Assembly (NCBI GenBank): GCA_937863385.1
Contig: CALMBW010000009.1
Coordinates: forward strand, 1 to 64,000
DNA length: 64,000 bases
Direction: 5' to 3'
Source of the DNA: an uncultured Actinomycetes bacterium
GTDB taxonomy: Bacteria > Actinomycetota > CADDZG01 > WHSQ01
Every line of letters begins with the position of its first letter. Position 1 is the stretch's first letter. Shown one piece after another: positions 1 to 64,000 of the stretch. Below the pieces are notes generated by a model. It did no database searches, had not been told where the DNA came from, and worked only from the letters and a program-made list of their open reading frames with translations. The translations under genes and the position numbers were made by a program.

Positions 1-92
1 GCCTTTTCCCGGCCTTCTCACTAGCCTTTTCCCGGCCTTCTCACTAGCCTTTTCCCGGCCTTCTCACTAGCCTTTTCCCGGCCTTCTCACTA
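1..92. repeat. 23-bp tandem repeat array (four copies, open at the left edge)
   Basis: Four identical head-to-tail copies of a 23-bp unit beginning GCCTTTTCCCGGCCTTCTCA fill the first 92 bases, and a partial fifth copy starts at 93 before diverging at about 101. The array is cut by the window edge, so its true length is unknown. The unit is not a multiple of three and no gene reads through it with supportable homology, so it is best seen as a non-coding minisatellite. There are no unique spacers, which excludes a CRISPR array. Confidence 0.9.
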
Positions 93-142
93 GCCTTTTC
101 ACGGTCAAGGGAGTCTCACCTTCACTTTCGAGCCGGTTCTGC

Positions 143-170
143 TTCGCCCACCGACGCCAGGCTGGTGGGA
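143..170. repeat. Dispersed hairpin repeat, copy 1
   Basis: First copy of a short repeat with core CGACGCCAGGYTGG (152-165). Here the core is flanked by CCCACC (147-152) and GGTGGG (164-169), which can pair. It lies exactly where homology of the downstream HIT gene stops, so it may have been involved in truncating that gene. Other copies are near 611, 2147 and 4457. Confidence 0.6.
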
Positions 171-193
171 GAGGTTCTGAGCATTTCGAAGAT

Positions 194-469
194 GTGTCGC
201 CGAACGAGGCCGCAGCGGTCTTGCAAGACATCCAAACCGCCGGGCGCGCTATCAGGCATGCCACTGGCGCCGATCGGATCAACTACGCGATCCTGGGTAA
301 CGAGATCCCGCACGTGCACGCACACCTGATCCCTCGCTTCGGAAAGGGCGAGCTCTTACCGACCAGACCTCCTTGGGAGGACCCGCGACCTTTCGGAGAA
401 CTCAGAGAAGGAGCGGCGAGGGACTGGGTACGAAGGATCGGGGATGCAATCGAAACGATCTCCTCGTAA
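194..469 (+). pseudogene. 5'-truncated HIT-family protein
   Basis: The frame encodes the C-terminal part of a histidine-triad nucleotide hydrolase/transferase. The active-site motif HVHAHLIPR is intact at about residues 40-48. Intact HIT proteins are usually 110-150 residues and begin with a strand-rich half carrying the purine-binding site; only 91 residues follow the GTG at 194. Reading upstream in frame, family-like sequence (EHFEDVSPNE) continues to about 180 and is then lost in the dispersed repeat and the 23-bp array. I infer a decayed gene whose 5' half was lost by rearrangement. A short functional product cannot be excluded, but the missing half makes it unlikely. Confidence 0.65.
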
Positions 470-605
470 CTGTCTGTACGATCAGAGTTCGCGGCCTCTC
501 TGCCAGGATTGCGTCGCCGGGCGACGCAGAAGTTGGCTGGAAACGCGAAGGGTGGTGGGCTTGCCGCCCGGGCCTGCCGCTCGTTGTCGGCCAGTTTGGA
601 CCTCG

Positions 606-632
606 CCTAGCGACGCCAGGCTGGTGGAGTCG
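606..632. repeat. Dispersed hairpin repeat, copy 2
   Basis: Second copy of the repeat with core CGACGCCAGGCTGG at 611-624, in the 170-bp gap between the HIT remnant and the end of the RES toxin gene. Apart from this repeat I see nothing functional in 470-640. Confidence 0.55.
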
Positions 633-640
633 CCAAGCGG

Positions 641-1252
641 TTAGCGCCTCAATACGCTCGGCTGCCGGAACTCAAAGACGTTCCCTTTGCGCCAGGCCTC
701 GTATTCGGGGTGGTCGTGACCGAAATGTCGAACCAGCGGCAGCAGGTCCTCCAAGGGAAGCGCCTCCTCGGCCACCACCGCCGTCGGACTGTCTTCGGGC
801 CCGAGTGGAGTCCAGTCATAAGGCATCGCAACACGGGGTCCGAACAGGATCAGGTTGCGGGTGCCAGGAAGCGCTGCACTAGGAACCGTGAAGGCATCGG
901 GCATTGCAGGATCGGTCAGTAAACGTTCGCCGAGTTCCTGGCAACCACCGTAGTCATCCGAGACCAGGTGATATGGCTCGATCCCGAAAGTTGCCGCATT
1001 GTCGAAACGGATGTCATGGATCGCGCGAAGGTCCAGCCTTGCCGACCAAACCCTCTGGCGCAGCTCATTCACATCGTCTGCCGTCCTCAGCGCATGAGCC
1101 CTGATGATCTCCGCCCACGGTGTTAGCGGATTCAGCGACCAATACTGGACCGGCCCCCTTGAGAGTCTGTTGTAGCGGCGCGCCCAACGGTTCGGACTGA
1201 CCCGAAACGGAGTGTCCCAGGATGAGATGCGGTAGGCGACAAGGGACGGCAA
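641..1252 (-). CDS. RES-domain toxin
   Basis: Likely toxin of a type II toxin-antitoxin pair. RES-domain toxins such as MbcT and ParT act on NAD+ in the cytoplasm, by degradation or by ADP-ribosylation of a target. The 203-residue protein shows the family layout: an early YRISS with the conserved arginine, an aromatic-rich stretch around PVQYWSLNP followed by a conserved glutamate in WAEIIR, and a C-terminal hydrophobic strand region. Length fits the family (about 150-230). The start is a TTG nine bases after the stop of the upstream Xre-type antitoxin gene, so the two are surely co-transcribed; the weak start suggests lower toxin than antitoxin synthesis. Enzyme identity within the family cannot be decided from sequence. 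Confidence 0.8.
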   Translation of the reverse strand: MPSLVAYRISSWDTPFRVSPNRWARRYNRLSRGPVQYWSLNPLTPWAEIIRAHALRTADDVNELRQRVWSARLDLRAIHDIRFDNAATFGIEPYHLVSDDYGGCQELGERLLTDPAMPDAFTVPSAALPGTRNLILFGPRVAMPYDWTPLGPEDSPTAVVAEEALPLEDLLPLVRHFGHDHPEYEAWRKGNVFEFRQPSVLRR

Positions 1253-1260
1253 CAGACCAA

Positions 1261-1950
1261 CTAGCTTGCCGCGCTAGAGCGCGCAGCGGCTGCCAGATGA
1301 GTGAGTTGCTCGAAGGTCTGTCGTTTGGTTAGCAGATCCTTCGGCGCCCGACCCTTGAGTTCGGGATGGGGCCTCTCGAGCCAGGCAACTACACCAGGAC
1401 CTGAGAATCCATGACGCAAGTGGTTAGACATCTTCGCCAGAAGGTGGATCCGCAACGCGTCCTCATCGTGCGGCGCCGAGGGGTCCGCCGGCGATAACCA
1501 CCGATGCAGGGTTCTGGGGGTGACGTCCAGGATGTCGGCGACGACAGCCTGCGGCACATCGAGGATGTCAACCAGCCACCGAAGAACCTCTTTGGCGGGA
1601 ACATCCGCTGCAACGTCCGCTCCTTCAACGACGTCGCGTAGCGCCTGACGCATCTTCTCCAGCGCGACGCGTAGCTGGCGGCGCTTCTCGGTGACACTTG
1701 ACTGGTCAAGAGCGCGCAACGCAGCGATCAGACCTTGCTGAAGTGCCAAGATCAAGTAAGGATCCACCCCGGATCGTTCGGAACCAAAAAGATCGACGAC
1801 TTCTTTGCTTAAAGATGCAACGAGACGCTCAACCTCAGCCGGGACAGCCTTTGCACGAGCCAGCGAGTCATTCGCCTCTTTGACTCGTTGCTCGAGTTCC
1901 GAGGCGATTGCGGGATCAAGTATCGAAGACAGCGCGGGCCTCCACTCCAT
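1261..1950 (-). CDS. Xre/MbcA/ParS-type antitoxin
   Basis: Cognate antitoxin of the RES toxin that follows it. The C-terminal half (about residues 115-220) carries a helix-turn-helix (PQAVVADILDVTPRTLHRWL) followed by the MbcA/ParS toxin-binding region in which the chain typically plugs the RES active site. The N-terminal 110 residues are predicted helical and charged and are longer than in the shortest family members. The gene precedes the toxin, the usual order for RES/Xre pairs. Autoregulation by the HTH at the promoter upstream of 1950 is expected from the family but no clear operator was recognised. The ATG at 1950 is the first start in the frame. Confidence 0.8.
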   Translation of the reverse strand: MEWRPALSSILDPAIASELEQRVKEANDSLARAKAVPAEVERLVASLSKEVVDLFGSERSGVDPYLILALQQGLIAALRALDQSSVTEKRRQLRVALEKMRQALRDVVEGADVAADVPAKEVLRWLVDILDVPQAVVADILDVTPRTLHRWLSPADPSAPHDEDALRIHLLAKMSNHLRHGFSGPGVVAWLERPHPELKGRAPKDLLTKRQTFEQLTHLAAAARSSAAS

Positions 1951-2130
1951 CGCTCATCACAAAGGAAGCGCTATGCCGAATATCGTCAGCTTACACTGAC
2001 ATCTTTAGGACATCCGGTTTCCCACCACCTTCGGTCACCGGGCCGTGACCCCTCTACAACCGATGGATGCCCTCAGGCGCTGCAGCAGCCAGAGACCCCG
2101 GGCCGCATCCTCGCTCCTCGTTCTTTGCCG

Positions 2131-2163
2131 ATCTGGCACCGCTCGGCGACGCCAGGTTGGCAA
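2131..2163. repeat. Dispersed hairpin repeat, copy 3
   Basis: Copy with core CGACGCCAGGTTGG (2147-2160). CTGGC at 2133-2137 pairs with GCCAG at 2151-2155. It shares the longer stretch CTGGCACC-RCTCGGCGACGCCAG with the copy near 4457. It lies 10 bases from the 3' end of the Fic gene, in the gap 1951-2172, which otherwise shows nothing recognisable. Confidence 0.65.
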
Positions 2164-2172
2164 TGACCGGCT

Positions 2173-3372
2173 TCAGGTGCCGTCGGAGGAAAGTTGGGTC
2201 TCGAAGGGATCCTCGATGGGCAGCCGGGCTCCGAAGACTTTGTTCCTGATCACGTCGAGGGCCGGCGCTGCAACGTAGAAGCGCCCCCGCTTCTCGCCCA
2301 CCGGTTGGAGCAGACCAGCTTCCACCAGCGCCCCGAGATCCTTGGTCGCGAGATTGTCAGACACCTCGCTGATCGGCTGATAGGTGGCGCGTCGCACGCG
2401 GTATCCCTGGGCCGCATCGAACAGTGCGAAGAGATACCGCTCGGGCATGCCCCGGCGCGCTGCTTCGTCGGTGAGCAGTGACCACAGGCGCTCGGACTCA
2501 GTCCATCGTCTTTGGACCGTCTTGGTTTGGCGATAGTGGGCGGTCAGGCAGAACCTCACCCACGGCCGGGCGTCGTTCTGAGGCTGCCAGTAGCCCCGCC
2601 CGACCTCGGCGAGGACCTTGTAGTAGTCCTGCGTGTTCCTGCCTAGGTATTCCTCGATACTGCAGAACTCTGGGGCCAGGATCCCTTCGCGAGCCAGAAC
2701 GAGGGTCTGCAGACAGCGGGCCATACGCCCATTGCCATCCCTGAAAGGGTGGATGAGAACGAGGTTCAGATGCGCCATGGCAGCTGCAACGATGGCCGGT
2801 TCATCGTTCGTCTCATTCAGCTGGTCGGTCAGCTCTTGAACCAGCCCGGGCACCCGCTCGGCTTCAGGACCTTCGTAGACGATGTCACCCGAGGAACTCT
2901 CACGCACGAAGATCACACCGCGCCTGTAGGTCCCGGGGTCCTTGCTTACGGACCGGTCCAAGATCATGAAGTGGAAGCTGCGGATCGTTGCGGGTGAGTA
3001 CGAGAAGTGCTCATCGTTGGCAAGCATGAGTACGTATGTCATCGCTCGCTGGTATCCCTCGACGGCGTGGGTCGTCGGTTCGTCGGCCTCGATCGGCGCC
3101 TCGCCCTCGGCCACCGCTATCGCATCGTCCAGGGTCATGTTGTAACCCTCGATGCTGTTGGACGCCTGGATCGCTTTCGCCAAGTGGATCCGACGGAGCA
3201 GACCCGTCCACGCGCGCGGTTGATAGACGGCCCACCGAAGCTGTTCCTGCAACTTCAGGATGCGGCCGATCACGTCTTGGTCGTGAGCGTCTAGGCGTGA
3301 GGTCTCGAGCAACACGGTTGTAATCCCTTTACTAGACGGCCCGGGGTTGTAGCGCCTAAGCGCGCCGGTCAC
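2173..3372 (-). CDS. Fic family AMP-transferase
   Basis: Fic proteins transfer AMP (or another nucleotide moiety) from a nucleotide to a hydroxyl on a target protein. The catalytic motif HPFRDGNGRMAR is complete (about residues 208-219). An N-terminal ASNSIEG (about residue 71) matches the inhibitory motif (S/T)xxxE(G/N), placing it with self-inhibited class II Fic proteins. The C-terminal 90 residues look like a winged helix (SEVSDNLATKDLGALVEAG). At 399 residues it fits the Fic plus winged-helix family. It starts with GTG at 3372 with only a poor ribosome site. No separate antitoxin gene is adjacent, as expected when the inhibitory helix is in cis. Its target is unknown. Confidence 0.88.
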   Translation of the reverse strand: MTGALRRYNPGPSSKGITTVLLETSRLDAHDQDVIGRILKLQEQLRWAVYQPRAWTGLLRRIHLAKAIQASNSIEGYNMTLDDAIAVAEGEAPIEADEPTTHAVEGYQRAMTYVLMLANDEHFSYSPATIRSFHFMILDRSVSKDPGTYRRGVIFVRESSSGDIVYEGPEAERVPGLVQELTDQLNETNDEPAIVAAAMAHLNLVLIHPFRDGNGRMARCLQTLVLAREGILAPEFCSIEEYLGRNTQDYYKVLAEVGRGYWQPQNDARPWVRFCLTAHYRQTKTVQRRWTESERLWSLLTDEAARRGMPERYLFALFDAAQGYRVRRATYQPISEVSDNLATKDLGALVEAGLLQPVGEKRGRFYVAAPALDVIRNKVFGARLPIEDPFETQLSSDGT

Positions 3373-3493
3373 AGCGGGTCCGGCTCAGCGGAGAAAGCCA
3401 AGGAGACGATCCACGGGGCAGTCTGTCTCGACAAACTTCTTCATGCCGGTTTCGCTTCGCTCGGCGACGCCACGGCCCGCCGAGATGCTCGGC

Positions 3494-3793
3494 TTAGGAA
3501 CGGTAACGAGAGGTGCGTAGCTCGGCGCGCAAGGAATCGATCTCGCTGCGTAGATGGCGCTCTTTCATCTCGATGAGGGCCCGGAGGTGGCGAAGCTCGT
3601 CCTTGTGGGCCTCGCGCTCGATACGCAGCATGGCCTCGAGATAAGACCCCGAGCCGAAGATCCGGCCCGTCCATGACCGAGACTGCCGGTCACCGAGGGT
3701 GCCGATCCAAGCGGCCAGAAACATCGAGAGGCTGAGCAAACCGAGGAACACGATGAACGCCCACTCGGCCGCAGTGGGTTCCGTTTCGCCCAT
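3494..3793 (-). CDS. Small membrane-anchored coiled-coil protein
   Basis: A 99-residue protein with one N-terminal membrane helix (AFIVFLGLLSLSMFLAAWIG, about residues 10-30) and a charged C-terminal helix likely to form a coiled coil (EREAHKDELRHLRALIEMKE). The ATG at 3793 was chosen over the longer frame because AAGGAGG stands seven bases upstream of it. It is divergent from the MazEF pair, with the start regions only about 65 bases apart. I do not recognise a family; the topology resembles the 24529-24912 protein. Function unknown. Confidence 0.6.
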   Translation of the reverse strand: MGETEPTAAEWAFIVFLGLLSLSMFLAAWIGTLGDRQSRSWTGRIFGSGSYLEAMLRIEREAHKDELRHLRALIEMKERHLRSEIDSLRAELRTSRYRS

Positions 3794-3840
3794 GAGAGTC
3801 CTCCTTGCCTTGGTGGATATCCCTCGTCGTTCCTGATTCA

Positions 3841-3866
3841 TACCATAGTATGGCTCTAGTATGACC
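3841..3866 (+). promoter_or_regulatory. Probable promoter/operator of the mazEF-like operon (leaderless)
   Basis: A good -10 hexamer TAGTAT at 3847-3852 ends nine bases before the ATG at 3861, and there is no ribosome site, so the transcript is probably leaderless. The motif ATAGTATG is followed by a second CTAGTATG (3856-3863), an imperfect direct repeat overlapping the promoter and a plausible binding site for the ribbon-helix-helix antitoxin. This is inferred from spacing only. Confidence 0.4.
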
Positions 3867-4130
3867 GAGAAGATCGCCATCAGTCTGCCCGATCAACTGC
3901 TGCGGATGATCGAACTCGAGCGCAAGCAGCGGGGGATGTCTCGCAGCGAGTTCCTGCGCTTCGCCGTGCAAGAGCACTTCGCCCGCGTCGCCGAACGCAA
4001 CAAAGAAGCCGCCTACGTGGCCGCGTATCGTGCCGACCCCGAACGCGTGGGCGAGTGGGACGAGGTCATCGCCGAGGGCTTGCGAGCGTGGGGTGAGCTG
4101 CCGTGGGAACCGGGTGATGAGGCGCGCTGA
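3861..4130 (+). CDS. Ribbon-helix-helix antitoxin (MazE-like)
   Basis: An 89-residue antitoxin. Residues 1-45 form a ribbon-helix-helix DNA-binding domain (KIAISLPDQLLRMIELE then MSRSEFLRFAVQEHF); the remaining acidic tail (DPERVGEWDEV) is the kind of segment that wraps the toxin. It overlaps the downstream MazF-like gene by 14 bases, showing translational coupling. The arrangement is that of the mycobacterial MazEF pairs whose antitoxin is RHH rather than AbrB type. Autorepression at the repeats overlapping its promoter is likely. Confidence 0.82.
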   Translation: MTEKIAISLPDQLLRMIELERKQRGMSRSEFLRFAVQEHFARVAERNKEAAYVAAYRADPERVGEWDEVIAEGLRAWGELPWEPGDEAR

Positions 4131-4431
4131 GGTGTGGTGGGCCGAGCTGCCCCCACCTGCCGGGCCGCGGCCGGTGGTGCTGCTGTCGCGCGACGCGGCG
4201 CTGGCAGTTCGGGCACTCCTAGTGGTTGCTCCTGTAACCACGAGGTCGCGCGGGCTTCCAGTCGAGGTTGCGCTGGGGGCCGACGAGGGCCTGCCGCTTG
4301 TGTGCGTGGTCAACTGCGACATGATCGGCACGATCGACAGGTCGTGGCTGCGCAAGCGTCTCGGGATCCTCGATCACGACAAGGTGAGCGAGCTGGACGA
4401 AGCCTTGCGCTTCGCCCTCGGACTCCGCTGA
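4117..4431 (+). CDS. mazF: MazF/PemK-family endoribonuclease toxin
   Basis: Sequence-specific ribosome-independent mRNA/tRNA interferase by family. The protein starts MRRAEVWWAELP, then has PRPVVLLSRD (the conserved PVVVLS-type strand with the catalytic arginine region), VAPVTTR with the conserved threonine pair, and VNCDMIGTIDRSWL, the typical strand leading to the dimer interface. With the ATG at 4117 it is 104 residues, normal for MazF. A longer in-frame reading from 4030 is rejected because it would lie inside the antitoxin gene and adds non-family sequence. Confidence 0.87.
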   Translation: MRRAEVWWAELPPPAGPRPVVLLSRDAALAVRALLVVAPVTTRSRGLPVEVALGADEGLPLVCVVNCDMIGTIDRSWLRKRLGILDHDKVSELDEALRFALGLR

Positions 4432-4435
4432 ATCG

Positions 4436-4474
4436 TGCCGGCCTGGCACCACTCGGCGACGCCAGGCTGGCCGA
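4436..4474. repeat. Dispersed hairpin repeat, copy 4
   Basis: Copy with core CGACGCCAGGCTGG (4457-4470). CCTGGC (4442-4447) pairs with GCCAGG (4461-4466), giving a hairpin five bases after the mazF-like stop. The location just past a gene end suggests a REP-like element that could also act on transcript ends. A partial fifth copy (CGGCGACGCCA) is at 3462-3472. Confidence 0.65.
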
Positions 4475-4489
4475 GATGTCGAGAGTGGG

Positions 4490-4915
4490 TCAGGGGGTGA
4501 GTGTTCGGAGTAGGTCTCTGGGGCTCATCACCAGCTCTTGCAGCTCTGGCTGCTGGGTCAGGTGCTTATCGCCCGACACGAGAACGTCCACCGCTGCGGA
4601 TCGGGCGAGTGCCACGAGATAGTCATCGTCAGGATCGGCGGTTGCACGGGGGATCTCCTTTGGGTCCTCCCACACGACGGCCAGGCGCGCCAGGATGTCG
4701 ATGAAACCATCGGCCTCTTGGAGAGAGACGTAACGCCTGAACTTGTCTCGGTTCAACGTCGATCGAGTCTCGTCGAGCAGATGCGGACAGACGATGAGAT
4801 CGAATCCCCCATCCAGCCATTCTTTGAGCAAGAGAGCCGGAGCCCCATCGGCTGAGAGAAGGGCGGCGATCAAGAACGCCCGGATCTAGAACGGATCTAG
4901 AACGGCCCGGATCAT
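4490..4915 (-). pseudogene. PIN-domain (VapC-like) toxin with broken 5' end
   Basis: The frame from 4873 down to 4490 encodes most of a PIN-domain nuclease of the PIN-family toxin group (later acidic residues in LLDETRS and TADPDDDYLVALA, then LVSGDKHL). The natural start is the ATG at 4915, which overlaps the antitoxin stop as ATGA and reads MIRAVLDPF, the usual PIN N-terminus with the first catalytic aspartate. Right after it an 11-bp tandem duplication (4881-4891 and 4892-4902) produces an in-frame TAG and shifts the frame. The only alternative start is a TTG at 4873, which would omit the catalytic aspartate. I infer an inactivated toxin. Confidence 0.75.
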
Positions 4916-5136
4916 GGGGTACGCGAGTCGTGGAGCTCCTCGTAGGCGATATCAAGAGCTTCGGTTTCGCTCAGCGAAGCTTTCTCCCAGATGTTCTGGA
5001 GAGCATCGAGGCCGAGATAAGAGCGCAAAGCCTCTTCGAGCACCTCGGAGTCACGGCGACCCGTCCGAGCGGCCCACACCTTGGCAGTGCGAAGCACTTC
5101 TGAGTCCAGATACACCGTCGTCTTACTTTTTGCCAT
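4912..5136 (-). CDS. Ribbon-helix-helix antitoxin (VapB-like)
   Basis: A 74-residue antitoxin starting MAKSKTTVYLDSEVLRT, a ribbon strand, followed by two helices (DSEVLEEALRSYLGL) and an acidic C-terminal tail. The ATG at 5136 is preferred to the longer frame since family homology begins there. No ribosome site is visible, so translation may be leaderless. Its stop overlaps the disrupted PIN toxin start by four bases. With the toxin broken, the antitoxin may be a surviving remnant or a regulator of other loci. Confidence 0.78.
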   Translation of the reverse strand: MAKSKTTVYLDSEVLRTAKVWAARTGRRDSEVLEEALRSYLGLDALQNIWEKASLSETEALDIAYEELHDSRTP

Positions 5137-5321
5137 CAATACATCAGAAATGAATAAAGGTGCACGGGTCAAGAGGGCCGGGGCCGTAGCGGCAGGGGGC
5201 TCAGAGGTGATCAGCCTCAGCCGAATTACTGATACGTCAGATAGCACCGGAACCCCCTTGAGGGTCACGAAATGGAGTGAAAGCCTGAGGTGGTCCAACG
5301 GTTTACCCAGGAGGAGTAGCG

Positions 5322-6467
5322 ATGAGGCGGGTCTTCACCGTGGTACTTGCGACCATGGCTTTGATAGCTATATCCGTGGGAGGTGCTGTCAGCGCTTCAG
5401 CGGGCGGGAAAAAAGTTGTGGTCGGAACGGCTTCGAAAGACTGCAAGAAGCCTGACGCCGCGACGATCTCGGCGGGGGTAGCCCTGGCATCTCCCGGTGA
5501 CACCGTCTGGGTCTGTCCCGGCACCTATACCGAGCAGGTAACCATCCCGGCCTCCAAGAATGGTGTAGAGCTTCGGTCCGCCAGGAAGCAAGCTGCCGTC
5601 ATCCAAGCGCCAGCGACAATGACCGACCCGAAGGCCATTGTCCTCGTGGACGGCGCAGCGGGGGTGACGATCCGTGATTTCGTTATCACTGGCCCTGGTG
5701 GGGGCGGCTGTGACAGCCTTCGCTACGGGGTTCGCGTCCAGGGCGGCGGATCCGTCGACATCTGGGGCAACCACATCACCAAGATCCGTGATCAGGGTAA
5801 CTCTGGTTGCCAGAACGGGATAGCCGTCCAGGTGGGTCGCAACTTCGAGGGACAGATCGGTTCGGCAACCATCACAGACAACCTGATCGATGAGTATCAA
5901 AAGGGTGGCGTGGTTGTCGACGGAACCGGTTCTTGGGCGTCGCTCGACAACAACGTCGTGCGCGGTCTGGGATCGGTGAACTTCATAGCGCAGAACGGTG
6001 TCCAGGTCAGCCGAGGGGCGCAGGCCGAGTTGAGCAATAACGTGATCTCGGACCATCTGTACTCACCCCAGACCTACTGCTCTATCGGTGTCTTGGTCTT
6101 CGACGAAGCGGCTACAAAGATAAAGGGGAACAGCCTCGCGAGGAACGACTGCTCCATCTACTTGTGGGCAACGTCAGCTGACAACGAGGTATCGCACAAC
6201 GACATCAGCGACAGCACGTTTGACGGCATAGACCTGCTCGATGTTTCCGGTGCCGAGGTGCACCACAACAAGATCTCGTCCTCCGACTACAGCGGCATCT
6301 ATGTGGACTCGGACTCCATGGACAACACGCTGAGTCAAAACAAGATTGAGGCCAGCACGGTTGTGGACGCTGAAGACGCGTCTGTCGGCGGTGGGACAGC
6401 CGGCACAGCTAACACCTGGGAACACAACCAATGCGCAACATCGAGTCCGCCGGGCCTCTGTAACTAG
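5322..6467 (+). CDS. Secreted right-handed beta-helix protein
   Basis: A 381-residue protein with a signal peptide (VVLATMALIAISVGGAVSASA, cut near residue 28). The body is made of short strand-turn repeats rich in GV, N and D (NNVVRGLG, HNDISDSTFDGIDLL, HHNKISSSDYSGIYV), the pattern of pectate-lyase-like parallel beta-helix proteins of the NosD/right-handed parallel beta-helix class. No catalytic lyase residues were recognised, so it may bind or hydrolyse polysaccharide extracellularly or be structural. AGGAGGAG stands ahead of the ATG. It is followed by a strong terminator and is monocistronic. Confidence 0.75.
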   Translation: MRRVFTVVLATMALIAISVGGAVSASAGGKKVVVGTASKDCKKPDAATISAGVALASPGDTVWVCPGTYTEQVTIPASKNGVELRSARKQAAVIQAPATMTDPKAIVLVDGAAGVTIRDFVITGPGGGGCDSLRYGVRVQGGGSVDIWGNHITKIRDQGNSGCQNGIAVQVGRNFEGQIGSATITDNLIDEYQKGGVVVDGTGSWASLDNNVVRGLGSVNFIAQNGVQVSRGAQAELSNNVISDHLYSPQTYCSIGVLVFDEAATKIKGNSLARNDCSIYLWATSADNEVSHNDISDSTFDGIDLLDVSGAEVHHNKISSSDYSGIYVDSDSMDNTLSQNKIEASTVVDAEDASVGGGTAGTANTWEHNQCATSSPPGLCN

Positions 6468-6480
6468 CGTTGAACAAGCA

Positions 6481-6518
6481 ATGAAAAAACCCCGGCCGGA
6501 CGGCCGGGGTTTTTTCAT
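6481..6518. terminator. Bidirectional intrinsic terminator
   Basis: A perfect 18-bp inverted repeat, ATGAAAAAACCCCGGCCG (6481-6498), a GA loop centre, and its exact complement (6501-6518). The GC core is flanked by A6 on one side and T6 on the other, so it works in both directions, which fits its place between the convergent beta-helix and nucleotide-sugar dehydrogenase genes. The rest of the gap (6519-6637) shows nothing recognisable. Confidence 0.93.
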
Positions 6519-6637
6519 AGTCCCGTGTCTGCCGAACCAAACACCTTTCGCAGTCGAGCAACGCCCAACAAAGGAGTTAGTGACACACCCAGGGTCCTCA
6601 TCCAGAGCAAGAACAACAAGTGGTGCGCCAGAAAGCG

Positions 6638-7939
6638 CTAGAGGCGGTGGAGGTTGGGGGCGGTGCGGCCGAAGGCGTTGCAGCAGTCGAAGATGAGGCC
6701 CGCATGCTCGCTTACCTCAGCCCAGTCGACGTTTTGCTGGGGAACGAGAACGAGCACTAGATCTTGTTCGGATAGTGACGCCCTAGTAAGAGGTATCGAA
6801 GTCATCTGGGCGCCACCGATATCGGCCGCGGGCACCAACGGGTCGTGGTAGCTGACTTCGGCCCCTCTGGCCCATAGCTCGCCGAGGATCTTGAGACCCG
6901 CGGACTCTCGGGTGTCTTCGGTGCCGCCTTTGTAGGCGACGCCGATGCCGAGGATCTTGGAAGCTTTGATGGGCTTGCCGGCGTCGTTGAGCAGCGCCGA
7001 GAGGCGTTCGATCACATGGCGGGGCATCTCGGAGTTGATGGATTGGGCCAGCTCGACGAAGCGGACCTCGTGGCTGCGGGATTGGCGCACCTTCCACGAC
7101 AGGTAGCTGGGATCGAGCGGGATGCAGTGTCCGCCCCAGCCGGGACTGGGCCAGAACGCTTGGAAGCCGAACGGTTTGGTCGCGGCGGCTTCGATCGCTT
7201 CCCAGATGTCGATGCCGAGCTCGTGGCTGTAGATGGCGAGCTCGTTCACCAGTGCGATGTTGACGTGGCGGTAGGTGTTCTCGATGAGCTTGGCGAGCTC
7301 GGCCTCGCGCGTGCCGGACACGACCACCACCTTCGGCACGACGGTCTGATACAGCGCGCGTGCAGCCTCGGTGGAAGCTTCGTCGATGCCACCGACCACC
7401 TTGGGGATGTCCTCGAAGTCATACTGCGGGTTGCCGGGGTCGATGCGCTCGGGCGAGTAGGCGAGAAGGAAGTCCTGGCCCGCGCTGAGCCCACCTGCTT
7501 CGAGCAGCGGGCGGAGCAGTTCCTCGGTGGTGCCCGGATAGGTAGTGGATTCGAGGATGAACAGAGAGCCGGGCTTTAGGACCTTGGCGATGGCTTCGCC
7601 GGCGAACACGACGCGTGAGAGGTCGGGCTGTCCACCCGCCAACGGAGTGGGCACGCAGATGATCACGGCGTCGGCTTCGCGCAGGGGCTCGAAGTCAGAC
7701 GACGCGGTCAGCTTGCCCGCATCCACGACGGCTTTGATGCGTGATTCGTCCACGTCGCGCAGGTGCGAGGCACCGGAGTTGATGGTGTCCACCTTCTCTT
7801 GACGCAGATCGACGCCGGTGACATCGAACCCTGCTTCGGCAAAGGCAACGGCTATGGGCAGCCCGACGTAACCGATCCCCACGATGCCGATGCGGGCCGA
7901 TCGGTCATCGATCTTGTTCAGCAGCTCATCCACCATCAC
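6638..7939 (-). CDS. Nucleotide-sugar dehydrogenase (UDP-N-acetyl-hexosamine type)
   Basis: NAD-dependent four-electron oxidation of a UDP-sugar C6 hydroxyl to a uronic acid, for capsule, O-antigen-like or cell-wall glycan synthesis. The Rossmann motif GIVGIGYVGLP is at residues 18-28; the catalytic cysteine lies in GWGGHCIPLDP (about residue 268); AYSPERIDPG and the C-terminal GVAYKGGTEDTRES are characteristic of the WbpA/TviB branch (UDP-GlcNAc or UDP-ManNAc dehydrogenases) rather than UDP-glucose dehydrogenase. Length 433 is standard. The start may be GTG 7939 or ATG 7936. No other glycan gene is adjacent; a sugar transferase lies 6 kb away. The exact substrate is not determined. Confidence 0.9.
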   Translation of the reverse strand: MMVDELLNKIDDRSARIGIVGIGYVGLPIAVAFAEAGFDVTGVDLRQEKVDTINSGASHLRDVDESRIKAVVDAGKLTASSDFEPLREADAVIICVPTPLAGGQPDLSRVVFAGEAIAKVLKPGSLFILESTTYPGTTEELLRPLLEAGGLSAGQDFLLAYSPERIDPGNPQYDFEDIPKVVGGIDEASTEAARALYQTVVPKVVVVSGTREAELAKLIENTYRHVNIALVNELAIYSHELGIDIWEAIEAAATKPFGFQAFWPSPGWGGHCIPLDPSYLSWKVRQSRSHEVRFVELAQSINSEMPRHVIERLSALLNDAGKPIKASKILGIGVAYKGGTEDTRESAGLKILGELWARGAEVSYHDPLVPAADIGGAQMTSIPLTRASLSEQDLVLVLVPQQNVDWAEVSEHAGLIFDCCNAFGRTAPNLHRL

Positions 7940-8030
7940 TCAATGGTGCCATCCCCTAGGCCTGAGCCATGGACCTGCCCGGCAGTTGGGAGGGCCCGGG
8001 GCGATCGCCCTCGCTTCATGAGTGAGAGTC

Positions 8031-8080
8031 AGGCCTACCGATCTGATGTCTCACCCTCTCTCTAACCTGACGGTAGGCCC
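8031..8080. promoter_or_regulatory. Inverted repeat upstream of hicAB
   Basis: AGGCCTACCG (8031-8040) and CGGTAGGCC (8071-8079) form a nine-base inverted repeat with a 30-base spacer about 45 bases before the hicA start. It could be a HicB operator or an RNA hairpin in the leader. No clear -10 box was found inside it. Confidence 0.35.
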
Positions 8081-8126
8081 CTGCAGGCAAAGGAGATTCA
8101 GGCGAGATCGTCGGAGGAATAGTTCG

Positions 8127-8399
8127 TTGAAACCCAAGCGGCTTTGGCAACGGATCAAGAATGGACATCTGAACAATGTGGCGTTCGATGACTTCTGCCG
8201 GTTGATCGAATCCTTTGGATTCCGGTTCGCCCGCCAACAAGGGACGAGCCACCAGATCTACGACCGCGATGACGTTCGCGAGATCCTTACCGTGCATCCA
8301 CAGCACGATGGAACGGCCTGGCCGTATCAGATCCGGCAGTTCCGCAATCTCGTTGCCAGGTACGATCTAAAGCAAGACGGGGAAGGGAGCGCGCTGTGA
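8127..8399 (+). CDS. hicA: HicA-family mRNA interferase toxin
   Basis: A 90-residue protein, longer than the smallest HicA toxins but within the family. The dsRBD-like fold signature is visible: KRLWQRIKNG, then FCRLIESFGFRFARQQGTSHQIY with the catalytic histidine in GTSH, and a C-terminal helix (YQIRQFRNLVARYDL). The family cleaves mRNA. The TTG at 8127 is chosen because GGAGGA sits eight bases upstream; a longer reading from 8022 has no homology. Its stop overlaps the HicB start as GTGA, so translation is coupled. Confidence 0.8.
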   Translation: MKPKRLWQRIKNGHLNNVAFDDFCRLIESFGFRFARQQGTSHQIYDRDDVREILTVHPQHDGTAWPYQIRQFRNLVARYDLKQDGEGSAL

Positions 8400-8623
8400 G
8401 CGACTACACGATCGACATCTTTTGGTCGGATGAGGACGGTGGCTACGTCGCAGTCGTCCCCGACCTGCCGGGGTGTTCTGCCGGCGGACCGACCCCACAG
8501 GAAGCACTGGATCAAGTACTGGTCGCAAAAGCAGGATGGCTAGAGGTCGCTCGCGAAAGAGGGTATGACATCCCTGAGCCGCGCTATCGACCACCCACTG
8601 CAACACGAACCGCAGCAGGTTAG
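8396..8623 (+). CDS. hicB: HicB-family antitoxin
   Basis: A 75-residue antitoxin with the partial RNase H-like HicB fold: YTIDIFWSDEDGGYVAVVPDLPGC is the hallmark N-terminal strand pair, followed by the helix TPQEALDQVLVAKAGWLEVA and a Pro/Arg-rich tail. There is no C-terminal RHH or HTH domain, so it probably neutralises HicA without being a strong DNA-binding repressor. The GTG start overlaps the hicA stop. Confidence 0.85.
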   Translation: MSDYTIDIFWSDEDGGYVAVVPDLPGCSAGGPTPQEALDQVLVAKAGWLEVARERGYDIPEPRYRPPTATRTAAG

Positions 8624-8640
8624 GTGTTGAGTGTTTCAGG

Positions 8641-9138
8641 TTAGCGGGGGCGCTCGATCTCTTCGCGGAGAGCGCTGAGGACCTCGATCGCGATCCGGTC
8701 CTTGGGACGTCCCGCCGCTTCCTTCATCGCTATCAGATCTTCGATGGAGGCCACCTTGATCATGAAGGTTCCCAAAGAGACATCTGTCGCGGTGGCCGCC
8801 AGCTGCTGGTAGCCGCGCGTTCCGGCCGGAGTACCGAGGCAGTCGAGAGGACCCGCGTCGGTATCGAAATTGAAGTGATCACCCGCAAGGATCGTGTCGG
8901 GTTCGAGTAAGAACGGCACGGTTTCCTCAACTCCCCGAAGGCTTGCATTCAGACTCTTCAATGCCTTCACAAGTTTGATCACGTTGGGGCGCTTGCGGTC
9001 GTAGCAGATGTCTAGATCGTTGGTGATCAGAGTCGACCCATAGGTTCGACCGGCCAAACCACCGATCATCACGAAGCGCACGCCGTGATCGACGAGTGTC
9101 TCGAGGGCTCGGAGCGGATCGAAGCTGCGCTGGTTCAT
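8641..9138 (-). CDS. Nucleotidyltransferase-fold protein (AbiEii/DUF6036-like)
   Basis: A 165-residue protein with the minimal nucleotidyltransferase pattern GGLAGRTYGSTLITNDLDI, where the two aspartates of DLDI would bind metal, and a C-terminal helix (IEDLIAMKEAAGRPKD) typical of the AbiEii-like toxin/antitoxin group. It overlaps the end of the upstream XRE gene by four bases (ATGA), so the two form an operon in which the regulator comes first. By analogy with AbiE-like and related pairs it may be a toxin that modifies tRNA ends or proteins. The specific activity is not known. Confidence 0.75.
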   Translation of the reverse strand: MNQRSFDPLRALETLVDHGVRFVMIGGLAGRTYGSTLITNDLDICYDRKRPNVIKLVKALKSLNASLRGVEETVPFLLEPDTILAGDHFNFDTDAGPLDCLGTPAGTRGYQQLAATATDVSLGTFMIKVASIEDLIAMKEAAGRPKDRIAIEVLSALREEIERPR

Positions 9139-9449
9139 CGTCTTGCTGCCCCCATGAGTGGTGCGATGTTCATCGCCTCTTGCGCCGCAAGTTCCAAGCG
9201 CTGCCTAGGTGTGAGCTTCAACAGTCTTCTCATCACGGTTCGGTCCACCCCCTGGCCGCGCTCATCGACGGTGGCGATCTCACGGGCGCATCCCGCCAGG
9301 AGCCGTTCGTAGGTATCGACTCGGGGCAACACGGCACCGCTTTCGATCCGTGCGATCGCGGGCTGCTTGAATCCGGTCCGCTCGGCGAGAGCCCGTTGAG
9401 AGAGCCCCGCCAAAAGACGGCAGCGCTGAAGTTCCACTCCGAAGTTCAC
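9135..9449 (-). CDS. XRE-family HTH regulator (putative antitoxin)
   Basis: A 104-residue protein with a canonical XRE helix-turn-helix (LQRCRLLAGLSQRALAERTG then FKQPAIARIESG). The C-terminal part (RLLKLTPRQRLELAAQEAMN) is shared with regulators paired to nucleotidyltransferases. The GTG at 9449 is proposed since homology begins there and a palindromic operator lies directly upstream; the frame is open further but that part is not family-like. It is co-transcribed with and overlaps the nucleotidyltransferase gene. Autorepression through the operator at 9458-9477 is very likely. Confidence 0.75.
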   Translation of the reverse strand: MNFGVELQRCRLLAGLSQRALAERTGFKQPAIARIESGAVLPRVDTYERLLAGCAREIATVDERGQGVDRTVMRRLLKLTPRQRLELAAQEAMNIAPLMGAARR

Positions 9450-9457
9450 GTCTATAA

Positions 9458-9477
9458 TGATAACAGATACGTTATCA
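9458..9477 (-). promoter_or_regulatory. Palindromic operator/promoter of the XRE-nucleotidyltransferase operon
   Basis: TGATAAC and its complement GTTATCA form a perfect inverted repeat with a six-base spacer (TGATAACGTATCTGTTATCA on the minus strand). The right half overlaps the -10-like ATTATAG next to the GTG start nine bases away, so the transcript is probably leaderless and the dimeric XRE protein would block it. Confidence 0.6.
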
Positions 9478-9591
9478 CCAGGGTCCCCACGAGATGGGTC
9501 GAACCTCCCAGCGCCTCGCTGTCCCGGACGGGGCAGTGCTCTTGCGGGATCAGTCCACATAGCTTGGATTGCTTAGAGACGGGCGGTCCTT

Positions 9592-9605
9592 GGAGGAACA
9601 CGATG
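9592..9605 (+). promoter_or_regulatory. Strong ribosome site and ATG out of frame with the long beta-helix gene
   Basis: GGAGGA (9592-9597) precedes an ATG at 9603 with ideal spacing. The frame it opens is not that of the beta-helix protein at 9763 (offset of one base). The correct frame is open upstream of 9763 but contains no other plausible start near this site. Either a one-base error or mutation lies between 9605 and 9763, or initiation is at 9763. The remaining part of the gap 9450-9762 holds only the XRE operator. Confidence 0.45.
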
Positions 9606-9762
9606 GTCGTTCGGGGCTTGGGGACCGGCCGCAAGAAGAACCACGGGGACGTGGGCGTTTCGTCACGGGCGGGAGGTTTCCATCAGGTCGCTAGGGACTT
9701 ACCAAGGTCGCCATCTGTCGTCTGGCTCATGGCCGTCCCGGATCGAAAGAGCAGTTGCGGCG

Positions 9763-12700
9763 ATGGCGGTCGTTGCCCTGGTGGCCGCGACCTTCGGCGT
9801 CGTCACCCAGAGCCAGGCCCTCACCCTTCCGGTTGCGTGTACGACCGTTGCGGCAACCGACGGTGCTGCCCTTGCAACCGCAGTGACAACCGCCAACACC
9901 AACGGACTCGACGACACCATCACGCTGACCGCGGGGTGCAACTATGCACTGACATCGACACTGTCGATCGCCAGAGACCAGGCTCTGAGTGTCGATCACG
10001 CGCTGACAATCACGGGCAACGGGGCCACGATCAGCGGGAGTTCCGGAGGTGTCGTTGTACAGGTTGAAAGCGGCGCGAACCTCACGGTCGAGACGACCAC
10101 GATCACCAACGGCAACGGCGGTTTCAACAACTTCGGAACCCTAACGTTGTCGAACTCCACCGTCAGCGGCAATGCCCGGAACAGCCATGCCGGGGGCATA
10201 GACAACCGCGGGTCACTCACCATCTCGGATTCAATCGTCAGCGACAACACATCGACCGGAGTGGCCGGCGGCATATGGAACTTCGGCGGCACGATGACGA
10301 TGACAAACACAACGGTCACGGAAAATTCGGCAGCTAGTCATGGGGGTGGGATAGACAACCGAGGACCGGCAATTATCACCAACTCCACGATCAGCGACAA
10401 CACAGGCGACGGAGGGGCCGGCATCATCAACTACTCGACCCTCGACATCACGGGTTCCACGATCACCGGCAATAGCGGGACCCATTATGGGCCAGGGGTC
10501 AACAACAACAGCGGTGGCGCCACGGCGACGATCACCAACACAACCATCACCGGGAACTCGACCACTAGCCACGCGGGCGGGATCTATAACGGAGCCACCC
10601 TGACCGTCACTGGTTCTACGATCAGCAACAACACATCCGGTGGCTACGGCCCGGGGATCTGGAACAGCAGCGGCTCGGCAACCATCACGAACACGACGAT
10701 CACCGGTAATTCGAGTCCCTACGCCGATGGTGAGGGCATCCAGAATGACGCCACGTTAACGGTGCTGAACTCGACGATCGCGGGGAATTCGAGCGGCTAC
10801 AACGGGGGTGCCGCGACGATCAACAACACGATCATCAGTAACAACGGGAGCGCAAACTGCTCCGGCACTGACCCCACCGGCACCAACAACCTGTCCAATG
10901 CCAGCGGCTGTGGAACAGGGTTCACGGAAGGTGATCCCCTGCTCGACGAACTCGCCGACAACGGTGGTCCGACACAGACCATGGCGCTCGACACAGGCTC
11001 TCCCGCCGTCAACGCGGGCAGCTCGTGTCCAACCACGGATCAGCGTGGGATCACCCGCGCCAGCTACGGTGCTTGTGACATCGGAGCATTCGAGCTCGAT
11101 ACGACCTACAGCCTGAGGGTCGGGAAACTCGGTGACGGCACCGGAACCGTGACTTCGAACGACACCCCTCAGACAATCAACTGCGGTTCGACATGCAGGG
11201 ACACCGGTTACGTTGGAACAGAGACAGTCACGCTGACGGCCAACCCTGACGCCACCTCACTGTTCACGGGATGGAGTGGGGCGTGTTCGGGCACCGGCAA
11301 CTGCGCTGTCCCGATCAACGGCAACAAGAGGGCCAAGGCGACGTTCGTTCTCAAGGAATACACGTTGACGGTCACACGCTCGGGCAATGGGACCGGCACG
11401 GTCACATCTGACCCGGCAGGTATCAACTGCGGATCGACGTGCAACGATGTGATCGACCGCGACACCGCGGTGTCGCTAACCGCGACGGCCGGCGGCGGTT
11501 CCGTCTTCGCCCGCTGGACCGGCGCGTGCACGAGCTTCACGACCTGCGCGGTAACGATGACCAGTGCCAAGACCGTCAACGCGGTCTTCGTGACCCCAAC
11601 AACGGTTACCTGCGACGCCTCTGCCCTTACGTCCGCGGTGTCCACCGCGAACTCGAACAACCTCGACGACGTGCTCTCGCTGGCGGCAGACTGTACCTAC
11701 AATCTTGCCGACACCCTCACCATCAACTCGGACTCGAGTCACTCTCTAACCATCCTGGGGAATGGAGCGATACTGGATGGTGACCCGACGAAGATCGTCG
11801 TCCAGGTCTCGGGAGGTGCAAGAGCGTCGATCAACAGTACGACGGTCACCGGGGGAAACGGCGGAGTGAACAACAGCGGAACCCTGACGATCTCCGACTC
11901 GTCCGTGCTCGATAACAACCGCAACGACCACGGAGCAGGCATCCTGAACAACGGCACCCTGGTCGTCTCTCGGACGACGGTGAGCAACAACACCAGTGCC
12001 GGCCAAGGAGCAGGCATCTACAACCCAAGCTGGGCTCCCGGCGTCACGGTCACGGATTCGACGATCAGCAACAACATCTCACAGGGGGCCGGCGACGGGG
12101 CAGGGATCTACCTAGATGGTGGAACCTCGATCGTGACCAACACCACTATCACGGGCAACACGGGGACGTCGCCGGGAGGTGGGATACACAACAACGGAAC
12201 GCTGACGATGACCAACGCAACGATCACCGGCAACAGCAGTCCCGGGGGGGCCGGGATCAACGATAGCGGCACCCTTCACCTCTTCAACACGATCGTTGCC
12301 AACAACACCGGAAACAACTGCAGCGGGGCATTCGAGACCAGTACCAACAACATGTCAGATACGAATGTTTGTGGGGCCGGATTCACGGTCGCCGACCCCA
12401 CGCTCGTTGCGCTCGCCGGCAATGGTGGGCCCACACAGACGATGGCTCTCGGTAGCACCTCTCCCGCGATCGATGCGGGAGACGACGTCTCCTGTCCCGA
12501 TACCGATCAGCGTGGGTACGCTCGCCCCGCAGGCGGCCACTGCGACATCGGTGCCTTCGAATACGGAGGTGCGCTTCCGGGGGCCAGTCCAAGTCCGAGT
12601 CCGAGCGCAAGTCCGAGCGCAAGTCCGAGTGCGAGTCCGAGTCCGAGCGCCAGTCCAAGCGCGAGTCCGAGTGCAAGCCCGAGTCCGAGCGCCAGTCCAA

Positions 12701-13476
12701 GTGCCAGCCCAAGTCCGAGTCCGAGTCCCTCGGATCCGCTGCCTGACCCAGCGCCAAACCCGAGCCCAAGTCCGACTGCCACACCGACACCTCCGGCAGA
12801 TCCACCTCTCCCGCTCTGTGAGGAAGATCCCACCGCGATCTGCTTCGACGATGGAGATTCCTCGACCGAGCTCGACGATCAAACGATCTACGTGCTGCCC
12901 GGTGCAGGCCACATCGTGATCACTGGCGCCAGTAACACGATCGTCATCTCGCCCGACTTCACGGGGACCCTCACGATCGAAGGCAACGACAACTTCGTCA
13001 CGGGGGACGAAGGCGACGACGTGATGCGGGTCGAGGGGTGCGGAAACACGATCGTCGGTGGTCTCGGCAACGACCGGATCATCGTTCGCTGCAGATCAGC
13101 AGAGGCCCTGCGCGCTGGCGCTGCCGACGAAGATCCGCCGCGCACGGTCGTCGAAGGCGGAGACGGCAACGATGTGATCCGCGTCCACGGGAGGGCCGCT
13201 GACATCTTTGGAGCGCAAGGCGACGACCGGATCCAGGGAGGTATCGGCCAGGACCGGATCTGGGGTGGACCCGGGCGGGACGTGATCCAAGGTCGCGAGC
13301 GAGCCGACGAGCTGCACGGTGGTCCCGGCACCGACAAGATCGTGGGGGGGCCGGGTAGAGACTGGATCGCGGGGGGATGGTCGTACGACTACGTGTACGG
13401 CGGCTACGGATGGGACCTCATGCGGTTCAACCGTCGCGCCGACTTCATCCGAGGGATCGAAGTCTTCGTCTACTAG
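9763..13476 (+). CDS. Large secreted beta-helix / InlB-repeat / RTX-type protein
   Basis: A 1,237-residue extracellular protein, probably an adhesin or surface-structure protein. In order: a hydrophobic signal segment (VVALVAATFGVVTQSQA), a first parallel beta-helix of many Asn/Thr/Gly-rich turns (STISNNTSGG, NTTITGNSS), two divergent InlB-type B-repeats at about 447-615 (FTGWSGACSGTGNC, FARWTGACTSFTTC), a second beta-helix region ending with the choice-of-anchor-type DQRGYARP, a Pro-Ser-Ala linker of PSPSAS units at about 940-1000, and glycine/aspartate RTX-like nonapeptides (GGDGNDVI, GGPGRDVI) at the C-terminus. The cysteines of the InlB-like repeats probably form disulfides. The true start may lie upstream in another frame at 9603. 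Confidence 0.8.
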   Translation: MAVVALVAATFGVVTQSQALTLPVACTTVAATDGAALATAVTTANTNGLDDTITLTAGCNYALTSTLSIARDQALSVDHALTITGNGATISGSSGGVVVQVESGANLTVETTTITNGNGGFNNFGTLTLSNSTVSGNARNSHAGGIDNRGSLTISDSIVSDNTSTGVAGGIWNFGGTMTMTNTTVTENSAASHGGGIDNRGPAIITNSTISDNTGDGGAGIINYSTLDITGSTITGNSGTHYGPGVNNNSGGATATITNTTITGNSTTSHAGGIYNGATLTVTGSTISNNTSGGYGPGIWNSSGSATITNTTITGNSSPYADGEGIQNDATLTVLNSTIAGNSSGYNGGAATINNTIISNNGSANCSGTDPTGTNNLSNASGCGTGFTEGDPLLDELADNGGPTQTMALDTGSPAVNAGSSCPTTDQRGITRASYGACDIGAFELDTTYSLRVGKLGDGTGTVTSNDTPQTINCGSTCRDTGYVGTETVTLTANPDATSLFTGWSGACSGTGNCAVPINGNKRAKATFVLKEYTLTVTRSGNGTGTVTSDPAGINCGSTCNDVIDRDTAVSLTATAGGGSVFARWTGACTSFTTCAVTMTSAKTVNAVFVTPTTVTCDASALTSAVSTANSNNLDDVLSLAADCTYNLADTLTINSDSSHSLTILGNGAILDGDPTKIVVQVSGGARASINSTTVTGGNGGVNNSGTLTISDSSVLDNNRNDHGAGILNNGTLVVSRTTVSNNTSAGQGAGIYNPSWAPGVTVTDSTISNNISQGAGDGAGIYLDGGTSIVTNTTITGNTGTSPGGGIHNNGTLTMTNATITGNSSPGGAGINDSGTLHLFNTIVANNTGNNCSGAFETSTNNMSDTNVCGAGFTVADPTLVALAGNGGPTQTMALGSTSPAIDAGDDVSCPDTDQRGYARPAGGHCDIGAFEYGGALPGASPSPSPSASPSASPSASPSPSASPSASPSASPSPSASPSASPSPSPSPSDPLPDPAPNPSPSPTATPTPPADPPLPLCEEDPTAICFDDGDSSTELDDQTIYVLPGAGHIVITGASNTIVISPDFTGTLTIEGNDNFVTGDEGDDVMRVEGCGNTIVGGLGNDRIIVRCRSAEALRAGAADEDPPRTVVEGGDGNDVIRVHGRAADIFGAQGDDRIQGGIGQDRIWGGPGRDVIQGRERADELHGGPGTDKIVGGPGRDWIAGGWSYDYVYGGYGWDLMRFNRRADFIRGIEVFVY

Positions 13477-13623
13477 CTTGATCTGGCGGCGCTTCGGTGC
13501 GGTGGGGATGGCTCGGGACGGGATCTGTCTGTAGAAAGTTGCGGAAGCCGAAACTATCTACGGACCGATAGGACCCCAGATGGCGGCAACGCCTTGGGGG
13601 CCGGTCGCGCCGACAATGGAGGC

Positions 13624-14238
13624 ATGCGGGGATCTGAGGTGGTGGGGCGAGTGGTGGCTGGGGTGGCGGGGGTGGTGGCCGCTCCCGTGCTGGTTGGCAT
13701 CGCGGCGGCGATAAAGATCGAGGCGATGGTGAGGCCGTCTGCCCGGGGGCCGGTGTTCTTCGTCGAGGAACGCATCTCTCGAGGAGCGCCCTTCGGGCTG
13801 ATCAAGTTCCGGATACTCGATCGTGCTGCACTGGCGGGCCTGGGTGACGGCCCCACCCACATCAAGCACCTCGAGCTGGCCGGTGACCAACACCTGACGC
13901 GGGTGGGCCGGGTACTCAAGCGCTATTACCTCGACGAGCTCCCCCAGCTCTTCAACATCATCAAAGGAGACATGGCTCTGATCGGGACGCGGCCGTGGCC
14001 TGCGGAGTTGTGCGAGCAGGAGTTCGCCCGGGGGATCTATCGCAAGAAAGAGATGCCGGCGGGGCTGCTGGGCCCGGTCCAGGCCCACAAGGGAGACGAG
14101 GCCTCTCCCGGCGGGATCGCGCTGGACCTCGACTACTTCGAGTCGTACAAGAGCCTGCCGCTGGGCCGGTTGGTGTGGCTCGACCTTCGCATCGCGGCAC
14201 GTTGCCTCAAGGTCATGCTCGAAGGAAAGGGCCTCTGA
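13624..14238 (+). CDS. Bacterial sugar transferase (undecaprenyl-phosphate phosphoglycosyltransferase type)
   Basis: Monotopic phosphoglycosyltransferase that would move a sugar phosphate from a UDP-sugar to a polyprenyl phosphate to begin glycan synthesis. An N-terminal hydrophobic segment (VVAGVAGVVAAPVLVGIAAA) is followed by GPVFFVEERI, FGLIKFRIL, RVGRVLKRYYLDELPQLFNIIKGDMALIGTRP, the strongly conserved family core with the DE catalytic pair in YLDELPQ. At about 204 residues it is the short catalytic-only form. The ATG at 13624 is used; a TTG at 13594 is possible. Its last 40 bases are repeated downstream (see 14200-14261). Confidence 0.85.
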   Translation: MRGSEVVGRVVAGVAGVVAAPVLVGIAAAIKIEAMVRPSARGPVFFVEERISRGAPFGLIKFRILDRAALAGLGDGPTHIKHLELAGDQHLTRVGRVLKRYYLDELPQLFNIIKGDMALIGTRPWPAELCEQEFARGIYRKKEMPAGLLGPVQAHKGDEASPGGIALDLDYFESYKSLPLGRLVWLDLRIAARCLKVMLEGKGL

Positions 14239-14261
14239 CACCTCCAGCGGAGCTGTCGCAG
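14200..14261. repeat. 62-bp direct repeat, left copy (3' end of sugar transferase)
   Basis: This segment covers the last codons and stop of the sugar transferase gene. It recurs at 14599-14660: the first 53 bases are identical, then one mismatch and eight more identical bases. The copies are 399 bp apart and enclose a small complete gene, which looks like an insertion or duplication at the 3' end of the host gene that left it intact. Confidence 0.9.
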
Positions 14262-14311
14262 GGCCTGGCTAGGGTGCCTCTCATTGCTATCCGCGGCGAA
14301 GGAGGTTCACA

Positions 14312-14584
14312 ATGGTGGTTGATGAACGCACACGGCATTCCATGTACAGCAAACTCAAGGAACTTATGGGCGACGAGGACGCGGCCGCGTTGATGGAGCA
14401 TCTACCCCCCGTAGGGTGGGCCGACGTAGCAACCAAACGCGACCTCGATCTACTACAAACTCGATTCGAGGCAAGTCTCTCCAGGGCGTTGCAAAGCCAG
14501 ACCAAGCTATTCGTCGGGTGGATGTTGGGGGCCATGACGCTGCTGCTGGCAGCAAGCGCCGGCATCACCACCGCCTTGCAGTAG
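14312..14584 (+). CDS. Small coiled-coil plus C-terminal membrane-helix protein
   Basis: A 90-residue protein: a charged N-terminal segment (SKLKELMGDEDAAALMEHLP), PPVGWADVATKRDLDLLQTRFEA leading into a short coiled coil, and one C-terminal membrane helix (LFVGWMLGAMTLLLAASAGI). AAGGAGG lies six bases before the ATG, a strong site. From memory this layout resembles small membrane coiled-coil proteins with a conserved WADVATKRDL motif seen in actinobacteria and proteobacteria, whose role is unclear. It is enclosed between 62-bp direct repeats and is followed directly by the short hairpin GGCGCC-TAAA-GGCGC type sequence (14585-14599). Confidence 0.7.
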   Translation: MVVDERTRHSMYSKLKELMGDEDAAALMEHLPPVGWADVATKRDLDLLQTRFEASLSRALQSQTKLFVGWMLGAMTLLLAASAGITTALQ

Positions 14585-14598
14585 GGCGCCTAAAGGCG

Positions 14599-14660
14599 CG
14601 TTGCCTCAAGGTCATGCTCGAAGGAAAGGGCCTCTGACACCTCCAGCGGAGATGTCGCAG
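14599..14660. repeat. 62-bp direct repeat, right copy
   Basis: Second copy of the sugar-transferase 3' end, here without the gene body: the last codons and stop are preserved in a non-coding position 15 bases after the small membrane protein gene. The stretch 14661-14769 downstream shows nothing recognisable. Confidence 0.9.
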
Positions 14661-14769
14661 CGCGTGGATACGTTTCCGGGATGCTTGTCGCGATCGGGTC
14701 TCGCAGTGCCGCCCCCTGCCCTCCCCTTCTCCGAGCACCTGTTGACATTGTCCACGCGGACATGGGACA

Positions 14770-14988
14770 GTGGCGGAAGGCCCCCGGGGACGGCACCCTC
14801 ACAAGGAGGTGGAAAAAGCGCTTCAGCACGCTGAACGCTCAGGCTTGTCGGTCACCTTGACCCAGAAGGGACACGTGTGGGGCCGAGTGACGGCGGCCCA
14901 TGGCCAGGAACTGAAAGTGTGGAGCACCCCGCGCAACCCCGAGATCATGGCGAGACGTATCAGGGAATCCGTCCGTAGGCATGGTTGA
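14770..14988 (+). CDS. HicA-like small protein
   Basis: A 72-residue protein, HPHKEVEKALQHAERSG then GHVWGRVTA and LKVWSTPRNPEIMARRIRE. I recognise the pattern KEV..AL..AE..G...WG......VWSTPR.P..HA..IR as that of small HicA-type toxins of actinobacteria, though the usual catalytic SH pair is not clear here (the KGH at about 33-35 may take its place). It overlaps the next HTH gene by eight bases, supporting a two-gene operon. The GTG at 14770 is the likely start; a later in-frame GTG cannot be excluded. Confidence in the family is moderate. Confidence 0.55.
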   Translation: MAEGPRGRHPHKEVEKALQHAERSGLSVTLTQKGHVWGRVTAAHGQELKVWSTPRNPEIMARRIRESVRRHG

Positions 14989-15544
14989 TAAGGCAGAGAT
15001 GGATATCTACAGATTCAGATTGGTCCTAGGCGATCCCATCGATGACGACGGCGCGGGTCGCCTCTTCGAGGCCGGGGTTGACGACGGTTATCTGGAAACG
15101 GGACCGGCAGGGCACAGCATCGGTTTCGATCGAGAGTCGATCAGCTTGGAAGAAGCGGTCGTCTCGGCCATCGCCGAGGTTGAGTCGGCTGGGTTCGAAG
15201 TCCTCAAGGTTGAGCCCGACGAGCTGGTGTCCGCCGCCGACATCGCCGAGCGCGTAGGAAGAAGCCGGCAATCCGTCTCGTCGTTGATCAGTGGTGGCCG
15301 AGGGCCCGGACACTGGCCAAGACCGGTTGCCGGGAACGTCCGCAGCCCCCTCTGGCGTTGGAGCGACGTCGCCGCTTGGTTCCAGGAGTACGACGGCAGC
15401 CAAGAGGTCGATATGAGAGAAGCTAGCTTCCTTGCCGCAACGAACGAGGTCTTGGCTGCGCGCAGATCGCTGCGGCGGATCGACCCTCACGCGCGTCGTC
15501 TCCTTCGCGCTCTTGCCTCGAAGACCACTGCGAGTCCCGTCTAG
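14981..15544 (+). CDS. HTH protein, probable antitoxin of the HicA-like pair
   Basis: A 187-residue protein. Residues 1-85 contain YRFRLVLGDPIDDDG and EEAVVSAIAEVESAGFEVLKVEPDEL, a small alpha/beta domain; residues 85-130 are a MerR/excisionase-type HTH (VSAADIAERVGRSRQSVSSL then RSPLWRWSDVAAWF). The remaining part is helical. It starts inside the last codons of the HicA-like gene (ATG at 14981). The layout of a small alpha/beta domain plus HTH is seen in antitoxins encoded after the small toxin. It probably binds the toxin and represses the operon. Confidence 0.6.
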   Translation: MVDKAEMDIYRFRLVLGDPIDDDGAGRLFEAGVDDGYLETGPAGHSIGFDRESISLEEAVVSAIAEVESAGFEVLKVEPDELVSAADIAERVGRSRQSVSSLISGGRGPGHWPRPVAGNVRSPLWRWSDVAAWFQEYDGSQEVDMREASFLAATNEVLAARRSLRRIDPHARRLLRALASKTTASPV

Positions 15545-15597
15545 CTTTCTTTAGCCCTGGGGTCCTGAGCCCACTCTGAGGGGTGGAGGTGGGGGGC

Positions 15598-15630
15598 GCG
15601 AAGTGCTTGAATCCCTTGTAGCGGACAGGG
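15598..15630. repeat. 33-bp direct repeat, left copy
   Basis: A perfect 33-bp repeat beginning GCGAAGTGCTTGAATCCCTT also occurs at 16512-16544. The two copies bracket the HEPN/MNT operon. The right copy is the leader of the RTX-metzincin gene, while this left copy has no gene behind it, so it looks like the other end of an insertion into that leader. Confidence 0.9.
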
Positions 15631-15672
15631 CCACTGTGCACGCCGTCGACCCTCGCTCGTGTCTTTTGGGTG

Positions 15673-15957
15673 TCAGGTGGTCCAGACGATGGGTTCTCGT
15701 CGGATGCGCCGGCCTTGCATCCCATCCCATTCTGCCTCAGTGAAGATCAGCACATCGGCCGGGACGGGTAGGTCAAGGGTGTCGATCCCCCGGGCGCGTA
15801 CAAGAGGATCCTCCGCTTCGCCCACCAAGATGACGAGGTCGATGTCGCTCCCAGGACCCCAGTCTCCCCGGGCGTAGGAGCCGATATAACCCACCCGTCG
15901 AATGTTTGTGTTCGCGGAGATCAAGCGACGCGCCCACAGGGCCGCCGCCGCGTGCAC
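15673..15957 (-). CDS. MNT-type nucleotidyltransferase antitoxin
   Basis: Minimal nucleotidyltransferase with GSYARGDWGPGSDIDLVI, the GS-x10-DxD motif of MntA antitoxins, which in characterised HEPN/MNT systems AMPylate the HEPN ribonuclease to silence it. About 94 residues from the GTG at 15957, eight bases after the stop of the HEPN gene; the open frame continues to 16053 but overlaps that gene and has no homology there. The C-terminus (ADVLIFTEAEWDGMQ) matches the family. HEPN first and MNT second is the usual order. Confidence 0.82.
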   Translation of the reverse strand: MHAAAALWARRLISANTNIRRVGYIGSYARGDWGPGSDIDLVILVGEAEDPLVRARGIDTLDLPVPADVLIFTEAEWDGMQGRRIRREPIVWTT

Positions 15958-15964
15958 CTCATCC

Positions 15965-16351
15965 CTATTCGGCCAGCTCCTGACGGATGAAGTTGATGAT
16001 GGCCGATGCACCGCGGTCTCCCTCCTCGCTTTGCTTGGGCCCGTAATGCTCAAAGGGCGCCCCTTCAGGGTGGCTGTCCGGATAGCGAGACGGAAGATAG
16101 AAGTTGTCCAACACGCGGCCCCACTCGATCAACTCCTGAGGCACGTCTAGCGGCAGCTCGTCGAGCAGTCGCGCCACCACATGCCCCCAGGCTTCTTGGC
16201 CGTGACGAAGGTGCAGCGCCTTCACCGCCTTCTCTGCAGCTTGGTGGTAGGCGAAGCATGCCCACTCGTGCCGGTCTGCGGTCCCAGACGCCCGCGCCTG
16301 CTCGAGGTCCCTTTCGGCTTGTCTGAACCAGTCCTGTGAGCGATTCGCCAT
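15965..16351 (-). CDS. HEPN-domain ribonuclease toxin
   Basis: A 128-residue all-helical HEPN protein: WFRQAERDLEQARAS, then WACFAYHQAAEKAVKALH, the classic first helices. RYPDSH (about residue 89) matches the Rx4-6H ribonuclease motif. Encoded directly before its MNT partner. The family cleaves RNA, including tRNA, when freed. The ATG at 16351 has no strong ribosome site. The pair sits between perfect 33-bp direct repeats. Confidence 0.83.
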   Translation of the reverse strand: MANRSQDWFRQAERDLEQARASGTADRHEWACFAYHQAAEKAVKALHLRHGQEAWGHVVARLLDELPLDVPQELIEWGRVLDNFYLPSRYPDSHPEGAPFEHYGPKQSEEGDRGASAIINFIRQELAE

Positions 16352-16511
16352 TCAGGCCCCTCTCCTCACGATCCACTGTAGCGCCTTGGTGAGACGGAAA
16401 ACTGTGAGATCTGCGAGATGTGCCTTGAACCGCACCGCCCACTGGTCGGCTCGCCAGGGGCAGTGGTGTGCCAAGAAGGCTGCTTCGGGTTGGGGGGTAG
16501 AGAGTAAGAGT

Positions 16512-16544
16512 GCGAAGTGCTTGAATCCCTTGTAGCGGACAGGG
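16512..16544. repeat. 33-bp direct repeat, right copy / leader of the RTX gene
   Basis: Second perfect copy of the 33-bp repeat. It ends in ACAGGG followed by AGGG, the ribosome site for the GTG at 16555, so it forms part of the untranslated leader and perhaps the promoter (TTGAAT at 16521) of that gene. Confidence 0.85.
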
Positions 16545-16554
16545 AGGGCACCCC

Positions 16555-19500
16555 GTGCAGAGACGGCTCGGGCGGGTTGGGACCAAGCGGGTTCAAGCGA
16601 TGCTGGTGGCGATCGCGCTGGCGTTGCCGCTGGTGGCGGCTAGCGGTCAGATGGCGCTGGCGGCCGGGTGTCTGGGCCGCTCCCCCACGATCTTCGGCAC
16701 TCCCAACAACGACACCTTGCAAGGGACCCCCGGCGACGATGTGATCGCCGGTGGCGACGGCGACGATGTGATCAACGGCCTCGGTGGGAACGACCGGTTG
16801 TGTGGTGGAGCCGGGGATGACCTGATCGATAGCGGCGAGGGGTTGGACCGGCTCGATGGGGGGCCGGGGCGTGACACGGTTACGTTCGCAACCGCCACCG
16901 ACGGGGTGTTCGCGCATCTCGGAGCAGACGGTCCTGCGCGCAGCTCCTTCGATGAGTTCGAGGGCATCGAGAACCTCACCGGATCGCCGTTCAACGACCG
17001 CCTCGCGGGAGGGCCCGCACGCAACGTGATCGATGGCGGTGGAGGCGACGACCGGTTGCTGTGGTATCCGTCCGACACCTACAACGACCAGTGGATCGGC
17101 GGTGATGGGACGGATGTGGCCGATTACTCGCGCGCACCGGGGCCGGTAACCGCGAGTCTCGAAGCCGGCACCGCGACGGTGGCAGGAGCTTCGACGGGGA
17201 CCGATGCACTGGCTTCGATCGAAGACATCAGCGGTTCAGCATTCACCGACGACCTTACCGGCGACAACTTCCGCAACGTCATCTCTTCCTTCATCAGGGA
17301 GGCGGTCGCCGGTGACGACGATGTCATCTTCGGCGGAGAGGGCAACGATCAACTATCGGGCACCGCGGGGGCGGTGAGGCTCGAAGGGGGCGGCGGGCAG
17401 GATTCACTGATCGCTTACGGCTACGACGCGATGGAGCTCGATGGCGGTGAAGACGACGACTTCGTGGGCTTCGCCAACAAGAAGCTGCACACCTTCGGGG
17501 TCACCACCACGATCGAAGGTGGCGCCGGCAACGATTTGATGTACGGCACGAACAACCACGACAACATGTTCGGGGGGCCCGGCAACGACACCATGATCGG
17601 GGAGTACGGCAACGACGTGCTCGATGGCGGAGCCGATTCCGACGCGGGCAACGGGAACACGGGAAACGATGTCTGCATCGACGTCGAGAGCCCCGCTTCT
17701 TGTGCGCAGGGTGACACCGCCGACGACGGAACCGTGGGCACCGATGGGCCACCTGCGTTCTCGGACGTCTGGATCTCGATGACGCCCGAGCCCGGATCCA
17801 AACGAGGCGGCGAGTACCGGGTGGTCGTCGGCAACATCGGGCCGGACACAGCGGAGGTCGGGGCGATGCTCTACTTCGGCGGGCGGGTGACGGAAGTCAG
17901 CTCGGTGTACGGAGGGTGCCTCGGCCCGTCGCCTGGTGATGTCTTCCGCACCGACGTGCAGTGCAGCTTCACTCTCGGGCCGGGTCAGGACCGAACACTG
18001 TCGATCAAGGTGAACGAGTCCAGGATCGCCCGCCCGATACACACCGCGGTCGCGTACAACCTGCTGTTCGATCCAACCATGTTGTATCTAGCTCCGGCGA
18101 TCGACGACACATGGGACAACAACACCGCCACGATCGGTGCTCAGAACCTGCAGCTGACCGGACTCGAGATCACTCAAGGCATCCAGAGCCTTCGTAACGA
18201 TGTCGTGCTGGTGTCGGAACGAGCGACCCTGGTGCGGGCCTATGTCGAGAGCCTCGGAGGCAGGTTCGAGCTAGCCGAAGCCAAGCTGAAGGGCCGCATC
18301 TTGGGCGGCGCGAACCTGGGCGAGGTGACCGCTCGCAATCCCATCGATGTGCGCGAGGACCCACAGCGCAAGCTCGTGACCCAAAGCTTCCTTTTCGAGC
18401 TGCCCCAGAGCTGGGTGGCGTCCACGCACGGGGGTGCCTACACACTCGAGGTGAGCTTCGAAGGAGTCGGCAGGAAGTACACGTGTTCGGACGAGCTCGA
18501 AGATTGCCGCGCCGATGTGACGGTGGTGTCGGATCAGCCGACGCCACGCATCGTGTTCGTAGGGATCGACTACGCCGTCAACAACCGGGTGAAAGTCTCC
18601 AACATCCAAACGGCGACGACCGCTTTCAAACAGTTGCGCGACGTCGTTCCGATATCGACCGTGGATCTCGTCTACTTCAAACCAGCCGGGCCCCCGGTCC
18701 AAGGTGCTCCGGACGACATCATCGATTTCGACGAACTGTGGCTGTATCTCGAGTCGATGCGCATCCTGCGCGGGTGCATGGGCTTGGTGCCCGACTGCAT
18801 CTACGCGGGCATCATGGTCGACACCAGCATCGATGGCGTCGCCGGACTGGGGATGGGTGGCAGCTTCGTCGCGTACGCGGGCGGTCATCCTCACTGGACC
18901 GTCGGTCACGAGTTCACCCACGTGATGGGGCGCAGCCACACCGACTGCCCCGAGATGCTGCCTCAGCCCTTCGAGAACTATCCGTATCCCGACGGGATCC
19001 TGAGCGACCCACTCGAGGGGCCGGATGCCTACTACGGGACCAGCGTCTACAACGGGGCCGCGATCCCAACCATCTACCAGCCATCTGAGACACACGACCT
19101 GATGAGTTACTGCGACCCCGTGTGGACGTCGGACTACACGTGGTCGGCGTTGCTGAGCGGCATCCTTGCGGAGTTCCGGGCGCCGGTACCGCGTCGCTCG
19201 CTCGCTCCGGTCGCAGATGCCTTGGTGTTGCAGGGGCGCGTGTCCGCAGACGGGACGGGATCGTTCGAGCAGGGCCTGCGCGGGACCGCCGAGTTGTCGG
19301 CGCAAGGTCAAGGGGATGCTTCGATCCGCTTCGTGGGGGCCGGGGGGGCCGAGCTGTCGTCACACGTCTTGCAGCTGCAAACCAATGAAACGGGTGAGTC
19401 GCTGTTCGTGGCCGCGCTCGATCCTCCGGCCGGGACCGCAGCGGTCGAGCTCGTGATCGCAGGCTCGGTCGAGGATCGGATCGAGGTTTCCGCCGCTGCC

Positions 19501-20337
19501 CCCACGGTCGCGATCGACACCTTCGACGTCGGTACCGAGGCGGTGGGCATCTCGTGGACGGCGAGTGATGCCGACGGTGACGAACTGACCTACGCGCTCG
19601 ACTACAGCACCGACGGCGGCGCAAGCTGGGCCCCGGTCGGCTTGGGGCTGACGGCGAAGACCGCGAGCGTCGCCTTGGCAGACCTCGCCGCGTCCGACAC
19701 GGCGATGCTGCGCGTCAGCGCCAGCGACGGCTTCCTCTCGAGCTCTGCGCAAACGTCTGCGTTCGTGGTCGGCGAACATGCTCCGCAACTGTCTGTGATC
19801 AACGATCCGTCGTTCCGCGCCTACCTCCCCGGTCAAGAACTGTTCGCCGAAGTCGCCGCCTTCGATACGGAAGATGGGTTGCTCGCCGGGAGCTCGATCG
19901 AATGGTCATCGGACCGCGACGGAGTGCTCGCAACGGGGGCCGTGCTGAGCGTCGACACTGGATCTTTGTCTGTGGGTGAGCATCTCGTGACCGTCACTGC
20001 AATCGATGCTGCCGGCCGCTCGGATTCGATCGAGCTGCCGGTGACCGTGTTCGGATCGAGCGCGGAGCTGCCGGCGTGCCGGGGTCAGGTCGCAACCCTC
20101 GTAGGAACCTCGGCGAGTGACACGATCCGCGGCGGGCGAAGCCCTGAAGTGATCTTCGGCGGTGGTGGCGGGGATTCGATCTTCGGCGGCAAAGGTGCAG
20201 ACACGCTGTGCGGTGGCGGCGGGCGTGACCGGCTCGATGGGGGGCCGGGCAAAGACTCTTTCGATGGGGGTCCCGGGAGCGACGCATGTATCGGGCCGCG
20301 CAAAGAGAACCGCATCTCCTGCGAAGCCCGTAGTTAA
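16555..20337 (+). CDS. Secreted RTX-repeat protein with embedded metzincin protease
   Basis: A 1,260-residue extracellular protein. The signal peptide (MLVAIALALPLVAASGQMALA) is followed by calcium-binding RTX nonapeptides (GGDGDDVI, GGAGDDLI, GGPGNDTM) to about residue 390, a beta-rich region resembling CARDB/DUF11-type domains (SDVWISMTPEPG and on), then a zinc protease domain with HEFTHVMGRSH at about residue 785, the HExxHxxGxxH metzincin motif, and a Met-turn DLMSYC at about 850. Ig/FnIII-like domains follow (DGDELTYALDYSTDGGASW), and a second RTX block (GGGGDSIFGGKGAD) closes the chain. GGGAGGG precedes the GTG start. It is probably exported, folds on calcium and degrades external protein. 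Confidence 0.87.
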   Translation: MQRRLGRVGTKRVQAMLVAIALALPLVAASGQMALAAGCLGRSPTIFGTPNNDTLQGTPGDDVIAGGDGDDVINGLGGNDRLCGGAGDDLIDSGEGLDRLDGGPGRDTVTFATATDGVFAHLGADGPARSSFDEFEGIENLTGSPFNDRLAGGPARNVIDGGGGDDRLLWYPSDTYNDQWIGGDGTDVADYSRAPGPVTASLEAGTATVAGASTGTDALASIEDISGSAFTDDLTGDNFRNVISSFIREAVAGDDDVIFGGEGNDQLSGTAGAVRLEGGGGQDSLIAYGYDAMELDGGEDDDFVGFANKKLHTFGVTTTIEGGAGNDLMYGTNNHDNMFGGPGNDTMIGEYGNDVLDGGADSDAGNGNTGNDVCIDVESPASCAQGDTADDGTVGTDGPPAFSDVWISMTPEPGSKRGGEYRVVVGNIGPDTAEVGAMLYFGGRVTEVSSVYGGCLGPSPGDVFRTDVQCSFTLGPGQDRTLSIKVNESRIARPIHTAVAYNLLFDPTMLYLAPAIDDTWDNNTATIGAQNLQLTGLEITQGIQSLRNDVVLVSERATLVRAYVESLGGRFELAEAKLKGRILGGANLGEVTARNPIDVREDPQRKLVTQSFLFELPQSWVASTHGGAYTLEVSFEGVGRKYTCSDELEDCRADVTVVSDQPTPRIVFVGIDYAVNNRVKVSNIQTATTAFKQLRDVVPISTVDLVYFKPAGPPVQGAPDDIIDFDELWLYLESMRILRGCMGLVPDCIYAGIMVDTSIDGVAGLGMGGSFVAYAGGHPHWTVGHEFTHVMGRSHTDCPEMLPQPFENYPYPDGILSDPLEGPDAYYGTSVYNGAAIPTIYQPSETHDLMSYCDPVWTSDYTWSALLSGILAEFRAPVPRRSLAPVADALVLQGRVSADGTGSFEQGLRGTAELSAQGQGDASIRFVGAGGAELSSHVLQLQTNETGESLFVAALDPPAGTAAVELVIAGSVEDRIEVSAAAPTVAIDTFDVGTEAVGISWTASDADGDELTYALDYSTDGGASWAPVGLGLTAKTASVALADLAASDTAMLRVSASDGFLSSSAQTSAFVVGEHAPQLSVINDPSFRAYLPGQELFAEVAAFDTEDGLLAGSSIEWSSDRDGVLATGAVLSVDTGSLSVGEHLVTVTAIDAAGRSDSIELPVTVFGSSAELPACRGQVATLVGTSASDTIRGGRSPEVIFGGGGGDSIFGGKGADTLCGGGGRDRLDGGPGKDSFDGGPGSDACIGPRKENRISCEARS

Positions 20338-20581
20338 GGGGGCCGGGAGCGGCTCCGGGTCAGCAGGCTTTCCACAGCTTATTGCGGACTGAAGAGTAGT
20401 TCTGGGGTTGTGGCAGTTCGGAAGGCACCACGTCACCACCAGTGTCGGTGAGCGCGACTGTTGCTACACCGGAAGGTGACACGACGTCGGGGAGTCTCGG
20501 CAGGTGGGCTTCGGCTGCGACCCGATGGGGTAGCAGTCACGAAGGCCCTCAGTTCGCAGTTAGACGGATAGGAGGCATCGC

Positions 20582-21226
20582 ATGGGAGCAGGCGCGGCAA
20601 TGATGACGCTGGTTGTGGTCATCACGGTGGGCATCACCGCGTACCTGATCGGTACAACGATCCGCAGCATCCGCAACGAACATCGCACGCACATGAAGCT
20701 GTGGAAGAATTTCGGGCTGAGTCTCGGCTTCTGCGCCCTGTTCCTGATCAGTTGGGTCGGTCATGCGATCACACAGTGGCAGGTCTACACCGACGATCAA
20801 CGCTCGCACAACCAACCGGTGGAGCTTGGCGACTTCGTCGCGGACTTCTCGCAGGCAACGCTCGAGAACTGGCAGTCGGAGTTCTTGCAGCTGTTCTCGT
20901 TCACGGTGATGGCAGCGGTGCTCATCCACAAGGGCAGCGCGGAATCGCGCGACAGCGGTGACTTGATCATGGCGAGCCTCAAACGCATCGAGGACCAGAT
21001 GGGTACCGAGCCGACGTTGCGGACCGAGCCCTTGCGACAGGACAAGGACCTTCACGTGGTTCCAGATGAGGCCCAAGGTTGGATCCTCAAAGACGGCGAC
21101 TCCGCAGACCCGGAGGGCTATTTCGATCTACAGGAAGAAGCCATCAGCGCGGGCCGCGAGCTCGCCGCCAAGCGATCGGTGGCTCTCGTCATCCACTCCC
21201 CCGACGGTTCCCCGCGGGGCTCCTAG
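20582..21226 (+). CDS. DUF6766-like membrane protein with C-terminal DUF2188-like domain
   Basis: A 214-residue protein. Residues 5-25 and 42-58 are membrane helices; KNFGLSLGFCALFLISWVGH, YTDDQRSHNQP and ENWQSEFLQLFSFTVMAAVL followed by GSAESRD are the hallmarks I know for the DUF6766 family. The last 60 residues (HVVPDEAQGWILK, then EEAISAGRELAAKRSVALVIHSPDG) match the DUF2188 fold, usually a free-standing small protein. The fusion of the two seems to be a less common arrangement. GGAGG lies ahead of the ATG. The gap before it (20338-20581) shows only a weak hairpin near 20343-20360. Confidence 0.75.
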   Translation: MGAGAAMMTLVVVITVGITAYLIGTTIRSIRNEHRTHMKLWKNFGLSLGFCALFLISWVGHAITQWQVYTDDQRSHNQPVELGDFVADFSQATLENWQSEFLQLFSFTVMAAVLIHKGSAESRDSGDLIMASLKRIEDQMGTEPTLRTEPLRQDKDLHVVPDEAQGWILKDGDSADPEGYFDLQEEAISAGRELAAKRSVALVIHSPDGSPRGS

Positions 21227-21330
21227 CATTGAGGGTTCTGCCCATTCGCACGCTCGTTCACCGGGGACGCCGTTTCCGGTCTATGTGCTCATGGCGCCCG
21301 GGGTCCGGAAGTTTGCGCGCCGCCTGGGTG

Positions 21331-21540
21331 CTACCAGGCGGGTGGGTCGCTGGCGGGAAAGGACGCCCGGGAGTCTTGGTCGACCGCTTGATCGGGGTCG
21401 CGGGTTCCGACTTCGTCTCGTTCTTGGTCTTGCTCTTCGTCGTCACCGGGGGCGTCTGAAGCACCGCCTTCTTCGATGGCTTGGAAAGGTGCGGTGTCAC
21501 CGAGGCCGTCGGTTTGCCCTTGGTCGTCTTTGTGGGGCAT
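21331..21540 (-). CDS. Small acidic protein ending in a SFPASDPPAW motif
   Basis: A 69-residue very acidic protein of mostly Asp, Glu, Gln and Gly (DDEEQDQERDEVG). The C-terminal SFPASDPPAW is a motif I know from the ends of many small uncharacterised bacterial proteins. Its ATG overlaps the stop of the upstream KDHG gene as TGATG, so the two are co-translated. Other overlapping frames here are discarded because they lack this linkage. Function unknown; the pairing of a basic and an acidic partner is notable. Confidence 0.6.
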   Translation of the reverse strand: MPHKDDQGQTDGLGDTAPFQAIEEGGASDAPGDDEEQDQERDEVGTRDPDQAVDQDSRASFPASDPPAW

Positions 21541-21770
21541 CAGCTCGACTTCTTCCCGCCCCTGCGGCCGGCTGCGGCCTTCTGTGCCTTGGTGCCACCG
21601 GCCTTGCTCGCGGTGGTCGAGCGGCCTCCGGTGTGTGACTTCTTGCCGCCGCGTGACGATGCTCCTTCGGAGTTGGAGATCGCCGCGGCGCGGCTCTTGC
21701 TCATCCCCTTCTTGCGCAAGCCTTCGTACTGCTTGTCGTTCTTGATGCTGGGACCGTGATCCTTCGTCAC
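21540..21770 (-). CDS. Small basic KDHGPSIK-type protein
   Basis: A 76-residue protein. TKDHGPSIKNDKQYEGLRKKGMSKSRAAAISN is a conserved small domain found in many bacterial hypothetical proteins, sometimes annotated as Rho-N/plasmid-stabilisation like. The tail (KKSHTGGRSTTASKAGGTK and on) is Lys/Ala/Gly rich, histone-H1-like and suited to nucleic-acid binding. The GTG at 21770 is chosen because AAGGAGGG lies seven bases upstream; the longer frame is non-homologous. It leads the two-gene operon with the acidic protein. Confidence 0.72.
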   Translation of the reverse strand: MTKDHGPSIKNDKQYEGLRKKGMSKSRAAAISNSEGASSRGGKKSHTGGRSTTASKAGGTKAQKAAAGRRGGKKSS

Positions 21771-22012
21771 CGTCTGTCCCTCCTTATGTGGGAGCCGGAG
21801 GGCGCAGACACCGCCGCACCACCCGGCCGGTTGCCTTAGCTCTATCAGGGTTCCTTCCCGGATAGCCATGGAAGTAATCGCCGGGAATGAGACGCCGCCG
21901 CGGGTGAGTTCGGTAACGGCAGGTCTCTACCGGTCTGGCATCGGTGGGCGGGGTCATCCTGGGTAAGACCTGCCTCGGTGGGGTTGAGTCGTGGGTGCTG
22001 CACAATGACCGC

Positions 22013-24418
22013 ATGGCAGCTAGGTCGACGAAGTCTCAGAAGGGTTCGACGAAGCCGAACGGCTCGGTTCATCCAGCAGATAGTCACGGCTTGATCCGCG
22101 TGCAAGGCGCGCGGGTGAACAACCTGAAAGACGTAAGCATCGAGATCCCCAAGCGCCGGCTGACGGTGTTCACTGGGGTCTCGGGCTCCGGCAAGAGCTC
22201 GCTGGTGTTCGGCACGATCGCGGCCGAGTCACAGCGCTTGATCAACGAGACCTATAGCGCGTTCCTGCAAGGTTTCATGCCCACGCTCGCGCGGCCCGAG
22301 GTCGACGTGCTCGACGGTCTGACTACTGCCATCGTCGTGGACCAGGAACGGATGGGCGCGAACCCACGCTCGACCGTTGGTACCGCGACCGATGCCTACG
22401 CGATGCTACGCATCTTGTTCAGCCGGTTGGGCAAGCCCTACGCCGGCCCTCCGGCTGCGTTCTCGTTCAACGTGCCAACGCGCAAGGCCAGCGGTGCGAT
22501 GAGCGTGGACAAGGGCAAGGGCGAGCGGATCGTCGTGCGAAACGTCGTCTATCAAGGTGGCATGTGTCCGCGCTGCGAAGGCATGGGTGCGATCAGCGAC
22601 ATCGACCTGACCGCTCTCTATGACGACAGCAAGTCGCTGAACGAGGGTGCGTTGACGATCCCCGGCTACAGCATGGAAGGTTGGTACGGACGCATCTTCC
22701 GCGGTTGTGGCTTCTTTGACCCGGACAAGCCGATCCGCAAGTACAACAAGAAGGAACTGAACGACCTGCTACATAGGGAGCCGGTCAAGATCAAGGTCGA
22801 AGGCATCAACCTGACCTACGCGGGGTTGATCCCCACGATACAGAAGTCGTTCCTGTCCAAAGATGTGGACTCGCTGCAGCCCCACATCCGAGCTTTCGTT
22901 GAGAGAGCGGCGACGTTCACCACCTGCCCGGAATGTGACGGGACGAGACTGAACGAAGCGGCTCGCTCGTCCAAGATCAAGCGCAAGAACATCGCCGATG
23001 TGTCCGCGATGCAGATCTCCGATCTAGCCGAGTGGCTGAGGGGAGTAAGCAATGCCTCGGTGGCGCCACTGGTGGGGGCCTTGCAACACCTGATCGATTC
23101 GTTCGCCGAGATCGGGTTGGGATACTTGTCGCTCGACCGTCCTTCGGGCACGTTGTCGGGCGGAGAAACCCAGCGCACGAAGATGATCCGCCACCTCGGC
23201 TCGTCACTCACAGATGTCACCTACGTGTTCGACGAACCCACGATCGGGTTGCATCCGCACGATGTCGAGCGCATGAACGGGTTACTGCTGCGCCTGCGTG
23301 ACAAAGGAAACACGGTGCTGGTCGTCGAGCACGAGCCGGAGACGATCGCTATCGCCGATCACATCGTCGACCTCGGCCCGGGGGCCGGTTCGGACGGCGG
23401 CGAGGTCGTCTTCGAGGGAACCGTTGATGGACTGCGGGCAAGCGACACGATCACGGGCAAGCATCTCGACGACCGCGCTCGCTTGAAAGAGGTGGTGCGC
23501 GAGGCTTCGGGTGCACTCTCGGTCCGTGGTGCCTCGACCCACAACCTGCGCAACGTCGATGTCGACGTCCCGCTGGGTGTGCTGTGCGTGATCACCGGTG
23601 TTGCAGGTTCGGGCAAGAGCTCATTGATCCAGGGCTCGGTTGCGGGCCGCGAGGGCGTCGTCGTGATCGACCAGAGCGCGATCCGAGGCTCGCGGCGGAG
23701 CAACCCGGCTACCTACACGGGACTGCTCGAGCCGATCCGAAAGGCGTTCGCTAAGGCCAACGGTGTGAAGCCCGCGCTGTTCTCTTCCAACTCCGAGGGT
23801 GCTTGCCAGGCGTGCAACGGTGCGGGCGTCATCTACACCGAACTCGGGATCATGGCTACCGTCGAATCGGTCTGCGAAGAGTGCGAGGGCAAGCGCTTCC
23901 AAGCTTCGGTGCTCGGATACACACTCGGCAAGCGGAACATCGCGGAAGTGCTGGCGATGTCGGTGACCGATGCCGAGGAGTTCTTCAGTTCGGGGGACGC
24001 AGCGACCCCGGCCGCGCACAAGATCCTCGCGCGGCTTGCCGATGTGGGCCTCGGCTACCTCAGGTTGGGGCAACCCCTGACGACCTTGTCCGGCGGCGAG
24101 CGGCAACGCCTCAAGCTGGCAACTCACATGGGCGATGCGGACGGTGTGTACGTGCTGGACGAACCCACCACCGGGCTGCATCTGGCCGACGTCGAGCAGT
24201 TGTTGGGGTTGCTGGACCGGCTCGTTGACTCCGGGAAGTCGGTCATCGTCATCGAGCACCATCAAGGTGTCATGGCCCACGCCGACTGGTTGATCGACCT
24301 GGGTCCGGGCGCCGGTCACGATGGGGGCCGGATCGTCTTCGAAGGCACCCCCGCCGACCTCGTCGCCTCGGCCTCCACCCTTACAGGCCAGCACCTGTCC
24401 ACCTACATCTCCCGCTAG
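22013..24418 (+). CDS. UvrA paralogue (excinuclease-like tandem ABC ATPase)
   Basis: An 801-residue protein with two ABC ATPase halves: Walker [10 protein letters not shown] and GVAGSGKSS, signatures LSGGETQR and LSGGERQR, Walker B with FDEPTIGLH and LDEPTTGLH. Zinc-finger pairs CPRC/CPEC and CQAC/CEEC are present. At about 800 residues it is shorter than housekeeping UvrA (about 940-960), which fits the class II paralogues associated with drug tolerance (DrrC type) rather than nucleotide excision with UvrB. The ATG at 22013 begins the homologous part after a basic, low-complexity N-terminus ([13 protein letters not shown]). It is monocistronic, diverging from the KDHG operon. Confidence 0.88.
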
Positions 24419-24528
24419 CTCCTGCCGACGGATAGCGCGCCGATCTCTCGAAAAAGGGGATACGGGGTTAGGCCGGCAAGGGGCGTTCGGGGTGGTTTTC
24501 GTCGCAGGCCGGCGCTACTCTCGGATAC

Positions 24529-24912
24529 ATGAGCGATGCGCAGATCTGGACCATAGTCAGCCTCATGGTGACGATCTTTCTGTCATTCGTCGCCTTCGTA
24601 GGGATGACTGCCCGCGACAACAGCAAGGCTCTCCACGAGATCGCTTTGAACGTTCAAAGACACGACTTCCATTTCGAGCGGATCGAGCAACGCCTGGACG
24701 GGATCGATGTTCGCCTCGACGGGATCGATGTCCGGCTCGACGGGATCGATTCTCGGCTGGACGGGATCGATGTTCGGCTCGACGGGATCGATGTTCGGCT
24801 GGACGGCCACGATGGCCGGCTCGACGACTTGAAAGCCATCGGAGATCAGCTTGGCGGACAGTTCTTCAAGATCGCCAAGAAGCTGGACGAACACCTTCGG
24901 CGACGCGTCTAG
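24529..24912 (+). CDS. Membrane-anchored coiled-coil protein with heptad repeat tract
   Basis: A 127-residue protein: one N-terminal membrane helix (WTIVSLMVTIFLSFVAFVGM), then a helix with six tandem seven-residue units of the form RLDGIDV (about residues 55-98), a coiled coil encoded by 21-bp DNA repeats, and a short basic end. It may oligomerise below the membrane. Similar proteins with variable numbers of LDGID repeats are widespread and often close to mobile or stress genes; their function is unknown to me. Confidence 0.7.
   Translation: MSDAQIWTIVSLMVTIFLSFVAFVGMTARDNSKALHEIALNVQRHDFHFERIEQRLDGIDVRLDGIDVRLDGIDSRLDGIDVRLDGIDVRLDGHDGRLDDLKAIGDQLGGQFFKIAKKLDEHLRRRV
24692..24817 (+). repeat. 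21-bp coding tandem repeat
   Basis: Six near-identical 21-bp units of the type GACGGGATCGATGTTCGGCT encode the heptads of the coiled-coil protein. Such a tract should change copy number in whole heptads without shifting frame. Confidence 0.85.
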
Positions 24913-24925
24913 CAAGTGACGGTAC

Positions 24926-25876
24926 TTAGTCGGCTAGTCCGCCGTAGTAGTCGCCGGAGGTCTTGAAAGCTTCGACGTCACGCACGGTCGGGATGGGTTC
25001 CCAGGCTCGGATCGAGCGGAGCACGTTGGACTCGTCTTTCTTCTGCTTGAAGTAGGCCTTCTCGCCGGTGCACAGGTTGCCGTCGTCGGCGAGTTCGCGC
25101 CCCTTCTCATCGGTCTTGGGCCAGTACCAGTACATCGCCTCGGGTAGCTCGAGATTGTCGAGACGGATGTCGAGATGATTGTGCGTCGTGGTCGAATAGC
25201 AAGCGATCCCCGAGAACTGCGATCGCTTCGCGATGTCTCTGGAGTCGTGGTTGTGGATGTCGGCAACACGCAGATCGGCCGCGGCCCCGAACAGATGCTG
25301 GCTGAGGCTCGCTCCTCCGATGCACTCGTTGTAGGTCAAGCTTCGATACCCGGAGTTGACCCCGATGGGCTTGTCCCCACCCTTGGCACGCATGGCCTCG
25401 AGCCGCCACATCAGCCGTCGCACGTTCTCCTTGATCATCTCCCGGGGGATCGGCCCGCCCTTGAACGTGCCGGCGTAGCGGTTCGCCTTGTCACCACACT
25501 GGGAGTTGCTGTTCTGGTCGAACTCGGTGAAGTCGAAGTTGTCGGTAGAGCCGTCGACGTCCTCTAGGGCGAACAGGATGTCGTATTCGGCCTGGGTGGC
25601 CGTGCCCGTGACCTCGAGGTCGTAATGCTTCTGAAAGGCTTTCAAGGCATTGGCGGTCTTGAGATCGAAGATGCCCGAGAGCTTGAGCTGGCGCTGGTCG
25701 GTCCGCTCGAACCAACCCGCCACCCGGATCTGCAGCTCGAGCACATCCGAGCCCTCGTCGCCGATGGTCAGCGGCCGGGTGAAGACACCTCCATCGGCAT
25801 AGGCCGGGACGGCCAGGACCCCCGACAGGAGCCCGGCAGTAAGCGTCAGTAGCCACATGTGGCGAAAGTGCCTCAT
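24926..25876 (-). CDS. Secreted peptidoglycan peptidase (PG-binding plus M15 domain)
   Basis: A 316-residue exported protein: signal peptide (LLTLTAGLLSGVLAVPAYA, cut near residue 27), a peptidoglycan-binding-1-like domain (LTIGDEGSDVLELQIRVAG to ALKAFQKHYDLEVTG), and an M15-type metallopeptidase domain with SQHLFGAAADLRV (zinc His/Asp) and HNHLDIRL (third ligand region). Family members cut D-Ala containing cross-bridges or act as D,D/L,D-carboxypeptidases. It stands alone, with a 49-bp repeat element about 65 bases before the start. The ATG at 25876 gives a proper signal peptide. Confidence 0.85.
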   Translation of the reverse strand: MRHFRHMWLLTLTAGLLSGVLAVPAYADGGVFTRPLTIGDEGSDVLELQIRVAGWFERTDQRQLKLSGIFDLKTANALKAFQKHYDLEVTGTATQAEYDILFALEDVDGSTDNFDFTEFDQNSNSQCGDKANRYAGTFKGGPIPREMIKENVRRLMWRLEAMRAKGGDKPIGVNSGYRSLTYNECIGGASLSQHLFGAAADLRVADIHNHDSRDIAKRSQFSGIACYSTTTHNHLDIRLDNLELPEAMYWYWPKTDEKGRELADDGNLCTGEKAYFKQKKDESNVLRSIRAWEPIPTVRDVEAFKTSGDYYGGLAD

Positions 25877-25940
25877 GTGATTGTTTTCGGATACCCAATT
25901 ACTGGTATTGAATTACAATTTCCAACCTTTCCCACCCCGT

Positions 25941-25989
25941 TTCTACCGAAGATTTGGGCGGTTATGTAGCCATCTGTGCGCGCGAAAAG
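25941..25989 (-). repeat. 49-bp intergenic element, copy C
   Basis: On the minus strand it runs from CTTTTCGCGCGCA to CTTCGGTAGAA over 49 bp, the same length as copies at 30494 and 49099, with the end blocks conserved and a 25-base middle that varies. It lies in the leader region of the M15 peptidase gene, unlike the other two copies, which lie at gene 3' ends. Its inner stem is the poorest of the three. Confidence 0.6.
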
Positions 25990-26067
25990 CCCGTGGAGCT
26001 CCTAACGGTGGCGGCTCACCATGCTCTTGCGGGCTCACGAGGGTCTAGAACAGCCGTATCCCGACGC

Positions 26068-26102
26068 AGAGAAGGGGCTCCTCTTGTCGGAGCCCCTTCT
26101 CT
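26068..26102. terminator. Strong hairpin, possible terminator
   Basis: A perfect 14-bp inverted repeat, AGAGAAGGGGCTCC (26068-26081) and its complement (26089-26102), with a seven-base loop. No T-run follows on either strand. It lies 320 bases past the end of the minus-strand SARP gene. The rest of the 545-bp gap 25877-26421 contains the 49-bp element but no gene I can support. Confidence 0.6.
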
Positions 26103-26421
26103 CTGCCCGCGCCGGTGTCGAGCTGGAGGCCCGGCCGGGGGCCGGGCCGAGATCTGGTCCCGCTCGCACGACTCGGCCTCGGCGGAATCAAGTGGCCGTG
26201 AAGCAAGGTGTCGTTGCGAGCGGGCTAGGGCCATCGTCAGCGAGCGAGGGCAACAACTTAAGTACCGGGATTAGCGGTTTCTAAGGCGCCACTCGTGGAG
26301 GGGTCACCCACCCGATCCGAGTGCTTCACCTGACCCGCATGGGCTAAGACCTCTGCCCGATGAACGTGAGGCGAGGCGGAGGTTCGGGGGCCGGACGGTG
26401 CAGGAGCTGGGTCCGGGGTTG

Positions 26422-28251
26422 CTAGTCGACTGGAGTGGCGATGCTTGGCTGCATAGCAACCGCGTTCCGACGTAGCTGCGTTAGGTGATGGAGTTCGGGG
26501 TTGTCGATGGCGGGGGCGAGGGTCTTCGCTATCGCCAGAGCGGTGGGATCGCCACAACGATGACGGTAGATGTAGGAATGACACACGAATTCTCTCATCC
26601 CGGTGCTCGAGGCGAGGGTCTCGAGCTCGGTGATCCATCTGTCGGCTTCCGGCAGGCCCCAATCCGACGTAACGTCGGCCAAAGCGTCGAGTGTGAATGC
26701 GTTGGCCCACTCGCAATCCGGCTCGGAAGCCCATCTCGCATAGCCTCGCTTCAGCCACGCAAGCGCTCCATTCAGGTCCTTCTTCGAAGCGGCCAACACC
26801 CCGAAAGCTCTGCATGCGAATGTCTCGAAACTGACGTCGCCCACCTGCCGAGCTGCAGCAAGAGATTGCTCGAGCAGATCCTCGGCCTCGTCATACATGC
26901 CCCAATAGATGTAGACCTCTGCGAGGAACGCCTTTGGTAGCGACGTCGTCCAGGTGAAGCCCTCCACATCTCCCGTCCGGATCGCGGTTGTGAGGGTGTC
27001 CGCGGCTTCCTGTCTGGCTCCCATCAGCATCTGAGTGCGCCCAAGAGATGACAAGCAGAATGCGCGTCTGGCTCTGTCCCCAAGTTGCTTGGAAGAGCCG
27101 GCGGCCTCGTGAAGATCCTCTAAGGAACGCGAGTAATAGCCCGTTTCCATCCAGCACTTGCCCCGTATCCAAAGTGCCCTGGTCCTGACGCCAGGATCGG
27201 TGTTGGAAGCATCAAGAGCCTCATCAAGCCAGCGGTGAGCCCGTCCGTAACGCGCTGCCATGAACTCGATCCATCCGAGCTCGGTCTTCGCATCGGCGGC
27301 GTCCTGCCAGCGTTCGAGCTTGGTAGCAAGCCCCACCGACCGAAGCAGAGCTGTTGCTCCTTCAGGATGGTGGGCGCGGCCCCCGTGGGCAAGCGTAGAA
27401 CCAAGTGCCAGCCAAGCCCTGAGGGTTAGGTCATCATCATTCATGGACCTCGCGCCATCAACGGCCTCCCTCAGGCGCGCAAGCCCGGCGTCGAACGCTC
27501 CTGCCGAGAAAGCTGCTTTACCGGCTTCGAGCTTTACCTCAACGTCCGCTTTCTTAAGAACCCGTCCAGGGTTGGGCCGCAGATGTGCCGACGCCATCAG
27601 GGCCGGTCCAGGATCGACGCCCAGGTCCTCACGCAACAAGCGTGTGCAAGCGGCGAGTTGTCTCGATGCGGCCTCGGGATCGCCGGCCGCAGAAAGGCAT
27701 CGGATCAACAGTGCCTGATCTTCTTCCGAGTAAGGATCGAGCGCCACGAGACGTGCAGCGGTCGCTACAGCTCTCTCGGGCCGGCCCTCCCCAAGTTGCG
27801 CGAGCGTCGCTTCTCGCAACGAGGATGCGGCGGAGCGTCGCAGGTAGCGTCGCTTGCCGAGCAGCCACGTATCGAACCCCACAGAACCCAGGGAGTCGAG
27901 CCCGTCAAGCAATGGGCTGTCTAGGTTCTCGATCGCACTGGCCACCCACCACGGGGCAGAAACCACATCAAGCACGTCCACTTTGCAATCCTGAGGCAAG
28001 CGCAGGTGCACGACCTCGTCCGACCCGATCGACTCACTCCCGAGCACCCGGCGGATCTCAGTCAGGTTCCACCTAAGCGCGCGGATGGGATCGTCGGCGT
28101 CCGGAAACAGCATCTCGGCGACATGGCTGCGAGTGGGGGCCGTTCCTTCGAGCAACAGATAGCCGAGCAGAGCCCATGACTTCCGCCCGCGCATCTGATG
28201 GACATCCGTCCCCTCAAGATGAGGTTTGCCCAACAGCTTGATCTCGAGCAT
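26422..28251 (-). CDS. SARP/BTAD-family transcriptional regulator with TPR domain
   Basis: A 609-residue activator-type protein: N-terminal OmpR-like winged helix (MLEIKLLGKPHLEG to ALRWNLTEIRRVLG, residues 1-95), a bacterial transcriptional activation domain (ATAARLVALDPYSEEDQALLIRCL and on to about 245) and then a long TPR array of about 340 residues (WIEFMAARYGRAHRWLDEALD, AEDLLEQSLAAARQVGD). There is no NB-ARC ATPase between BTAD and TPR, so it is not a full AfsR. Targets are unknown; possible SARP-like direct repeats lie 590 bases upstream in front of the lipoprotein and oxidoreductase genes. Confidence 0.85.
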   Translation of the reverse strand: MLEIKLLGKPHLEGTDVHQMRGRKSWALLGYLLLEGTAPTRSHVAEMLFPDADDPIRALRWNLTEIRRVLGSESIGSDEVVHLRLPQDCKVDVLDVVSAPWWVASAIENLDSPLLDGLDSLGSVGFDTWLLGKRRYLRRSAASSLREATLAQLGEGRPERAVATAARLVALDPYSEEDQALLIRCLSAAGDPEAASRQLAACTRLLREDLGVDPGPALMASAHLRPNPGRVLKKADVEVKLEAGKAAFSAGAFDAGLARLREAVDGARSMNDDDLTLRAWLALGSTLAHGGRAHHPEGATALLRSVGLATKLERWQDAADAKTELGWIEFMAARYGRAHRWLDEALDASNTDPGVRTRALWIRGKCWMETGYYSRSLEDLHEAAGSSKQLGDRARRAFCLSSLGRTQMLMGARQEAADTLTTAIRTGDVEGFTWTTSLPKAFLAEVYIYWGMYDEAEDLLEQSLAAARQVGDVSFETFACRAFGVLAASKKDLNGALAWLKRGYARWASEPDCEWANAFTLDALADVTSDWGLPEADRWITELETLASSTGMREFVCHSYIYRHRCGDPTALAIAKTLAPAIDNPELHHLTQLRRNAVAMQPSIATPVD

Positions 28252-28309
28252 GCGTTATCCCCTGGTCAAGATTCTTTCTCATCTGCCGCTTCTGAACAAT
28301 GGGGATAGA

Positions 28310-28792
28310 TCATTCGATGGTGAACCCCTCGATCATCCCCAGCTCGGCATGGTTCTTCTCGGTATCGAGGCTTTGATCTGGCAACCAGCAGATGAACATG
28401 TAGGTCCCCGCCTCGATATCGAATACGTCCGCTGAGGATTCTTCACCTGGGCCGGCAGCTTGACGGATACCGTTGAGCTGCCCCTTTGCTAATTGCGGAG
28501 CTACTGACTGGTCCTTCATCACAGCGGACTTGAACTCTTCGAAGTCCACTCCGTCATTGAGCAGATAGAGCACTGCCTGATGAGCTTGAGCCCCCTCGTT
28601 CTTCATCACGAGTTCGACCGGGCCTGCCGGATATCTGTCCTGTTCTAGATCGAACCCGAAATCGAGCGCCCTGAAACTGATCGTGGTGGGCTCCTGAGCC
28701 TCGTCCGATTCGGACCCCGGCGACGCCTCATCATCGCCGCCACCGCAAGCGACCAACAAGGTAAGAGCCATCGCAGCCAGCATCTTCTTCAC
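28310..28792 (-). CDS. Cupredoxin-like lipoprotein
   Basis: A 160-residue exported protein with a lipobox (TLLVAC, cysteine at about 16) and an acidic linker (GGGDDEASPGSESDEAQ). The body reads like a one-domain cupredoxin fold: FRALDFGFDLEQDRYPAGPVELVMKNEG and the end FICWLPDQSLDTEKNHAELGM, which has Cys, His and Met in the order of a type I copper site although the spacing is longer than usual. It could bind copper and shuttle electrons outside the membrane, or be a metal-free relative. GTG start at 28792 with GAGGAAGGGAG ahead. It precedes the SARP gene on the same strand, 58 bases away. Confidence 0.75.
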   Translation of the reverse strand: MKKMLAAMALTLLVACGGGDDEASPGSESDEAQEPTTISFRALDFGFDLEQDRYPAGPVELVMKNEGAQAHQAVLYLLNDGVDFEEFKSAVMKDQSVAPQLAKGQLNGIRQAAGPGEESSADVFDIEAGTYMFICWLPDQSLDTEKNHAELGMIEGFTIE

Positions 28793-28837
28793 CGTTTCTC
28801 TCCCTTCCTCAAGACTCTGGTCAGGATGTGATGCAAG

Positions 28838-28856
28838 TGTTTGAAGGGGTGTTTGA
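28838..28856 (-). promoter_or_regulatory. Direct repeat that may be a SARP operator
   Basis: TCAAACA occurs twice on the minus strand with a 12-base period (28850-28856 and 28838-28844), in the divergent gap between the lipoprotein and the FAD/Rieske gene. SARPs bind direct heptamers of TCAAG-like sequence with 11-base spacing, so this is close but not exact. An inferred site. Confidence 0.3.
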
Positions 28857-28924
28857 AGGAGAGGACCAGTAAGGACAGTCCCACTGCGGTCCTAAAGGGG
28901 CGCTGGATCTTTCCGCGTCAGTGA

Positions 28925-30475
28925 ATGGCTGAGCATCAGCCGGATCCCGACCAAGAACGGAGAAGATGGGGAGTGGCTGGATCAGAGCACAACGTCTCGT
29001 ACTGGGTCGAATCGGCCCCCGGTCCCCGCCGGGCGGCGCTAGAGACCGATCTCGAGGCAGACGTTGCCGTCGTGGGTGCGGGCATCGTCGGGCTAACCGC
29101 AGCGTTGCTGCTCAAGCAGGCGGGAAAGCGGGTCGCCGTCCTCGAGATGGCAGAGGTAGCCGGTGGGGTGAGCGGCTACACGACGGCCAAGATCACCTCG
29201 GGGCATGGGTCGATCTACAGCGCGCTCGAAAGCAAGCATGGAGCCGAGGTCGCGGCCCGGTATGCGCAAGCCAATCAAGAAGCCCTGGCATCGATCGCCG
29301 CCTTGGTCGAGCAGCACCAGATCGATTGTGATTTCGAACGAAGAGCCAACTTCGTCTATGCGACCGAGGACTCGGGCAAGGCCAAGATCACCGAGGAGAT
29401 CGAGGCTGCCAGGCGCGCCGGGCTGCCGGTAGAGATGGTGCTCGAAACCGATCTTCCTTTCGAGATCGCTGCGGCGGTCAAGCTCGAGGATCAGGCGCAG
29501 TTCCATCCGCGCAAGTACCTGTTGCACCTTGCCGAGCTCGTCGAGGGCGACGGCTCGCACGTATTCGAACGCTCCCGGGTTATCGACTTGACCGAGGACT
29601 CCCCTTGCGAAGTGCGAACCGATGCGGGGGCCGTGACCGCTAACGACGTGATCATCGCAACCCACTACCCGTTCTGGGATCGAGCTTTGTACTTCCCTCG
29701 GGTCCATCAGAAACGCTCCTACATCGTCGCGGCGAAGATCCGCGGCCCCCTCCCACAAGGCATGTACATCTCGATCGATGAGCCCGTTCGCTCGGTGCGG
29801 CCGCTCTCTGCAGGCTCGGGCACGATCCTGGTCGGCGGAAACGGCCATGCGGTCGGTGACGCTCGGGACACCGATGAGAACTACGCAACGCTCGAACAGT
29901 GGGCAAGGGAGCGCTTCGATGTGGAGTCCATCACTCACAGATGGTCCAGCCAGGACGGTACGACCGTCGATCTGCTCCCCTACGTGGGTACCGCCCGGCG
30001 AGGCTCGGAGCACGTATTCGTCGCGACGGGCTTTGGCAAATGGGGCATGACCAACGGAGCGATGGCAGGCGAGCTGATCGCGGCGCTCATCGCCACCGGC
30101 CAGCACCGCCACGCTTCTCTATTCGATCCCCATCGGATCACGCTCACCGCCTCGGCCCCCTCGTTCGTCAAGGAGAACGTGCGGGTAGCCCAACACATGG
30201 TGGGCGATCGCATCGCTCATCCTCTAAAGGCCCCGTTCGAAGAACTAGGGCCGGGCGAGGCGGCGGTCCAAGGGGCCGGGTTGAACCAGGTGGCCGGGTA
30301 TCGGGACGAGGCCGGAGTACTGCATGCGGTGTCGGCTGTCTGCACTCATCTCGGGTGCATAGTTGGATGGAACCCGGCCGAGAGATCGTGGGACTGCCCC
30401 TGCCACGGCTCGCGCTTCGACTTCGATGGAAAGGTCCTGCACGGACCGGCCACCAAAGACCTCCCGCCGAAGTGA
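28925..30475 (+). CDS. FAD-dependent oxidoreductase with C-terminal Rieske domain
   Basis: A 516-residue protein. N-terminal DAO-type FAD domain with the dinucleotide motif [20 protein letters not shown] (about residues 48-67), KITSGHG typical of this subfamily, and [13 protein letters not shown] near the end of the FAD fold. After residue 430 comes a Rieske [2Fe-2S] domain with CTHLGC and CPCHGSRF. Such fusions of a DadA-like oxidase with a Rieske domain are common in actinobacteria and firmicutes; the substrate is not known. No other redox gene follows; the divergent cupredoxin-like lipoprotein could be a partner. The ATG at 28925 is the first in frame. Confidence 0.88.
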
Positions 30476-30493
30476 GACCCGGGCCTCGTACGA

Positions 30494-30542
30494 TTTTCCG
30501 CGCGCAGAAGTTGTGGAATAAGCGCGCGATTCTTCGGTAAAA
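30494..30542 (+). repeat. 49-bp intergenic element, copy A
   Basis: TTTTCCGCGCGCA to CTTCGGTAAAA over 49 bp. CGCGCGC (30499-30505) pairs perfectly with GCGCGCG (30522-30528) around a 16-base loop. It occupies the whole space between the convergent Rieske-fusion and small membrane-protein genes, ending two bases from the stop codon of the latter. May act as a bidirectional terminator or protein site. Confidence 0.65.
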
Positions 30543-30544
30543 AC

Positions 30545-30793
30545 CTAGGGGGATTTGGAGCTTTCTATGGCTTTCACTACTAGGAGGCCCAGGCCCAGCG
30601 CTCCCGCAGTGATGGCCAGGCCGAGCACGACCCGCACCCAGGCCGGGGGCTCGAAGGCGAAAACGATCACTGCCGTTATGACCATGAGGCCGATCAGGGC
30701 GGCGGAGCCGAGCAGGCATCCCACTCCCCAGCGCACCTCAGGGTGTTCGAGAGGGTCGATATTGCGGTTCGTTGAAACCTCTTTCCTGGGCAA
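30545..30793 (-). CDS. Small two-helix membrane protein
   Basis: About 82 residues with two hydrophobic helices (GCLLGSAALIGLMVITAVIVFAF-type segment and VRVVLGLAITAGALGLGLLVV) separated by EPPAW. No family recognised. Start uncertain: TTG at 30793 or a GTG at 30736 (PEV-RWGVG); neither has a strong ribosome site. It is divergent from the response regulator with about 40 bases between the starts. Confidence 0.55.
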   Translation of the reverse strand: MPRKEVSTNRNIDPLEHPEVRWGVGCLLGSAALIGLMVITAVIVFAFEPPAWVRVVLGLAITAGALGLGLLVVKAIESSKSP

Positions 30794-30819
30794 CTGTGCG
30801 GAAACAGTCAAACACTGAC

Positions 30820-30833
30820 TACTATCACTCCCT
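30820..30833 (+). promoter_or_regulatory. Probable leaderless promoter of the response regulator
   Basis: TACTAT at 30820-30825 is a good -10 hexamer ending eight bases before the ATG at 30834, with no ribosome site in between, so transcription would begin at or near the start codon. Confidence 0.4.
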
Positions 30834-31499
30834 ATGGATTCTGCCGAACCTGTGAAGGTAGTTCTAGTCGATGACCACGACCTGATCCGTCGCGGCATCC
30901 GGGTGATGCTCGAAAGCGAAGAGGGCATCGAGATCGTGGGTGAAGCCAGTGACGGATCCAAGGTCCTTGCGTTGGTCGAAGAGACCTTCCCCGATGTCGT
31001 CGTGATGGATGTGGTCATGCCGGGCAAAGACGGCATCGACACCACGGCCGAGATCAAGGACAACTTCCCCAACGTCGGCGTCGTAGTGCTCTCGGGCCAC
31101 GACGAGCAGCAGTTCATCTTCGACGCGCTGAAGGCCGGGGCGTCCGGCTACCTGCTGAAGACCGCCGACCTCGATGACGTGATCTCGACCGTTCGTGCAG
31201 TTGCCAAGGGCCAAGCCAAGATCGACCCCGAAGTTGCCGCCAAGGTGCTCACCGAATTCCAGAACTACCAGCAGGCAGAGCTCACCGATCAGTACCAACC
31301 GCTAACGCCACGCGAGCGCGAGATCCTTCAAGCGATGTCCGAGGGATTGCCCAACAAGACCATCGCCACTCGCCTATCGATCTCGGAACGCACCGTCACC
31401 ACGCATGTCGCCAACATCTACACGAAGCTTCAGGTCAACAACCGCGTATCGGCTATCCAAGAAGCGATGCGCCGGCGCATCCTCGACCTGGGCATCTAG
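30834..31499 (+). CDS. NarL/FixJ-family response regulator
   Basis: A 221-residue two-domain regulator. The receiver domain has the acidic pocket DDHD (13-16), phospho-acceptor Asp59 in VVMDVVMPG, and Lys in LLKTADL. The C-terminal LuxR-type HTH is LTPREREILQAMSEGLPNKT to RTVTTHVANIYTKL. No histidine kinase is adjacent, so it is an orphan whose kinase is elsewhere or which acts without one. It is next to, but convergent with, the membrane-protein cluster at 31.5-40.8 kb. Confidence 0.92.
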   Translation: MDSAEPVKVVLVDDHDLIRRGIRVMLESEEGIEIVGEASDGSKVLALVEETFPDVVVMDVVMPGKDGIDTTAEIKDNFPNVGVVVLSGHDEQQFIFDALKAGASGYLLKTADLDDVISTVRAVAKGQAKIDPEVAAKVLTEFQNYQQAELTDQYQPLTPREREILQAMSEGLPNKTIATRLSISERTVTTHVANIYTKLQVNNRVSAIQEAMRRRILDLGI

Positions 31500-31520
31500 C
31501 CGAACCTCGCCCGACGCGGG

Positions 31521-33338
31521 CTATCCCTCCTCCAGGTCGGGGTTGAGCAGATAGCTGGCTGCGAGCCAGGCTGCCAGGGGCAGACCCAGATAGAAGTAGC
31601 CGACGTCGGCTAGTTGCTCGGAATCGTCGACCGCGTGCACGACCACGAACCAGTGAAAGATCGTCACCGACAGCAACAGGTAGCCGACCCAGAGAAGAGA
31701 CCGGCTCGCCTGCGGGAGCGAGCGCGAGCTGCGTGCGGTGAACTGGCAGTCGCCCAACAGCGAGAACCCGATGCCGAAGACGACGATCAGAACCTCCGGC
31801 AGGCCGATCGCCCGGCCCCCGATACTGATCCAGTCCCCCTTGGTCATCACCAACCACGAGAACAACACGATCGCGAGCCCCGTCACTGCCTGGAGCGAAG
31901 TCAGCCTCGCCCACCGCATCCCCACGAAGACGGCCACGGCAAGCGTCAGCAGGATGTCGAACAACCCATCATGGAAACCGAGCTGTATGTCGAGAGCTTC
32001 GATCACGACCGAGGGCAGCACCCAAGCGCCTATCAGAAGCACCCCGGCCCCCAACTGGCGCCGCGCCGCGGCGCTGGTTGTCGGGGTGGCGCCGGGGGGC
32101 CGTTCGCGCAACAGATAGAGGCCCAGCAGCACCGTGGCAGCGGCCATGACTATCCGTCCGTACTGATAGACGCCGGTCGTGGGGAAGTCCCGGACCAGCT
32201 GGTAACCGGACGAGTTCGATAGCTGCACGGTAAGGAACACGCCGAGTGACACAACGAGCATGGACAACAGCGTCGGAGCAGACAGCATGAAGCTCGATCC
32301 ATACAGCAACCGTTCCTTGTTGAGATCGGTAGCCTCCTCGTTACTGCGATAGCGAGAGATCCACCAGCCGGCCAGTGCCAGGGCGCCAACCGACAGCAAC
32401 GTGCGCACCACCGACACGGGCCGCCGCTGGATGTAGGTGACCCACTCCGACACCGGGAACAATTGAACCGCCAGCTTTGCCGCGACGACGCCGGCCAGCA
32501 GGACCTTCACCGAACGGGCTGCCAAGGTCCGTCCAGACAGAGCGATGCCTTTGGCGACATCCAGCCCGAAGTCGATAACAAGAAGGCCCGAGGCGAATAT
32601 CAGCGGGGTGAGCAACCCCCGCACGTCGTTCACCGATCCCGACACCAACGCCGCGGTGTGTGCGTCGAAACCTTCGTCGATGAACGCTAGGTGCACCCAC
32701 AGGTGCGTCATGAACATCACGGCGATCGCGACCGACACGAGCATCAAGAACGCCCACCGCAAGCGGCGGGAGAGGGCTCCGGGGATCAAACAGCTCAGGA
32801 TCAGCAATCCTGGAACGACGAAGTACGCGGTCCGGATCATCTCGGGCCCGAACTTCAGTGCCAGCGAATCCCCGATCTCGAACGCTGCTGCCTGTCCCAG
32901 GGATGCGGTCGTTGCCATGAACAACAGCGCCACCAGTACGCGCACCCAACGGGCTCCGTGCAATGCGCCGATCGCCAGCACGATCCAAGCCACCGCCAGG
33001 GCAACGAGCGTTACCGGAAGCACGCCGACCGGCAGGAATTCGGGCCGCCCCGAGGAGGTGTCGAGGAACAGCAACTCACCCTGTCGCCACCGCTCGGAGA
33101 ACAGCACCGAGATGAGTAGCAGCACGAGCATGCTCACGCCCACGATCGCAACCTGACGGATCGGCTTGGACATCCCCTTCAGACGCAGGTGGCCATCTTC
33201 GACCGGGTCTTTGAAAGCCGTCTCCCACACCGGCCGCAACGAGAGCCTCGCTCCCGCCGCGCCGGTCCCCGAAGCCGTCCCGCCGGGGACGCGGGCAGTG
33301 GGGGTTGCGGGGGTCTCGGTGGAGGAGTCATCGCTCAT
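31521..33338 (-). CDS. Polytopic membrane protein of unknown function
   Basis: A 605-residue protein with a disordered N-terminus (TETPATPTARVPGG) and about 14 hydrophobic helices starting near residue 62 (QVAIVGVSMLVLLLISVLF). Long stretches such as LLTPLIFASGLLVIDFGLDVA and LPEVLIVVFGIGFSLLGDC are membrane segments; no transporter or enzyme family was recognised. Its ATG overlaps the stop of the propeller gene by four bases (ATGA), so the two are translationally coupled and probably interact. It is the last gene of the six-gene membrane cluster. Confidence 0.75.
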   Translation of the reverse strand: MSDDSSTETPATPTARVPGGTASGTGAAGARLSLRPVWETAFKDPVEDGHLRLKGMSKPIRQVAIVGVSMLVLLLISVLFSERWRQGELLFLDTSSGRPEFLPVGVLPVTLVALAVAWIVLAIGALHGARWVRVLVALLFMATTASLGQAAAFEIGDSLALKFGPEMIRTAYFVVPGLLILSCLIPGALSRRLRWAFLMLVSVAIAVMFMTHLWVHLAFIDEGFDAHTAALVSGSVNDVRGLLTPLIFASGLLVIDFGLDVAKGIALSGRTLAARSVKVLLAGVVAAKLAVQLFPVSEWVTYIQRRPVSVVRTLLSVGALALAGWWISRYRSNEEATDLNKERLLYGSSFMLSAPTLLSMLVVSLGVFLTVQLSNSSGYQLVRDFPTTGVYQYGRIVMAAATVLLGLYLLRERPPGATPTTSAAARRQLGAGVLLIGAWVLPSVVIEALDIQLGFHDGLFDILLTLAVAVFVGMRWARLTSLQAVTGLAIVLFSWLVMTKGDWISIGGRAIGLPEVLIVVFGIGFSLLGDCQFTARSSRSLPQASRSLLWVGYLLLSVTIFHWFVVVHAVDDSEQLADVGYFYLGLPLAAWLAASYLLNPDLEEG

Positions 33339-36202
33339 GGGCCGGTCACCTCCAGACGTTCGAAGGCGGATGCTTGGATACCGGTCGAAGGGATGTAGAC
33401 GTCGTCACCCACCTGGGCGACCGCGGGGACCGTTTCGTAACCGGGGCCGGCCGGCTCGAAGGCACCCAAAAACGCTCCCGTCTGCAGGTCGTAGATGTAG
33501 ACGCGATAAGAGCGCTGGAAGAGATCTTCGTCGCGCGCCTCGTTGAGCACCAGGACCCGGCCATCTTCGATCACCGGCGCAGCAGCGGGGCCGTCGGGCA
33601 GGTTCACGTTCCACAGCTCGGCCCCCGTAAGAGCGTCATAGGCGTTCACCGCGCCATCGCTCTCGATGGTGACCGTTACGCCCTCGCTCGTGACCGGACC
33701 GACGAAGATGTCGAGATCGAAAGAAGGCTTCGCCCACAACGGTGTCCCGTCGCGCGTATCGAGTGCCAGCAGATTCAGCTCGCCGGAGGGATCTCCGCCG
33801 GCGAAATAGATGATGCCGTTGTCTTCTTCGATCGGAGCGAAGGTCTCGAGCCCGGGCAGACCCCACACCTGCTTGCCACGCTCGTTTAGGCGGAACAGAC
33901 CGCCCGATGCGTACACGACCCCATCTTCGAGCACCGCCGGTTGTCCGCTTCCGACACCCGGATACGAGTGGCGCCACAACACCCGGCCGGTCAGAGCATC
34001 CAAAGCCACCAGGCCCTCGCCTTGTTCGGGGACGTAGAAGACCCCGTCGCCTCCGATTCCGACGGCACCGGGGTAAGCAGCCGCTCGGACCTCCGTGCTC
34101 CAGATCTCTTCACCGTCAAGGAAACCGCGTACGGTGTTGTCGCCTTGGCTGGCGAACACCTCTCCTTGCGCGGTCGAGGCCGACGCCACGAAGGAGATCA
34201 GGGTCTCTTCAGACGTGAACTCGGGTGGGACCGCGGCCGGGGCCTCACCGGTGGCATCGGGTGGGACGACGTAGAAGCTTTGATCCGTGCCCCCGACATA
34301 GATCGTTCCGTCCGAGGCGATCGCCGGAGCGAGCCCCGGACTGGTCGGGATCGCGTAGCTTTCGGATCCCACGACAACACCGGCTGCTTCCTGATCGTCG
34401 GTGAGCAGATAGATCATGTTGCGCCCCGCCTCGTCCTCTTGTACTGCGGTCACCAAGATCCCGCTCTCGGACACGACGAGTGGCAGGTCCACAGAGATCT
34501 CCTCGATACCAACCGGAACGGGCAGCTCGAAGCGGTCGAGTCTTTCACCGGTGGCGGCATCGATGACCGTGAGCTCACCGGCTTCCGACATGGTCACGAC
34601 CTGCTCCCCCACCAAGACCGGAGGGACATCGGTGGAGCCGACAGTGGCCCGCCATGCGATCTCGCCCTCGGTTGTCAGCGAGAAGACCTCGTCAGACTCG
34701 GTGAGGATGACGACGTGCTCCGAAGCGACAGCAGCGCCGTCTACGCGGTCCAGAAACGTCTCGGACCACAGCAGTGCACCATCGCGCACGTCGTAAGCGT
34801 ACGTAGCCCCCCCGTTGTCCGCGGCGATGACGAACTCGTCGTTGCCGGCAAGCTCGCCGCGCGCGACCTGCTCCATCTCGGCGCTCCACACCGTCTCTCC
34901 ATCCTGAAGATCAAGAGCCGTGAGACGTCCGGCGTCATCGACGACCACGACCGCATCGCCAGCAACAAGCGGCGCTCGGCGAGAGATACCTCCGAGCTCC
35001 GTGCTCCAGATACGCCGGCCATCTGATACATCGATCGCTTCGACGGTGTTGGCGTCGGTCGTTAGGTATGCGACACCATCGGAAACGGCGGGCTTGCTGG
35101 CCGCAACGTCGTTGAAGGCGACCGACCATCGCGCCCATCCTCCGGCCGCATCGATCGCATACAGAGCGCGCAACGGATCTGCCACCAAGACGATGTCGTC
35201 GGTGACAACGGGAGCCGTTACCAGCGGGGCTTCGAGCTTGATCGACCAGATCGTTTCGCCTGTGGTCATGTCGGTGGCTGCGAGCCGCCCATCTTGCTCG
35301 GCGGCAAACATCGTCTTGCCGTCGGTTGCGGGAGCGAAGACCACGTTCTGCGAACCTGTGATGGTCCATGCCGGAGCACGCGAAAGGTCTGCCGCATCCA
35401 ACTCACCTGAAGCCACCGCATCAGTTGGCGGCATCGGAATATCGGCAGGGCTTACCTCTCCGAAACTCTCCTCGGCCCCCACGAACGCGATCAGTTCTTC
35501 CTCCAAGACGATGCCGAGTGTCTCTAGAACGTCGACGATCTTGACGGTGCCGACCCCGGCGCATCGCCATTCATCGACCGTCTCACGCTGCTCTTGGTCG
35601 CCGGTCCCAAGGACGATCTTGCTACGGACGTGCGCGCACCCCTCGTAGTCGCGGCCCCCCGCAGAAACGTCCTCGAGTCCTACGTTGCTGACATCGAAGA
35701 CGACCTCGGTCCCGGCCAGGTCGCCCTCGTAGCGATACTCCGACTCTCTGTCAAAGGGCGGGTCAAGCAACTTCACGGCGGGAGTGAAGGCGCTGAAGTC
35801 CCCACCCGACCGCAAGCCAAGTTGCGCGATCGCGTCTCCTCTACCGGCCAGGTAGGTCGTGCTGGTGAAGGGTTCACCGCGGCCCAGGTAATCCTCGTAG
35901 AGATTACGGACCGCATAGCCTTCACCACCGTAGAGGGCGAGATTGACCTTGCCTGCGACCTGACGAAAGTGGCGGCCGGCAGGCTTCGAGTCCACCGTGG
36001 TCTCGTAGACCCACGTCGTGCCAAGGTCTATCGGCTCGAAAGACTTCACGACCTCGAGCGGGTCATCGGGTTGAGCCACCACGACCGAGGTCGCCAGCAT
36101 CGCTCCCGCGAGAAGCGAGCCGGTTAACCAAGGCCATGCAGCGCGCCACGAACGCGACCGGCGTGAAACGACGACCGTTCCGTCCTCGGCTGGTTCAGCC
36201 AT
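33335..36202 (-). CDS. Membrane-anchored PQQ-type beta-propeller protein
   Basis: A 955-residue protein: a short cytoplasmic N-terminus, one membrane helix (WPWLTGSLLAGAMLATSVVVA, about 22-43), a globular domain (LGTTWVYETTVDSKPAGRHF to about 250) and a long array of PQQ/BamB-like propeller blades (LAATDMTTGETIWSIKLEAP, LTALDLQDGETVWSAEME, LVALDALTGRVLWRHSYPG). The blades contain the AxDxxTGxxxW signature. The dehydrogenase active-site residues are not evident, so a binding scaffold is more likely than a quinoprotein enzyme. The propeller would face outside. Translationally coupled with the polytopic protein, and 18 bases after the PrsW-type protease gene. Confidence 0.85.
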   Translation of the reverse strand: MAEPAEDGTVVVSRRSRSWRAAWPWLTGSLLAGAMLATSVVVAQPDDPLEVVKSFEPIDLGTTWVYETTVDSKPAGRHFRQVAGKVNLALYGGEGYAVRNLYEDYLGRGEPFTSTTYLAGRGDAIAQLGLRSGGDFSAFTPAVKLLDPPFDRESEYRYEGDLAGTEVVFDVSNVGLEDVSAGGRDYEGCAHVRSKIVLGTGDQEQRETVDEWRCAGVGTVKIVDVLETLGIVLEEELIAFVGAEESFGEVSPADIPMPPTDAVASGELDAADLSRAPAWTITGSQNVVFAPATDGKTMFAAEQDGRLAATDMTTGETIWSIKLEAPLVTAPVVTDDIVLVADPLRALYAIDAAGGWARWSVAFNDVAASKPAVSDGVAYLTTDANTVEAIDVSDGRRIWSTELGGISRRAPLVAGDAVVVVDDAGRLTALDLQDGETVWSAEMEQVARGELAGNDEFVIAADNGGATYAYDVRDGALLWSETFLDRVDGAAVASEHVVILTESDEVFSLTTEGEIAWRATVGSTDVPPVLVGEQVVTMSEAGELTVIDAATGERLDRFELPVPVGIEEISVDLPLVVSESGILVTAVQEDEAGRNMIYLLTDDQEAAGVVVGSESYAIPTSPGLAPAIASDGTIYVGGTDQSFYVVPPDATGEAPAAVPPEFTSEETLISFVASASTAQGEVFASQGDNTVRGFLDGEEIWSTEVRAAAYPGAVGIGGDGVFYVPEQGEGLVALDALTGRVLWRHSYPGVGSGQPAVLEDGVVYASGGLFRLNERGKQVWGLPGLETFAPIEEDNGIIYFAGGDPSGELNLLALDTRDGTPLWAKPSFDLDIFVGPVTSEGVTVTIESDGAVNAYDALTGAELWNVNLPDGPAAAPVIEDGRVLVLNEARDEDLFQRSYRVYIYDLQTGAFLGAFEPAGPGYETVPAVAQVGDDVYIPSTGIQASAFERLEVTGP

Positions 36203-36220
36203 CTCGTACCGCCGAAACTG

Positions 36221-37336
36221 CTAAGAAGCGTGGATCGCCTGGCGCGCGCGGATCTTGCGGATCCTGTCCCGGTGCACGTCTACGACGGTCTGGTCGGCAC
36301 CGCGGCGTCTCACCCGCCACTTGGCGAAGGCAAGATCGGCCATCTCGCGATGTGCCTCACTGACGAGCTTGAGGGTCTCGAACTGAGCCTGGCGAACGAG
36401 CTGCCAGTACCACTTGGTCCGATCAAGGAAGTTCGGAACGATCGCCCACTCCTCCTTGGTGATGGTCCCGTTGTTGACCTCTTCTGCAAGCTCGAAAGCG
36501 ATGACCTTCTTCTGGTGGCGCACCCAAAGGAAGATGGCCGTGAAGAACGCTATGACGAAGGACGTGTCCAGCAGGTTCGTCATGCTCTCGGCGCTGGCAA
36601 CGGTTGCATTCATGCGCTCGATGACCTCGACCGGCAACAGGCCACCGGAGTAAGCCGCAGCGGTCGCCTCGAGCCCGAATTCGCGCACCATCATGATCGA
36701 CTGGGTCCCGTTGTGAAGGAAGTGCATGAACATGCCGGCAGCCAGACCCGCGAGCGGCCATCCGATCTGCCCTCGCTTGGTCGCCGCCCAGGTTCCCATC
36801 CCAAGCCCCGCACCGAACGTACCCGTGTAGATCGCGTGTCCGAAACTGCCGAGGCCGAAGAAGTCGACCCGCAACAAGAACACGTCGAGGCCAGTCTTCA
36901 CGTCGGCCTGACTGAGGAAGTTGAAGAAGTAGAGGATGTCCTCGGTGAAGGCGAAGCCGAACCCAACCGCGGCACCGTAGACGATGCCATCCGTGACACC
37001 TTCGAACTCCAGCCGGCCCGTCTTCTTGAAGAACCAATGTGAACCGAAGAATGCTAGGAGCAGCGCCAGTCCCTTGATGATCTCTTCGACGAAGGGGGCC
37101 GCGATGGCCGGACCGAACACGATCGAGACGTCTTGGGGGAGGGCCCCGATGATGGCCTCGTTACCGACGATCGCAAGACCGATGGAGAACGTGCCGCCCC
37201 ACAGGCCCATCAGCGCGACCATCCACAGAGGTTCACGCTCGTACGCATCCAGCAAGCGGATGATCACGAAGAACAGCAGCATCTGGATCAGCGCATAAAC
37301 GATGAACATAGCCGGATGCGTGAATGCACTAGCCAC
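36221..37336 (-). CDS. PrsW-family intramembrane metalloprotease
   Basis: A 371-residue polytopic protein. The PrsW active-site motifs are all present: FVEEIIKGLAL (EExxK), FGFAFTEDILYFF, GHAIYTGTFGAGLG and MHFLHNG, the glutamates and histidines expected to hold a metal inside the membrane. PrsW cleaves a membrane-bound anti-sigma factor in Bacillus; relatives are widespread. After the eight or so helices there is a hydrophilic C-terminal part (EEVNNGTITKEEWAIVPNFL) shared with the paralogue at 38478. Substrate candidates in the same cluster are the zinc-ribbon single-TM protein and the propeller. A terminator-like hairpin separates it from the upstream gene. Confidence 0.88.
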   Translation of the reverse strand: MASAFTHPAMFIVYALIQMLLFFVIIRLLDAYEREPLWMVALMGLWGGTFSIGLAIVGNEAIIGALPQDVSIVFGPAIAAPFVEEIIKGLALLLAFFGSHWFFKKTGRLEFEGVTDGIVYGAAVGFGFAFTEDILYFFNFLSQADVKTGLDVFLLRVDFFGLGSFGHAIYTGTFGAGLGMGTWAATKRGQIGWPLAGLAAGMFMHFLHNGTQSIMMVREFGLEATAAAYSGGLLPVEVIERMNATVASAESMTNLLDTSFVIAFFTAIFLWVRHQKKVIAFELAEEVNNGTITKEEWAIVPNFLDRTKWYWQLVRQAQFETLKLVSEAHREMADLAFAKWRVRRRGADQTVVDVHRDRIRKIRARQAIHAS

Positions 37337-37422
37337 TTACTGGTCCCTTCCGTTTGTGGATATCGCGTTCTAGATCCATGTGCCGAACCTCGTTCGATCG
37401 CTCTGAAGCCGTACTTTGAGAA

Positions 37423-37454
37423 CCGGCCCGGGGAAATGGTGTCCCCCGGGCCGG
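37423..37454 (-). terminator. GC-rich hairpin between the zinc-ribbon and PrsW genes
   Basis: CCGGCCCGGGG (37423-37433) and CCCCGGGCCGG (37444-37454) form a perfect 11-bp stem with a ten-base loop, eight bases past the zinc-ribbon gene stop. There is no T-run, so it is probably an attenuator, mRNA-end stabiliser or Rho-type end, reducing rather than blocking read-through. Confidence 0.65.
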
Positions 37455-37461
37455 CACGGTT

Positions 37462-38478
37462 CTAGGTGCCTGCCAGGATGTTGTTGAAGAACTCGGTCGC
37501 GTAGCCAAAGTTGGATTCACCCCACGCGAAGAGCCCGCCATTGGTCCACAGCCAGATCTCGTCGGGCCCAGTGAGGTTCACACCGGTACCGAGGTAGACC
37601 CCGTTGGGATCGGTGATGTCGACCGTCTGCGCGACCGTGTAGTCGTAGTTGGCCTGCATCCGGCCCACCATCGAGTCCAGCCCGGCCAGGGCACCGTCGG
37701 GATCGCTGTAGGCGAGCAACGCGCCATTGAGGGGTGTGCCGTCGGCATGCCCATAGCTCAACGAGAAGGCGTCATTCGCGCCGAGGTTGGCGGCGAGTTG
37801 CGGATCCTGGACCGCTTCGATCAGCTGGAAGCTGCCTGCGAACTCGGGGATCAGCGAACCCAGATCACCCGCAGGAGCAACCGGCTCTTGCTCGGGCTGA
37901 GCCGGCTCGGCCGGAGCGGCTGGTTCGGCCGGGCCGGGATCGGCCGGGGCGCCGTTGTCCGGGGCCGGAGGAGGAGCCACGGGCTCGTCCTTGCCCTTGA
38001 AGAGGAAGAAACCGGCCACCACGACGACGAGCGCCACCGCACCACCGGCCATCGCCATCGTCTTGCCCGACGTCTTGGAGCCGCCGGCAGGCGCCATGCT
38101 GAAGCCTCCCGGAGGTGGCGCGCTGACCGCAGGAGCGACGGCAGCAGCGGTCGCCGGCTCGGCAGCAGCAGGTGCCGGCGTTGCTGCCGCCGGAGTAGCT
38201 GCAACCGGTTCGGCCACCGGCGGCGTTGTCACTGGAGCCTGTTCAACCGTGGCAGCGGCCACGGTTTCTTGGGCCAGCGTCTCGGCCGCTGCGTTACCGG
38301 CCGCGTGTGCTTCTTCGGGTGTCACCGGCGGTGCCACCGCGGCCCCCGGAGGAGCGAAACCACTCGCGGCCGGCGTCTCAACCGGCGTTGCTTCGGGCGC
38401 CTTGGCGCCACAGCTCGGACAGAAGCCTGCACCATCGGGGATCACGGTGCCGCAGCTTGTGCAGTGACGGGTTGTCAT
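37462..38478 (-). CDS. Zinc-ribbon, single-TM protein with extracellular domain
   Basis: A 338-residue protein: cytoplasmic N-terminal zinc ribbon (CTSCG and CPSCG, residues 6-24), an Ala/Pro/Thr-rich linker of about 110 residues, one membrane helix (about 142-160, MAGGAVALVVVVAGFFLFKG), another Pro/Glu-rich stretch (PAEPAAPAEPAQPEQEP) and a C-terminal globular domain (LGSLIPEFAGSFQLIEAVQD) reminiscent of small DUF4245-like extracellular domains. The ATG at 38478 overlaps the upstream PrsW-like stop as TGATG. A membrane protein with a cytoplasmic ribbon is the kind of substrate an intramembrane protease would release. Confidence 0.75.
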   Translation of the reverse strand: MTTRHCTSCGTVIPDGAGFCPSCGAKAPEATPVETPAASGFAPPGAAVAPPVTPEEAHAAGNAAAETLAQETVAAATVEQAPVTTPPVAEPVAATPAAATPAPAAAEPATAAAVAPAVSAPPPGGFSMAPAGGSKTSGKTMAMAGGAVALVVVVAGFFLFKGKDEPVAPPPAPDNGAPADPGPAEPAAPAEPAQPEQEPVAPAGDLGSLIPEFAGSFQLIEAVQDPQLAANLGANDAFSLSYGHADGTPLNGALLAYSDPDGALAGLDSMVGRMQANYDYTVAQTVDITDPNGVYLGTGVNLTGPDEIWLWTNGGLFAWGESNFGYATEFFNNILAGT

Positions 38479-39527
38479 CAGACCGTCACCCCCTGGTTGC
38501 CACGGCCGCGCCGGGCTACATACAGCTCGCGAGCTTGAGCGATCGTCCCGCGCAGGACCGCGCACTCGGCTTCGATCTCAGCACGTCCCGCGGGATCGGT
38601 CTCGTGATGCAACCTGTCTTTCGCCAGGGCGAGCTGCACCTGAAGGTTATGGAGCGAGCGAAGCGCGGCCCATCCATCGAAATCGAAGCCGAAGAAGTGC
38701 GACATGTGCTCGGAACGACGCCGTCCGAGATTGGTCAGGGCCTCGTATTCGTTCTGCGTGACCACGCCAGCCGCGACCTCGTCGGCGAGATTGGTCTTTA
38801 TCGCCTCACTCTCACGCTTGAGATCCATGACCGCGACCACCCCGAGGGCAACCAGCGGCAGCAGCAGGGCGAGCCACTTGCGGAAGGTGGCAGCACCTCC
38901 GGCGAGAGCGTCTCCCTGGGCGAGCTCGGTGTAGAGCACGTGAGCGCCCACGGCGGCAAGGAAGCCGGCCAGCGGAAGGACCCAGCGCATGCTCTTGTGC
39001 CGGCTGATGACCGCCACACCGAAGAACGCTCCCGCGATAGCACCAAACATCCCGTCGGACAGACCCGTGAGCAGCGCGCTCCACAGGTCGGAACCCGGAG
39101 ACGAGGTGACCCCATCGATCAAGCTCGACGACGTCGACAACTCTCGGACCAGCACCTCCGCCGTTGCGAATCCCAATCCGGCGGCGGTTCCATAGACGAT
39201 CCCGTCCAGCAACCCTGCGAACTCCGAGAAGCCTCTCCAGCGCGAGATGCCGGTGAAAACTCCGACCGCGGCAGCGAGACCCAGGAAGCGACCGGTCTCG
39301 GACCAGAACGGTCCCCAGAAGAAGTTGAGGGAAAGGGTGGTGCTGTCGACAAGCAGGTGGACGGCCCCGGCCCCCACGGCCCCGAAGGCGAACGCAACTC
39401 CGATCGCCCACAGCGGTTCCTTCTCGTTCAGGTCCAAGAACCTGACCAGCACGATATAGATCGCAGCAACGACCACAGCTAGTGCCAGGGCGTAGCCGCT
39501 GTCTACTTGACCCAGCGCAAGCGTCAT
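38478..39527 (-). CDS. PrsW-like membrane protein lacking key protease residues
   Basis: A 349-residue paralogue of the 36221 protease: LDGIVYGTAAGLGFATAEVLV aligns with TDGIVYGAAVGFGFAFTEDIL, and the C-terminal cytoplasmic region with VTQNEYEALTNL matches ITKEEWAIVPNF. However, the EExxK motif is not present (FWSETGRFLGL in its place), and the first histidine site reads LSDGMFGAIAGAFFG instead of FGHAIYTGTFGAGLG. The second glutamate and last histidine (GAHVLY) remain. I infer a pseudoprotease, perhaps a regulator or partner of the active one. Overlaps the zinc-ribbon gene. Confidence 0.75.
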   Translation of the reverse strand: MTLALGQVDSGYALALAVVVAAIYIVLVRFLDLNEKEPLWAIGVAFAFGAVGAGAVHLLVDSTTLSLNFFWGPFWSETGRFLGLAAAVGVFTGISRWRGFSEFAGLLDGIVYGTAAGLGFATAEVLVRELSTSSSLIDGVTSSPGSDLWSALLTGLSDGMFGAIAGAFFGVAVISRHKSMRWVLPLAGFLAAVGAHVLYTELAQGDALAGGAATFRKWLALLLPLVALGVVAVMDLKRESEAIKTNLADEVAAGVVTQNEYEALTNLGRRRSEHMSHFFGFDFDGWAALRSLHNLQVQLALAKDRLHHETDPAGRAEIEAECAVLRGTIAQARELYVARRGRGNQGVTV

Positions 39528-39749
39528 CCGTCCGCCTCTCTTCGACCAAACCGCATTGGAGCGCGACGCGCACTAGACGCATACCGCCCGACGAGATAGT
39601 AGGTACCTGGGCTTCGGTTCTCAATGCTTTCGCGCGAGATTGGTCATTAGGTACTAGTGCCGTATCGCGCAAGGCAACTCGCGCTCTCGCCATCCGTGAT
39701 GGCTAGAGCCCGGCGCTCACCCTCTCGCTGCCTGCGGACTACCTACCGG

Positions 39750-40835
39750 TCAAGCAGTAGCGGAGGGCACCGACCGCTGCCTAAGGAACCCAAGCACTCC
39801 GATGCCGAGTGCCAGTCCCATGAATACCCAGGCCCAGAACAACCGCCCGCTGCTCCATACCCACCAGCCCGCCATCAGTCCGGCAAGCACGCTGGGGACC
39901 CACTTCCACTTCTGCGGATCCACGGGCGGCACGCGGAAACTCGCCCACAGGATGATGAACAAGAGTCCGGCTATCACGAGCTCGCTGAAGCGCAAGGTAC
40001 GCCCCGGGAAAGAAGAACCACCGATGTACGAATTGAACGCGTCGTACTCGAGCCCGCCGGTGTAGTAGTTGTAGTCGTACCCGCCAGCGTAGAAACCTGC
40101 CGAGTCCGAGAAGTCAAAGAAGAATGTGACGATCGCGACGGCAGCGACCAGGGTCAGCGGGCGGTTGGCTCCCGAGATGGCGTTGCTCAGATCGAAATTG
40201 GTTCCGAATCGAGCACGGGCCCGGCGGTACTGCTCGTAGGCGAGAGCGATGGCTCCGGCGGTCCACAGCACCCCAACCAAGCTGATATCGAACATGCGCA
40301 GAGCGTGCCCGGCCACCACGACCGTGAAGACGATCGGGAACAGCGGGTGCATGAGGGGGCCGGGGATCGCCGGGAGTTTCTGTTGCTGATACCCGGCTCG
40401 GCTCAGTTCCTGGATCGCTACCAGTGCCATCGCAGCCGCCATGACCGCTGCCCAGATCCAACCGAGACCTGCGTTGTCCCCGATGAACCCCACCACGATC
40501 GCTATGGCTACGAGGCCCAAAGCCACGAGCGTCAAGGAGCGGCCCGGCACCTTGCCCAGCAGTTCCGACGACGAGGTGAACCGCTGCGCCTGCGCCGCCA
40601 CCTTCGAGACGTTGCTTTCGATCCGCTCCTTGAAGGGTTGCTGTTCGCCCGCCACCGCCTGCATCGGCTGCGTCGACCCACCTGGCTGGGCCGGTGTTGG
40701 CTGGGCCGGTGTTGGCTGGGCCGGTGTTGGCTGGGCCGGTGTTGGCTGGGCCGGCGCCTCTACCTTGGTCCCACAACTGGGACAGAACGCCGGAAGCGGT
40801 TCGGGCAGCTTGTTGCCGCAACTCATGCAGAACAT
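39750..40835 (-). CDS. Zinc-ribbon multi-TM protein
   Basis: A 361-residue protein: N-terminal zinc ribbon (CMSCG and CPSCG), a PAQPT repeat linker of five units, an amphipathic stretch (KERIESNVSKVAAQAQ), and about eight membrane helices (TLVALGLVAIAIVVGFIG, WAAVMAAAMALVAIQEL). A Tyr/Gly-rich loop (FYAGGYDYNYYTGG) lies between helices. The ATG at 40835 is selected by the GGAGGGGG site ahead; the longer frame runs into the SelA gene on the other strand. First gene of the membrane cluster, separated from the PrsW-like gene by 222 bases (39528-39749) in which I see nothing. Confidence 0.75.
   Translation of the reverse strand: MFCMSCGNKLPEPLPAFCPSCGTKVEAPAQPTPAQPTPAQPTPAQPTPAQPGGSTQPMQAVAGEQQPFKERIESNVSKVAAQAQRFTSSSELLGKVPGRSLTLVALGLVAIAIVVGFIGDNAGLGWIWAAVMAAAMALVAIQELSRAGYQQQKLPAIPGPLMHPLFPIVFTVVVAGHALRMFDISLVGVLWTAGAIALAYEQYRRARARFGTNFDLSNAISGANRPLTLVAAVAIVTFFFDFSDSAGFYAGGYDYNYYTGGLEYDAFNSYIGGSSFPGRTLRFSELVIAGLLFIILWASFRVPPVDPQKWKWVPSVLAGLMAGWWVWSSGRLFWAWVFMGLALGIGVLGFLRQRSVPSATA
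40684..40755. repeat. 15-bp coding tandem repeat
   Basis: Four perfect copies of GGCTGGGCCGGTGTT and a fifth near-copy encode, on the minus strand, the PAQPT linker units of the zinc-ribbon protein. A multiple of three, so length variation would keep the frame. Confidence 0.9.
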
Positions 40836-40894
40836 CGGTGTCCCCCTCCATGCTGGTGTATGCAGGAAGTTATCCCGAACCGGCGAGGTGCACG

Positions 40895-42256
40895 GTGAAC
40901 GAACAGAGCAAGTACCGAAAGCTCCCTTCGGTTGACGTCGTCTTGGATCAGCTCGCGGCGCCGCATCATGTCGCCGTGCAAGCGGCTCGGGCAGCGATAG
41001 AGGAGGCTCGCCAAGAGGTTGCGGCGGGCCGGCCCGCCCCCACCGTTGCACAAGTAGTAGCGAAAGCGCGACTCGCTCTGGCCGGGGACGAGCGCCGCCG
41101 CTTGCAGCGCGTCATCAACGCGACCGGCATCTTGTTACACACCAACCTGGGGCGCGCCCCTCTCGGCCCCCAACAACTCGAAGCCGTACGTGCGGTGGCA
41201 TCCGGCTACTCGAACCTCGAATTCGATCTGGGCACCGGCAAGCGTGGCTCGCGCTACACGCACACCCGTGCTGCGATCTGCCGTCTGACCGGGGCCGAGA
41301 GCGCGCTGGTCGTCAACAACAACGCGGCGGCGGTCCTGCTGATGCTCTCAGCGCTCTGCCGCGGCAAAGAGGTGATCATCAGCCGCGGTGAACTGATCGA
41401 GATCGGCGGCGAGTTCCGCATCCCGGACGTGATGCGCAATGCCGGTGTGACCCTTGTCGAAGTCGGCACGACCAATCGCACCCATCCATCCGACTACGCT
41501 GGTGCGATCGGACCACGAACCGCGGCGATCTTCAAAGTGCATCCTTCCAACTACAAGATGATCGGTTTCACCAAGGATGTGCCGGGCCGTGAGCTCGGAC
41601 GCCTCGCTGCAAACAACGGTCTGCTGTTCCTTCACGATCTTGGTTCCGGGAACCTCGAGGCGTCACCCGGCTCGCCATTCAGACACGAACCGACGATCCT
41701 CGATGCGTTGACCGACGGCGCGGACCTGGTCACCTTCTCGGGCGACAAATTGCTGGGTGGGCCTCAAGCAGGTGTGATCGCAGGCAAGACGACCCTGATC
41801 GACCAACTCGAACGTGACCCATGGCTGCGCGCCTTGCGCGTCGACAAGATGACGCTTGCCGCTCTGGGCGCCACCCTGGAGCTCTACCTGATGGATCTGA
41901 GCAGCAACATCCCGATCGCGCGCATGGCTCATATGTCGCTGCACGACCTCGAAGCGCGCGCCAAAGCGCTCGCATCTGCGATCGACGACCCCGATGCGGG
42001 GCGAAAAGCTTCGGCTGTCGCCGTGACCGGTGCAGCCGGGGGCGGGGCATTGCCCGGAGAAGGGTTCGACTCTTGGGCCGTCGCGGTCGAGTGCGAGCAT
42101 CTCTCCGCGCAAGCGATCGCCGAGGCGCTGCGTCTCGGCGACCCTCCGGTCATCGCTCGCATCGAGAACGACCGTCTCCTTCTGGACCTACGCACGATCG
42201 CCTCCGAAGATGACTCCCTGGTGGCACGACTGGCGGGCCGGGTCTTTTCCCCGTAG
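40895..42256 (+). CDS. selA: L-seryl-tRNA(Sec) selenium transferase
   Basis: PLP enzyme that turns seryl-tRNA(Sec) into selenocysteinyl-tRNA(Sec) using selenophosphate. 453 residues, the usual size. Family marks: N-terminal RKLPSVDVVLDQL, INATGILLHTNLGRAPL, FDLGTGKRGSRYTH, LVVNNNAAAVLL, GELIEIGGEFRIPDVM, HPSNYKMIGF and the PLP lysine in TFSGDKLLGGPQAG. The GTG at 40895 follows GAGGTG at the proper distance and begins the homologous region; the reading frame upstream overlaps the zinc-ribbon gene. selB is 5 kb downstream. selD and tRNA(Sec) were not found in the window. Confidence 0.95.
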   Translation: MNEQSKYRKLPSVDVVLDQLAAPHHVAVQAARAAIEEARQEVAAGRPAPTVAQVVAKARLALAGDERRRLQRVINATGILLHTNLGRAPLGPQQLEAVRAVASGYSNLEFDLGTGKRGSRYTHTRAAICRLTGAESALVVNNNAAAVLLMLSALCRGKEVIISRGELIEIGGEFRIPDVMRNAGVTLVEVGTTNRTHPSDYAGAIGPRTAAIFKVHPSNYKMIGFTKDVPGRELGRLAANNGLLFLHDLGSGNLEASPGSPFRHEPTILDALTDGADLVTFSGDKLLGGPQAGVIAGKTTLIDQLERDPWLRALRVDKMTLAALGATLELYLMDLSSNIPIARMAHMSLHDLEARAKALASAIDDPDAGRKASAVAVTGAAGGGALPGEGFDSWAVAVECEHLSAQAIAEALRLGDPPVIARIENDRLLLDLRTIASEDDSLVARLAGRVFSP

Positions 42257-42428
42257 TCCGTTTTCGCCTAGGTTGTACGGGTTCTCAGCAGGGCAAGGGG
42301 GGCGAAAAGGTATGCCAATCGCCCGGCAACCCTTCCCATGAAGCAGTAGCAAGGACTAGATTCCTTGAGGTTGTTCCGGGGGCCCGAACCTAGGGTCAGA
42401 TCTTCGACAGCGGAGGGGGAATCGTTCC

Positions 42429-44777
42429 TTGAGAAGTAAACGCGTTCTAGCTTTCGTCGCGTGCATGGCGGCGATCGCGTTGATGGCACCGACGGCGCAG
42501 GTTGGCGCCGAGCAGAAGCGAGGATCCAACAAGAGCCGCTTCGGCACGGATGTACGGGTCGGGGTCGATGACTCGGCTCTCTTCAAGGCCAAGGCTCTCA
42601 AGCTCGCAAAGATGAAGGCGCGTGCGCTGAACCGTCGAGCCGGTGGTGGTTCCGGTGGTTACAGCGTCGGTGACAAGCGATGGTGGCCGGCGTGGGATGA
42701 CACCCTCGACTTCCCGGTCTACCTCAAGAAGTACAAGTTGCGCGACGTTGGGCGGCACATCGAGGTTTGGGTTGCCGCCGGCAAGACGCGCGACGGGATC
42801 TCGAAGGGCACCTGGTACCCGGAGGGCGACTGCCGCAACGACTACCCGGATCGCATCAAAGTTACGAACGCGCAGGTTGCGTACTTCATCAACGAGTTCG
42901 AGACCAACATGTACCCGGTCGAGTCCGAGCTCTTCTCGGTTCCGCCGTCTCGCAACGGCGAGAACTCGGATGCAACATTGATCGTCGACAAGCCCAAGAA
43001 GGATTATGGGATCGGCAAGAACTACTACAAGGGCAAGGGCCGTCGCATCGTTACCCTGGTCGACAACGTTCGCGACCCACAGTTCTACGACACCGATGAC
43101 AGTCAAGACATGTCACGTACCGCCGGCTTCTTCTCGGGCTACCTGAACGAGGCCACCGACCGCAACGTCATGACGATCGACTCGTGGAACTGGAAGTACG
43201 GCCTAGGTGCCAACCCTCCGACCAACCCGGTTCCGGGCAACGTGTGTGAGAGCGTCGTCGGTGACCCATTCCTCTACGAGGAAGTCTTCGCCCACGAGTA
43301 CGAGCACCTGCTCGAGTACTACGCCGACCCCGATGGTGAGTTCTCGTGGATCGACGAGGGCATGGCCGACTTCGCAGCTTTCGCCACCGGCTACACCGAC
43401 ACGCTCCAGCAAGTCACCGACACGGACTGGGACGGTCACATCCAGTGCTTCCTCGGCAACATCCAGATGCAGAGCGACTCCAACCCCAACCCGCCCGACG
43501 ACTGTGGTCCCGAGAACTCGCTGACATGGTGGGGAGACCAAGACGAGGACAACGAGATCGAGATCCTCGCCGACTACGGTGCAGCCTTCATGATGCAGTT
43601 GATGTTGGCCGAGGAATACGGCCAGGAGGCCATCACGTTCCTGCACAACGACGCCCCCGACGGACTGGACGCGTTGCAGTCCTTGCTGGATCGATTCGAT
43701 CCCGGCACCACAGCCCGTCAGAAGATCCACCAGTGGGCAGTCATGGCCGCGCTCGACGGCGTGATCGATGACGGCGCCGTCGTCAACGGCGGTAACGCTC
43801 AGGACTATCAGGTGGACGCCTTGAACGCCTACATGGATTGGACCGTCGAGGACGCGTACTCGTGGCCGGGGGCTCCGCCCAACGGTTCGGACTACGTGCG
43901 AGCCCGTCACGCCAACGGAACCTATCTAAATGCAAGCGAGATCGACAAGATCGAGTTCATAGGCGCCAAAGAGTTCGATCCCAGTCCTACCGAGTGGGTC
44001 GAAGACACCCCCGCCGATTGGACAGGTGGTTCGACGCTGTACTCGACCGCAGCTCCTGAGGAATTCGACTCGGCCATCGCTCGTGAGGTCACCGTTCCAC
44101 AAGGCAACGCAACGTTGACCTTCGACACGAAGTTCGACACCGAGTACCAGTGGGACTTCGGGTTCGTGCAGGTTTCCAACGATGGCGGCCAGACCTGGAC
44201 ATCACTGGCGAACGAGCTGACCACTTCGGAATATGCCGACGGCGCGTATCCGACCGTGCAGTCCAACGTTCCTGGTTTCACCGGCGAGTCGGGCGTCGCT
44301 GCGTCCGAGCAGGTCACCGATCCCGAGATGGCGCAGTGGGTCTCGACGAGCTTCAGCCTGGCGGACTACGCGGGTCAGACCGTCTGGTTGTCGTTCCGTT
44401 ACGTAACGGACTGGGCTTTCCAGGACTCGGGATTCTGGGTCGACAACGTCGTCGTCGGTGACACGACGATCTCTGAGGGCGACGACCTCGAGCAGTGGAG
44501 TTCCCTGACCGAAGTGAACCCCGCCGACGTCCAGGGCTTCACGGTTCAGCTCGTCACTTACACCGACGATCGCACCCAGGCTTGGGTGGGCGAGCTCCCA
44601 TTGGACGCGAACTTCGAAGGTTCGCTGTCGGGGGCCGAGCTCGACGCCGTAATCGGAACGTCCCCCAACACCACGGTGCTGGTCTTGGTGATGTTCGACG
44701 AATCGACCGAGGAGATCTTCGAGTACGCGCCTTACGAACTGAGGGTGGACAACCACCTCCAGCCCGGGGGCGAGTAA
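42429..44777 (+). CDS. Secreted gluzincin-type metallopeptidase
   Basis: A 782-residue exported protein: signal peptide (AFVACMAAIALMAPTAQVGA), a propeptide-like basic stretch (KAKALKLAKMKARALNRR), and a catalytic domain with HEYEHLLEYYADPDGEFSWIDEG, in which HExxH is followed by the downstream glutamate of gluzincins (ideal for the immune-inhibitor A/M6-like group). The C-terminal part (TPADWTGGSTLYSTAAPEEF, WVSTSFSLADYAGQTVWLSF) is a jelly-roll domain of the immune inhibitor A/MAM type. It starts with TTG at 42429, preceded by GGAGGGGG. Between selA and this gene (42257-42428) nothing else was seen. Followed by two terminator-like hairpins. Confidence 0.85.
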   Translation: MRSKRVLAFVACMAAIALMAPTAQVGAEQKRGSNKSRFGTDVRVGVDDSALFKAKALKLAKMKARALNRRAGGGSGGYSVGDKRWWPAWDDTLDFPVYLKKYKLRDVGRHIEVWVAAGKTRDGISKGTWYPEGDCRNDYPDRIKVTNAQVAYFINEFETNMYPVESELFSVPPSRNGENSDATLIVDKPKKDYGIGKNYYKGKGRRIVTLVDNVRDPQFYDTDDSQDMSRTAGFFSGYLNEATDRNVMTIDSWNWKYGLGANPPTNPVPGNVCESVVGDPFLYEEVFAHEYEHLLEYYADPDGEFSWIDEGMADFAAFATGYTDTLQQVTDTDWDGHIQCFLGNIQMQSDSNPNPPDDCGPENSLTWWGDQDEDNEIEILADYGAAFMMQLMLAEEYGQEAITFLHNDAPDGLDALQSLLDRFDPGTTARQKIHQWAVMAALDGVIDDGAVVNGGNAQDYQVDALNAYMDWTVEDAYSWPGAPPNGSDYVRARHANGTYLNASEIDKIEFIGAKEFDPSPTEWVEDTPADWTGGSTLYSTAAPEEFDSAIAREVTVPQGNATLTFDTKFDTEYQWDFGFVQVSNDGGQTWTSLANELTTSEYADGAYPTVQSNVPGFTGESGVAASEQVTDPEMAQWVSTSFSLADYAGQTVWLSFRYVTDWAFQDSGFWVDNVVVGDTTISEGDDLEQWSSLTEVNPADVQGFTVQLVTYTDDRTQAWVGELPLDANFEGSLSGAELDAVIGTSPNTTVLVLVMFDESTEEIFEYAPYELRVDNHLQPGGE

Positions 44778-44809
44778 CACCTGCAGTAAGTAGCAGGCAA
44801 GGAGTATCT

Positions 44810-44835
44810 GAGGGGGCCGGGTGACCGGCCCCCTC
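44810..44835. terminator. Hairpin terminator after the metallopeptidase gene
   Basis: GAGGGGGCCGG (44810-44820), loop GTGA, CCGGCCCCCTC (44825-44835): a perfect 11-bp stem with a stable tetraloop, 33 bases past the stop. No T-run follows. Confidence 0.75.
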
Positions 44836-45048
44836 ACTCGCGCCGGGGCGAACAATGGAGAACTCGGTGTGGGTTGGGAGCGGAGGACCTCGACCGTTCG
44901 CCTCAGACCAGCGGATGCTTCGGCGTGGTGCCCGGCACGGGACACCCGATGGGAGATACCTCCGCTCACCCATCAACCCAAGCTCAGACTACGACGGTCG
45001 CCGCTATCGGGCAATGGCCTGGGAAGCAAACCACCCAGCGGAGCGCGG

Positions 45049-45080
45049 AAAGAGCGGCCGGGGGCGATCGGCCGCTCTTT
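45049..45080. terminator. Second hairpin in the 44.8-45.3 kb gap
   Basis: AAAGAGCGGCCG (45049-45060) pairs with CGGCCGCTCTTT (45069-45080), a perfect 12-bp stem with flanking A3 and T3, so terminator-like in both directions. The whole gap 44778-45313 (536 bp) has no supportable gene: it contains the previous hairpin, this one and the stem-loop at 45176. A pairing of 44878-44886 with 44959-44967 was tested as a tRNA and rejected. Confidence 0.7.
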
Positions 45081-45175
45081 CAGTACGAGATCGCTGCTCA
45101 GGACGGGGAGCGAGCGTCTCCGTTTACGACCCCCCAAGACACCGCAAGGTCTTCTTCACTATCGGCCGCAGATGA

Positions 45176-45193
45176 CTAGTCCTTTAGGGCTAG
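45176..45193. promoter_or_regulatory. Small stem-loop upstream of the first S15 hydrolase
   Basis: CTAGTCC-TTTA-GGGCTAG forms a seven-bp stem (one G-U pair) with a UUUA loop about 120 bases before the start of the hydrolase gene. Could be an operator or RNA element in the leader; no known riboswitch class was recognised. Confidence 0.35.
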
Positions 45194-45313
45194 ACCCATA
45201 AGTTTCTTCGCGCTCTTCGGCGGGCGATGCTGTGTCCTGGATGGATACGCGGATGGCTACGTGCCCGGCGAAAGGCGGGAGGGGCCATCTGGCTGGCGGC
45301 GAACCCTTACGCC

Positions 45314-47041
45314 ATGAGGCTCCTTGGTCGCGTCTTCGTTTCTGCATGCCTGATCGGCGCGCTCGCGCTGGGGGCTACGACGGCGACGGCTCGGCCCTCG
45401 ACGTCCTCTTTCTCCGAAACCCCCAGATCACCGATGGAGCGACGGGCCCGGCCGGACATGGACATCTTGGATCCGGTGCGGTTCGAGCTCGACGATGCGG
45501 TCACGGGGCACCGGTTGATCACCGCTCGCGATGGGATCACCTCGCTTGCGGTCGATGTGATCCGGCCCGATACGAACGAGAAGGTGCCGACGATCTATCT
45601 ACAGTCGCCCTACTACAACACCGTTGGGCGCGGCTACCTGCACGAGACGAAGACACCTTGGGGATTGGGTGGGACGCCCGCCGATCCGAGCGTTCCCTTT
45701 CCCGAGTGGTACGACGAATTCTTCGTCGAGCGCGGCTACGCGGTGGTCATGTCCGACATGCGCGGGACGCGCAACTCATCTGGGTGCCAGGTATACGGGG
45801 GCCGCGAGGAAGCGACGGACGCGGTCGACGTCATCGAATGGATCGCCGCGCAAGAGTGGAGCAACGGCAAGGTTGGGATGACCGGAGGCAGCTACGACGG
45901 AACCGTTGCGATCGCTGCGGCATCAGAGGCCCCAAAAGCACTCAAAGCCATCATCCCGATCCGCGCGATCGACCGCTGGTACGACTATCACTTCTTCAAC
46001 GGCGTGCAGTCGTCACAGCATCTGCTGACCCCTTGGAACTTCACAACCCTGACAACCGTTCAGGACAACCAGAATTCGTTGCCCGACGACACGCTATTCC
46101 CCCTACATGTGATCGAGCGCAAGGCATGCGCGGCGTCGCTCGGTGCTTTGGTGTCGGCGCAGTACTCGACGCCGTACCAGGATTCGACCTCGCAGTTCTG
46201 GGCCGAGCGCGACTGGCTCCGTAACGTCAAGGACTTCAAGGCTGCGACCTTCATCATCCATGGGCTCAACGACACCAACGTCAAGACCACCAACGCCTCC
46301 AACCTTTGGAGCGCGCTGCCAAAGACCGTCGAGAAGAAGCTCTGGTGGGCACGGATGGGCCACGCCGATCCCAAACAACCGGAACCCGGTGGCGAGCTGA
46401 ACTTCCCTTTCGATGAGCGCTTCGTCGATGCGACCCATCGGTGGTTCGCTCAGTTCCTCAAGGGGATCGACACCGGGATCTTGACCGAGCCGCGCGTGTC
46501 GGTTCAGGACTCGGACGGGAACTGGCGCGATCAGGCGCAGTGGCCCCCGGCGGGACGCGATGTGAGCTTCGGTGTCGATGGCGACAGGCTGGTGGAAGGT
46601 TCGGGGAAAGGAAAGGTCACCTACGGACGCTCCACGGTCACGGTCGAGTCCCAGCCCTTGGAGAGCGACCTGCATCTGGCGGGTGAGGCATACATGAGGT
46701 TCGCCTACTCGTTGGAGCAAGGTGGCGACACCACGTTCGCTTACCGCCTCGAAGACGTAGGCCCCAAGGGGGCGGTAGAGATCACGTCTGCTTACGCCCG
46801 GGGCGCCTACCGGGACGACATCGCAAAACGGGGGCCGAGCTACCCCACCCTGCCGGCGCTTCACCTGCCCGGGCAGCGGTACCGGATCGCGTTCCCCTTC
46901 TTGCCACAGGACTACGTCGTACCTGCCGGTCACCGATTGCGTTTGGTGATCGCAGCAGATGATGGACGGATCTTGGGAGACTCGGGGCCGGGATCGGTCA
47001 CGCTCTACCGGCCCACACTGGTCATCCCCGTCGCTCGCTAA
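45314..47041 (+). CDS. Secreted CocE/NonD-type (S15) hydrolase
   Basis: A 575-residue serine hydrolase with a signal peptide (GRVFVSACLIGALALGATTATA). Alpha/beta-hydrolase fold with nucleophile Ser in GGSYDG (about residue 193), acid in HGLNDTNVK and His in MGHADP. SDMRGTRNSSG is typical of the X-Pro dipeptidyl-peptidase/cocaine-esterase-like family, and the C-terminal jelly-roll (LHLAGEAYMRFAYSLEQGGD) is the S15 C-domain. Substrate unknown: peptide or ester. The ATG at 45314 is the first before the signal peptide although the ribosome site is weak. Paralogue of the 52062 gene. Confidence 0.87.
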   Translation: MRLLGRVFVSACLIGALALGATTATARPSTSSFSETPRSPMERRARPDMDILDPVRFELDDAVTGHRLITARDGITSLAVDVIRPDTNEKVPTIYLQSPYYNTVGRGYLHETKTPWGLGGTPADPSVPFPEWYDEFFVERGYAVVMSDMRGTRNSSGCQVYGGREEATDAVDVIEWIAAQEWSNGKVGMTGGSYDGTVAIAAASEAPKALKAIIPIRAIDRWYDYHFFNGVQSSQHLLTPWNFTTLTTVQDNQNSLPDDTLFPLHVIERKACAASLGALVSAQYSTPYQDSTSQFWAERDWLRNVKDFKAATFIIHGLNDTNVKTTNASNLWSALPKTVEKKLWWARMGHADPKQPEPGGELNFPFDERFVDATHRWFAQFLKGIDTGILTEPRVSVQDSDGNWRDQAQWPPAGRDVSFGVDGDRLVEGSGKGKVTYGRSTVTVESQPLESDLHLAGEAYMRFAYSLEQGGDTTFAYRLEDVGPKGAVEITSAYARGAYRDDIAKRGPSYPTLPALHLPGQRYRIAFPFLPQDYVVPAGHRLRLVIAADDGRILGDSGPGSVTLYRPTLVIPVAR

Positions 47042-47077
47042 CGCGATATAGACGCGAGGGGGTGCCAACAACAGGCT

Positions 47078-47127
47078 TGGCCTCCTCAGCCGCTGGACAC
47101 CCCACCTCCGGCGCTCTGAGGAGGCCA
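47078..47127. terminator. 12-bp inverted repeat between the S15 and selB genes
   Basis: TGGCCTCCTCAG (47078-47089) and its exact complement (47116-47127) with a 26-base loop. It lies 37 bases after the hydrolase stop and 100 bases before selB, a likely terminator or mRNA-end structure without a T-run. No tRNA(Sec) fold was found in the gap. Confidence 0.6.
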
Positions 47128-47226
47128 CCCACCTTCAGCAAGAAACAGCACTGCACGTAGCCGCGGGACCCTGCATCGCGGCATCCGGTCATGTGGGGCC
47201 GCGGGCGTGGGACTTATCGTTTGACG

Positions 47227-49056
47227 ATGCACGTACTTGGAACCGCTGGTCATGTCGACCACGGAAAGTCCACCCTGGTGCGGTCGCTCACCGGGATCGA
47301 TCCCGACCGCCTGGCCGAGGAACGACAGCGTGGACTGACGATCGACCTTGGCTTCGCATGGTTGATGCTGCCTTCGGGCAGAGAGGTTGGCGTCGTGGAC
47401 GTGCCGGGTCACGAACGGTTCATCTCCAACATGCTCGCGGGGGCCGGCGGGATCACTGCTTGTCTCTTCGTCGTTTCCGCCAGTGAGGGCTGGATGCCCC
47501 AGTCGACCGAACACCTGGCGATCCTGGACCTACTCGGCATCGAGCACGGAGTTGTGGCGCTTACCAAAGCGGACCTGGTCGACGCCGGGCGTCTCGCGCG
47601 GATGGAAGCTTCGGTGCGAGAGCGGCTGGCTCCAACCGGACTGCATGATGCGCCGATCGTCGCGGTGTCTGGGGTCGATGACACCGGACGCTCCGAGCTA
47701 CTGACAGTGCTAGACGAGATGTTGTCTCGGGCACCGGTGCCCCCAGCGCATGGTTCGCCACGGATGTGGGTGGATCGTGCCTTCGCGGTGTCAGGGGTGG
47801 GAACCGTCGTTACCGGAACGGTGGCTCGGGGACGTTTCGAGTTGGGCGGGGCGGTCGAGGTACTGCCGGGTGGAGCGACCGCCCGTATACGAGCGCTGCA
47901 GTCTCACAAGAAAAAGGTCGATTCGATAGCAGCGGGTACCCGGGCCGCCATCAATCTCATCGGTATCTCTGGCTCCCAACTCCGTGGGCGCGCCGTCGTG
48001 GGGGCCGGGTGGCATTGCACCAACACGGTGGATGTGATGCTGCAGGTGCCGGTGCGGGAGCTAGGGGGTGTTGGGATCGAGGCTCGCGGTGCGCACCTTC
48101 TTTACGTCGGTTCGGCCAGCACCCCGGTTCGGGTGAGACCCCTCGATCGTGACCGCGTGGAACCCGGCTCGAGCGCTCCGGCCACCCTCTACCTTTCCGA
48201 GGGGCTGCCTCTGAGGGCTGGGGACAGGATGGTGATCCGCGATTCGGGGCCGGGCATCACCGCAGCAGGCGCCACGGTGTTGGATCCGGCCCCCCCAGCA
48301 ACTCGCCGCCGAGATCGTGCGCGGATCGAGACACTGCTGCAACTTGCCGGGTGCGCAAGTGTCGCCGAGCGGCTCGGCGTGCTGGTTGACTCGGAAGGTG
48401 ACCTCGCGATCTCAGACGCCCGGTGGCGGGCGGGAGTCGTTGGCGACGAGGAAGTCACGCTCCCTTCGGACATGAAGGTGCTCGGCGACCGCTACGTCTC
48501 ACTGCAAAGACTGCACGAGTTAGAGCAGCTCGTCATGGATGCCGTTACCACTCACCATGCCGATCATCCGGGCGAGCGGGGGCTTGGCCGCGAGGTCGTG
48601 CGGTCGGCCACCGGGCTCGAAAGGGCCGCCTTCGATGCACTCGTGCACTCGCTGGGTCTAGCCGGAACCGAAACGCTCGCGCTGGCTTCACATTCGCCGG
48701 CATTGCCTCCCGAGTTGCGCGCTCAAGCAGACGCGCTGCTGGCGCGCTTGGCGAACTCGGCCTTCGAACCACCGCTCGCTGCACAACTCCAGGTCAGCGA
48801 TGAGCTGCTGCGCGCATTGGTCACCTCCGGCGAGATCGTCCGGGTAGGGACCTTCTATCTGGACGCCGGCCATGCACAGCGGGCACGACAGATCGTGCGG
48901 GATGAGATCAAGGCTGCCGGTCCCGTGACCGTCTCTAAGATCCGGGACCTTCTCGGAACCACGCGCAAGTACGCGGTGCCACTGTCGGAGTGGCTCGATG
49001 ACACCGGTGCGACGATCAGGCGGGGAGATCTTCGCCACCTCGGTCCACAGGGATAG
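47227..49056 (+). CDS. selB: Selenocysteine-specific elongation factor
   Basis: GTPase that delivers selenocysteinyl-tRNA(Sec) to UGA codons marked by a SECIS hairpin. 609 residues. GTP motifs GTAGHVDHGKST, DVPGHERF and LTKAD; GLTIDLGFAW is the SelB switch region. Domains II-III follow to about 370 (FAVSGVGTVVTGTVARG, VQ-type AATLYLSEGLPL), then the SECIS-binding winged helices to the end (VSKIRDLLGTTRKYAVPLSEWLD). The ATG at 47227 gives the expected MHVLGTAGHVDHG start. Its gene is not adjacent to selA: two secreted hydrolases lie between. No selenoprotein with an internal TGA was identified here. Confidence 0.95.
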   Translation: MHVLGTAGHVDHGKSTLVRSLTGIDPDRLAEERQRGLTIDLGFAWLMLPSGREVGVVDVPGHERFISNMLAGAGGITACLFVVSASEGWMPQSTEHLAILDLLGIEHGVVALTKADLVDAGRLARMEASVRERLAPTGLHDAPIVAVSGVDDTGRSELLTVLDEMLSRAPVPPAHGSPRMWVDRAFAVSGVGTVVTGTVARGRFELGGAVEVLPGGATARIRALQSHKKKVDSIAAGTRAAINLIGISGSQLRGRAVVGAGWHCTNTVDVMLQVPVRELGGVGIEARGAHLLYVGSASTPVRVRPLDRDRVEPGSSAPATLYLSEGLPLRAGDRMVIRDSGPGITAAGATVLDPAPPATRRRDRARIETLLQLAGCASVAERLGVLVDSEGDLAISDARWRAGVVGDEEVTLPSDMKVLGDRYVSLQRLHELEQLVMDAVTTHHADHPGERGLGREVVRSATGLERAAFDALVHSLGLAGTETLALASHSPALPPELRAQADALLARLANSAFEPPLAAQLQVSDELLRALVTSGEIVRVGTFYLDAGHAQRARQIVRDEIKAAGPVTVSKIRDLLGTTRKYAVPLSEWLDDTGATIRRGDLRHLGPQG

Positions 49057-49098
49057 AGAACCGAGACCGGGAGCCGGGCTCATGCCTGGTTTCCGCTG

Positions 49099-49147
49099 TT
49101 TTTCGCGCGCAAAGCGCGTTGGATATGCGCGTGATCCTTCGGTAAAA
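49099..49147 (+). repeat. 49-bp intergenic element, copy B
   Basis: TTTTTCGCGCGCA to CTTCGGTAAAA over 49 bp, with CGCGCGC (49104-49110) able to pair with GCGCGTG (49127-49133, one G-U pair) around a 16-base loop. It lies between the convergent selB and carboxylate-amine ligase genes and abuts the latter's stop codon exactly. Confidence 0.65.
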
Positions 49148-50326
49148 CTATTCGCCTTGGAGGGGGTCTCCGTGGACCACCGTCCCTCCCACCATGTCCA
49201 TCGAGGGCAGCGGCCGCACTCCTTCCTTCAATTCCGTAACGAGTGAATCGACCACTGCCGAGAGGTCGTGGGTGCGGCCGAAGACCTCTCGCTGGCGGGT
49301 TGCGGACGTGCCTCGATCCAAGATCGAGTTCACGCGCAACAGGTCATCGCGGCAGCCGAGACGCTCGGCGATCGGTTCGAGGATCTCGACCATGTCACCC
49401 AAGCTGCGGCGCAGCGACATGAGGTTCCCTTCCTCGTCGCGGATGATCTCGGCTTCGAGCCCATATCGGGCCGCGCGCCACTTGTTCTCGCGGATGGTCC
49501 AGGCCCGGTGCGTAGGCAGGTCCAGTCCGGAGTTGTAGCGCTCGCCCAACCACACGACCAGCGACTGCGTCATCGCAGTGATCGCGCACAGCTCGTCGAG
49601 GGTGGGGATGCCGTCGCAGATGCGTGATTCCAGCGTTCCGAAACCGGGATGCGGCCTGATGTCCCACCACACCTCACGGATCGAGCGGATCGTTCCTGCA
49701 CCGATCAAAGTCCGCATGAATCGCTGGAACTGCCCCCAGTTCTCCATCTGGTACGGGAGGCCGGCCGTCGGAAGCGACTCGAAGATCTTGCTGCGGATCG
49801 AGGCGAGTCCCGTGTCGCGTCCTTGCCAGAACGGCGACGACGAGCTGAGCGCGAGGAAGTGCGGGATGAACGTCCCGAGAGCGTTGGATACCGCTATCGC
49901 CTCTTCACCCGAACGCACGCCGACGTGCACGTGAACCCCGAAGATCAACAGACGGCGCGCCGTCCATTGACAGTTCTCGATCAAACGGTGGTAGCGAGGG
50001 TCGGGCGAAACGGTCTGGTCGGTCCACGACGAGAACGGGTGTGTCCCGGTGCAGATGACCCGGTAGCCCTGATCCTCGGACGCCTCGATAAGTTGCTCGA
50101 TCTTGGCGCCGAGCTCGGCCCGCACCTCTCCGACGTTCTGACAAACATCGGTGATGACTTCGATCGTGCACTCGAGCAACTCGTGCTTGAACCACTTGTC
50201 GTCGAGATTCGGCAGGATCTTGGTCGCAGCCGTGTCGGTGGCTAAGGCCCCGGATTCATCGACGATCTGGCATTCGATCTCGACCCCCAGGGTCGGCTTG
50301 TCGGAACCGTTGAAAACGATGTTCAC
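49148..50326 (-). CDS. GCS2-type carboxylate-amine ligase (YbdK/EgtA family)
   Basis: A 392-residue ATP-dependent ligase: TLGVEIECQIVD (glutamate-binding start of the family), HELLECTIEVIT, GTHPFSSWTDQ, GVHVHVGV and WWDIRPHPGFGTLESRI are family-specific. Members make gamma-glutamyl bonds, for example glutamate-cysteine ligase for glutathione, mycothiol-like or ergothioneine pathways, or still unknown carboxylate-amine bonds. The GTG at 50326 with AGGGGG ahead overlaps the MFS transporter stop by four bases, so they form an operon. Which product is made cannot be told. Confidence 0.88.
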   Translation of the reverse strand: MNIVFNGSDKPTLGVEIECQIVDESGALATDTAATKILPNLDDKWFKHELLECTIEVITDVCQNVGEVRAELGAKIEQLIEASEDQGYRVICTGTHPFSSWTDQTVSPDPRYHRLIENCQWTARRLLIFGVHVHVGVRSGEEAIAVSNALGTFIPHFLALSSSSPFWQGRDTGLASIRSKIFESLPTAGLPYQMENWGQFQRFMRTLIGAGTIRSIREVWWDIRPHPGFGTLESRICDGIPTLDELCAITAMTQSLVVWLGERYNSGLDLPTHRAWTIRENKWRAARYGLEAEIIRDEEGNLMSLRRSLGDMVEILEPIAERLGCRDDLLRVNSILDRGTSATRQREVFGRTHDLSAVVDSLVTELKEGVRPLPSMDMVGGTVVHGDPLQGE

Positions 50327-51705
50327 GTTTGTCCCCCTTCGGCGTCCTCGTTGAACCCTACCCGTGAGCGAACCGAGTGACGCCCGAAGGTGTAGATGAT
50401 CGCTATCGCATTGGCCACCAGCCCCACGGCGATCATCCCGCCCGACCCGGGCAAGGCAAAGACGAGCGGCACCAGCCCACCGGCTACCCACGCGAGTTGC
50501 AGCATCGACTCGAAGCGCGCGAACGCCCATCCACGTCCGGCCTCGGGTGTCTCTCGTTGCACGATCGCATCGAAGGCAACCTTGGCCGCTCCGCTTGCAA
50601 GACCGAACGCGAACACGAGTGCTCCGGCACTGATAGGCGTGAACCAGCGGCCCACCACGACGGCGGTAAGACCGGCCCCCACGAGGCCGGCAACGATGAT
50701 TCCCTCTTCTTTCAACGAGCGGCGGAGCCGCGGAGCCGCCAGCGCTCCGGCCAGCGAACCGAACGCGGCCGCACCGACCAACAGGCCCAGACCTACGGTT
50801 CCGAAATCATCGCGACGCAAGGCGAACGCGAGATGAAAGACCAAGAAGCCGACGAGCATGCGCATCCCGGCGGTAGCGAACACTGCCTGGCGCATGCTGA
50901 CCCGGCGCGCTTTGGCCTTGGCGTCGGCGGTCTCCGAGTCGGGGCGACGGCCCTTCGAAGCAGGAAGTCGCAGGGCCGGAATGATGCCGGCGTAATAGAT
51001 GCAGGCGGCGAAGATCAGCTCCGTCGCGACACCCGGCCACTTGATCAACGCTATCCCGGGGATACCGACGATCATCCCGGCGATGGCCGAGGTTCGGGAC
51101 AGGGCCGAGTTCGCTTTCACCAGGGTGTCACCGGTCGGAACCAGACCGGGCAGCACGGCCCCCCTGACGATCAGCGCGGCACGGCTCAACAACAGAACGC
51201 CGAAGGCGAGCGGGAACAGGAACAGCGAATCGAGCCGGGTCGCAAGCAGCCACGTCAAAGTGGCCCGTCCCGCCGAAGAGCCCACCATCACCCACTTCAG
51301 GCTGCCCCGATGCCGATCGAGCAACCTCGCCAGCAACGGCGAGACGATCGCGAACGGAGCCACCGTCAGGGCCAGGTACAACGCCACCCGGCCCCGCGCC
51401 GTCGTCTCGGGGATCGAGAAGAACAGCGTCGTCGACAGGGCCAGCGCCAGCAGCGCATCTCCAGCGGCACCCAGGGATTGATAACGGAGCAAGCGGCCGA
51501 ACTCCGGGGTGGTGGCAGGGGTCCGAGCCCGCTTGATCGCCCGGCGCATGGCGATTCGAACGAGGGGTTCCTCGTCGTCGGGGGGCTGAGGTCGCCTGGT
51601 CCGCTCCACGGTCTGAGACCCTACGCTCGCCCGGTCCTCTCCACGGTCGGAGGGCCCAGGCCGGGCGGAGGCAACAGAGTTCCGGGGGTCGTTGCCTATC
51701 CGCAC
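50323..51705 (-). CDS. MFS transporter
   Basis: A membrane carrier with about 12 helices (YQSLGAAGDALLALALSTTLFF, VALYLALTVAPFAIVSPLLA, GRGWAFARFESMLQLAWVAGG). LLARLLDRHRGSLKW is the cytoplasmic MFS loop motif between helices 2 and 3. The frame runs from a GTG at 51705, but the first 52 residues are charged and non-homologous; an ATG at 51549 (MRRAIKRARTP) is a likelier start. Coupled with the ligase gene, so it may export or import that enzyme's product. The 356-bp gap 51706-52061 upstream has no gene and only the promoter next listed. Confidence 0.8.
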   Translation of the reverse strand: MRIGNDPRNSVASARPGPSDRGEDRASVGSQTVERTRRPQPPDDEEPLVRIAMRRAIKRARTPATTPEFGRLLRYQSLGAAGDALLALALSTTLFFSIPETTARGRVALYLALTVAPFAIVSPLLARLLDRHRGSLKWVMVGSSAGRATLTWLLATRLDSLFLFPLAFGVLLLSRAALIVRGAVLPGLVPTGDTLVKANSALSRTSAIAGMIVGIPGIALIKWPGVATELIFAACIYYAGIIPALRLPASKGRRPDSETADAKAKARRVSMRQAVFATAGMRMLVGFLVFHLAFALRRDDFGTVGLGLLVGAAAFGSLAGALAAPRLRRSLKEEGIIVAGLVGAGLTAVVVGRWFTPISAGALVFAFGLASGAAKVAFDAIVQRETPEAGRGWAFARFESMLQLAWVAGGLVPLVFALPGSGGMIAVGLVANAIAIIYTFGRHSVRSRVGFNEDAEGGQT

Positions 51706-52037
51706 ATATCCCGGAAGACGAGGCTGCCGGTACCCGTCCGGGGTAGCCGGGGGGGGTCAGCATCGTCCCCACACGGCCTTGATCCCGGCGAGGTCCGCAA
51801 GCGCGCCGACGAGATCGCGCCGGACCCAGAGAGTCCGGTATCTCCGGGGCCGAAGAAAAAGACAGCAACGAGGTCGGAAAAGCCCGCTAGATGGTGATTC
51901 GCGAGCCTCTAGACGGCAGGATTCACGCGAGTGAGGCGAAGGACTTGGGGGGGCCGGGGCGAATCTTGGGGCCAGGACCGATAAGCAGGAACCATCCAGT
52001 CAGGTGCCCGGCACCGAATGGAATGGGATGAATCGGA

Positions 52038-52056
52038 CATAATCTTGTGAGGGGAA
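52038..52056 (+). promoter_or_regulatory. Probable -10 region and ribosome site of the second S15 gene
   Basis: CATAAT at 52038-52043 resembles a -10 box; GAGGGGAACGG at 52049-52059 provides the ribosome site for the ATG at 52062. A clear -35 was not found. Confidence 0.4.
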
Positions 52057-52061
52057 CGGAT

Positions 52062-53882
52062 ATGCGGAAAACAGCACTTGCACTCGCACTCTCTGGGGCA
52101 CTGCTGGCCGGACTTCTGGCCGCTCCTACGGTCGCGCAGGCAAAGACCTTCACCCCTCAGACCGAAGCCCTCTCGATCGACACCAAGTTCGGTCAGCTCT
52201 ACGTCGAGGTCACCTACCCCACCAACAACGGCAAGGTCGTCAAGGGCCCGGCCGTCCTCACCTTGTCTCCGTACTCGGTCCTTGGCCGCCAGAACGTCGC
52301 GATGGACTGGGTGCCCGAGGGTTACGTGCACGTTTGGGCCGACGTGATCGGCACCGGCAACTCGGGCGGTTGTTACGACTACGGCGGTGAGCGTGAGAAG
52401 CGCACCGGTTACGAGTTGGTCGAATGGATCGCCAAGCAGCCGTGGAGCAACGGCAAGGTTGCGATGATCGGTGGTTCCTATAACGGCACGACGGCATGGG
52501 CGACCGCTACGCAGGCTCCACCCAGTCTCACCACGATCGTCCCCGAGGCGGCGATCGCTCGCTGGTACGACTACGCCTACGCGGGTGGCGTTCGCTACCT
52601 GCTCAACAACGAGAACCCTGCCGACGAAGGTGTCGACACTCCGCTGGCCTTTGACTTCGGTCTGGCGATTCCTCCTCCAACCGACGTGCAAGACCCGGGT
52701 TGGGCCGAGAAGGTCGCCTCCACGATCACACCCTGTGAAGAGATCGCCCACACCGAGCGCGGCTACGACGACACCCCCGACTACGACGATTTCTGGGTCG
52801 AGCGTGACTATCTCAAGGACGCCGACAAGATCGACATCCCCGTCCTGATCTCTCACAACTGGGGAGACTGGAACGTCAAGCCCGATGGCGCTTGGTGGAT
52901 GTACAACGAACTGAAGAAGAGCAACCCTTCCAAGACGACCTTCTACGCCGGAACCCGATGGGAGGGCCACGGCACGCCCGGCGGCAACTACGACCAGGTC
53001 GTGCGCCAGTGGTTCGACTACTTCCTGATGGGCAAGGACAACGGCATCGACAAGCTGCCGAGCTACCTCAGCGAGCAGGCCGACTACGACGGCACGCTGG
53101 ACAAGGTCGCCAAGGGCGAGCCCAAGGTCCGCAACGTGACGCTCTACGGGATCGCCACCCCACCGTCCTTTGACGGCGAGTACACGTGGAAGCTGTGGCC
53201 GAGCAAGTACCAGGCCATCCCCTTCTTCAACCCGGGAACGGCCTCGTGGCCGATAACACCGAACGCAGAGACACATGCGAACCACCACGCCCGTAGCAAC
53301 CACGAGTGGCAGTACTTCGAGTCGCCGGCGTTCAAGAAGGACACCCGCGTGGTCGGCGAGATCAAGGTGCAGCTCTACTCGAAGGTGCGCCGAACCTGGG
53401 TGACGATGATGCCGGTGATCCTGGACACCAAGCACGAGTGTCATGAGACTGTGGCCAACAACCACTACACGACGCCTGAGTGCACGGCCCAACCCGCACC
53501 CAGCTCCGAAGTCACACCTCGTCCGATGATTCCGGTCACCCGTGGATTCCTGGACTCCCGCTATCGCAACGGGCTCAGCAAGCAGGTGCTCATCGAACCG
53601 GGTCAGGCTTTCCTTGCGACCGTGACGATGAAGCCAACCGACTACATCTTCCGTAAGAACCACTCGATCGGACTGAACGTGTTCAGCTCGAACGTCGAAT
53701 GGGCGGTGGAGAAGAATCCGGCCGACTCGATCGATCCCACGTGCCTGACGAGCGCAGCCACTCCAGCAGATTGCAACGACTTCGTTCTGGAGTGGGACAC
53801 CAACAAGATCCGGGTCATCATTCCGATCGTCAACGGTCCACGCAACGCCAACGACCTGTTCAACTTCGAGCACAAGCACTAG
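52062..53882 (+). CDS. Secreted CocE/NonD-type (S15) hydrolase, second copy
   Basis: A 606-residue exported hydrolase (signal ALALALSGALLAGLLAAPTVAQA). Catalytic Ser in IGGSYNG (about residue 143); NWGDWNVKP holds the acid, and WEGHG the histidine. ADVIGTGNSGGCYDYGGER is the family motif. The C-terminal jelly-roll has an extended cysteine-containing loop (KHECHETVANNHYTTPEC), probably a disulfide. Only distantly similar to the 45314 protein beyond the family core. Followed after 19 bases by a small secreted protein gene, so a two-gene operon is likely. Confidence 0.87.
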   Translation: MRKTALALALSGALLAGLLAAPTVAQAKTFTPQTEALSIDTKFGQLYVEVTYPTNNGKVVKGPAVLTLSPYSVLGRQNVAMDWVPEGYVHVWADVIGTGNSGGCYDYGGEREKRTGYELVEWIAKQPWSNGKVAMIGGSYNGTTAWATATQAPPSLTTIVPEAAIARWYDYAYAGGVRYLLNNENPADEGVDTPLAFDFGLAIPPPTDVQDPGWAEKVASTITPCEEIAHTERGYDDTPDYDDFWVERDYLKDADKIDIPVLISHNWGDWNVKPDGAWWMYNELKKSNPSKTTFYAGTRWEGHGTPGGNYDQVVRQWFDYFLMGKDNGIDKLPSYLSEQADYDGTLDKVAKGEPKVRNVTLYGIATPPSFDGEYTWKLWPSKYQAIPFFNPGTASWPITPNAETHANHHARSNHEWQYFESPAFKKDTRVVGEIKVQLYSKVRRTWVTMMPVILDTKHECHETVANNHYTTPECTAQPAPSSEVTPRPMIPVTRGFLDSRYRNGLSKQVLIEPGQAFLATVTMKPTDYIFRKNHSIGLNVFSSNVEWAVEKNPADSIDPTCLTSAATPADCNDFVLEWDTNKIRVIIPIVNGPRNANDLFNFEHKH

Positions 53883-53901
53883 AAGAGCGGGGGAACGGTT
53901 C

Positions 53902-54414
53902 ATGCAATTGCGCAAGAAGATGGCACTGACGGTAGCGGCAGCAGCCGTCGCTACCTTGCTGGTACCGGTGGCGTCTCCGGCTACGGCCGGGCCCTGCAGC
54001 GGTAGCCGCATGGAGACACTCACCTTGCGCAACTTCCGCATCGAAGCCAAGCCCGTCCGCAAGACGTTCCCCAGCGGCGGCACCGCCGTCCTGGACGTGA
54101 CGGTCACCCGGCCCGGGGAGCAGGACCCAGCGGGCATGGGGATCCCCATGGATGGTGTCGACCCGATGCCCGCCGAGAACATCAACGTGGGGGCCGGGAT
54201 GATGATCAACGACGTGTTCCTGCCGGGGTTCGGGATCACGGACGCCAACGGCAAGGCCAAGGTGAAGATCTCGATCGAGCGCTACGCCAAGACCGGTCCC
54301 GCCGATATCGCTCTCTACGCCTGGAACGTCATCCAGGAAACACCGTGTCTGCGGGTTGAAGAGAACGGCTTCCGCGCTTACCCCGCGATGTTCACCGTCG
54401 TTCCCAAGAGCTGA
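53902..54414 (+). CDS. Small secreted beta-rich protein of unknown function
   Basis: A 170-residue protein with a signal peptide (LTVAAAAVATLLVPVASPATA). The mature part starts GPCSGSRMETLTLRNFRIEA and reads like an Ig-like or bacterial macroglobulin-type beta sandwich (GGTAVLDVTVTRPG, ITDANGKAKVKISIERYAK). Cysteines near both ends (PCSG and TPCLRV) could form a disulfide. Its position right behind the S15 hydrolase suggests a partner or co-secreted protein. No family recognised. Confidence 0.7.
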   Translation: MQLRKKMALTVAAAAVATLLVPVASPATAGPCSGSRMETLTLRNFRIEAKPVRKTFPSGGTAVLDVTVTRPGEQDPAGMGIPMDGVDPMPAENINVGAGMMINDVFLPGFGITDANGKAKVKISIERYAKTGPADIALYAWNVIQETPCLRVEENGFRAYPAMFTVVPKS

Positions 54415-54421
54415 GCAGTCT

Positions 54422-55195
54422 CTACCCTTCGGTGCCTTTCGTGGGATTGAAGGCTGCGTCGAACCCTTTCAGCAGCTCTACGGGCAGCGGGATGACGATG
54501 GTGGAGTTCTGTTCCGCCGAGATGTCGGTGAGGGTCTGCAGATAGCGAAGCTGGTAGGCGATCGGGTGGCGGGCGATGACCTCGGCCGCTTGAGCCAACC
54601 GCTCGGACGCTTGGAACTCACCTTCGGCGTTGATGATCTTGGCCCGCCGCTCACGCTCGGCTTCAGCCTGCTTGGCCATAGCGCGCTGCATCTCGACCGG
54701 GAGGTCGACGTCTTTGATCTCGACCAGCGTCACCTTCACACCCCACGGGTCGGTTAGGTCATCGATTATCTGTTGGACATCTTGGTTCAGGCGATCGCGC
54801 TCGGTGAGGATGTCATCGAGGTCGACCTTGCTGAGGATCGCTCGCAAGGTGGTTTGTGCGATCTGCGAAGTCGCGTAGAGATAGTTCTGGATCTCGACGA
54901 TGGCCTTGATCGGGTCGAACACTTGGAAGTAGACGACCGCATTGACCCGGATGGTGATGTTGTCCTTGGTGATGACGTCCTGTGGGGGCACGTCCAAGGT
55001 CACGACCTGCAGGTTGACCTTGACCATGCGATCGATGATCGGGATCAGCAGGAACAGTCCCGGCCCCTTCGCGTTTCCGAGCACACGTCCTAGCCGGAAG
55101 ATGACCCCTCGTTCGTACTCTTGAACGATCCGGATCGATGCAGCCAGGAACAACAACACGAGGATCGCGATCGACCCGAGTACCGCTGGTCCCAT
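54422..55195 (-). CDS. Stomatin-like SPFH protein (slipin)
   Basis: A 257-residue membrane-scaffold protein: N-terminal hydrophobic hairpin ([20 protein letters not shown]), SPFH domain ([60 protein letters not shown]) and a short coiled coil ([21 protein letters not shown]). GGAGGTGGG lies ahead of the ATG. Slipins usually work with a long NfeD protein encoded next to them; here that NfeD (60235) is 5 kb away with three secreted/signalling genes between. Confidence 0.92.
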
Positions 55196-55297
55196 CGGTT
55201 ACCCACCTCCATCTGTGACGGCCCCAGCTTGTCGGGGGCCGCGCCCATCCCAGAGTACGACCCGAACTGGTTAACCGCGAAAGCGAAGGGGTGAGGG

Positions 55298-56530
55298 TCA
55301 GTTCCTTGCTGCGAGCTTGCTGAGATCGAGGGGGCCGGGTCGTCCAAAGAGGTAGCCCTGGGCTCCGAAGAAGCTGAGGGTCCTCAGTTCCTGAGCTTCT
55401 GCCGGCGTCTCTACCCCCTCGGCGATCGCCGAAAGCCCTGCCGCATCGGAGAACGACACCACTGCTGCTGCCAGCGAACGGCGCACCGGATCGACGTCCA
55501 GGCCGCTGGTGATGGAGGTGTCGAGCTTGAGGATGTCGGGCTGGAGTTCCAGCAATCTTTGCAATCCCGAATAGCCGGTACCCACGTCGTCGATCGCGAT
55601 CGACGGTCCGGCTCCGCGCAGGTCCATCAGAGCCTGCTTGAGCGGGACGTAGTCGGCGACATGATCGTGCTCGGTCAATTCGATCACCAACCTGTCCGGC
55701 TCGTCGACGGCCAGGACCTCCTTCAGCCGAGGTGACAGCGCCGTCTCGGGCGAGATGTTGACCGACATGCGGACACCTCGTGGGAGACGGCCGAGCTGGG
55801 AAAGGGCCTCTTGAACCGCATGCAGTTCGAGATCGAGCCCGACACCGACGGCCCATGCCTCCGCGAACCACAGGTCGGGGGTCCTGAACGGTTCGGAGCG
55901 GACCCTTGTTAGAGCCTCCACCATCGACGTGCTTCCGTCGGCCAGGCAGACGATCGGCTGGAACACCATCGTCAAACGACCCTCATCCATGACCCGCCGG
56001 ATACGCTCGAGGGTCTGCCGGCGCTCGGCGACCTTCAGATCTTCTTCTTCTAGCTGATCGACGACGAGGGCTGCCATCGCTCTGATCATCTCGATATCTC
56101 GTTCGGCCAGCTCCTCGTTGGGGGAACGGCTGAAGCAACAGAAGGTCCCATAGATGCGGCCATCGGAGAACACGATCGGAACGCTCATGTGGGCGCCGAT
56201 CCCGACCTTGTGGGTCACCTCGAGGTCCGCAACCGATGGCTCCTTGCGGGCATCTCGCATCAGGCAGGGCGCGTCCCCGACAACGATCCGATGGCAATAG
56301 GAAAGTTCCAGGGGGTCTCCGCCTCCCACCTCCAGGCCGATCTCTGAAACGTTTCCCTCGATGAAGCGGAACACCCGCCGCCCATCATCGAACTCGGAAA
56401 CGAAGGCAACCTCCATCCCGAAACGCTCACGCGCTTCAGAAAGGATCCTGGCGATAGCTTTCGCGGGCCCGTCTAGCCGAGCGGGATGCCGTTCACTCGC
56501 TGCTCCACTATCCATCACATCAACTTTCAT
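55298..56530 (-). CDS. GAF-EAL cyclic-di-GMP phosphodiesterase
   Basis: A 410-residue cytoplasmic protein. Residues 20-165 are a GAF sensor (FGMEVAFVSEFDDGRRVFRF, SYCHRIVVGDAPCLMRDARK). Residues 180-400 are an EAL domain with MVEALTR (EAL), ISPETALS, IELTEHD, IDDVGTGYSGL (DDxGTG), LKLDTSI, AEGVET and QGYLFGRP. The catalytic set seems complete, so it probably cleaves c-di-GMP under control of a small ligand or redox signal. No GGDEF domain is fused. Confidence 0.9.
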   Translation of the reverse strand: MKVDVMDSGAASERHPARLDGPAKAIARILSEARERFGMEVAFVSEFDDGRRVFRFIEGNVSEIGLEVGGGDPLELSYCHRIVVGDAPCLMRDARKEPSVADLEVTHKVGIGAHMSVPIVFSDGRIYGTFCCFSRSPNEELAERDIEMIRAMAALVVDQLEEEDLKVAERRQTLERIRRVMDEGRLTMVFQPIVCLADGSTSMVEALTRVRSEPFRTPDLWFAEAWAVGVGLDLELHAVQEALSQLGRLPRGVRMSVNISPETALSPRLKEVLAVDEPDRLVIELTEHDHVADYVPLKQALMDLRGAGPSIAIDDVGTGYSGLQRLLELQPDILKLDTSITSGLDVDPVRRSLAAAVVSFSDAAGLSAIAEGVETPAEAQELRTLSFFGAQGYLFGRPGPLDLSKLAARN

Positions 56531-56554
56531 CCGCCTGCTCGCTTCCTCTTGTCC

Positions 56555-59008
56555 TCAATGGAGATGCCGCTTGCGATCGAGAGAAGAAAGGCACCTGCGG
56601 GGGCCGGGATCGCGGACGATCTGGGGCGCGACGACTACGTAGCGTCCGGGACGGTCTGGGAGCCGAAGCTGGAACCTTCCATCCTGGTCGGTGCGTGTCT
56701 TGGCGATCAGCTCGCCGGCGCGTTCCACCCTGATGGGAACATCCTGGGAACATGCAGCAACTCCCGAATCGACCTTCACCGAACCTGTCACTACCAGGTG
56801 CCCGGCGAGTCTGGCGACCACGGATCTGCTGTGTTCGTCGATGTCCCCATCTCCGGTGCCGGGGCTCTGCTCATCTTCGGGCTGCTCCTCGCTTTGAGGA
56901 TCGGGCGTGGCCGCCGGGCTCGGTGATCCAGTATCCGAATCGTTGTCCGGTTGGTCCAGCGTCGCCGTGGGTGACGGCGAAACCACAGCCGGATCGGTCG
57001 TTGGGAGCGGAGGCTCAAGCCCCGAGATCGGTACTTCCTCTCCTTCCTCGTCGGGCGCTTCGACACCCTGCAGCACACCGAGCGCGGAGGCGATGTTCGC
57101 CCTTCCTCCAGAAACCGTCTTACCTAGGAGCGACGGCACTGGGTCCGAGGTCTCCATCAGGAGCGCGATCAGTGCAGCCGGGTCAAGGTCACGCTTGACG
57201 CTCAAGGCAAGGGCTGCTGCTCCGGCCACGTGCGGCGTCGCCATCGACGTGCCGCTCATGTAGCCATAGGAATCCTCGGTGTATCGACTGGACGTACAGA
57301 TCACTTCCAGGTCATCGACCTCCAGCCCAGATCCTTGAGCCGCCTGACCGGTGACCAACCTGATCCGCAACCGCGCCTCGCTACCCTCCAACGCTGAAAG
57401 ATCTGTCGCCAGAGGGACCCACCCGCCTTGGGAAGACCCAGTCCAGGCATCCAGAACGCTCCAAGGGCCGCCATCGCGCGACCCCTCGATCAGGAACCGG
57501 TCGTCCTTTCCGTTCAGGTCGATGTCAGCGACGTATGCCAACCGGCAGTCGTCGGTTTCCGACAGGCTCAGGACACCCCGCTGCTCGAAGATCATGTTCA
57601 GCCCGGGCGTGACGCTCGTTAGCCCATCAGAGAGGTAGAAGCCGTGCTCATCCTGCAGGCGCAGCCACGACCCTTGGGAGTCCCAACGATCCTCGAAGGG
57701 CGACTCGAACCCTTCGCTGAACGGCGACGCCAGCGAAGGGATCGTGCTTGCGATCCGGTAGCCGGGGGCCGCAAGATCGACGCTGGTTGTCCCGTAGTTC
57801 GAGAACGACGCCAGTCCATCACTCGGTGTCGTCGCAGTCACACAGATAAGGTTCGCCGACGGATAGGAGCAGGGGTAGGACGGTGTTAGGTCCACGTTGG
57901 CGCTCGAGTTCCCAGCAGCCACGACGAACAGCGTGCCCGGCCATCTCCCGATCGAATCAAGAAGTGTTTGCGAGAAGGAAGAGCCCCCCAGGCTTGCATT
58001 GACAACATCGATCCCGGCTCGGCCCGCGTAGTCGAACGCAGCGGCGATATCAGAGCTGCGTCCGGCGCCATCGGCATCGAGGGTGCGAAGAGCCACGATC
58101 TCGATCTGTTGCGCTACACCGGTGATACCAACACCATTGTTGCCTTCAGCCCCGATCGTTCCCGCAACATGAGTGCCATGTGAGTTCAGATCGCGTGGGT
58201 CACCGTCATCGTCGATCCAATCCCAACCTCGCCAGTCGTCCACGTAGCCGTTACCGTCGTCGTCCCGGCCGTTGTCTTCCTTGCCGTCTCCCGATTCTCC
58301 CGGGTTCCTCCATATCTGGCCGGCCAGATCGGGATGGTCGTACGCGACGCCGGAATCGACCACAGCCACCGTCACCGACTCGTCTCCCGTGGACCTCTCC
58401 CATGCGTCAGGCGCGTCGATATCCGCATCCAGCGTCCCCGAAGTGCTTCCGCTGCTTTGACCTGTGTTGTGCAAACCCCAAAGCTTCGTGAAAAGCGGGT
58501 CGTTCGGCATCTCCGAGGCTTCATAGATGTAGTCGGGCTCTGCATAGAGAACGCCCGGAGAACTCGACAAGATGCTCTTTGCTGCGCGCTGGTTCGTCCC
58601 TCTATCGAAGTGAACGATGCGTCGCCCGAGGCCCAAGCTCTTTCCTCGACTCATCTCGAGGTTTTCCAGCAAAGCGTCGATCTCTGACGTACCCAGATCA
58701 GGATCGAAAGCAACGATGAGTTCACCAGGGATCCGACGAGAGCCGGCCAAGGTCCCAGCTTGCGGGGCGCCCTGCGACGCTTGCGCTCCCCCAAGAGCAG
58801 CGCGGACGCCGGTCTCAAGAGCCGCGGCGGTAGGCCGCGAGGCCTTGGCGGGTCCGGCAACGGCACCGAGGACTGCAGCGGACTCGCCCTCGCCCGGACC
58901 ACCGGCAGGAGGGGTCGGATGATTGGTCGCAGCAACTGCCATGGCCGCGAGCACTACGCGCCACGAAGCGGCTCGCCGGTCCCTCGGGCCGGGGCGTCTC
59001 AAGCGCAT
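56555..59008 (-). CDS. Secreted subtilase with inserted jelly-roll domain
   Basis: An 817-residue S8 serine protease. The N-terminus has a signal region and fervidolysin-like propeptide (GELIVAFDPDLGTSEIDALL). Catalytic Asp in VVDSGVAYDH, His in SHGTHVAGTIG, oxyanion Asn in VAAGNSS and Ser in SGTSMATPHVAGA. Between the APGYRIAST turn and the Ser motif lie about 150 extra residues (FSEGFESPFEDRWDSQGSW to LEVDDLEVIC), which look like an immune-inhibitor A/MAM-type jelly-roll inserted in the catalytic domain. A Pro/Ser/Asp-rich linker and a C-terminal carboxypeptidase-regulatory-like domain follow. Start overlaps the CAP gene by ten bases. Confidence 0.88.
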   Translation of the reverse strand: MRLRRPGPRDRRAASWRVVLAAMAVAATNHPTPPAGGPGEGESAAVLGAVAGPAKASRPTAAALETGVRAALGGAQASQGAPQAGTLAGSRRIPGELIVAFDPDLGTSEIDALLENLEMSRGKSLGLGRRIVHFDRGTNQRAAKSILSSSPGVLYAEPDYIYEASEMPNDPLFTKLWGLHNTGQSSGSTSGTLDADIDAPDAWERSTGDESVTVAVVDSGVAYDHPDLAGQIWRNPGESGDGKEDNGRDDDGNGYVDDWRGWDWIDDDGDPRDLNSHGTHVAGTIGAEGNNGVGITGVAQQIEIVALRTLDADGAGRSSDIAAAFDYAGRAGIDVVNASLGGSSFSQTLLDSIGRWPGTLFVVAAGNSSANVDLTPSYPCSYPSANLICVTATTPSDGLASFSNYGTTSVDLAAPGYRIASTIPSLASPFSEGFESPFEDRWDSQGSWLRLQDEHGFYLSDGLTSVTPGLNMIFEQRGVLSLSETDDCRLAYVADIDLNGKDDRFLIEGSRDGGPWSVLDAWTGSSQGGWVPLATDLSALEGSEARLRIRLVTGQAAQGSGLEVDDLEVICTSSRYTEDSYGYMSGTSMATPHVAGAAALALSVKRDLDPAALIALLMETSDPVPSLLGKTVSGGRANIASALGVLQGVEAPDEEGEEVPISGLEPPLPTTDPAVVSPSPTATLDQPDNDSDTGSPSPAATPDPQSEEQPEDEQSPGTGDGDIDEHSRSVVARLAGHLVVTGSVKVDSGVAACSQDVPIRVERAGELIAKTRTDQDGRFQLRLPDRPGRYVVVAPQIVRDPGPRRCLSSLDRKRHLH

Positions 59009-60078
59009 CTCAGAGTTGTGCCCGGGTCCTTACGGGCCTCGAAGATCATCGTGACCCACAGCGAGCCACCGGACTTGGAGGTTCCGATACCCACGTAGCG
59101 ATAGGTCTCGTGGAGCACGTTCTCTTTGTGAGGGGGCGACTCCATGAACGCAGTGTGGAGGGTTCCCACCGAGCCCCCCACTCCAACGTTCTCGCCCAGC
59201 ACCCGCCAGCGCGTTATGCGTTCGGCGAGGTCGCTCGACGACGTGTGGAAAAGCAATGACTTCGCTACCATCTCACCCGTGTGCTTGCGAGCTGCCTTGC
59301 CGAGCTCCGTGTCCAGTCTCAGCTTGCCCAAGCCGCGTTTCTCACGCTCTTCGTTGATGAGGCGTGCGAAACGCTTCTCGGTTCGCCGGTAGGTGATACA
59401 CCGGTTGTCGTTCGACGCCAGCGACATCGATCGCGCCGTAAGCAAGCTCTCTTGATAGGGCTGCGCCTCGAGAACGACGCCGCGACCCAACGGACCAGTA
59501 GGCTCCTGCACGGTGCGCTCTTCTTGGTCGGTGGTGTCCTCATCACCTTGCTCAAGGAAGGCGTCGATCAGATGCGCCGAGCCCACTCCTCGCTCGAAGA
59601 CCTCTCCCTCAGCACGGGCGGCGCGCTCCGCAGAAGGTTCTAGTTGAGCAGGGTCACCGATCGAAGCCGAGGGGGCTCCCTCCCCCTCCCACGTGATCGT
59701 TTGAGGAGTCCCATTCCAAGTCAGGGTGAGAGTTGCGCTCGTCATACCAGGATCGAGCAAGAACGCATCCTCACCGATCACCTTGGCGAAAGATGCTCCG
59801 ATGCAGGTTGCACCCCCGCATCGCAGGGAAGCCAGACGGCCGATCACGGCATCGTCGACCACCGACCGATATCCCTCGGACTCAGCGACAACGGTTCCTT
59901 TGCCCGTCTCCCAGCGCGCGAACGCACGCTGGACGGCCGATGGTTGCTCGCTCGAAGACGCCTGCCCGGAAAGAAGCACGAGCGAAACCGATGCCGCAGT
60001 CACGGACAGAACGGCTAGCAGCCGGTATCTGGCTAAAAGCTGCCTGGACTCGCGCCCAGGGGGGAAGTTGGTCGTCAC
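58999..60078 (-). CDS. Secreted CAP-domain (SCP/PR-1-like) protein
   Basis: A 359-residue exported protein: an N-terminal membrane/signal helix (RLLAVLSVTAASVSLVLLSG), an uncharacterised region to about residue 220, and a C-terminal CAP domain (FARLINEEREKRGLGKLRLD, ARKHTGEMVAKSLLFHTSS, VLGENVGVGG and PPHKENVLHETYRYVGIG), with the histidines and glutamate of the CAP cavity. The GTG at 60078 is set by AGGAG eight bases upstream. Translationally coupled to the subtilase gene, so the two are probably secreted together. Confidence 0.85.
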   Translation of the reverse strand: MTTNFPPGRESRQLLARYRLLAVLSVTAASVSLVLLSGQASSSEQPSAVQRAFARWETGKGTVVAESEGYRSVVDDAVIGRLASLRCGGATCIGASFAKVIGEDAFLLDPGMTSATLTLTWNGTPQTITWEGEGAPSASIGDPAQLEPSAERAARAEGEVFERGVGSAHLIDAFLEQGDEDTTDQEERTVQEPTGPLGRGVVLEAQPYQESLLTARSMSLASNDNRCITYRRTEKRFARLINEEREKRGLGKLRLDTELGKAARKHTGEMVAKSLLFHTSSSDLAERITRWRVLGENVGVGGSVGTLHTAFMESPPHKENVLHETYRYVGIGTSKSGGSLWVTMIFEARKDPGTTLRCA

Positions 60079-60234
60079 GACTCTGGCTCCTGGGACTAGA
60101 AGCAATGCAGGGGGCAGAGGTTTGCCCTCGCAATCACAGAGTCCTACCCCCCGAAAGAGGGTTTGGCACGGGACGAAAGCACGGGAAGTACTAGGTCTCT
60201 AGCAGGCCAAGCGAAATCCCGGACCCACCTGGGT

Positions 60235-61689
60235 CTACGCGCGTGACTCGGTGGACGATACGCCGTCAGACCCACCCTCGGGGTCGTGGTCGGGGTCGTG
60301 GTCGTGGTCGTGGAAAGGCTCCACCAGAAGCACGAGTCCCTCGGTGGCTTTGATCTCGACCTTGTCCCCGGCTGCGATGCCCATCTCCATGGTGCGCGCC
60401 TTCCACAGCACACCACGCGACAGCACCATGCCCTCGGGGGCCACATCGGTCTTGGCGATCCCGACCTGACCGACGATCCCTTCTTGTCCGGTGATGGGAC
60501 GGCGCAGGCGGACCCGCAGGGCCGCCGTCATCACCGAGACGAAGAACACGAGCGAGAAGATGACCGCAGTGACGATCGCCCACGCACTAACTGTGACGTC
60601 GCCGGTCGCTCCCGAGAACAAGAGCATCCCGCCCGCGATCAATCCCGCCGTCCCCGCGATGGTCCACACCCCGAACCCCGCGATCTGCAGGTCGACGACG
60701 AATGCGACCACCGCCAACACCACTAGCAGCACACCGGTCCAGTTGGTGGGAAGCACGCTCAACCCGTAGAAGCCGAGCAGCAGGCAGATCAATCCGACGA
60801 TCCCGGCAAGTCCGATACCCGGGTTGTAGAGCTCGAAGATGATGCCGAACATCCCGGCAAGAAGGAGCAGGTAGGCGATCTCGGGCCCGGTCACCGCGTG
60901 CAAGATCCGTTGAAGCACGTTCATGTCCTGGAACCGCAGGGTCACCGACGGCTGGCCGGTGGCTTCATCCCACGTTTCCAGCGTCACGTCGGTGCCGCCT
61001 GCATCCACCGTCTGTCCGTCCAGTTGTGACAGCAGATCGCCTAACCCGTTGGCGATCCCGTTGATGACGTCGATCTCGACAGCCTCGGAGGACGTGATCG
61101 ACGCCCCGTCGCGGACCGCCTCTTCGGCCCACTCCTCGTTCCGCCCCGAAGCCTGAGCCAGAGAACGGATGTAGGCCGCCGCATCGTTGGTGACCTTCTC
61201 GGAGAGGTCCGAACCCGACAGGTCTATCGGGGTCGCAGCTCCGAGCTCGGTTGCCTCGGCCATGTAGGCGAGGTCCGCGGCGTAGGTGATGAAGGTCCCT
61301 GCAGACGCGGCGCGGGCACCGCGCGGAGCGACCCACACGATGACCGGAACCTTGGAATCGAGCATGCGCGAGATGATGTCGCGCATCGACACGTCAAGGC
61401 CCCCCGGTGTGTCGATCTGGAGAACGACACCGGTGACGTCAGAGTCTTGGGCAGAGTCCAACTTCGCCCGCAGGTAGTCGGCGGTCACCTGGTCGATCAA
61501 ACCGTCCACGCGCACTATCTCCAGGACGGGAAGCGCTGCCTGCGCCTTGGCCCGGCCCCCCTGACCACCCAGCAGCCCGATACCGATCAGCCCCAGAAAC
61601 GTCCACGCCACCAACCTCCTCGCGCGGCCACCCCGAACTCGGAGTTCTCCACGAGCGCAGCCGTTAAGGGAAGGTGATTTCGGACCCAT
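60235..61689 (-). CDS. Long NfeD-family membrane protein with serine-protease domain
   Basis: A 484-residue protein: signal anchor (LVAWTFLGLIGIGLLGGQGG), a ClpP/SppA-like domain (VTGVVLQIDTPGGLDVSMRD, APRGARAASAGTFITYAADL with the serine in ASAGTFI), four to five membrane helices (IAYLLLLAGMFGIIFELYNP and on) and a C-terminal OB-fold (GQEGIVGQVGIAKTDVAPEG). The last 25 residues carry an unusual HDHDHDPDHDPEGG tract, a probable metal-binding tail. Long NfeD proteins work with stomatin-like proteins, here the gene at 54422. Start: ATG 61689 is most likely, though its GGAGG is too close. Confidence 0.9.
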   Translation of the reverse strand: MGPKSPSLNGCARGELRVRGGRARRLVAWTFLGLIGIGLLGGQGGRAKAQAALPVLEIVRVDGLIDQVTADYLRAKLDSAQDSDVTGVVLQIDTPGGLDVSMRDIISRMLDSKVPVIVWVAPRGARAASAGTFITYAADLAYMAEATELGAATPIDLSGSDLSEKVTNDAAAYIRSLAQASGRNEEWAEEAVRDGASITSSEAVEIDVINGIANGLGDLLSQLDGQTVDAGGTDVTLETWDEATGQPSVTLRFQDMNVLQRILHAVTGPEIAYLLLLAGMFGIIFELYNPGIGLAGIVGLICLLLGFYGLSVLPTNWTGVLLVVLAVVAFVVDLQIAGFGVWTIAGTAGLIAGGMLLFSGATGDVTVSAWAIVTAVIFSLVFFVSVMTAALRVRLRRPITGQEGIVGQVGIAKTDVAPEGMVLSRGVLWKARTMEMGIAAGDKVEIKATEGLVLLVEPFHDHDHDPDHDPEGGSDGVSSTESRA

Positions 61690-61827
61690 ACCTCCAATGG
61701 TCGCATCCCACAGACCCGGCGCAGTCACGCCCGGAAGGGCGCACCCACGATGATCGACTCTCGGCGAGAAGAAGCGTGGTGGTTCTCGACTTCTTCGCCA
61801 CGAGTTGAGGTGGGTTAGAAAGGCCGG

Positions 61828-62811
61828 GTGCACCTAGACGAGTTCCTCGCTCCCAAGATCCTCATCGTGTCCGGTAAGGGCGGTGTAGGTAAGACCACGG
61901 TCGCTGCCGCCCTAGCGGTCGTAGCCGCTCGCCACGGACATCGCGTGTGCATCGCCGAGGTCGATCGCAAGGGCACCATGCCCAAGCTCTTCGGAGCAAC
62001 CGACATCGATTACAAACCACGAGAGATGTCGCCGGGCATCTACGGGATGAGCATCGTGCCCGACGAAGCCCTCGCGGAGTACCTCGACGTGCAGTACCAC
62101 ATGAAGCGGGTCTCGCGGGTGTTCACCTCGTCGCACTTCGTCGACTACATCACTGCGACCGCTCCCGGCCTGAAAGACATCCTGGTGCTCGGCAAGATCT
62201 GGTACTTGGAGCAAGGCAGGACCGGCCCGCAGTTCGACACGATCATCCTGGATGCCCCTGCGGCCGGGCACATGCTGACGTTCCTGTCCGCACCGATGGG
62301 ACTCTCCGACGCGGTTCGCGCTGGTCCCCTTCACCGTCAAGCGGACTGGCTGGTTCAGATGCTGCGAGATCCGCGGCGCGCCCGCGTGCACCTCGTGACG
62401 CTGGCCGAGGAGATGCCCATCAGCGAGACACTCGAGACGATGGAAGTGCTACACAACAGGATCCAGATCGATACCGGCCCGGTATTCGCCAACGCCGTTT
62501 ACCCGGCACACCTGACGACGGCCGACGTAAAGAGGATGGACGAGATCCTCGATGATGGCGCGCTTGACGAGCTGACCACCGCGGCCGAAGCCGTTGGGCT
62601 CAGGCTCGAGGACGAAGACCTTCAGGCTCTAGCCGGGTATGCGCGCTTCATCACAGCGAGACGCGCGATCCAGGTCAAGCACCTGCGCAAGCTGAAGCAG
62701 GGCACGCAAGATCCCATCGTCGAGCTGCCGTTCTTGTTCACCGCCGGGCTCGCCCTGCCGGGTGTGGAAGAGATCGCCGATTCGATCGAGGAAGGGGTGG
62801 CCAAGCTTTGA
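61828..62811 (+). CDS. ArsA-family ATPase, first of a pair
   Basis: A 327-residue single-domain ATPase of the ArsA/Get3 class: deviant Walker A (IVSGKGGVGKTTVAAALAV), switch AEVDRKG, and FDTIILDAPAAGHML as the switch II region. Actinobacterial genomes carry two neighbouring ArsA-like genes not linked to arsenic resistance; their role is not settled. The GTG at 61828 begins the homologous part. Divergent from the NfeD gene with 138 bases between them. The second copy begins 64 bases downstream. Confidence 0.88.
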   Translation: MHLDEFLAPKILIVSGKGGVGKTTVAAALAVVAARHGHRVCIAEVDRKGTMPKLFGATDIDYKPREMSPGIYGMSIVPDEALAEYLDVQYHMKRVSRVFTSSHFVDYITATAPGLKDILVLGKIWYLEQGRTGPQFDTIILDAPAAGHMLTFLSAPMGLSDAVRAGPLHRQADWLVQMLRDPRRARVHLVTLAEEMPISETLETMEVLHNRIQIDTGPVFANAVYPAHLTTADVKRMDEILDDGALDELTTAAEAVGLRLEDEDLQALAGYARFITARRAIQVKHLRKLKQGTQDPIVELPFLFTAGLALPGVEEIADSIEEGVAKL

Positions 62812-62875
62812 AGCCAGCCACACTTGCCCGCACCAGCTCGTGCTGCCGACCCGCGCCACCCCGCGGGGGGTCGTC

Positions 62876-64000
62876 ATGAATCCGATAGGAGAGATCCTCA
62901 GCAGCAAAGAGATCATCGTCTGCGCAGGATCGGGAGGTGTCGGCAAGACAACGACCTCGGCGGCGATCGCGTTACGCGCCGCCATGGAAGGAAAGAAAGC
63001 TGCGGTTCTGACGATCGACCCGGCCAAACGGCTTGCTTCTTCGCTTGGGCTGAAGGAACTCAGCAACGAGCCCCGCAAGGTCAGTGTTCGTAAGTTCACA
63101 GCGGCCGGGATCGAACCTAAGGGCGAGTTGTGGGCGATGATGCTCGACACGAAATCCACCTTCGACTCCATCGTCGAGCGGTACGCATCGACCGAAGAAC
63201 AGGTCGAGAAGATCCTCAACAACCGCTTCTACCGAAACATCTCCGGGACGCTCTCGGGCACCCAGGAATACATGGCGATGGAGAAGCTCTACGAGCTCTA
63301 CGCCGACGGTGACTACGACCTGATCGTCATCGACACACCACCAACACGGAACGCGCTGGACTTCCTCGATGCTCCGAATCGCATGACGGACTTCCTTGAC
63401 TCCAAAGTGTTGAAGTGGTTCTTGATCCCCTACATGAAAGCCGGTGGCGGACTCTTCAAGGTCGCGAACGTTGCGGCCTCGACGTTCCTGCGACTGGTCA
63501 AGAAGATCGTGGGGGCCGAGGTCCTAGACGACACCGCCGAGTTCTTCGCCAACCTGGAGGGCATGTACGACGGCTTCAAGCAGCGTGCACGGGATGTGGC
63601 CCACCTCTTGCAGAGCGATGCCACCACCTTCATAGTCGTCACCTCGCCGGCTGAAGAGTCCGTCGATGAAGCAACCTTCTTCGCGACACGGTTGAACGGA
63701 TCGGGGCTCCATTTCGGAGCCTTGGTGGTCAACCGGGTCCATCCCCGGTGGGGGGACGAGATCGAGGTCCGGGACCGGCAGCTTGCCCGCCTGCAACAAA
63801 GCGATGGGGACGGGCCTCTGCTGGCGAAGCTGATCTTCAACGAGCGTGCGTTCCGTAAGGTGACGACGCTGGAGGATCGCAACCTCAACTCACTAGCGCG
63901 CAAGGTTCCCAGACACCGCTGGGTCCGGGTTCCCTACCTGGAGCAGGAAGCGGTCGACCTCTCGGGCTTGGTGCTGATCGGCGACCAACTGATCGCCGGC
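62876..64000 (+). CDS. ArsA-family ATPase, second of a pair (3' end outside the window)
   Basis: At least 375 residues, cut by the window edge. Walker A in VCAGSGGVGKTTTSAAIAL, LTIDPAKRLASSLGL and YDLIVIDTPPTRNALDFLDA are the marks of the ArsA family; VVTSPAEESVDEATFFATRL is the nucleotide-base-contacting region. More similar to the second-type actinobacterial ArsA proteins. Presumably works as a heteromer with the upstream paralogue, with which it is co-transcribed. The ATG at 62876 has GGGGGG upstream but no clear ribosome site. Confidence 0.88.
   Translation, partial: MNPIGEILSSKEIIVCAGSGGVGKTTTSAAIALRAAMEGKKAAVLTIDPAKRLASSLGLKELSNEPRKVSVRKFTAAGIEPKGELWAMMLDTKSTFDSIVERYASTEEQVEKILNNRFYRNISGTLSGTQEYMAMEKLYELYADGDYDLIVIDTPPTRNALDFLDAPNRMTDFLDSKVLKWFLIPYMKAGGGLFKVANVAASTFLRLVKKIVGAEVLDDTAEFFANLEGMYDGFKQRARDVAHLLQSDATTFIVVTSPAEESVDEATFFATRLNGSGLHFGALVVNRVHPRWGDEIEVRDRQLARLQQSDGDGPLLAKLIFNERAFRKVTTLEDRNLNSLARKVPRHRWVRVPYLEQEAVDLSGLVLIGDQLIAG

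What the first reader, a model, noticed from the sequence alone, without database searches (positions are those of the whole stretch)
31521..40835. Membrane cluster with a PrsW protease, a PrsW-like pseudoprotease, two zinc-ribbon membrane proteins and a propeller
Seen: six minus-strand genes, with direct overlaps at 38478 (TGATG) and 33335 (ATGA) and an 18-base gap at 36203-36220, encode in order a zinc-ribbon multi-TM protein, a degenerate PrsW, a zinc-ribbon single-TM protein, an intact PrsW, an anchored PQQ-type propeller and a 14-TM protein. Known: PrsW cleaves a membrane anti-sigma factor in Bacillus. Inference: the single-TM zinc-ribbon protein could be cut by the PrsW, with the propeller as the outside sensor and the pseudoprotease as regulator. 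I know no described system with this set of parts. No sigma/anti-sigma pair is present, so the output would differ from the Bacillus pathway.
Basis: partly seen in the sequence, partly recalled or inferred. Interest (0 to 1): 0.72.

Follow-up and report, generated by a model that had tools for sequence, protein, structure and literature searches.

The report
PrsW protease beside its inactive twin
One bacterial genome carries a membrane-cutting protease next to a copy of it that has lost its cutting residues and is tightly paired with a zinc-binding membrane protein; this may be a split form of a known signalling arrangement, but no other genome examined has the same set of genes.

Summary
The 36221 protein is an intact PrsW (PF13367, 120 bits) with all seven catalytic-motif residues. 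The 38478 protein is a diverged PrsW (46 bits) that folds like one (AlphaFold2 pLDDT 87) but has lost the first Glu and the Lys of EExxK, the third-motif His and the Asn of HxxxN. These are the genome's only two PrsW proteins. The set is not one operon. It divides into a zinc-ribbon multi-TM gene alone, pseudo-PrsW plus zinc-ribbon single-TM protein (TGATG overlap), and PrsW plus propeller plus multi-TM protein, with a strong GC hairpin before the last group. The arrangement is not conserved: 48 other PrsW loci of the phylum hold one PrsW each, and none has a zinc-ribbon or adjoining propeller neighbour. Four of the six proteins have no or few detectable relatives. PrsW fused to zinc ribbons is already described (PMC3482391), and a same-family genome holds a zinc-ribbon/degenerate-PrsW/zinc-ribbon fusion. 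Most likely this is a split PrsW/zinc-ribbon envelope-signalling module, the pseudo-PrsW being a scaffold for the TcaA-like zinc-ribbon protein. The propeller is at least as good a substrate candidate. Function is untested.

The parts
39750..40835 (-). P0001: N-terminal zinc-ribbon-like motif (CX2CX11CX2C), PAQPT repeats, then about 7 TM segments; probably its own transcription unit, divergent from selA
   Evidence: no relative in 246 genomes of the phylum
38478..39527 (-). P0003: PrsW-family pseudoprotease (E84->S, K88->R, H167->D, N209->T in P0004 numbering; second Glu, motif-2 Glu and motif-4 His kept) with the C-terminal helical domain shared with P0004
37462..38478 (-). P0002: N-terminal zinc ribbon (CX2CX10CX2C), Pro/Ala-rich linker, single TM (143-161 numbering), about 130-aa C-terminal domain; TcaA-like layout
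   Evidence: start overlaps the stop of P0003 as TGATG; C-terminal domain has no convincing relative
37416..37459 (-). GC-rich 12-bp stem-loop between P0002 and PrsW, a likely terminator or processing hairpin (no T run)
   Evidence: z -2.74 for the intergenic region; not called by the T-run scan
36221..37336 (-). P0004: intact PrsW-family intramembrane metalloprotease with C-terminal helical cytosolic domain; all catalytic motifs present (EEIIK, FTED, GH, HFLHN)
33335..36202 (-). P0005: N-terminal anchor (25-43), about 200-aa N-terminal domain and a BamB/PQQ-like beta-propeller outside
   Evidence: one full-length relative (31% over 934 aa) in G178, with no PrsW upstream of it
31521..33338 (-). 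P0006: polytopic membrane protein, about 15 hydrophobic segments, no known family, translationally coupled to P0005 (ATGA)

Best explanation
The locus is a split form of the known 'PrsW plus zinc ribbon' signalling-peptidase arrangement. Two adjoining membrane units lie here. In the first, a catalytically disabled PrsW (38478) is translationally coupled to a TcaA-like zinc-ribbon/single-TM protein (37462) and most likely binds its TM helix as a scaffold or guard, as APH-1 and iRhoms do in their systems. In the second, the active PrsW (36221) is made together with an anchored outside propeller (33335) and a polytopic protein (31521). The likely process is that an envelope signal changes the outside domains, and the active PrsW then cuts an N-in/C-out single-pass neighbour (37462 or 33335) near the membrane. 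This would free an outside domain or expose the zinc-ribbon stub inside. Shown: gene anatomy, family membership, catalytic intactness or loss, and tight coupling of the pairs. Inferred: physical complex, cleavage, signal and output.
For: PF13367 hits for both. All catalytic motif residues are kept in P0004, and four of seven are changed in P0003 while hallmark residues D32, E35, E37, D108, G109, Y112, E124 and H196 are kept. P0003 gives a confident PrsW-type model, and its best PDB neighbour is APH-1 at prob 0.98, though with E 0.19. TGATG and ATGA couplings. Both PrsW copies of the genome lie here. A genome of the same family has one protein with zinc ribbon, degenerate PrsW and zinc ribbon, and Zn-ribbon-PrsW fusions are described as signalling peptidases (PMC3482391). 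The CX2CX10CX2C ribbon and layout of P0002 match L. lactis Llmg_0526, itself similar to S. aureus TcaA; the L. lactis operon is linked to the cell wall (PMC4628341).
Against: The arrangement was found nowhere else. None of 23 other genomes of the class has a P0004 relative by BLAST, none of those searched has a P0003 relative, and none of 48 PrsW loci in the phylum has a zinc-ribbon or adjoining propeller neighbour. The hairpin and gaps suggest separate transcripts. P0002 topology is not clear from charge and its model is poor. The APH-1 match follows from the superfamily and says nothing special about scaffolding. No output gene is known.
Confidence: 0.35

Rival explanations
1. Chance neighbourhood: two or three unrelated small membrane units that happen to lie side by side, the duplicate PrsW being a fast-diverging paralogue that stayed near its parent, with no functional link between pseudo-PrsW, PrsW and propeller.
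For: No conservation of the set anywhere. In the family f13 relatives PrsW sits in a different, conserved context. The propeller's relative stands without PrsW upstream. Hairpin and gaps between the units. The tree places P0003 and P0004 as separate long branches, though a joint clade is not rejected (AU p 0.08).
Against: Both of only two PrsW genes of the genome are within 3.5 kb. Overlapping genes within the pairs. A zinc-ribbon/degenerate PrsW fusion in the same family.
Confidence: 0.33
2. The active PrsW processes its operon partner, the anchored propeller 33335 (shedding it or releasing its anchor), with 31521 as membrane partner; the pseudo-PrsW/zinc-ribbon pair is a separate, TcaA-like envelope unit that needs no protease.
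For: 18-base gap PrsW-propeller and ATGA coupling propeller-31521. P0005 is itself an N-anchored single-pass protein. A hairpin separates this unit from P0002.
Against: The propeller homologue in G178 has no PrsW upstream (the downstream side is beyond the contig end). Nothing shows cleavage.
Confidence: 0.22
3. Classical regulated intramembrane proteolysis: P0004 is an ordinary PrsW site-1 protease for an anti-sigma factor coded elsewhere in the genome; its neighbours here are incidental.
For: PrsW of B. subtilis cuts RsiW (PMC4602095, PMC12943098). P0004 motifs are intact.
Against: P0004 is far below the NCBIfam PrsW equivalog cut-off (35.8 against 225 bits). No sigma/anti-sigma pair was seen among the window genes scanned; the rest of the genome was not searched for them.
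Confidence: 0.1

Closest known systems
PrsW/RsiW/sigma-W pathway of Bacillus subtilis
   Same: P0004 is in the same Pfam family with the four catalytic motifs EExxK, FxxxE, H, HxxxN
   Different: No sigma or anti-sigma gene seen nearby; below the PrsW equivalog cut-off; a degenerate second PrsW, zinc-ribbon proteins and a propeller alongside
PrsW domains fused to Zn-ribbon, PilZ, FHA or cNMP domains (described as signalling peptidases, PMC3482391)
   Same: Association of PrsW with cytoplasmic zinc ribbons
   Different: Here separate genes, with one active and one inactive PrsW
S. aureus TcaA and L. lactis Llmg_0524/0526 zinc membrane proteins (PMC4628341)
   Same: N-terminal C4 zinc motif (CX2CX10CX2C in P0002), one TM, outside chain; two zinc-motif membrane proteins in one locus
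   Different: No sequence relationship outside the ribbon was detected; no PrsW in those operons as described
APH-1 (gamma-secretase) and iRhom pseudoproteases
   Same: A catalytically dead member of an intramembrane-protease family beside an active protease; APH-1 is the best fold match to P0003
   Different: Fold match weak (E 0.19, TM 0.37/0.49); no partner complex shown; here the active protease is of the same family

Membership tests
PrsW intramembrane metalloprotease (PF13367) | Profile match over the curated cut-off (23.5 bits) | tested here: met
   P0004 120.4 bits, P0003 45.5 bits
PrsW intramembrane metalloprotease (PF13367), as active enzyme: P0004 | EExxK, E, H and HxxxN motifs intact | tested here: met
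   VEEIIK, FTED, FGHA, HFLHN, as in nearly all the other sequences aligned
PrsW intramembrane metalloprotease (PF13367), as active enzyme: P0003 | EExxK, E, H and HxxxN motifs intact | tested here: not met
   SETGR, AEV, D in place of H, HVLYT; four of seven catalytic residues changed
PrsW equivalog NF033739 / Bacillus sigma-W pathway | Equivalog score of at least 225 bits and an anti-sigma/ECF sigma pair | tested here: not met
   33-36 bits; no such pair among the window genes scanned; whole genome not searched for sigma factors
PrsW polymorphic-toxin export system | C-terminal toxin domain fused to PrsW | tested here: not met
   No toxin domain in Pfam; the C-terminal tail is shared with f13 PrsW proteins
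Zinc-ribbon single-TM proteins of TcaA layout (P0002) | Zinc ribbon over the Pfam cut-off, one TM, C-terminal outside domain | tested here: met
   PF13240 30.0 bits, one hydrophobic segment; that the C-terminal domain is outside is inferred
TcaA family proper (P0002) | Sequence similarity in the outside domain | tested here: not met
   No Pfam or NCBIfam family covers the C-terminal domain
Zinc ribbon (P0001) | Profile score over the cut-off | tested here: inconclusive
   19.3 against 25 bits; four Cys present with X11 spacing
APH-1 / pseudoprotease scaffold (P0003) | Binds an intramembrane protease or its substrate | not testable with these tools
   Only a weak fold match

The most novel reading that the evidence does not exclude
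A bacterial intramembrane-proteolysis system in which an active PrsW is regulated by a dedicated PrsW pseudoprotease that holds a zinc-ribbon single-pass substrate, with no sigma/anti-sigma output: a bacterial counterpart of the iRhom or APH-1 arrangement within one protease family.
Probability: 0.15. Interest if true: 0.75.

Novelty: new variant of a known kind. Interest (0 to 1): 0.4.

Why it matters
I found no paper describing a PrsW pseudoprotease, and PrsW substrates outside Bacillus-type anti-sigma factors are almost unknown. A compact locus with an active and an inactive PrsW beside two single-pass membrane proteins would make the regulation and substrate choice of this protease family testable. 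The degenerate PrsW forms found in two other genomes, one fused to two zinc ribbons, suggest that PrsW pseudoenzymes recur.

Tried and rejected
Neighbourhood conservation: family and class relatives lack close PrsW relatives by BLAST, and 48 phylum PrsW loci lack the partners. Relatives of P0001, P0002 C-domain, P0006: none convincing. The G171 hit to P0002 is a weak match to an unrelated protein, and the P0006 hits run through stop codons. A second PrsW in L109 is one gene split by a frameshift. A 71-aa zinc-ribbon 'neighbour' in L119 is an overlapping false ORF. Genome-contig scan with P0004: one distant Phycisphaerales hit. Plasmids: none. Defence-system library: none. Rfam: none. Whole-protein search with P0002 failed on the server and was repeated with its C-terminal domain. 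Structure of P0002 without relatives was too poor to use (pLDDT 50). In-genome duplication: not favoured but not rejected. Horizontal import by composition: no GC anomaly.

Full report
Observation. All six minus-strand genes are present at the stated places, with the stated overlaps. Third-position GC of 0.74-0.83 supports all six as coding. The two PrsW-family proteins are the only ones in the 2.77-Mb genome. The zinc-ribbon call for the 39750-40835 protein is sub-threshold in Pfam (19.3 against 25 bits), while that of the 37462 protein is above threshold (30.0 bits).

Gene organisation. The six genes are not one tight operon. P0001 stands 222 bases ahead of P0003, and P0003-P0002 overlap as TGATG. 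A 125-base gap with a 12-bp GC stem (intergenic z -2.7, three of 200 shuffles as good) precedes PrsW; PrsW-P0005 are 18 bases apart and P0005-P0006 overlap as ATGA. So the active PrsW is coupled to the propeller and the polytopic protein, and the pseudo-PrsW to the zinc-ribbon single-pass protein. The hairpin has no T run, so its role as a terminator is inference. The cluster is divergent from selA, whose start is near 40895, and convergent with a NarL-type response regulator at 30834-31499.

The pseudoprotease. In an alignment of 51 PrsW proteins, P0004 keeps EEIIK, FTED, GH and HFLHN. P0003 reads SETGR, AEV, D for H, and HVLYT. Of 48 columns nearly invariant in the other aligned relatives, P0003 keeps 28 and P0004 37. 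Of the seven catalytic-motif residues P0003 keeps three and P0004 all. In B. subtilis only the double E75A/E76A and the H175A changes are cited as tested (PMC12943098). P0003 has lost one of the two glutamates and keeps the fourth-motif histidine, so inactivity is likely but not certain. The fold is kept: AlphaFold2 with 34 sequences gives pLDDT 87.3 and pTM 0.84, including a helical C-terminal domain. The best PDB matches include APH-1 chains (prob 0.98, E 0.19, TM 0.37/0.49), as expected from the known PrsW/CPBP/APH-1 superfamily (PMC4602095, PMC3482391).

Origin. Both PrsW proteins branch at the base of a clade of single-copy PrsW proteins of another family of the phylum (handle f13), with the same C-terminal domain. 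P0003 and P0004 do not fall together, but a joint clade is not rejected (AU p 0.08). Long branches make this unsure.

Conservation. None of 23 other genomes of the class has a P0004 relative by BLAST, and those searched have no P0003 relative; a looser family search finds only one weak PrsW-like protein in the class, in G007. In the phylum 82 of 396 genomes have a P0004 relative. In 48 PrsW loci examined there is one PrsW each, no zinc-ribbon neighbour and no adjoining propeller; the one propeller seen lies about 6 kb away on the other strand (L113). P0001, the P0002 C-terminal domain and P0006 have no convincing relatives in 246 genomes. P0005 has one full-length relative, in G178, without PrsW upstream.

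Link between PrsW and zinc ribbons. The weak PrsW-like protein of G007, in the same family as the window genome, is a single polypeptide: zinc ribbon, degenerate PrsW (VAEIVK; third-motif His lost), zinc ribbon. Fusions of PrsW with Zn ribbons and other intracellular sensor domains were described in 2012 as likely signalling peptidases (PMC3482391). The layout and ribbon spacing (CX2CX10CX2C) of P0002 are those of L. lactis Llmg_0526, which resembles S. aureus TcaA; in L. lactis two such zinc proteins share an operon and one is linked to cell-wall integrity (PMC4628341). This supports, but does not show, that the zinc-ribbon proteins here work with the PrsW proteins in the envelope.

Mechanism. 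Most likely, pseudo-PrsW and the zinc-ribbon protein form a complex, and the active PrsW acts on a single-pass neighbour. Two candidates exist, 37462 and 33335; position favours 33335 as partner of the active enzyme and 37462 as partner of the pseudoenzyme. No sigma or anti-sigma gene was seen among the window genes scanned; the whole genome was not searched for them.

Verdict. A real and unusual gene set with a likely PrsW pseudoprotease, but a singleton in the data at hand and with an untested link between its halves. I score interest at 0.4 and file it as a new variant of a known kind.

Noticed in passing
L097:8075-9310 (G007, same family as the window genome): Single 411-aa protein with zinc ribbon, degenerate PrsW and zinc ribbon, divergent from an M4 (thermolysin-like) metallopeptidase gene.
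   Followed up: partly
L089:565-1512 (G303): Another degenerate PrsW-family protein (first Glu to Arg, motif-2 Glu to Asn, HxxxN lost) next to a serine-protease-like lipoprotein gene.
   Followed up: partly
40895-42256 and 47191-49056: selA-like and selB genes flank the cluster on one side, separated by an InhA-like-domain protein and an S15 peptidase; selenocysteine machinery without a tRNA-Sec in the window.
   Followed up: no
54422-61833: Membrane group with SPFH/Band 7, GAF-EAL, subtilase, CAP and NfeD proteins.
   Followed up: no
9763-13476 and 16555-20337: Two large proteins of over 1200 aa with RTX nonapeptide repeats (one also with beta-helix), near a sugar transferase.
   Followed up: no
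40683-40754: Perfect 15-bp tandem repeat (4.8 copies) coding PAQPT repeats in P0001.
   Followed up: no
1-104: 23-bp tandem repeat of 4.5 copies at the window edge.
   Followed up: no
L050-L062 (family f13 genomes): Single-copy PrsW with the same C-terminal domain sits in a recurrent neighbourhood (MobA-like and DMT-transporter-like genes by eye) with no zinc-ribbon genes.
   Followed up: partly
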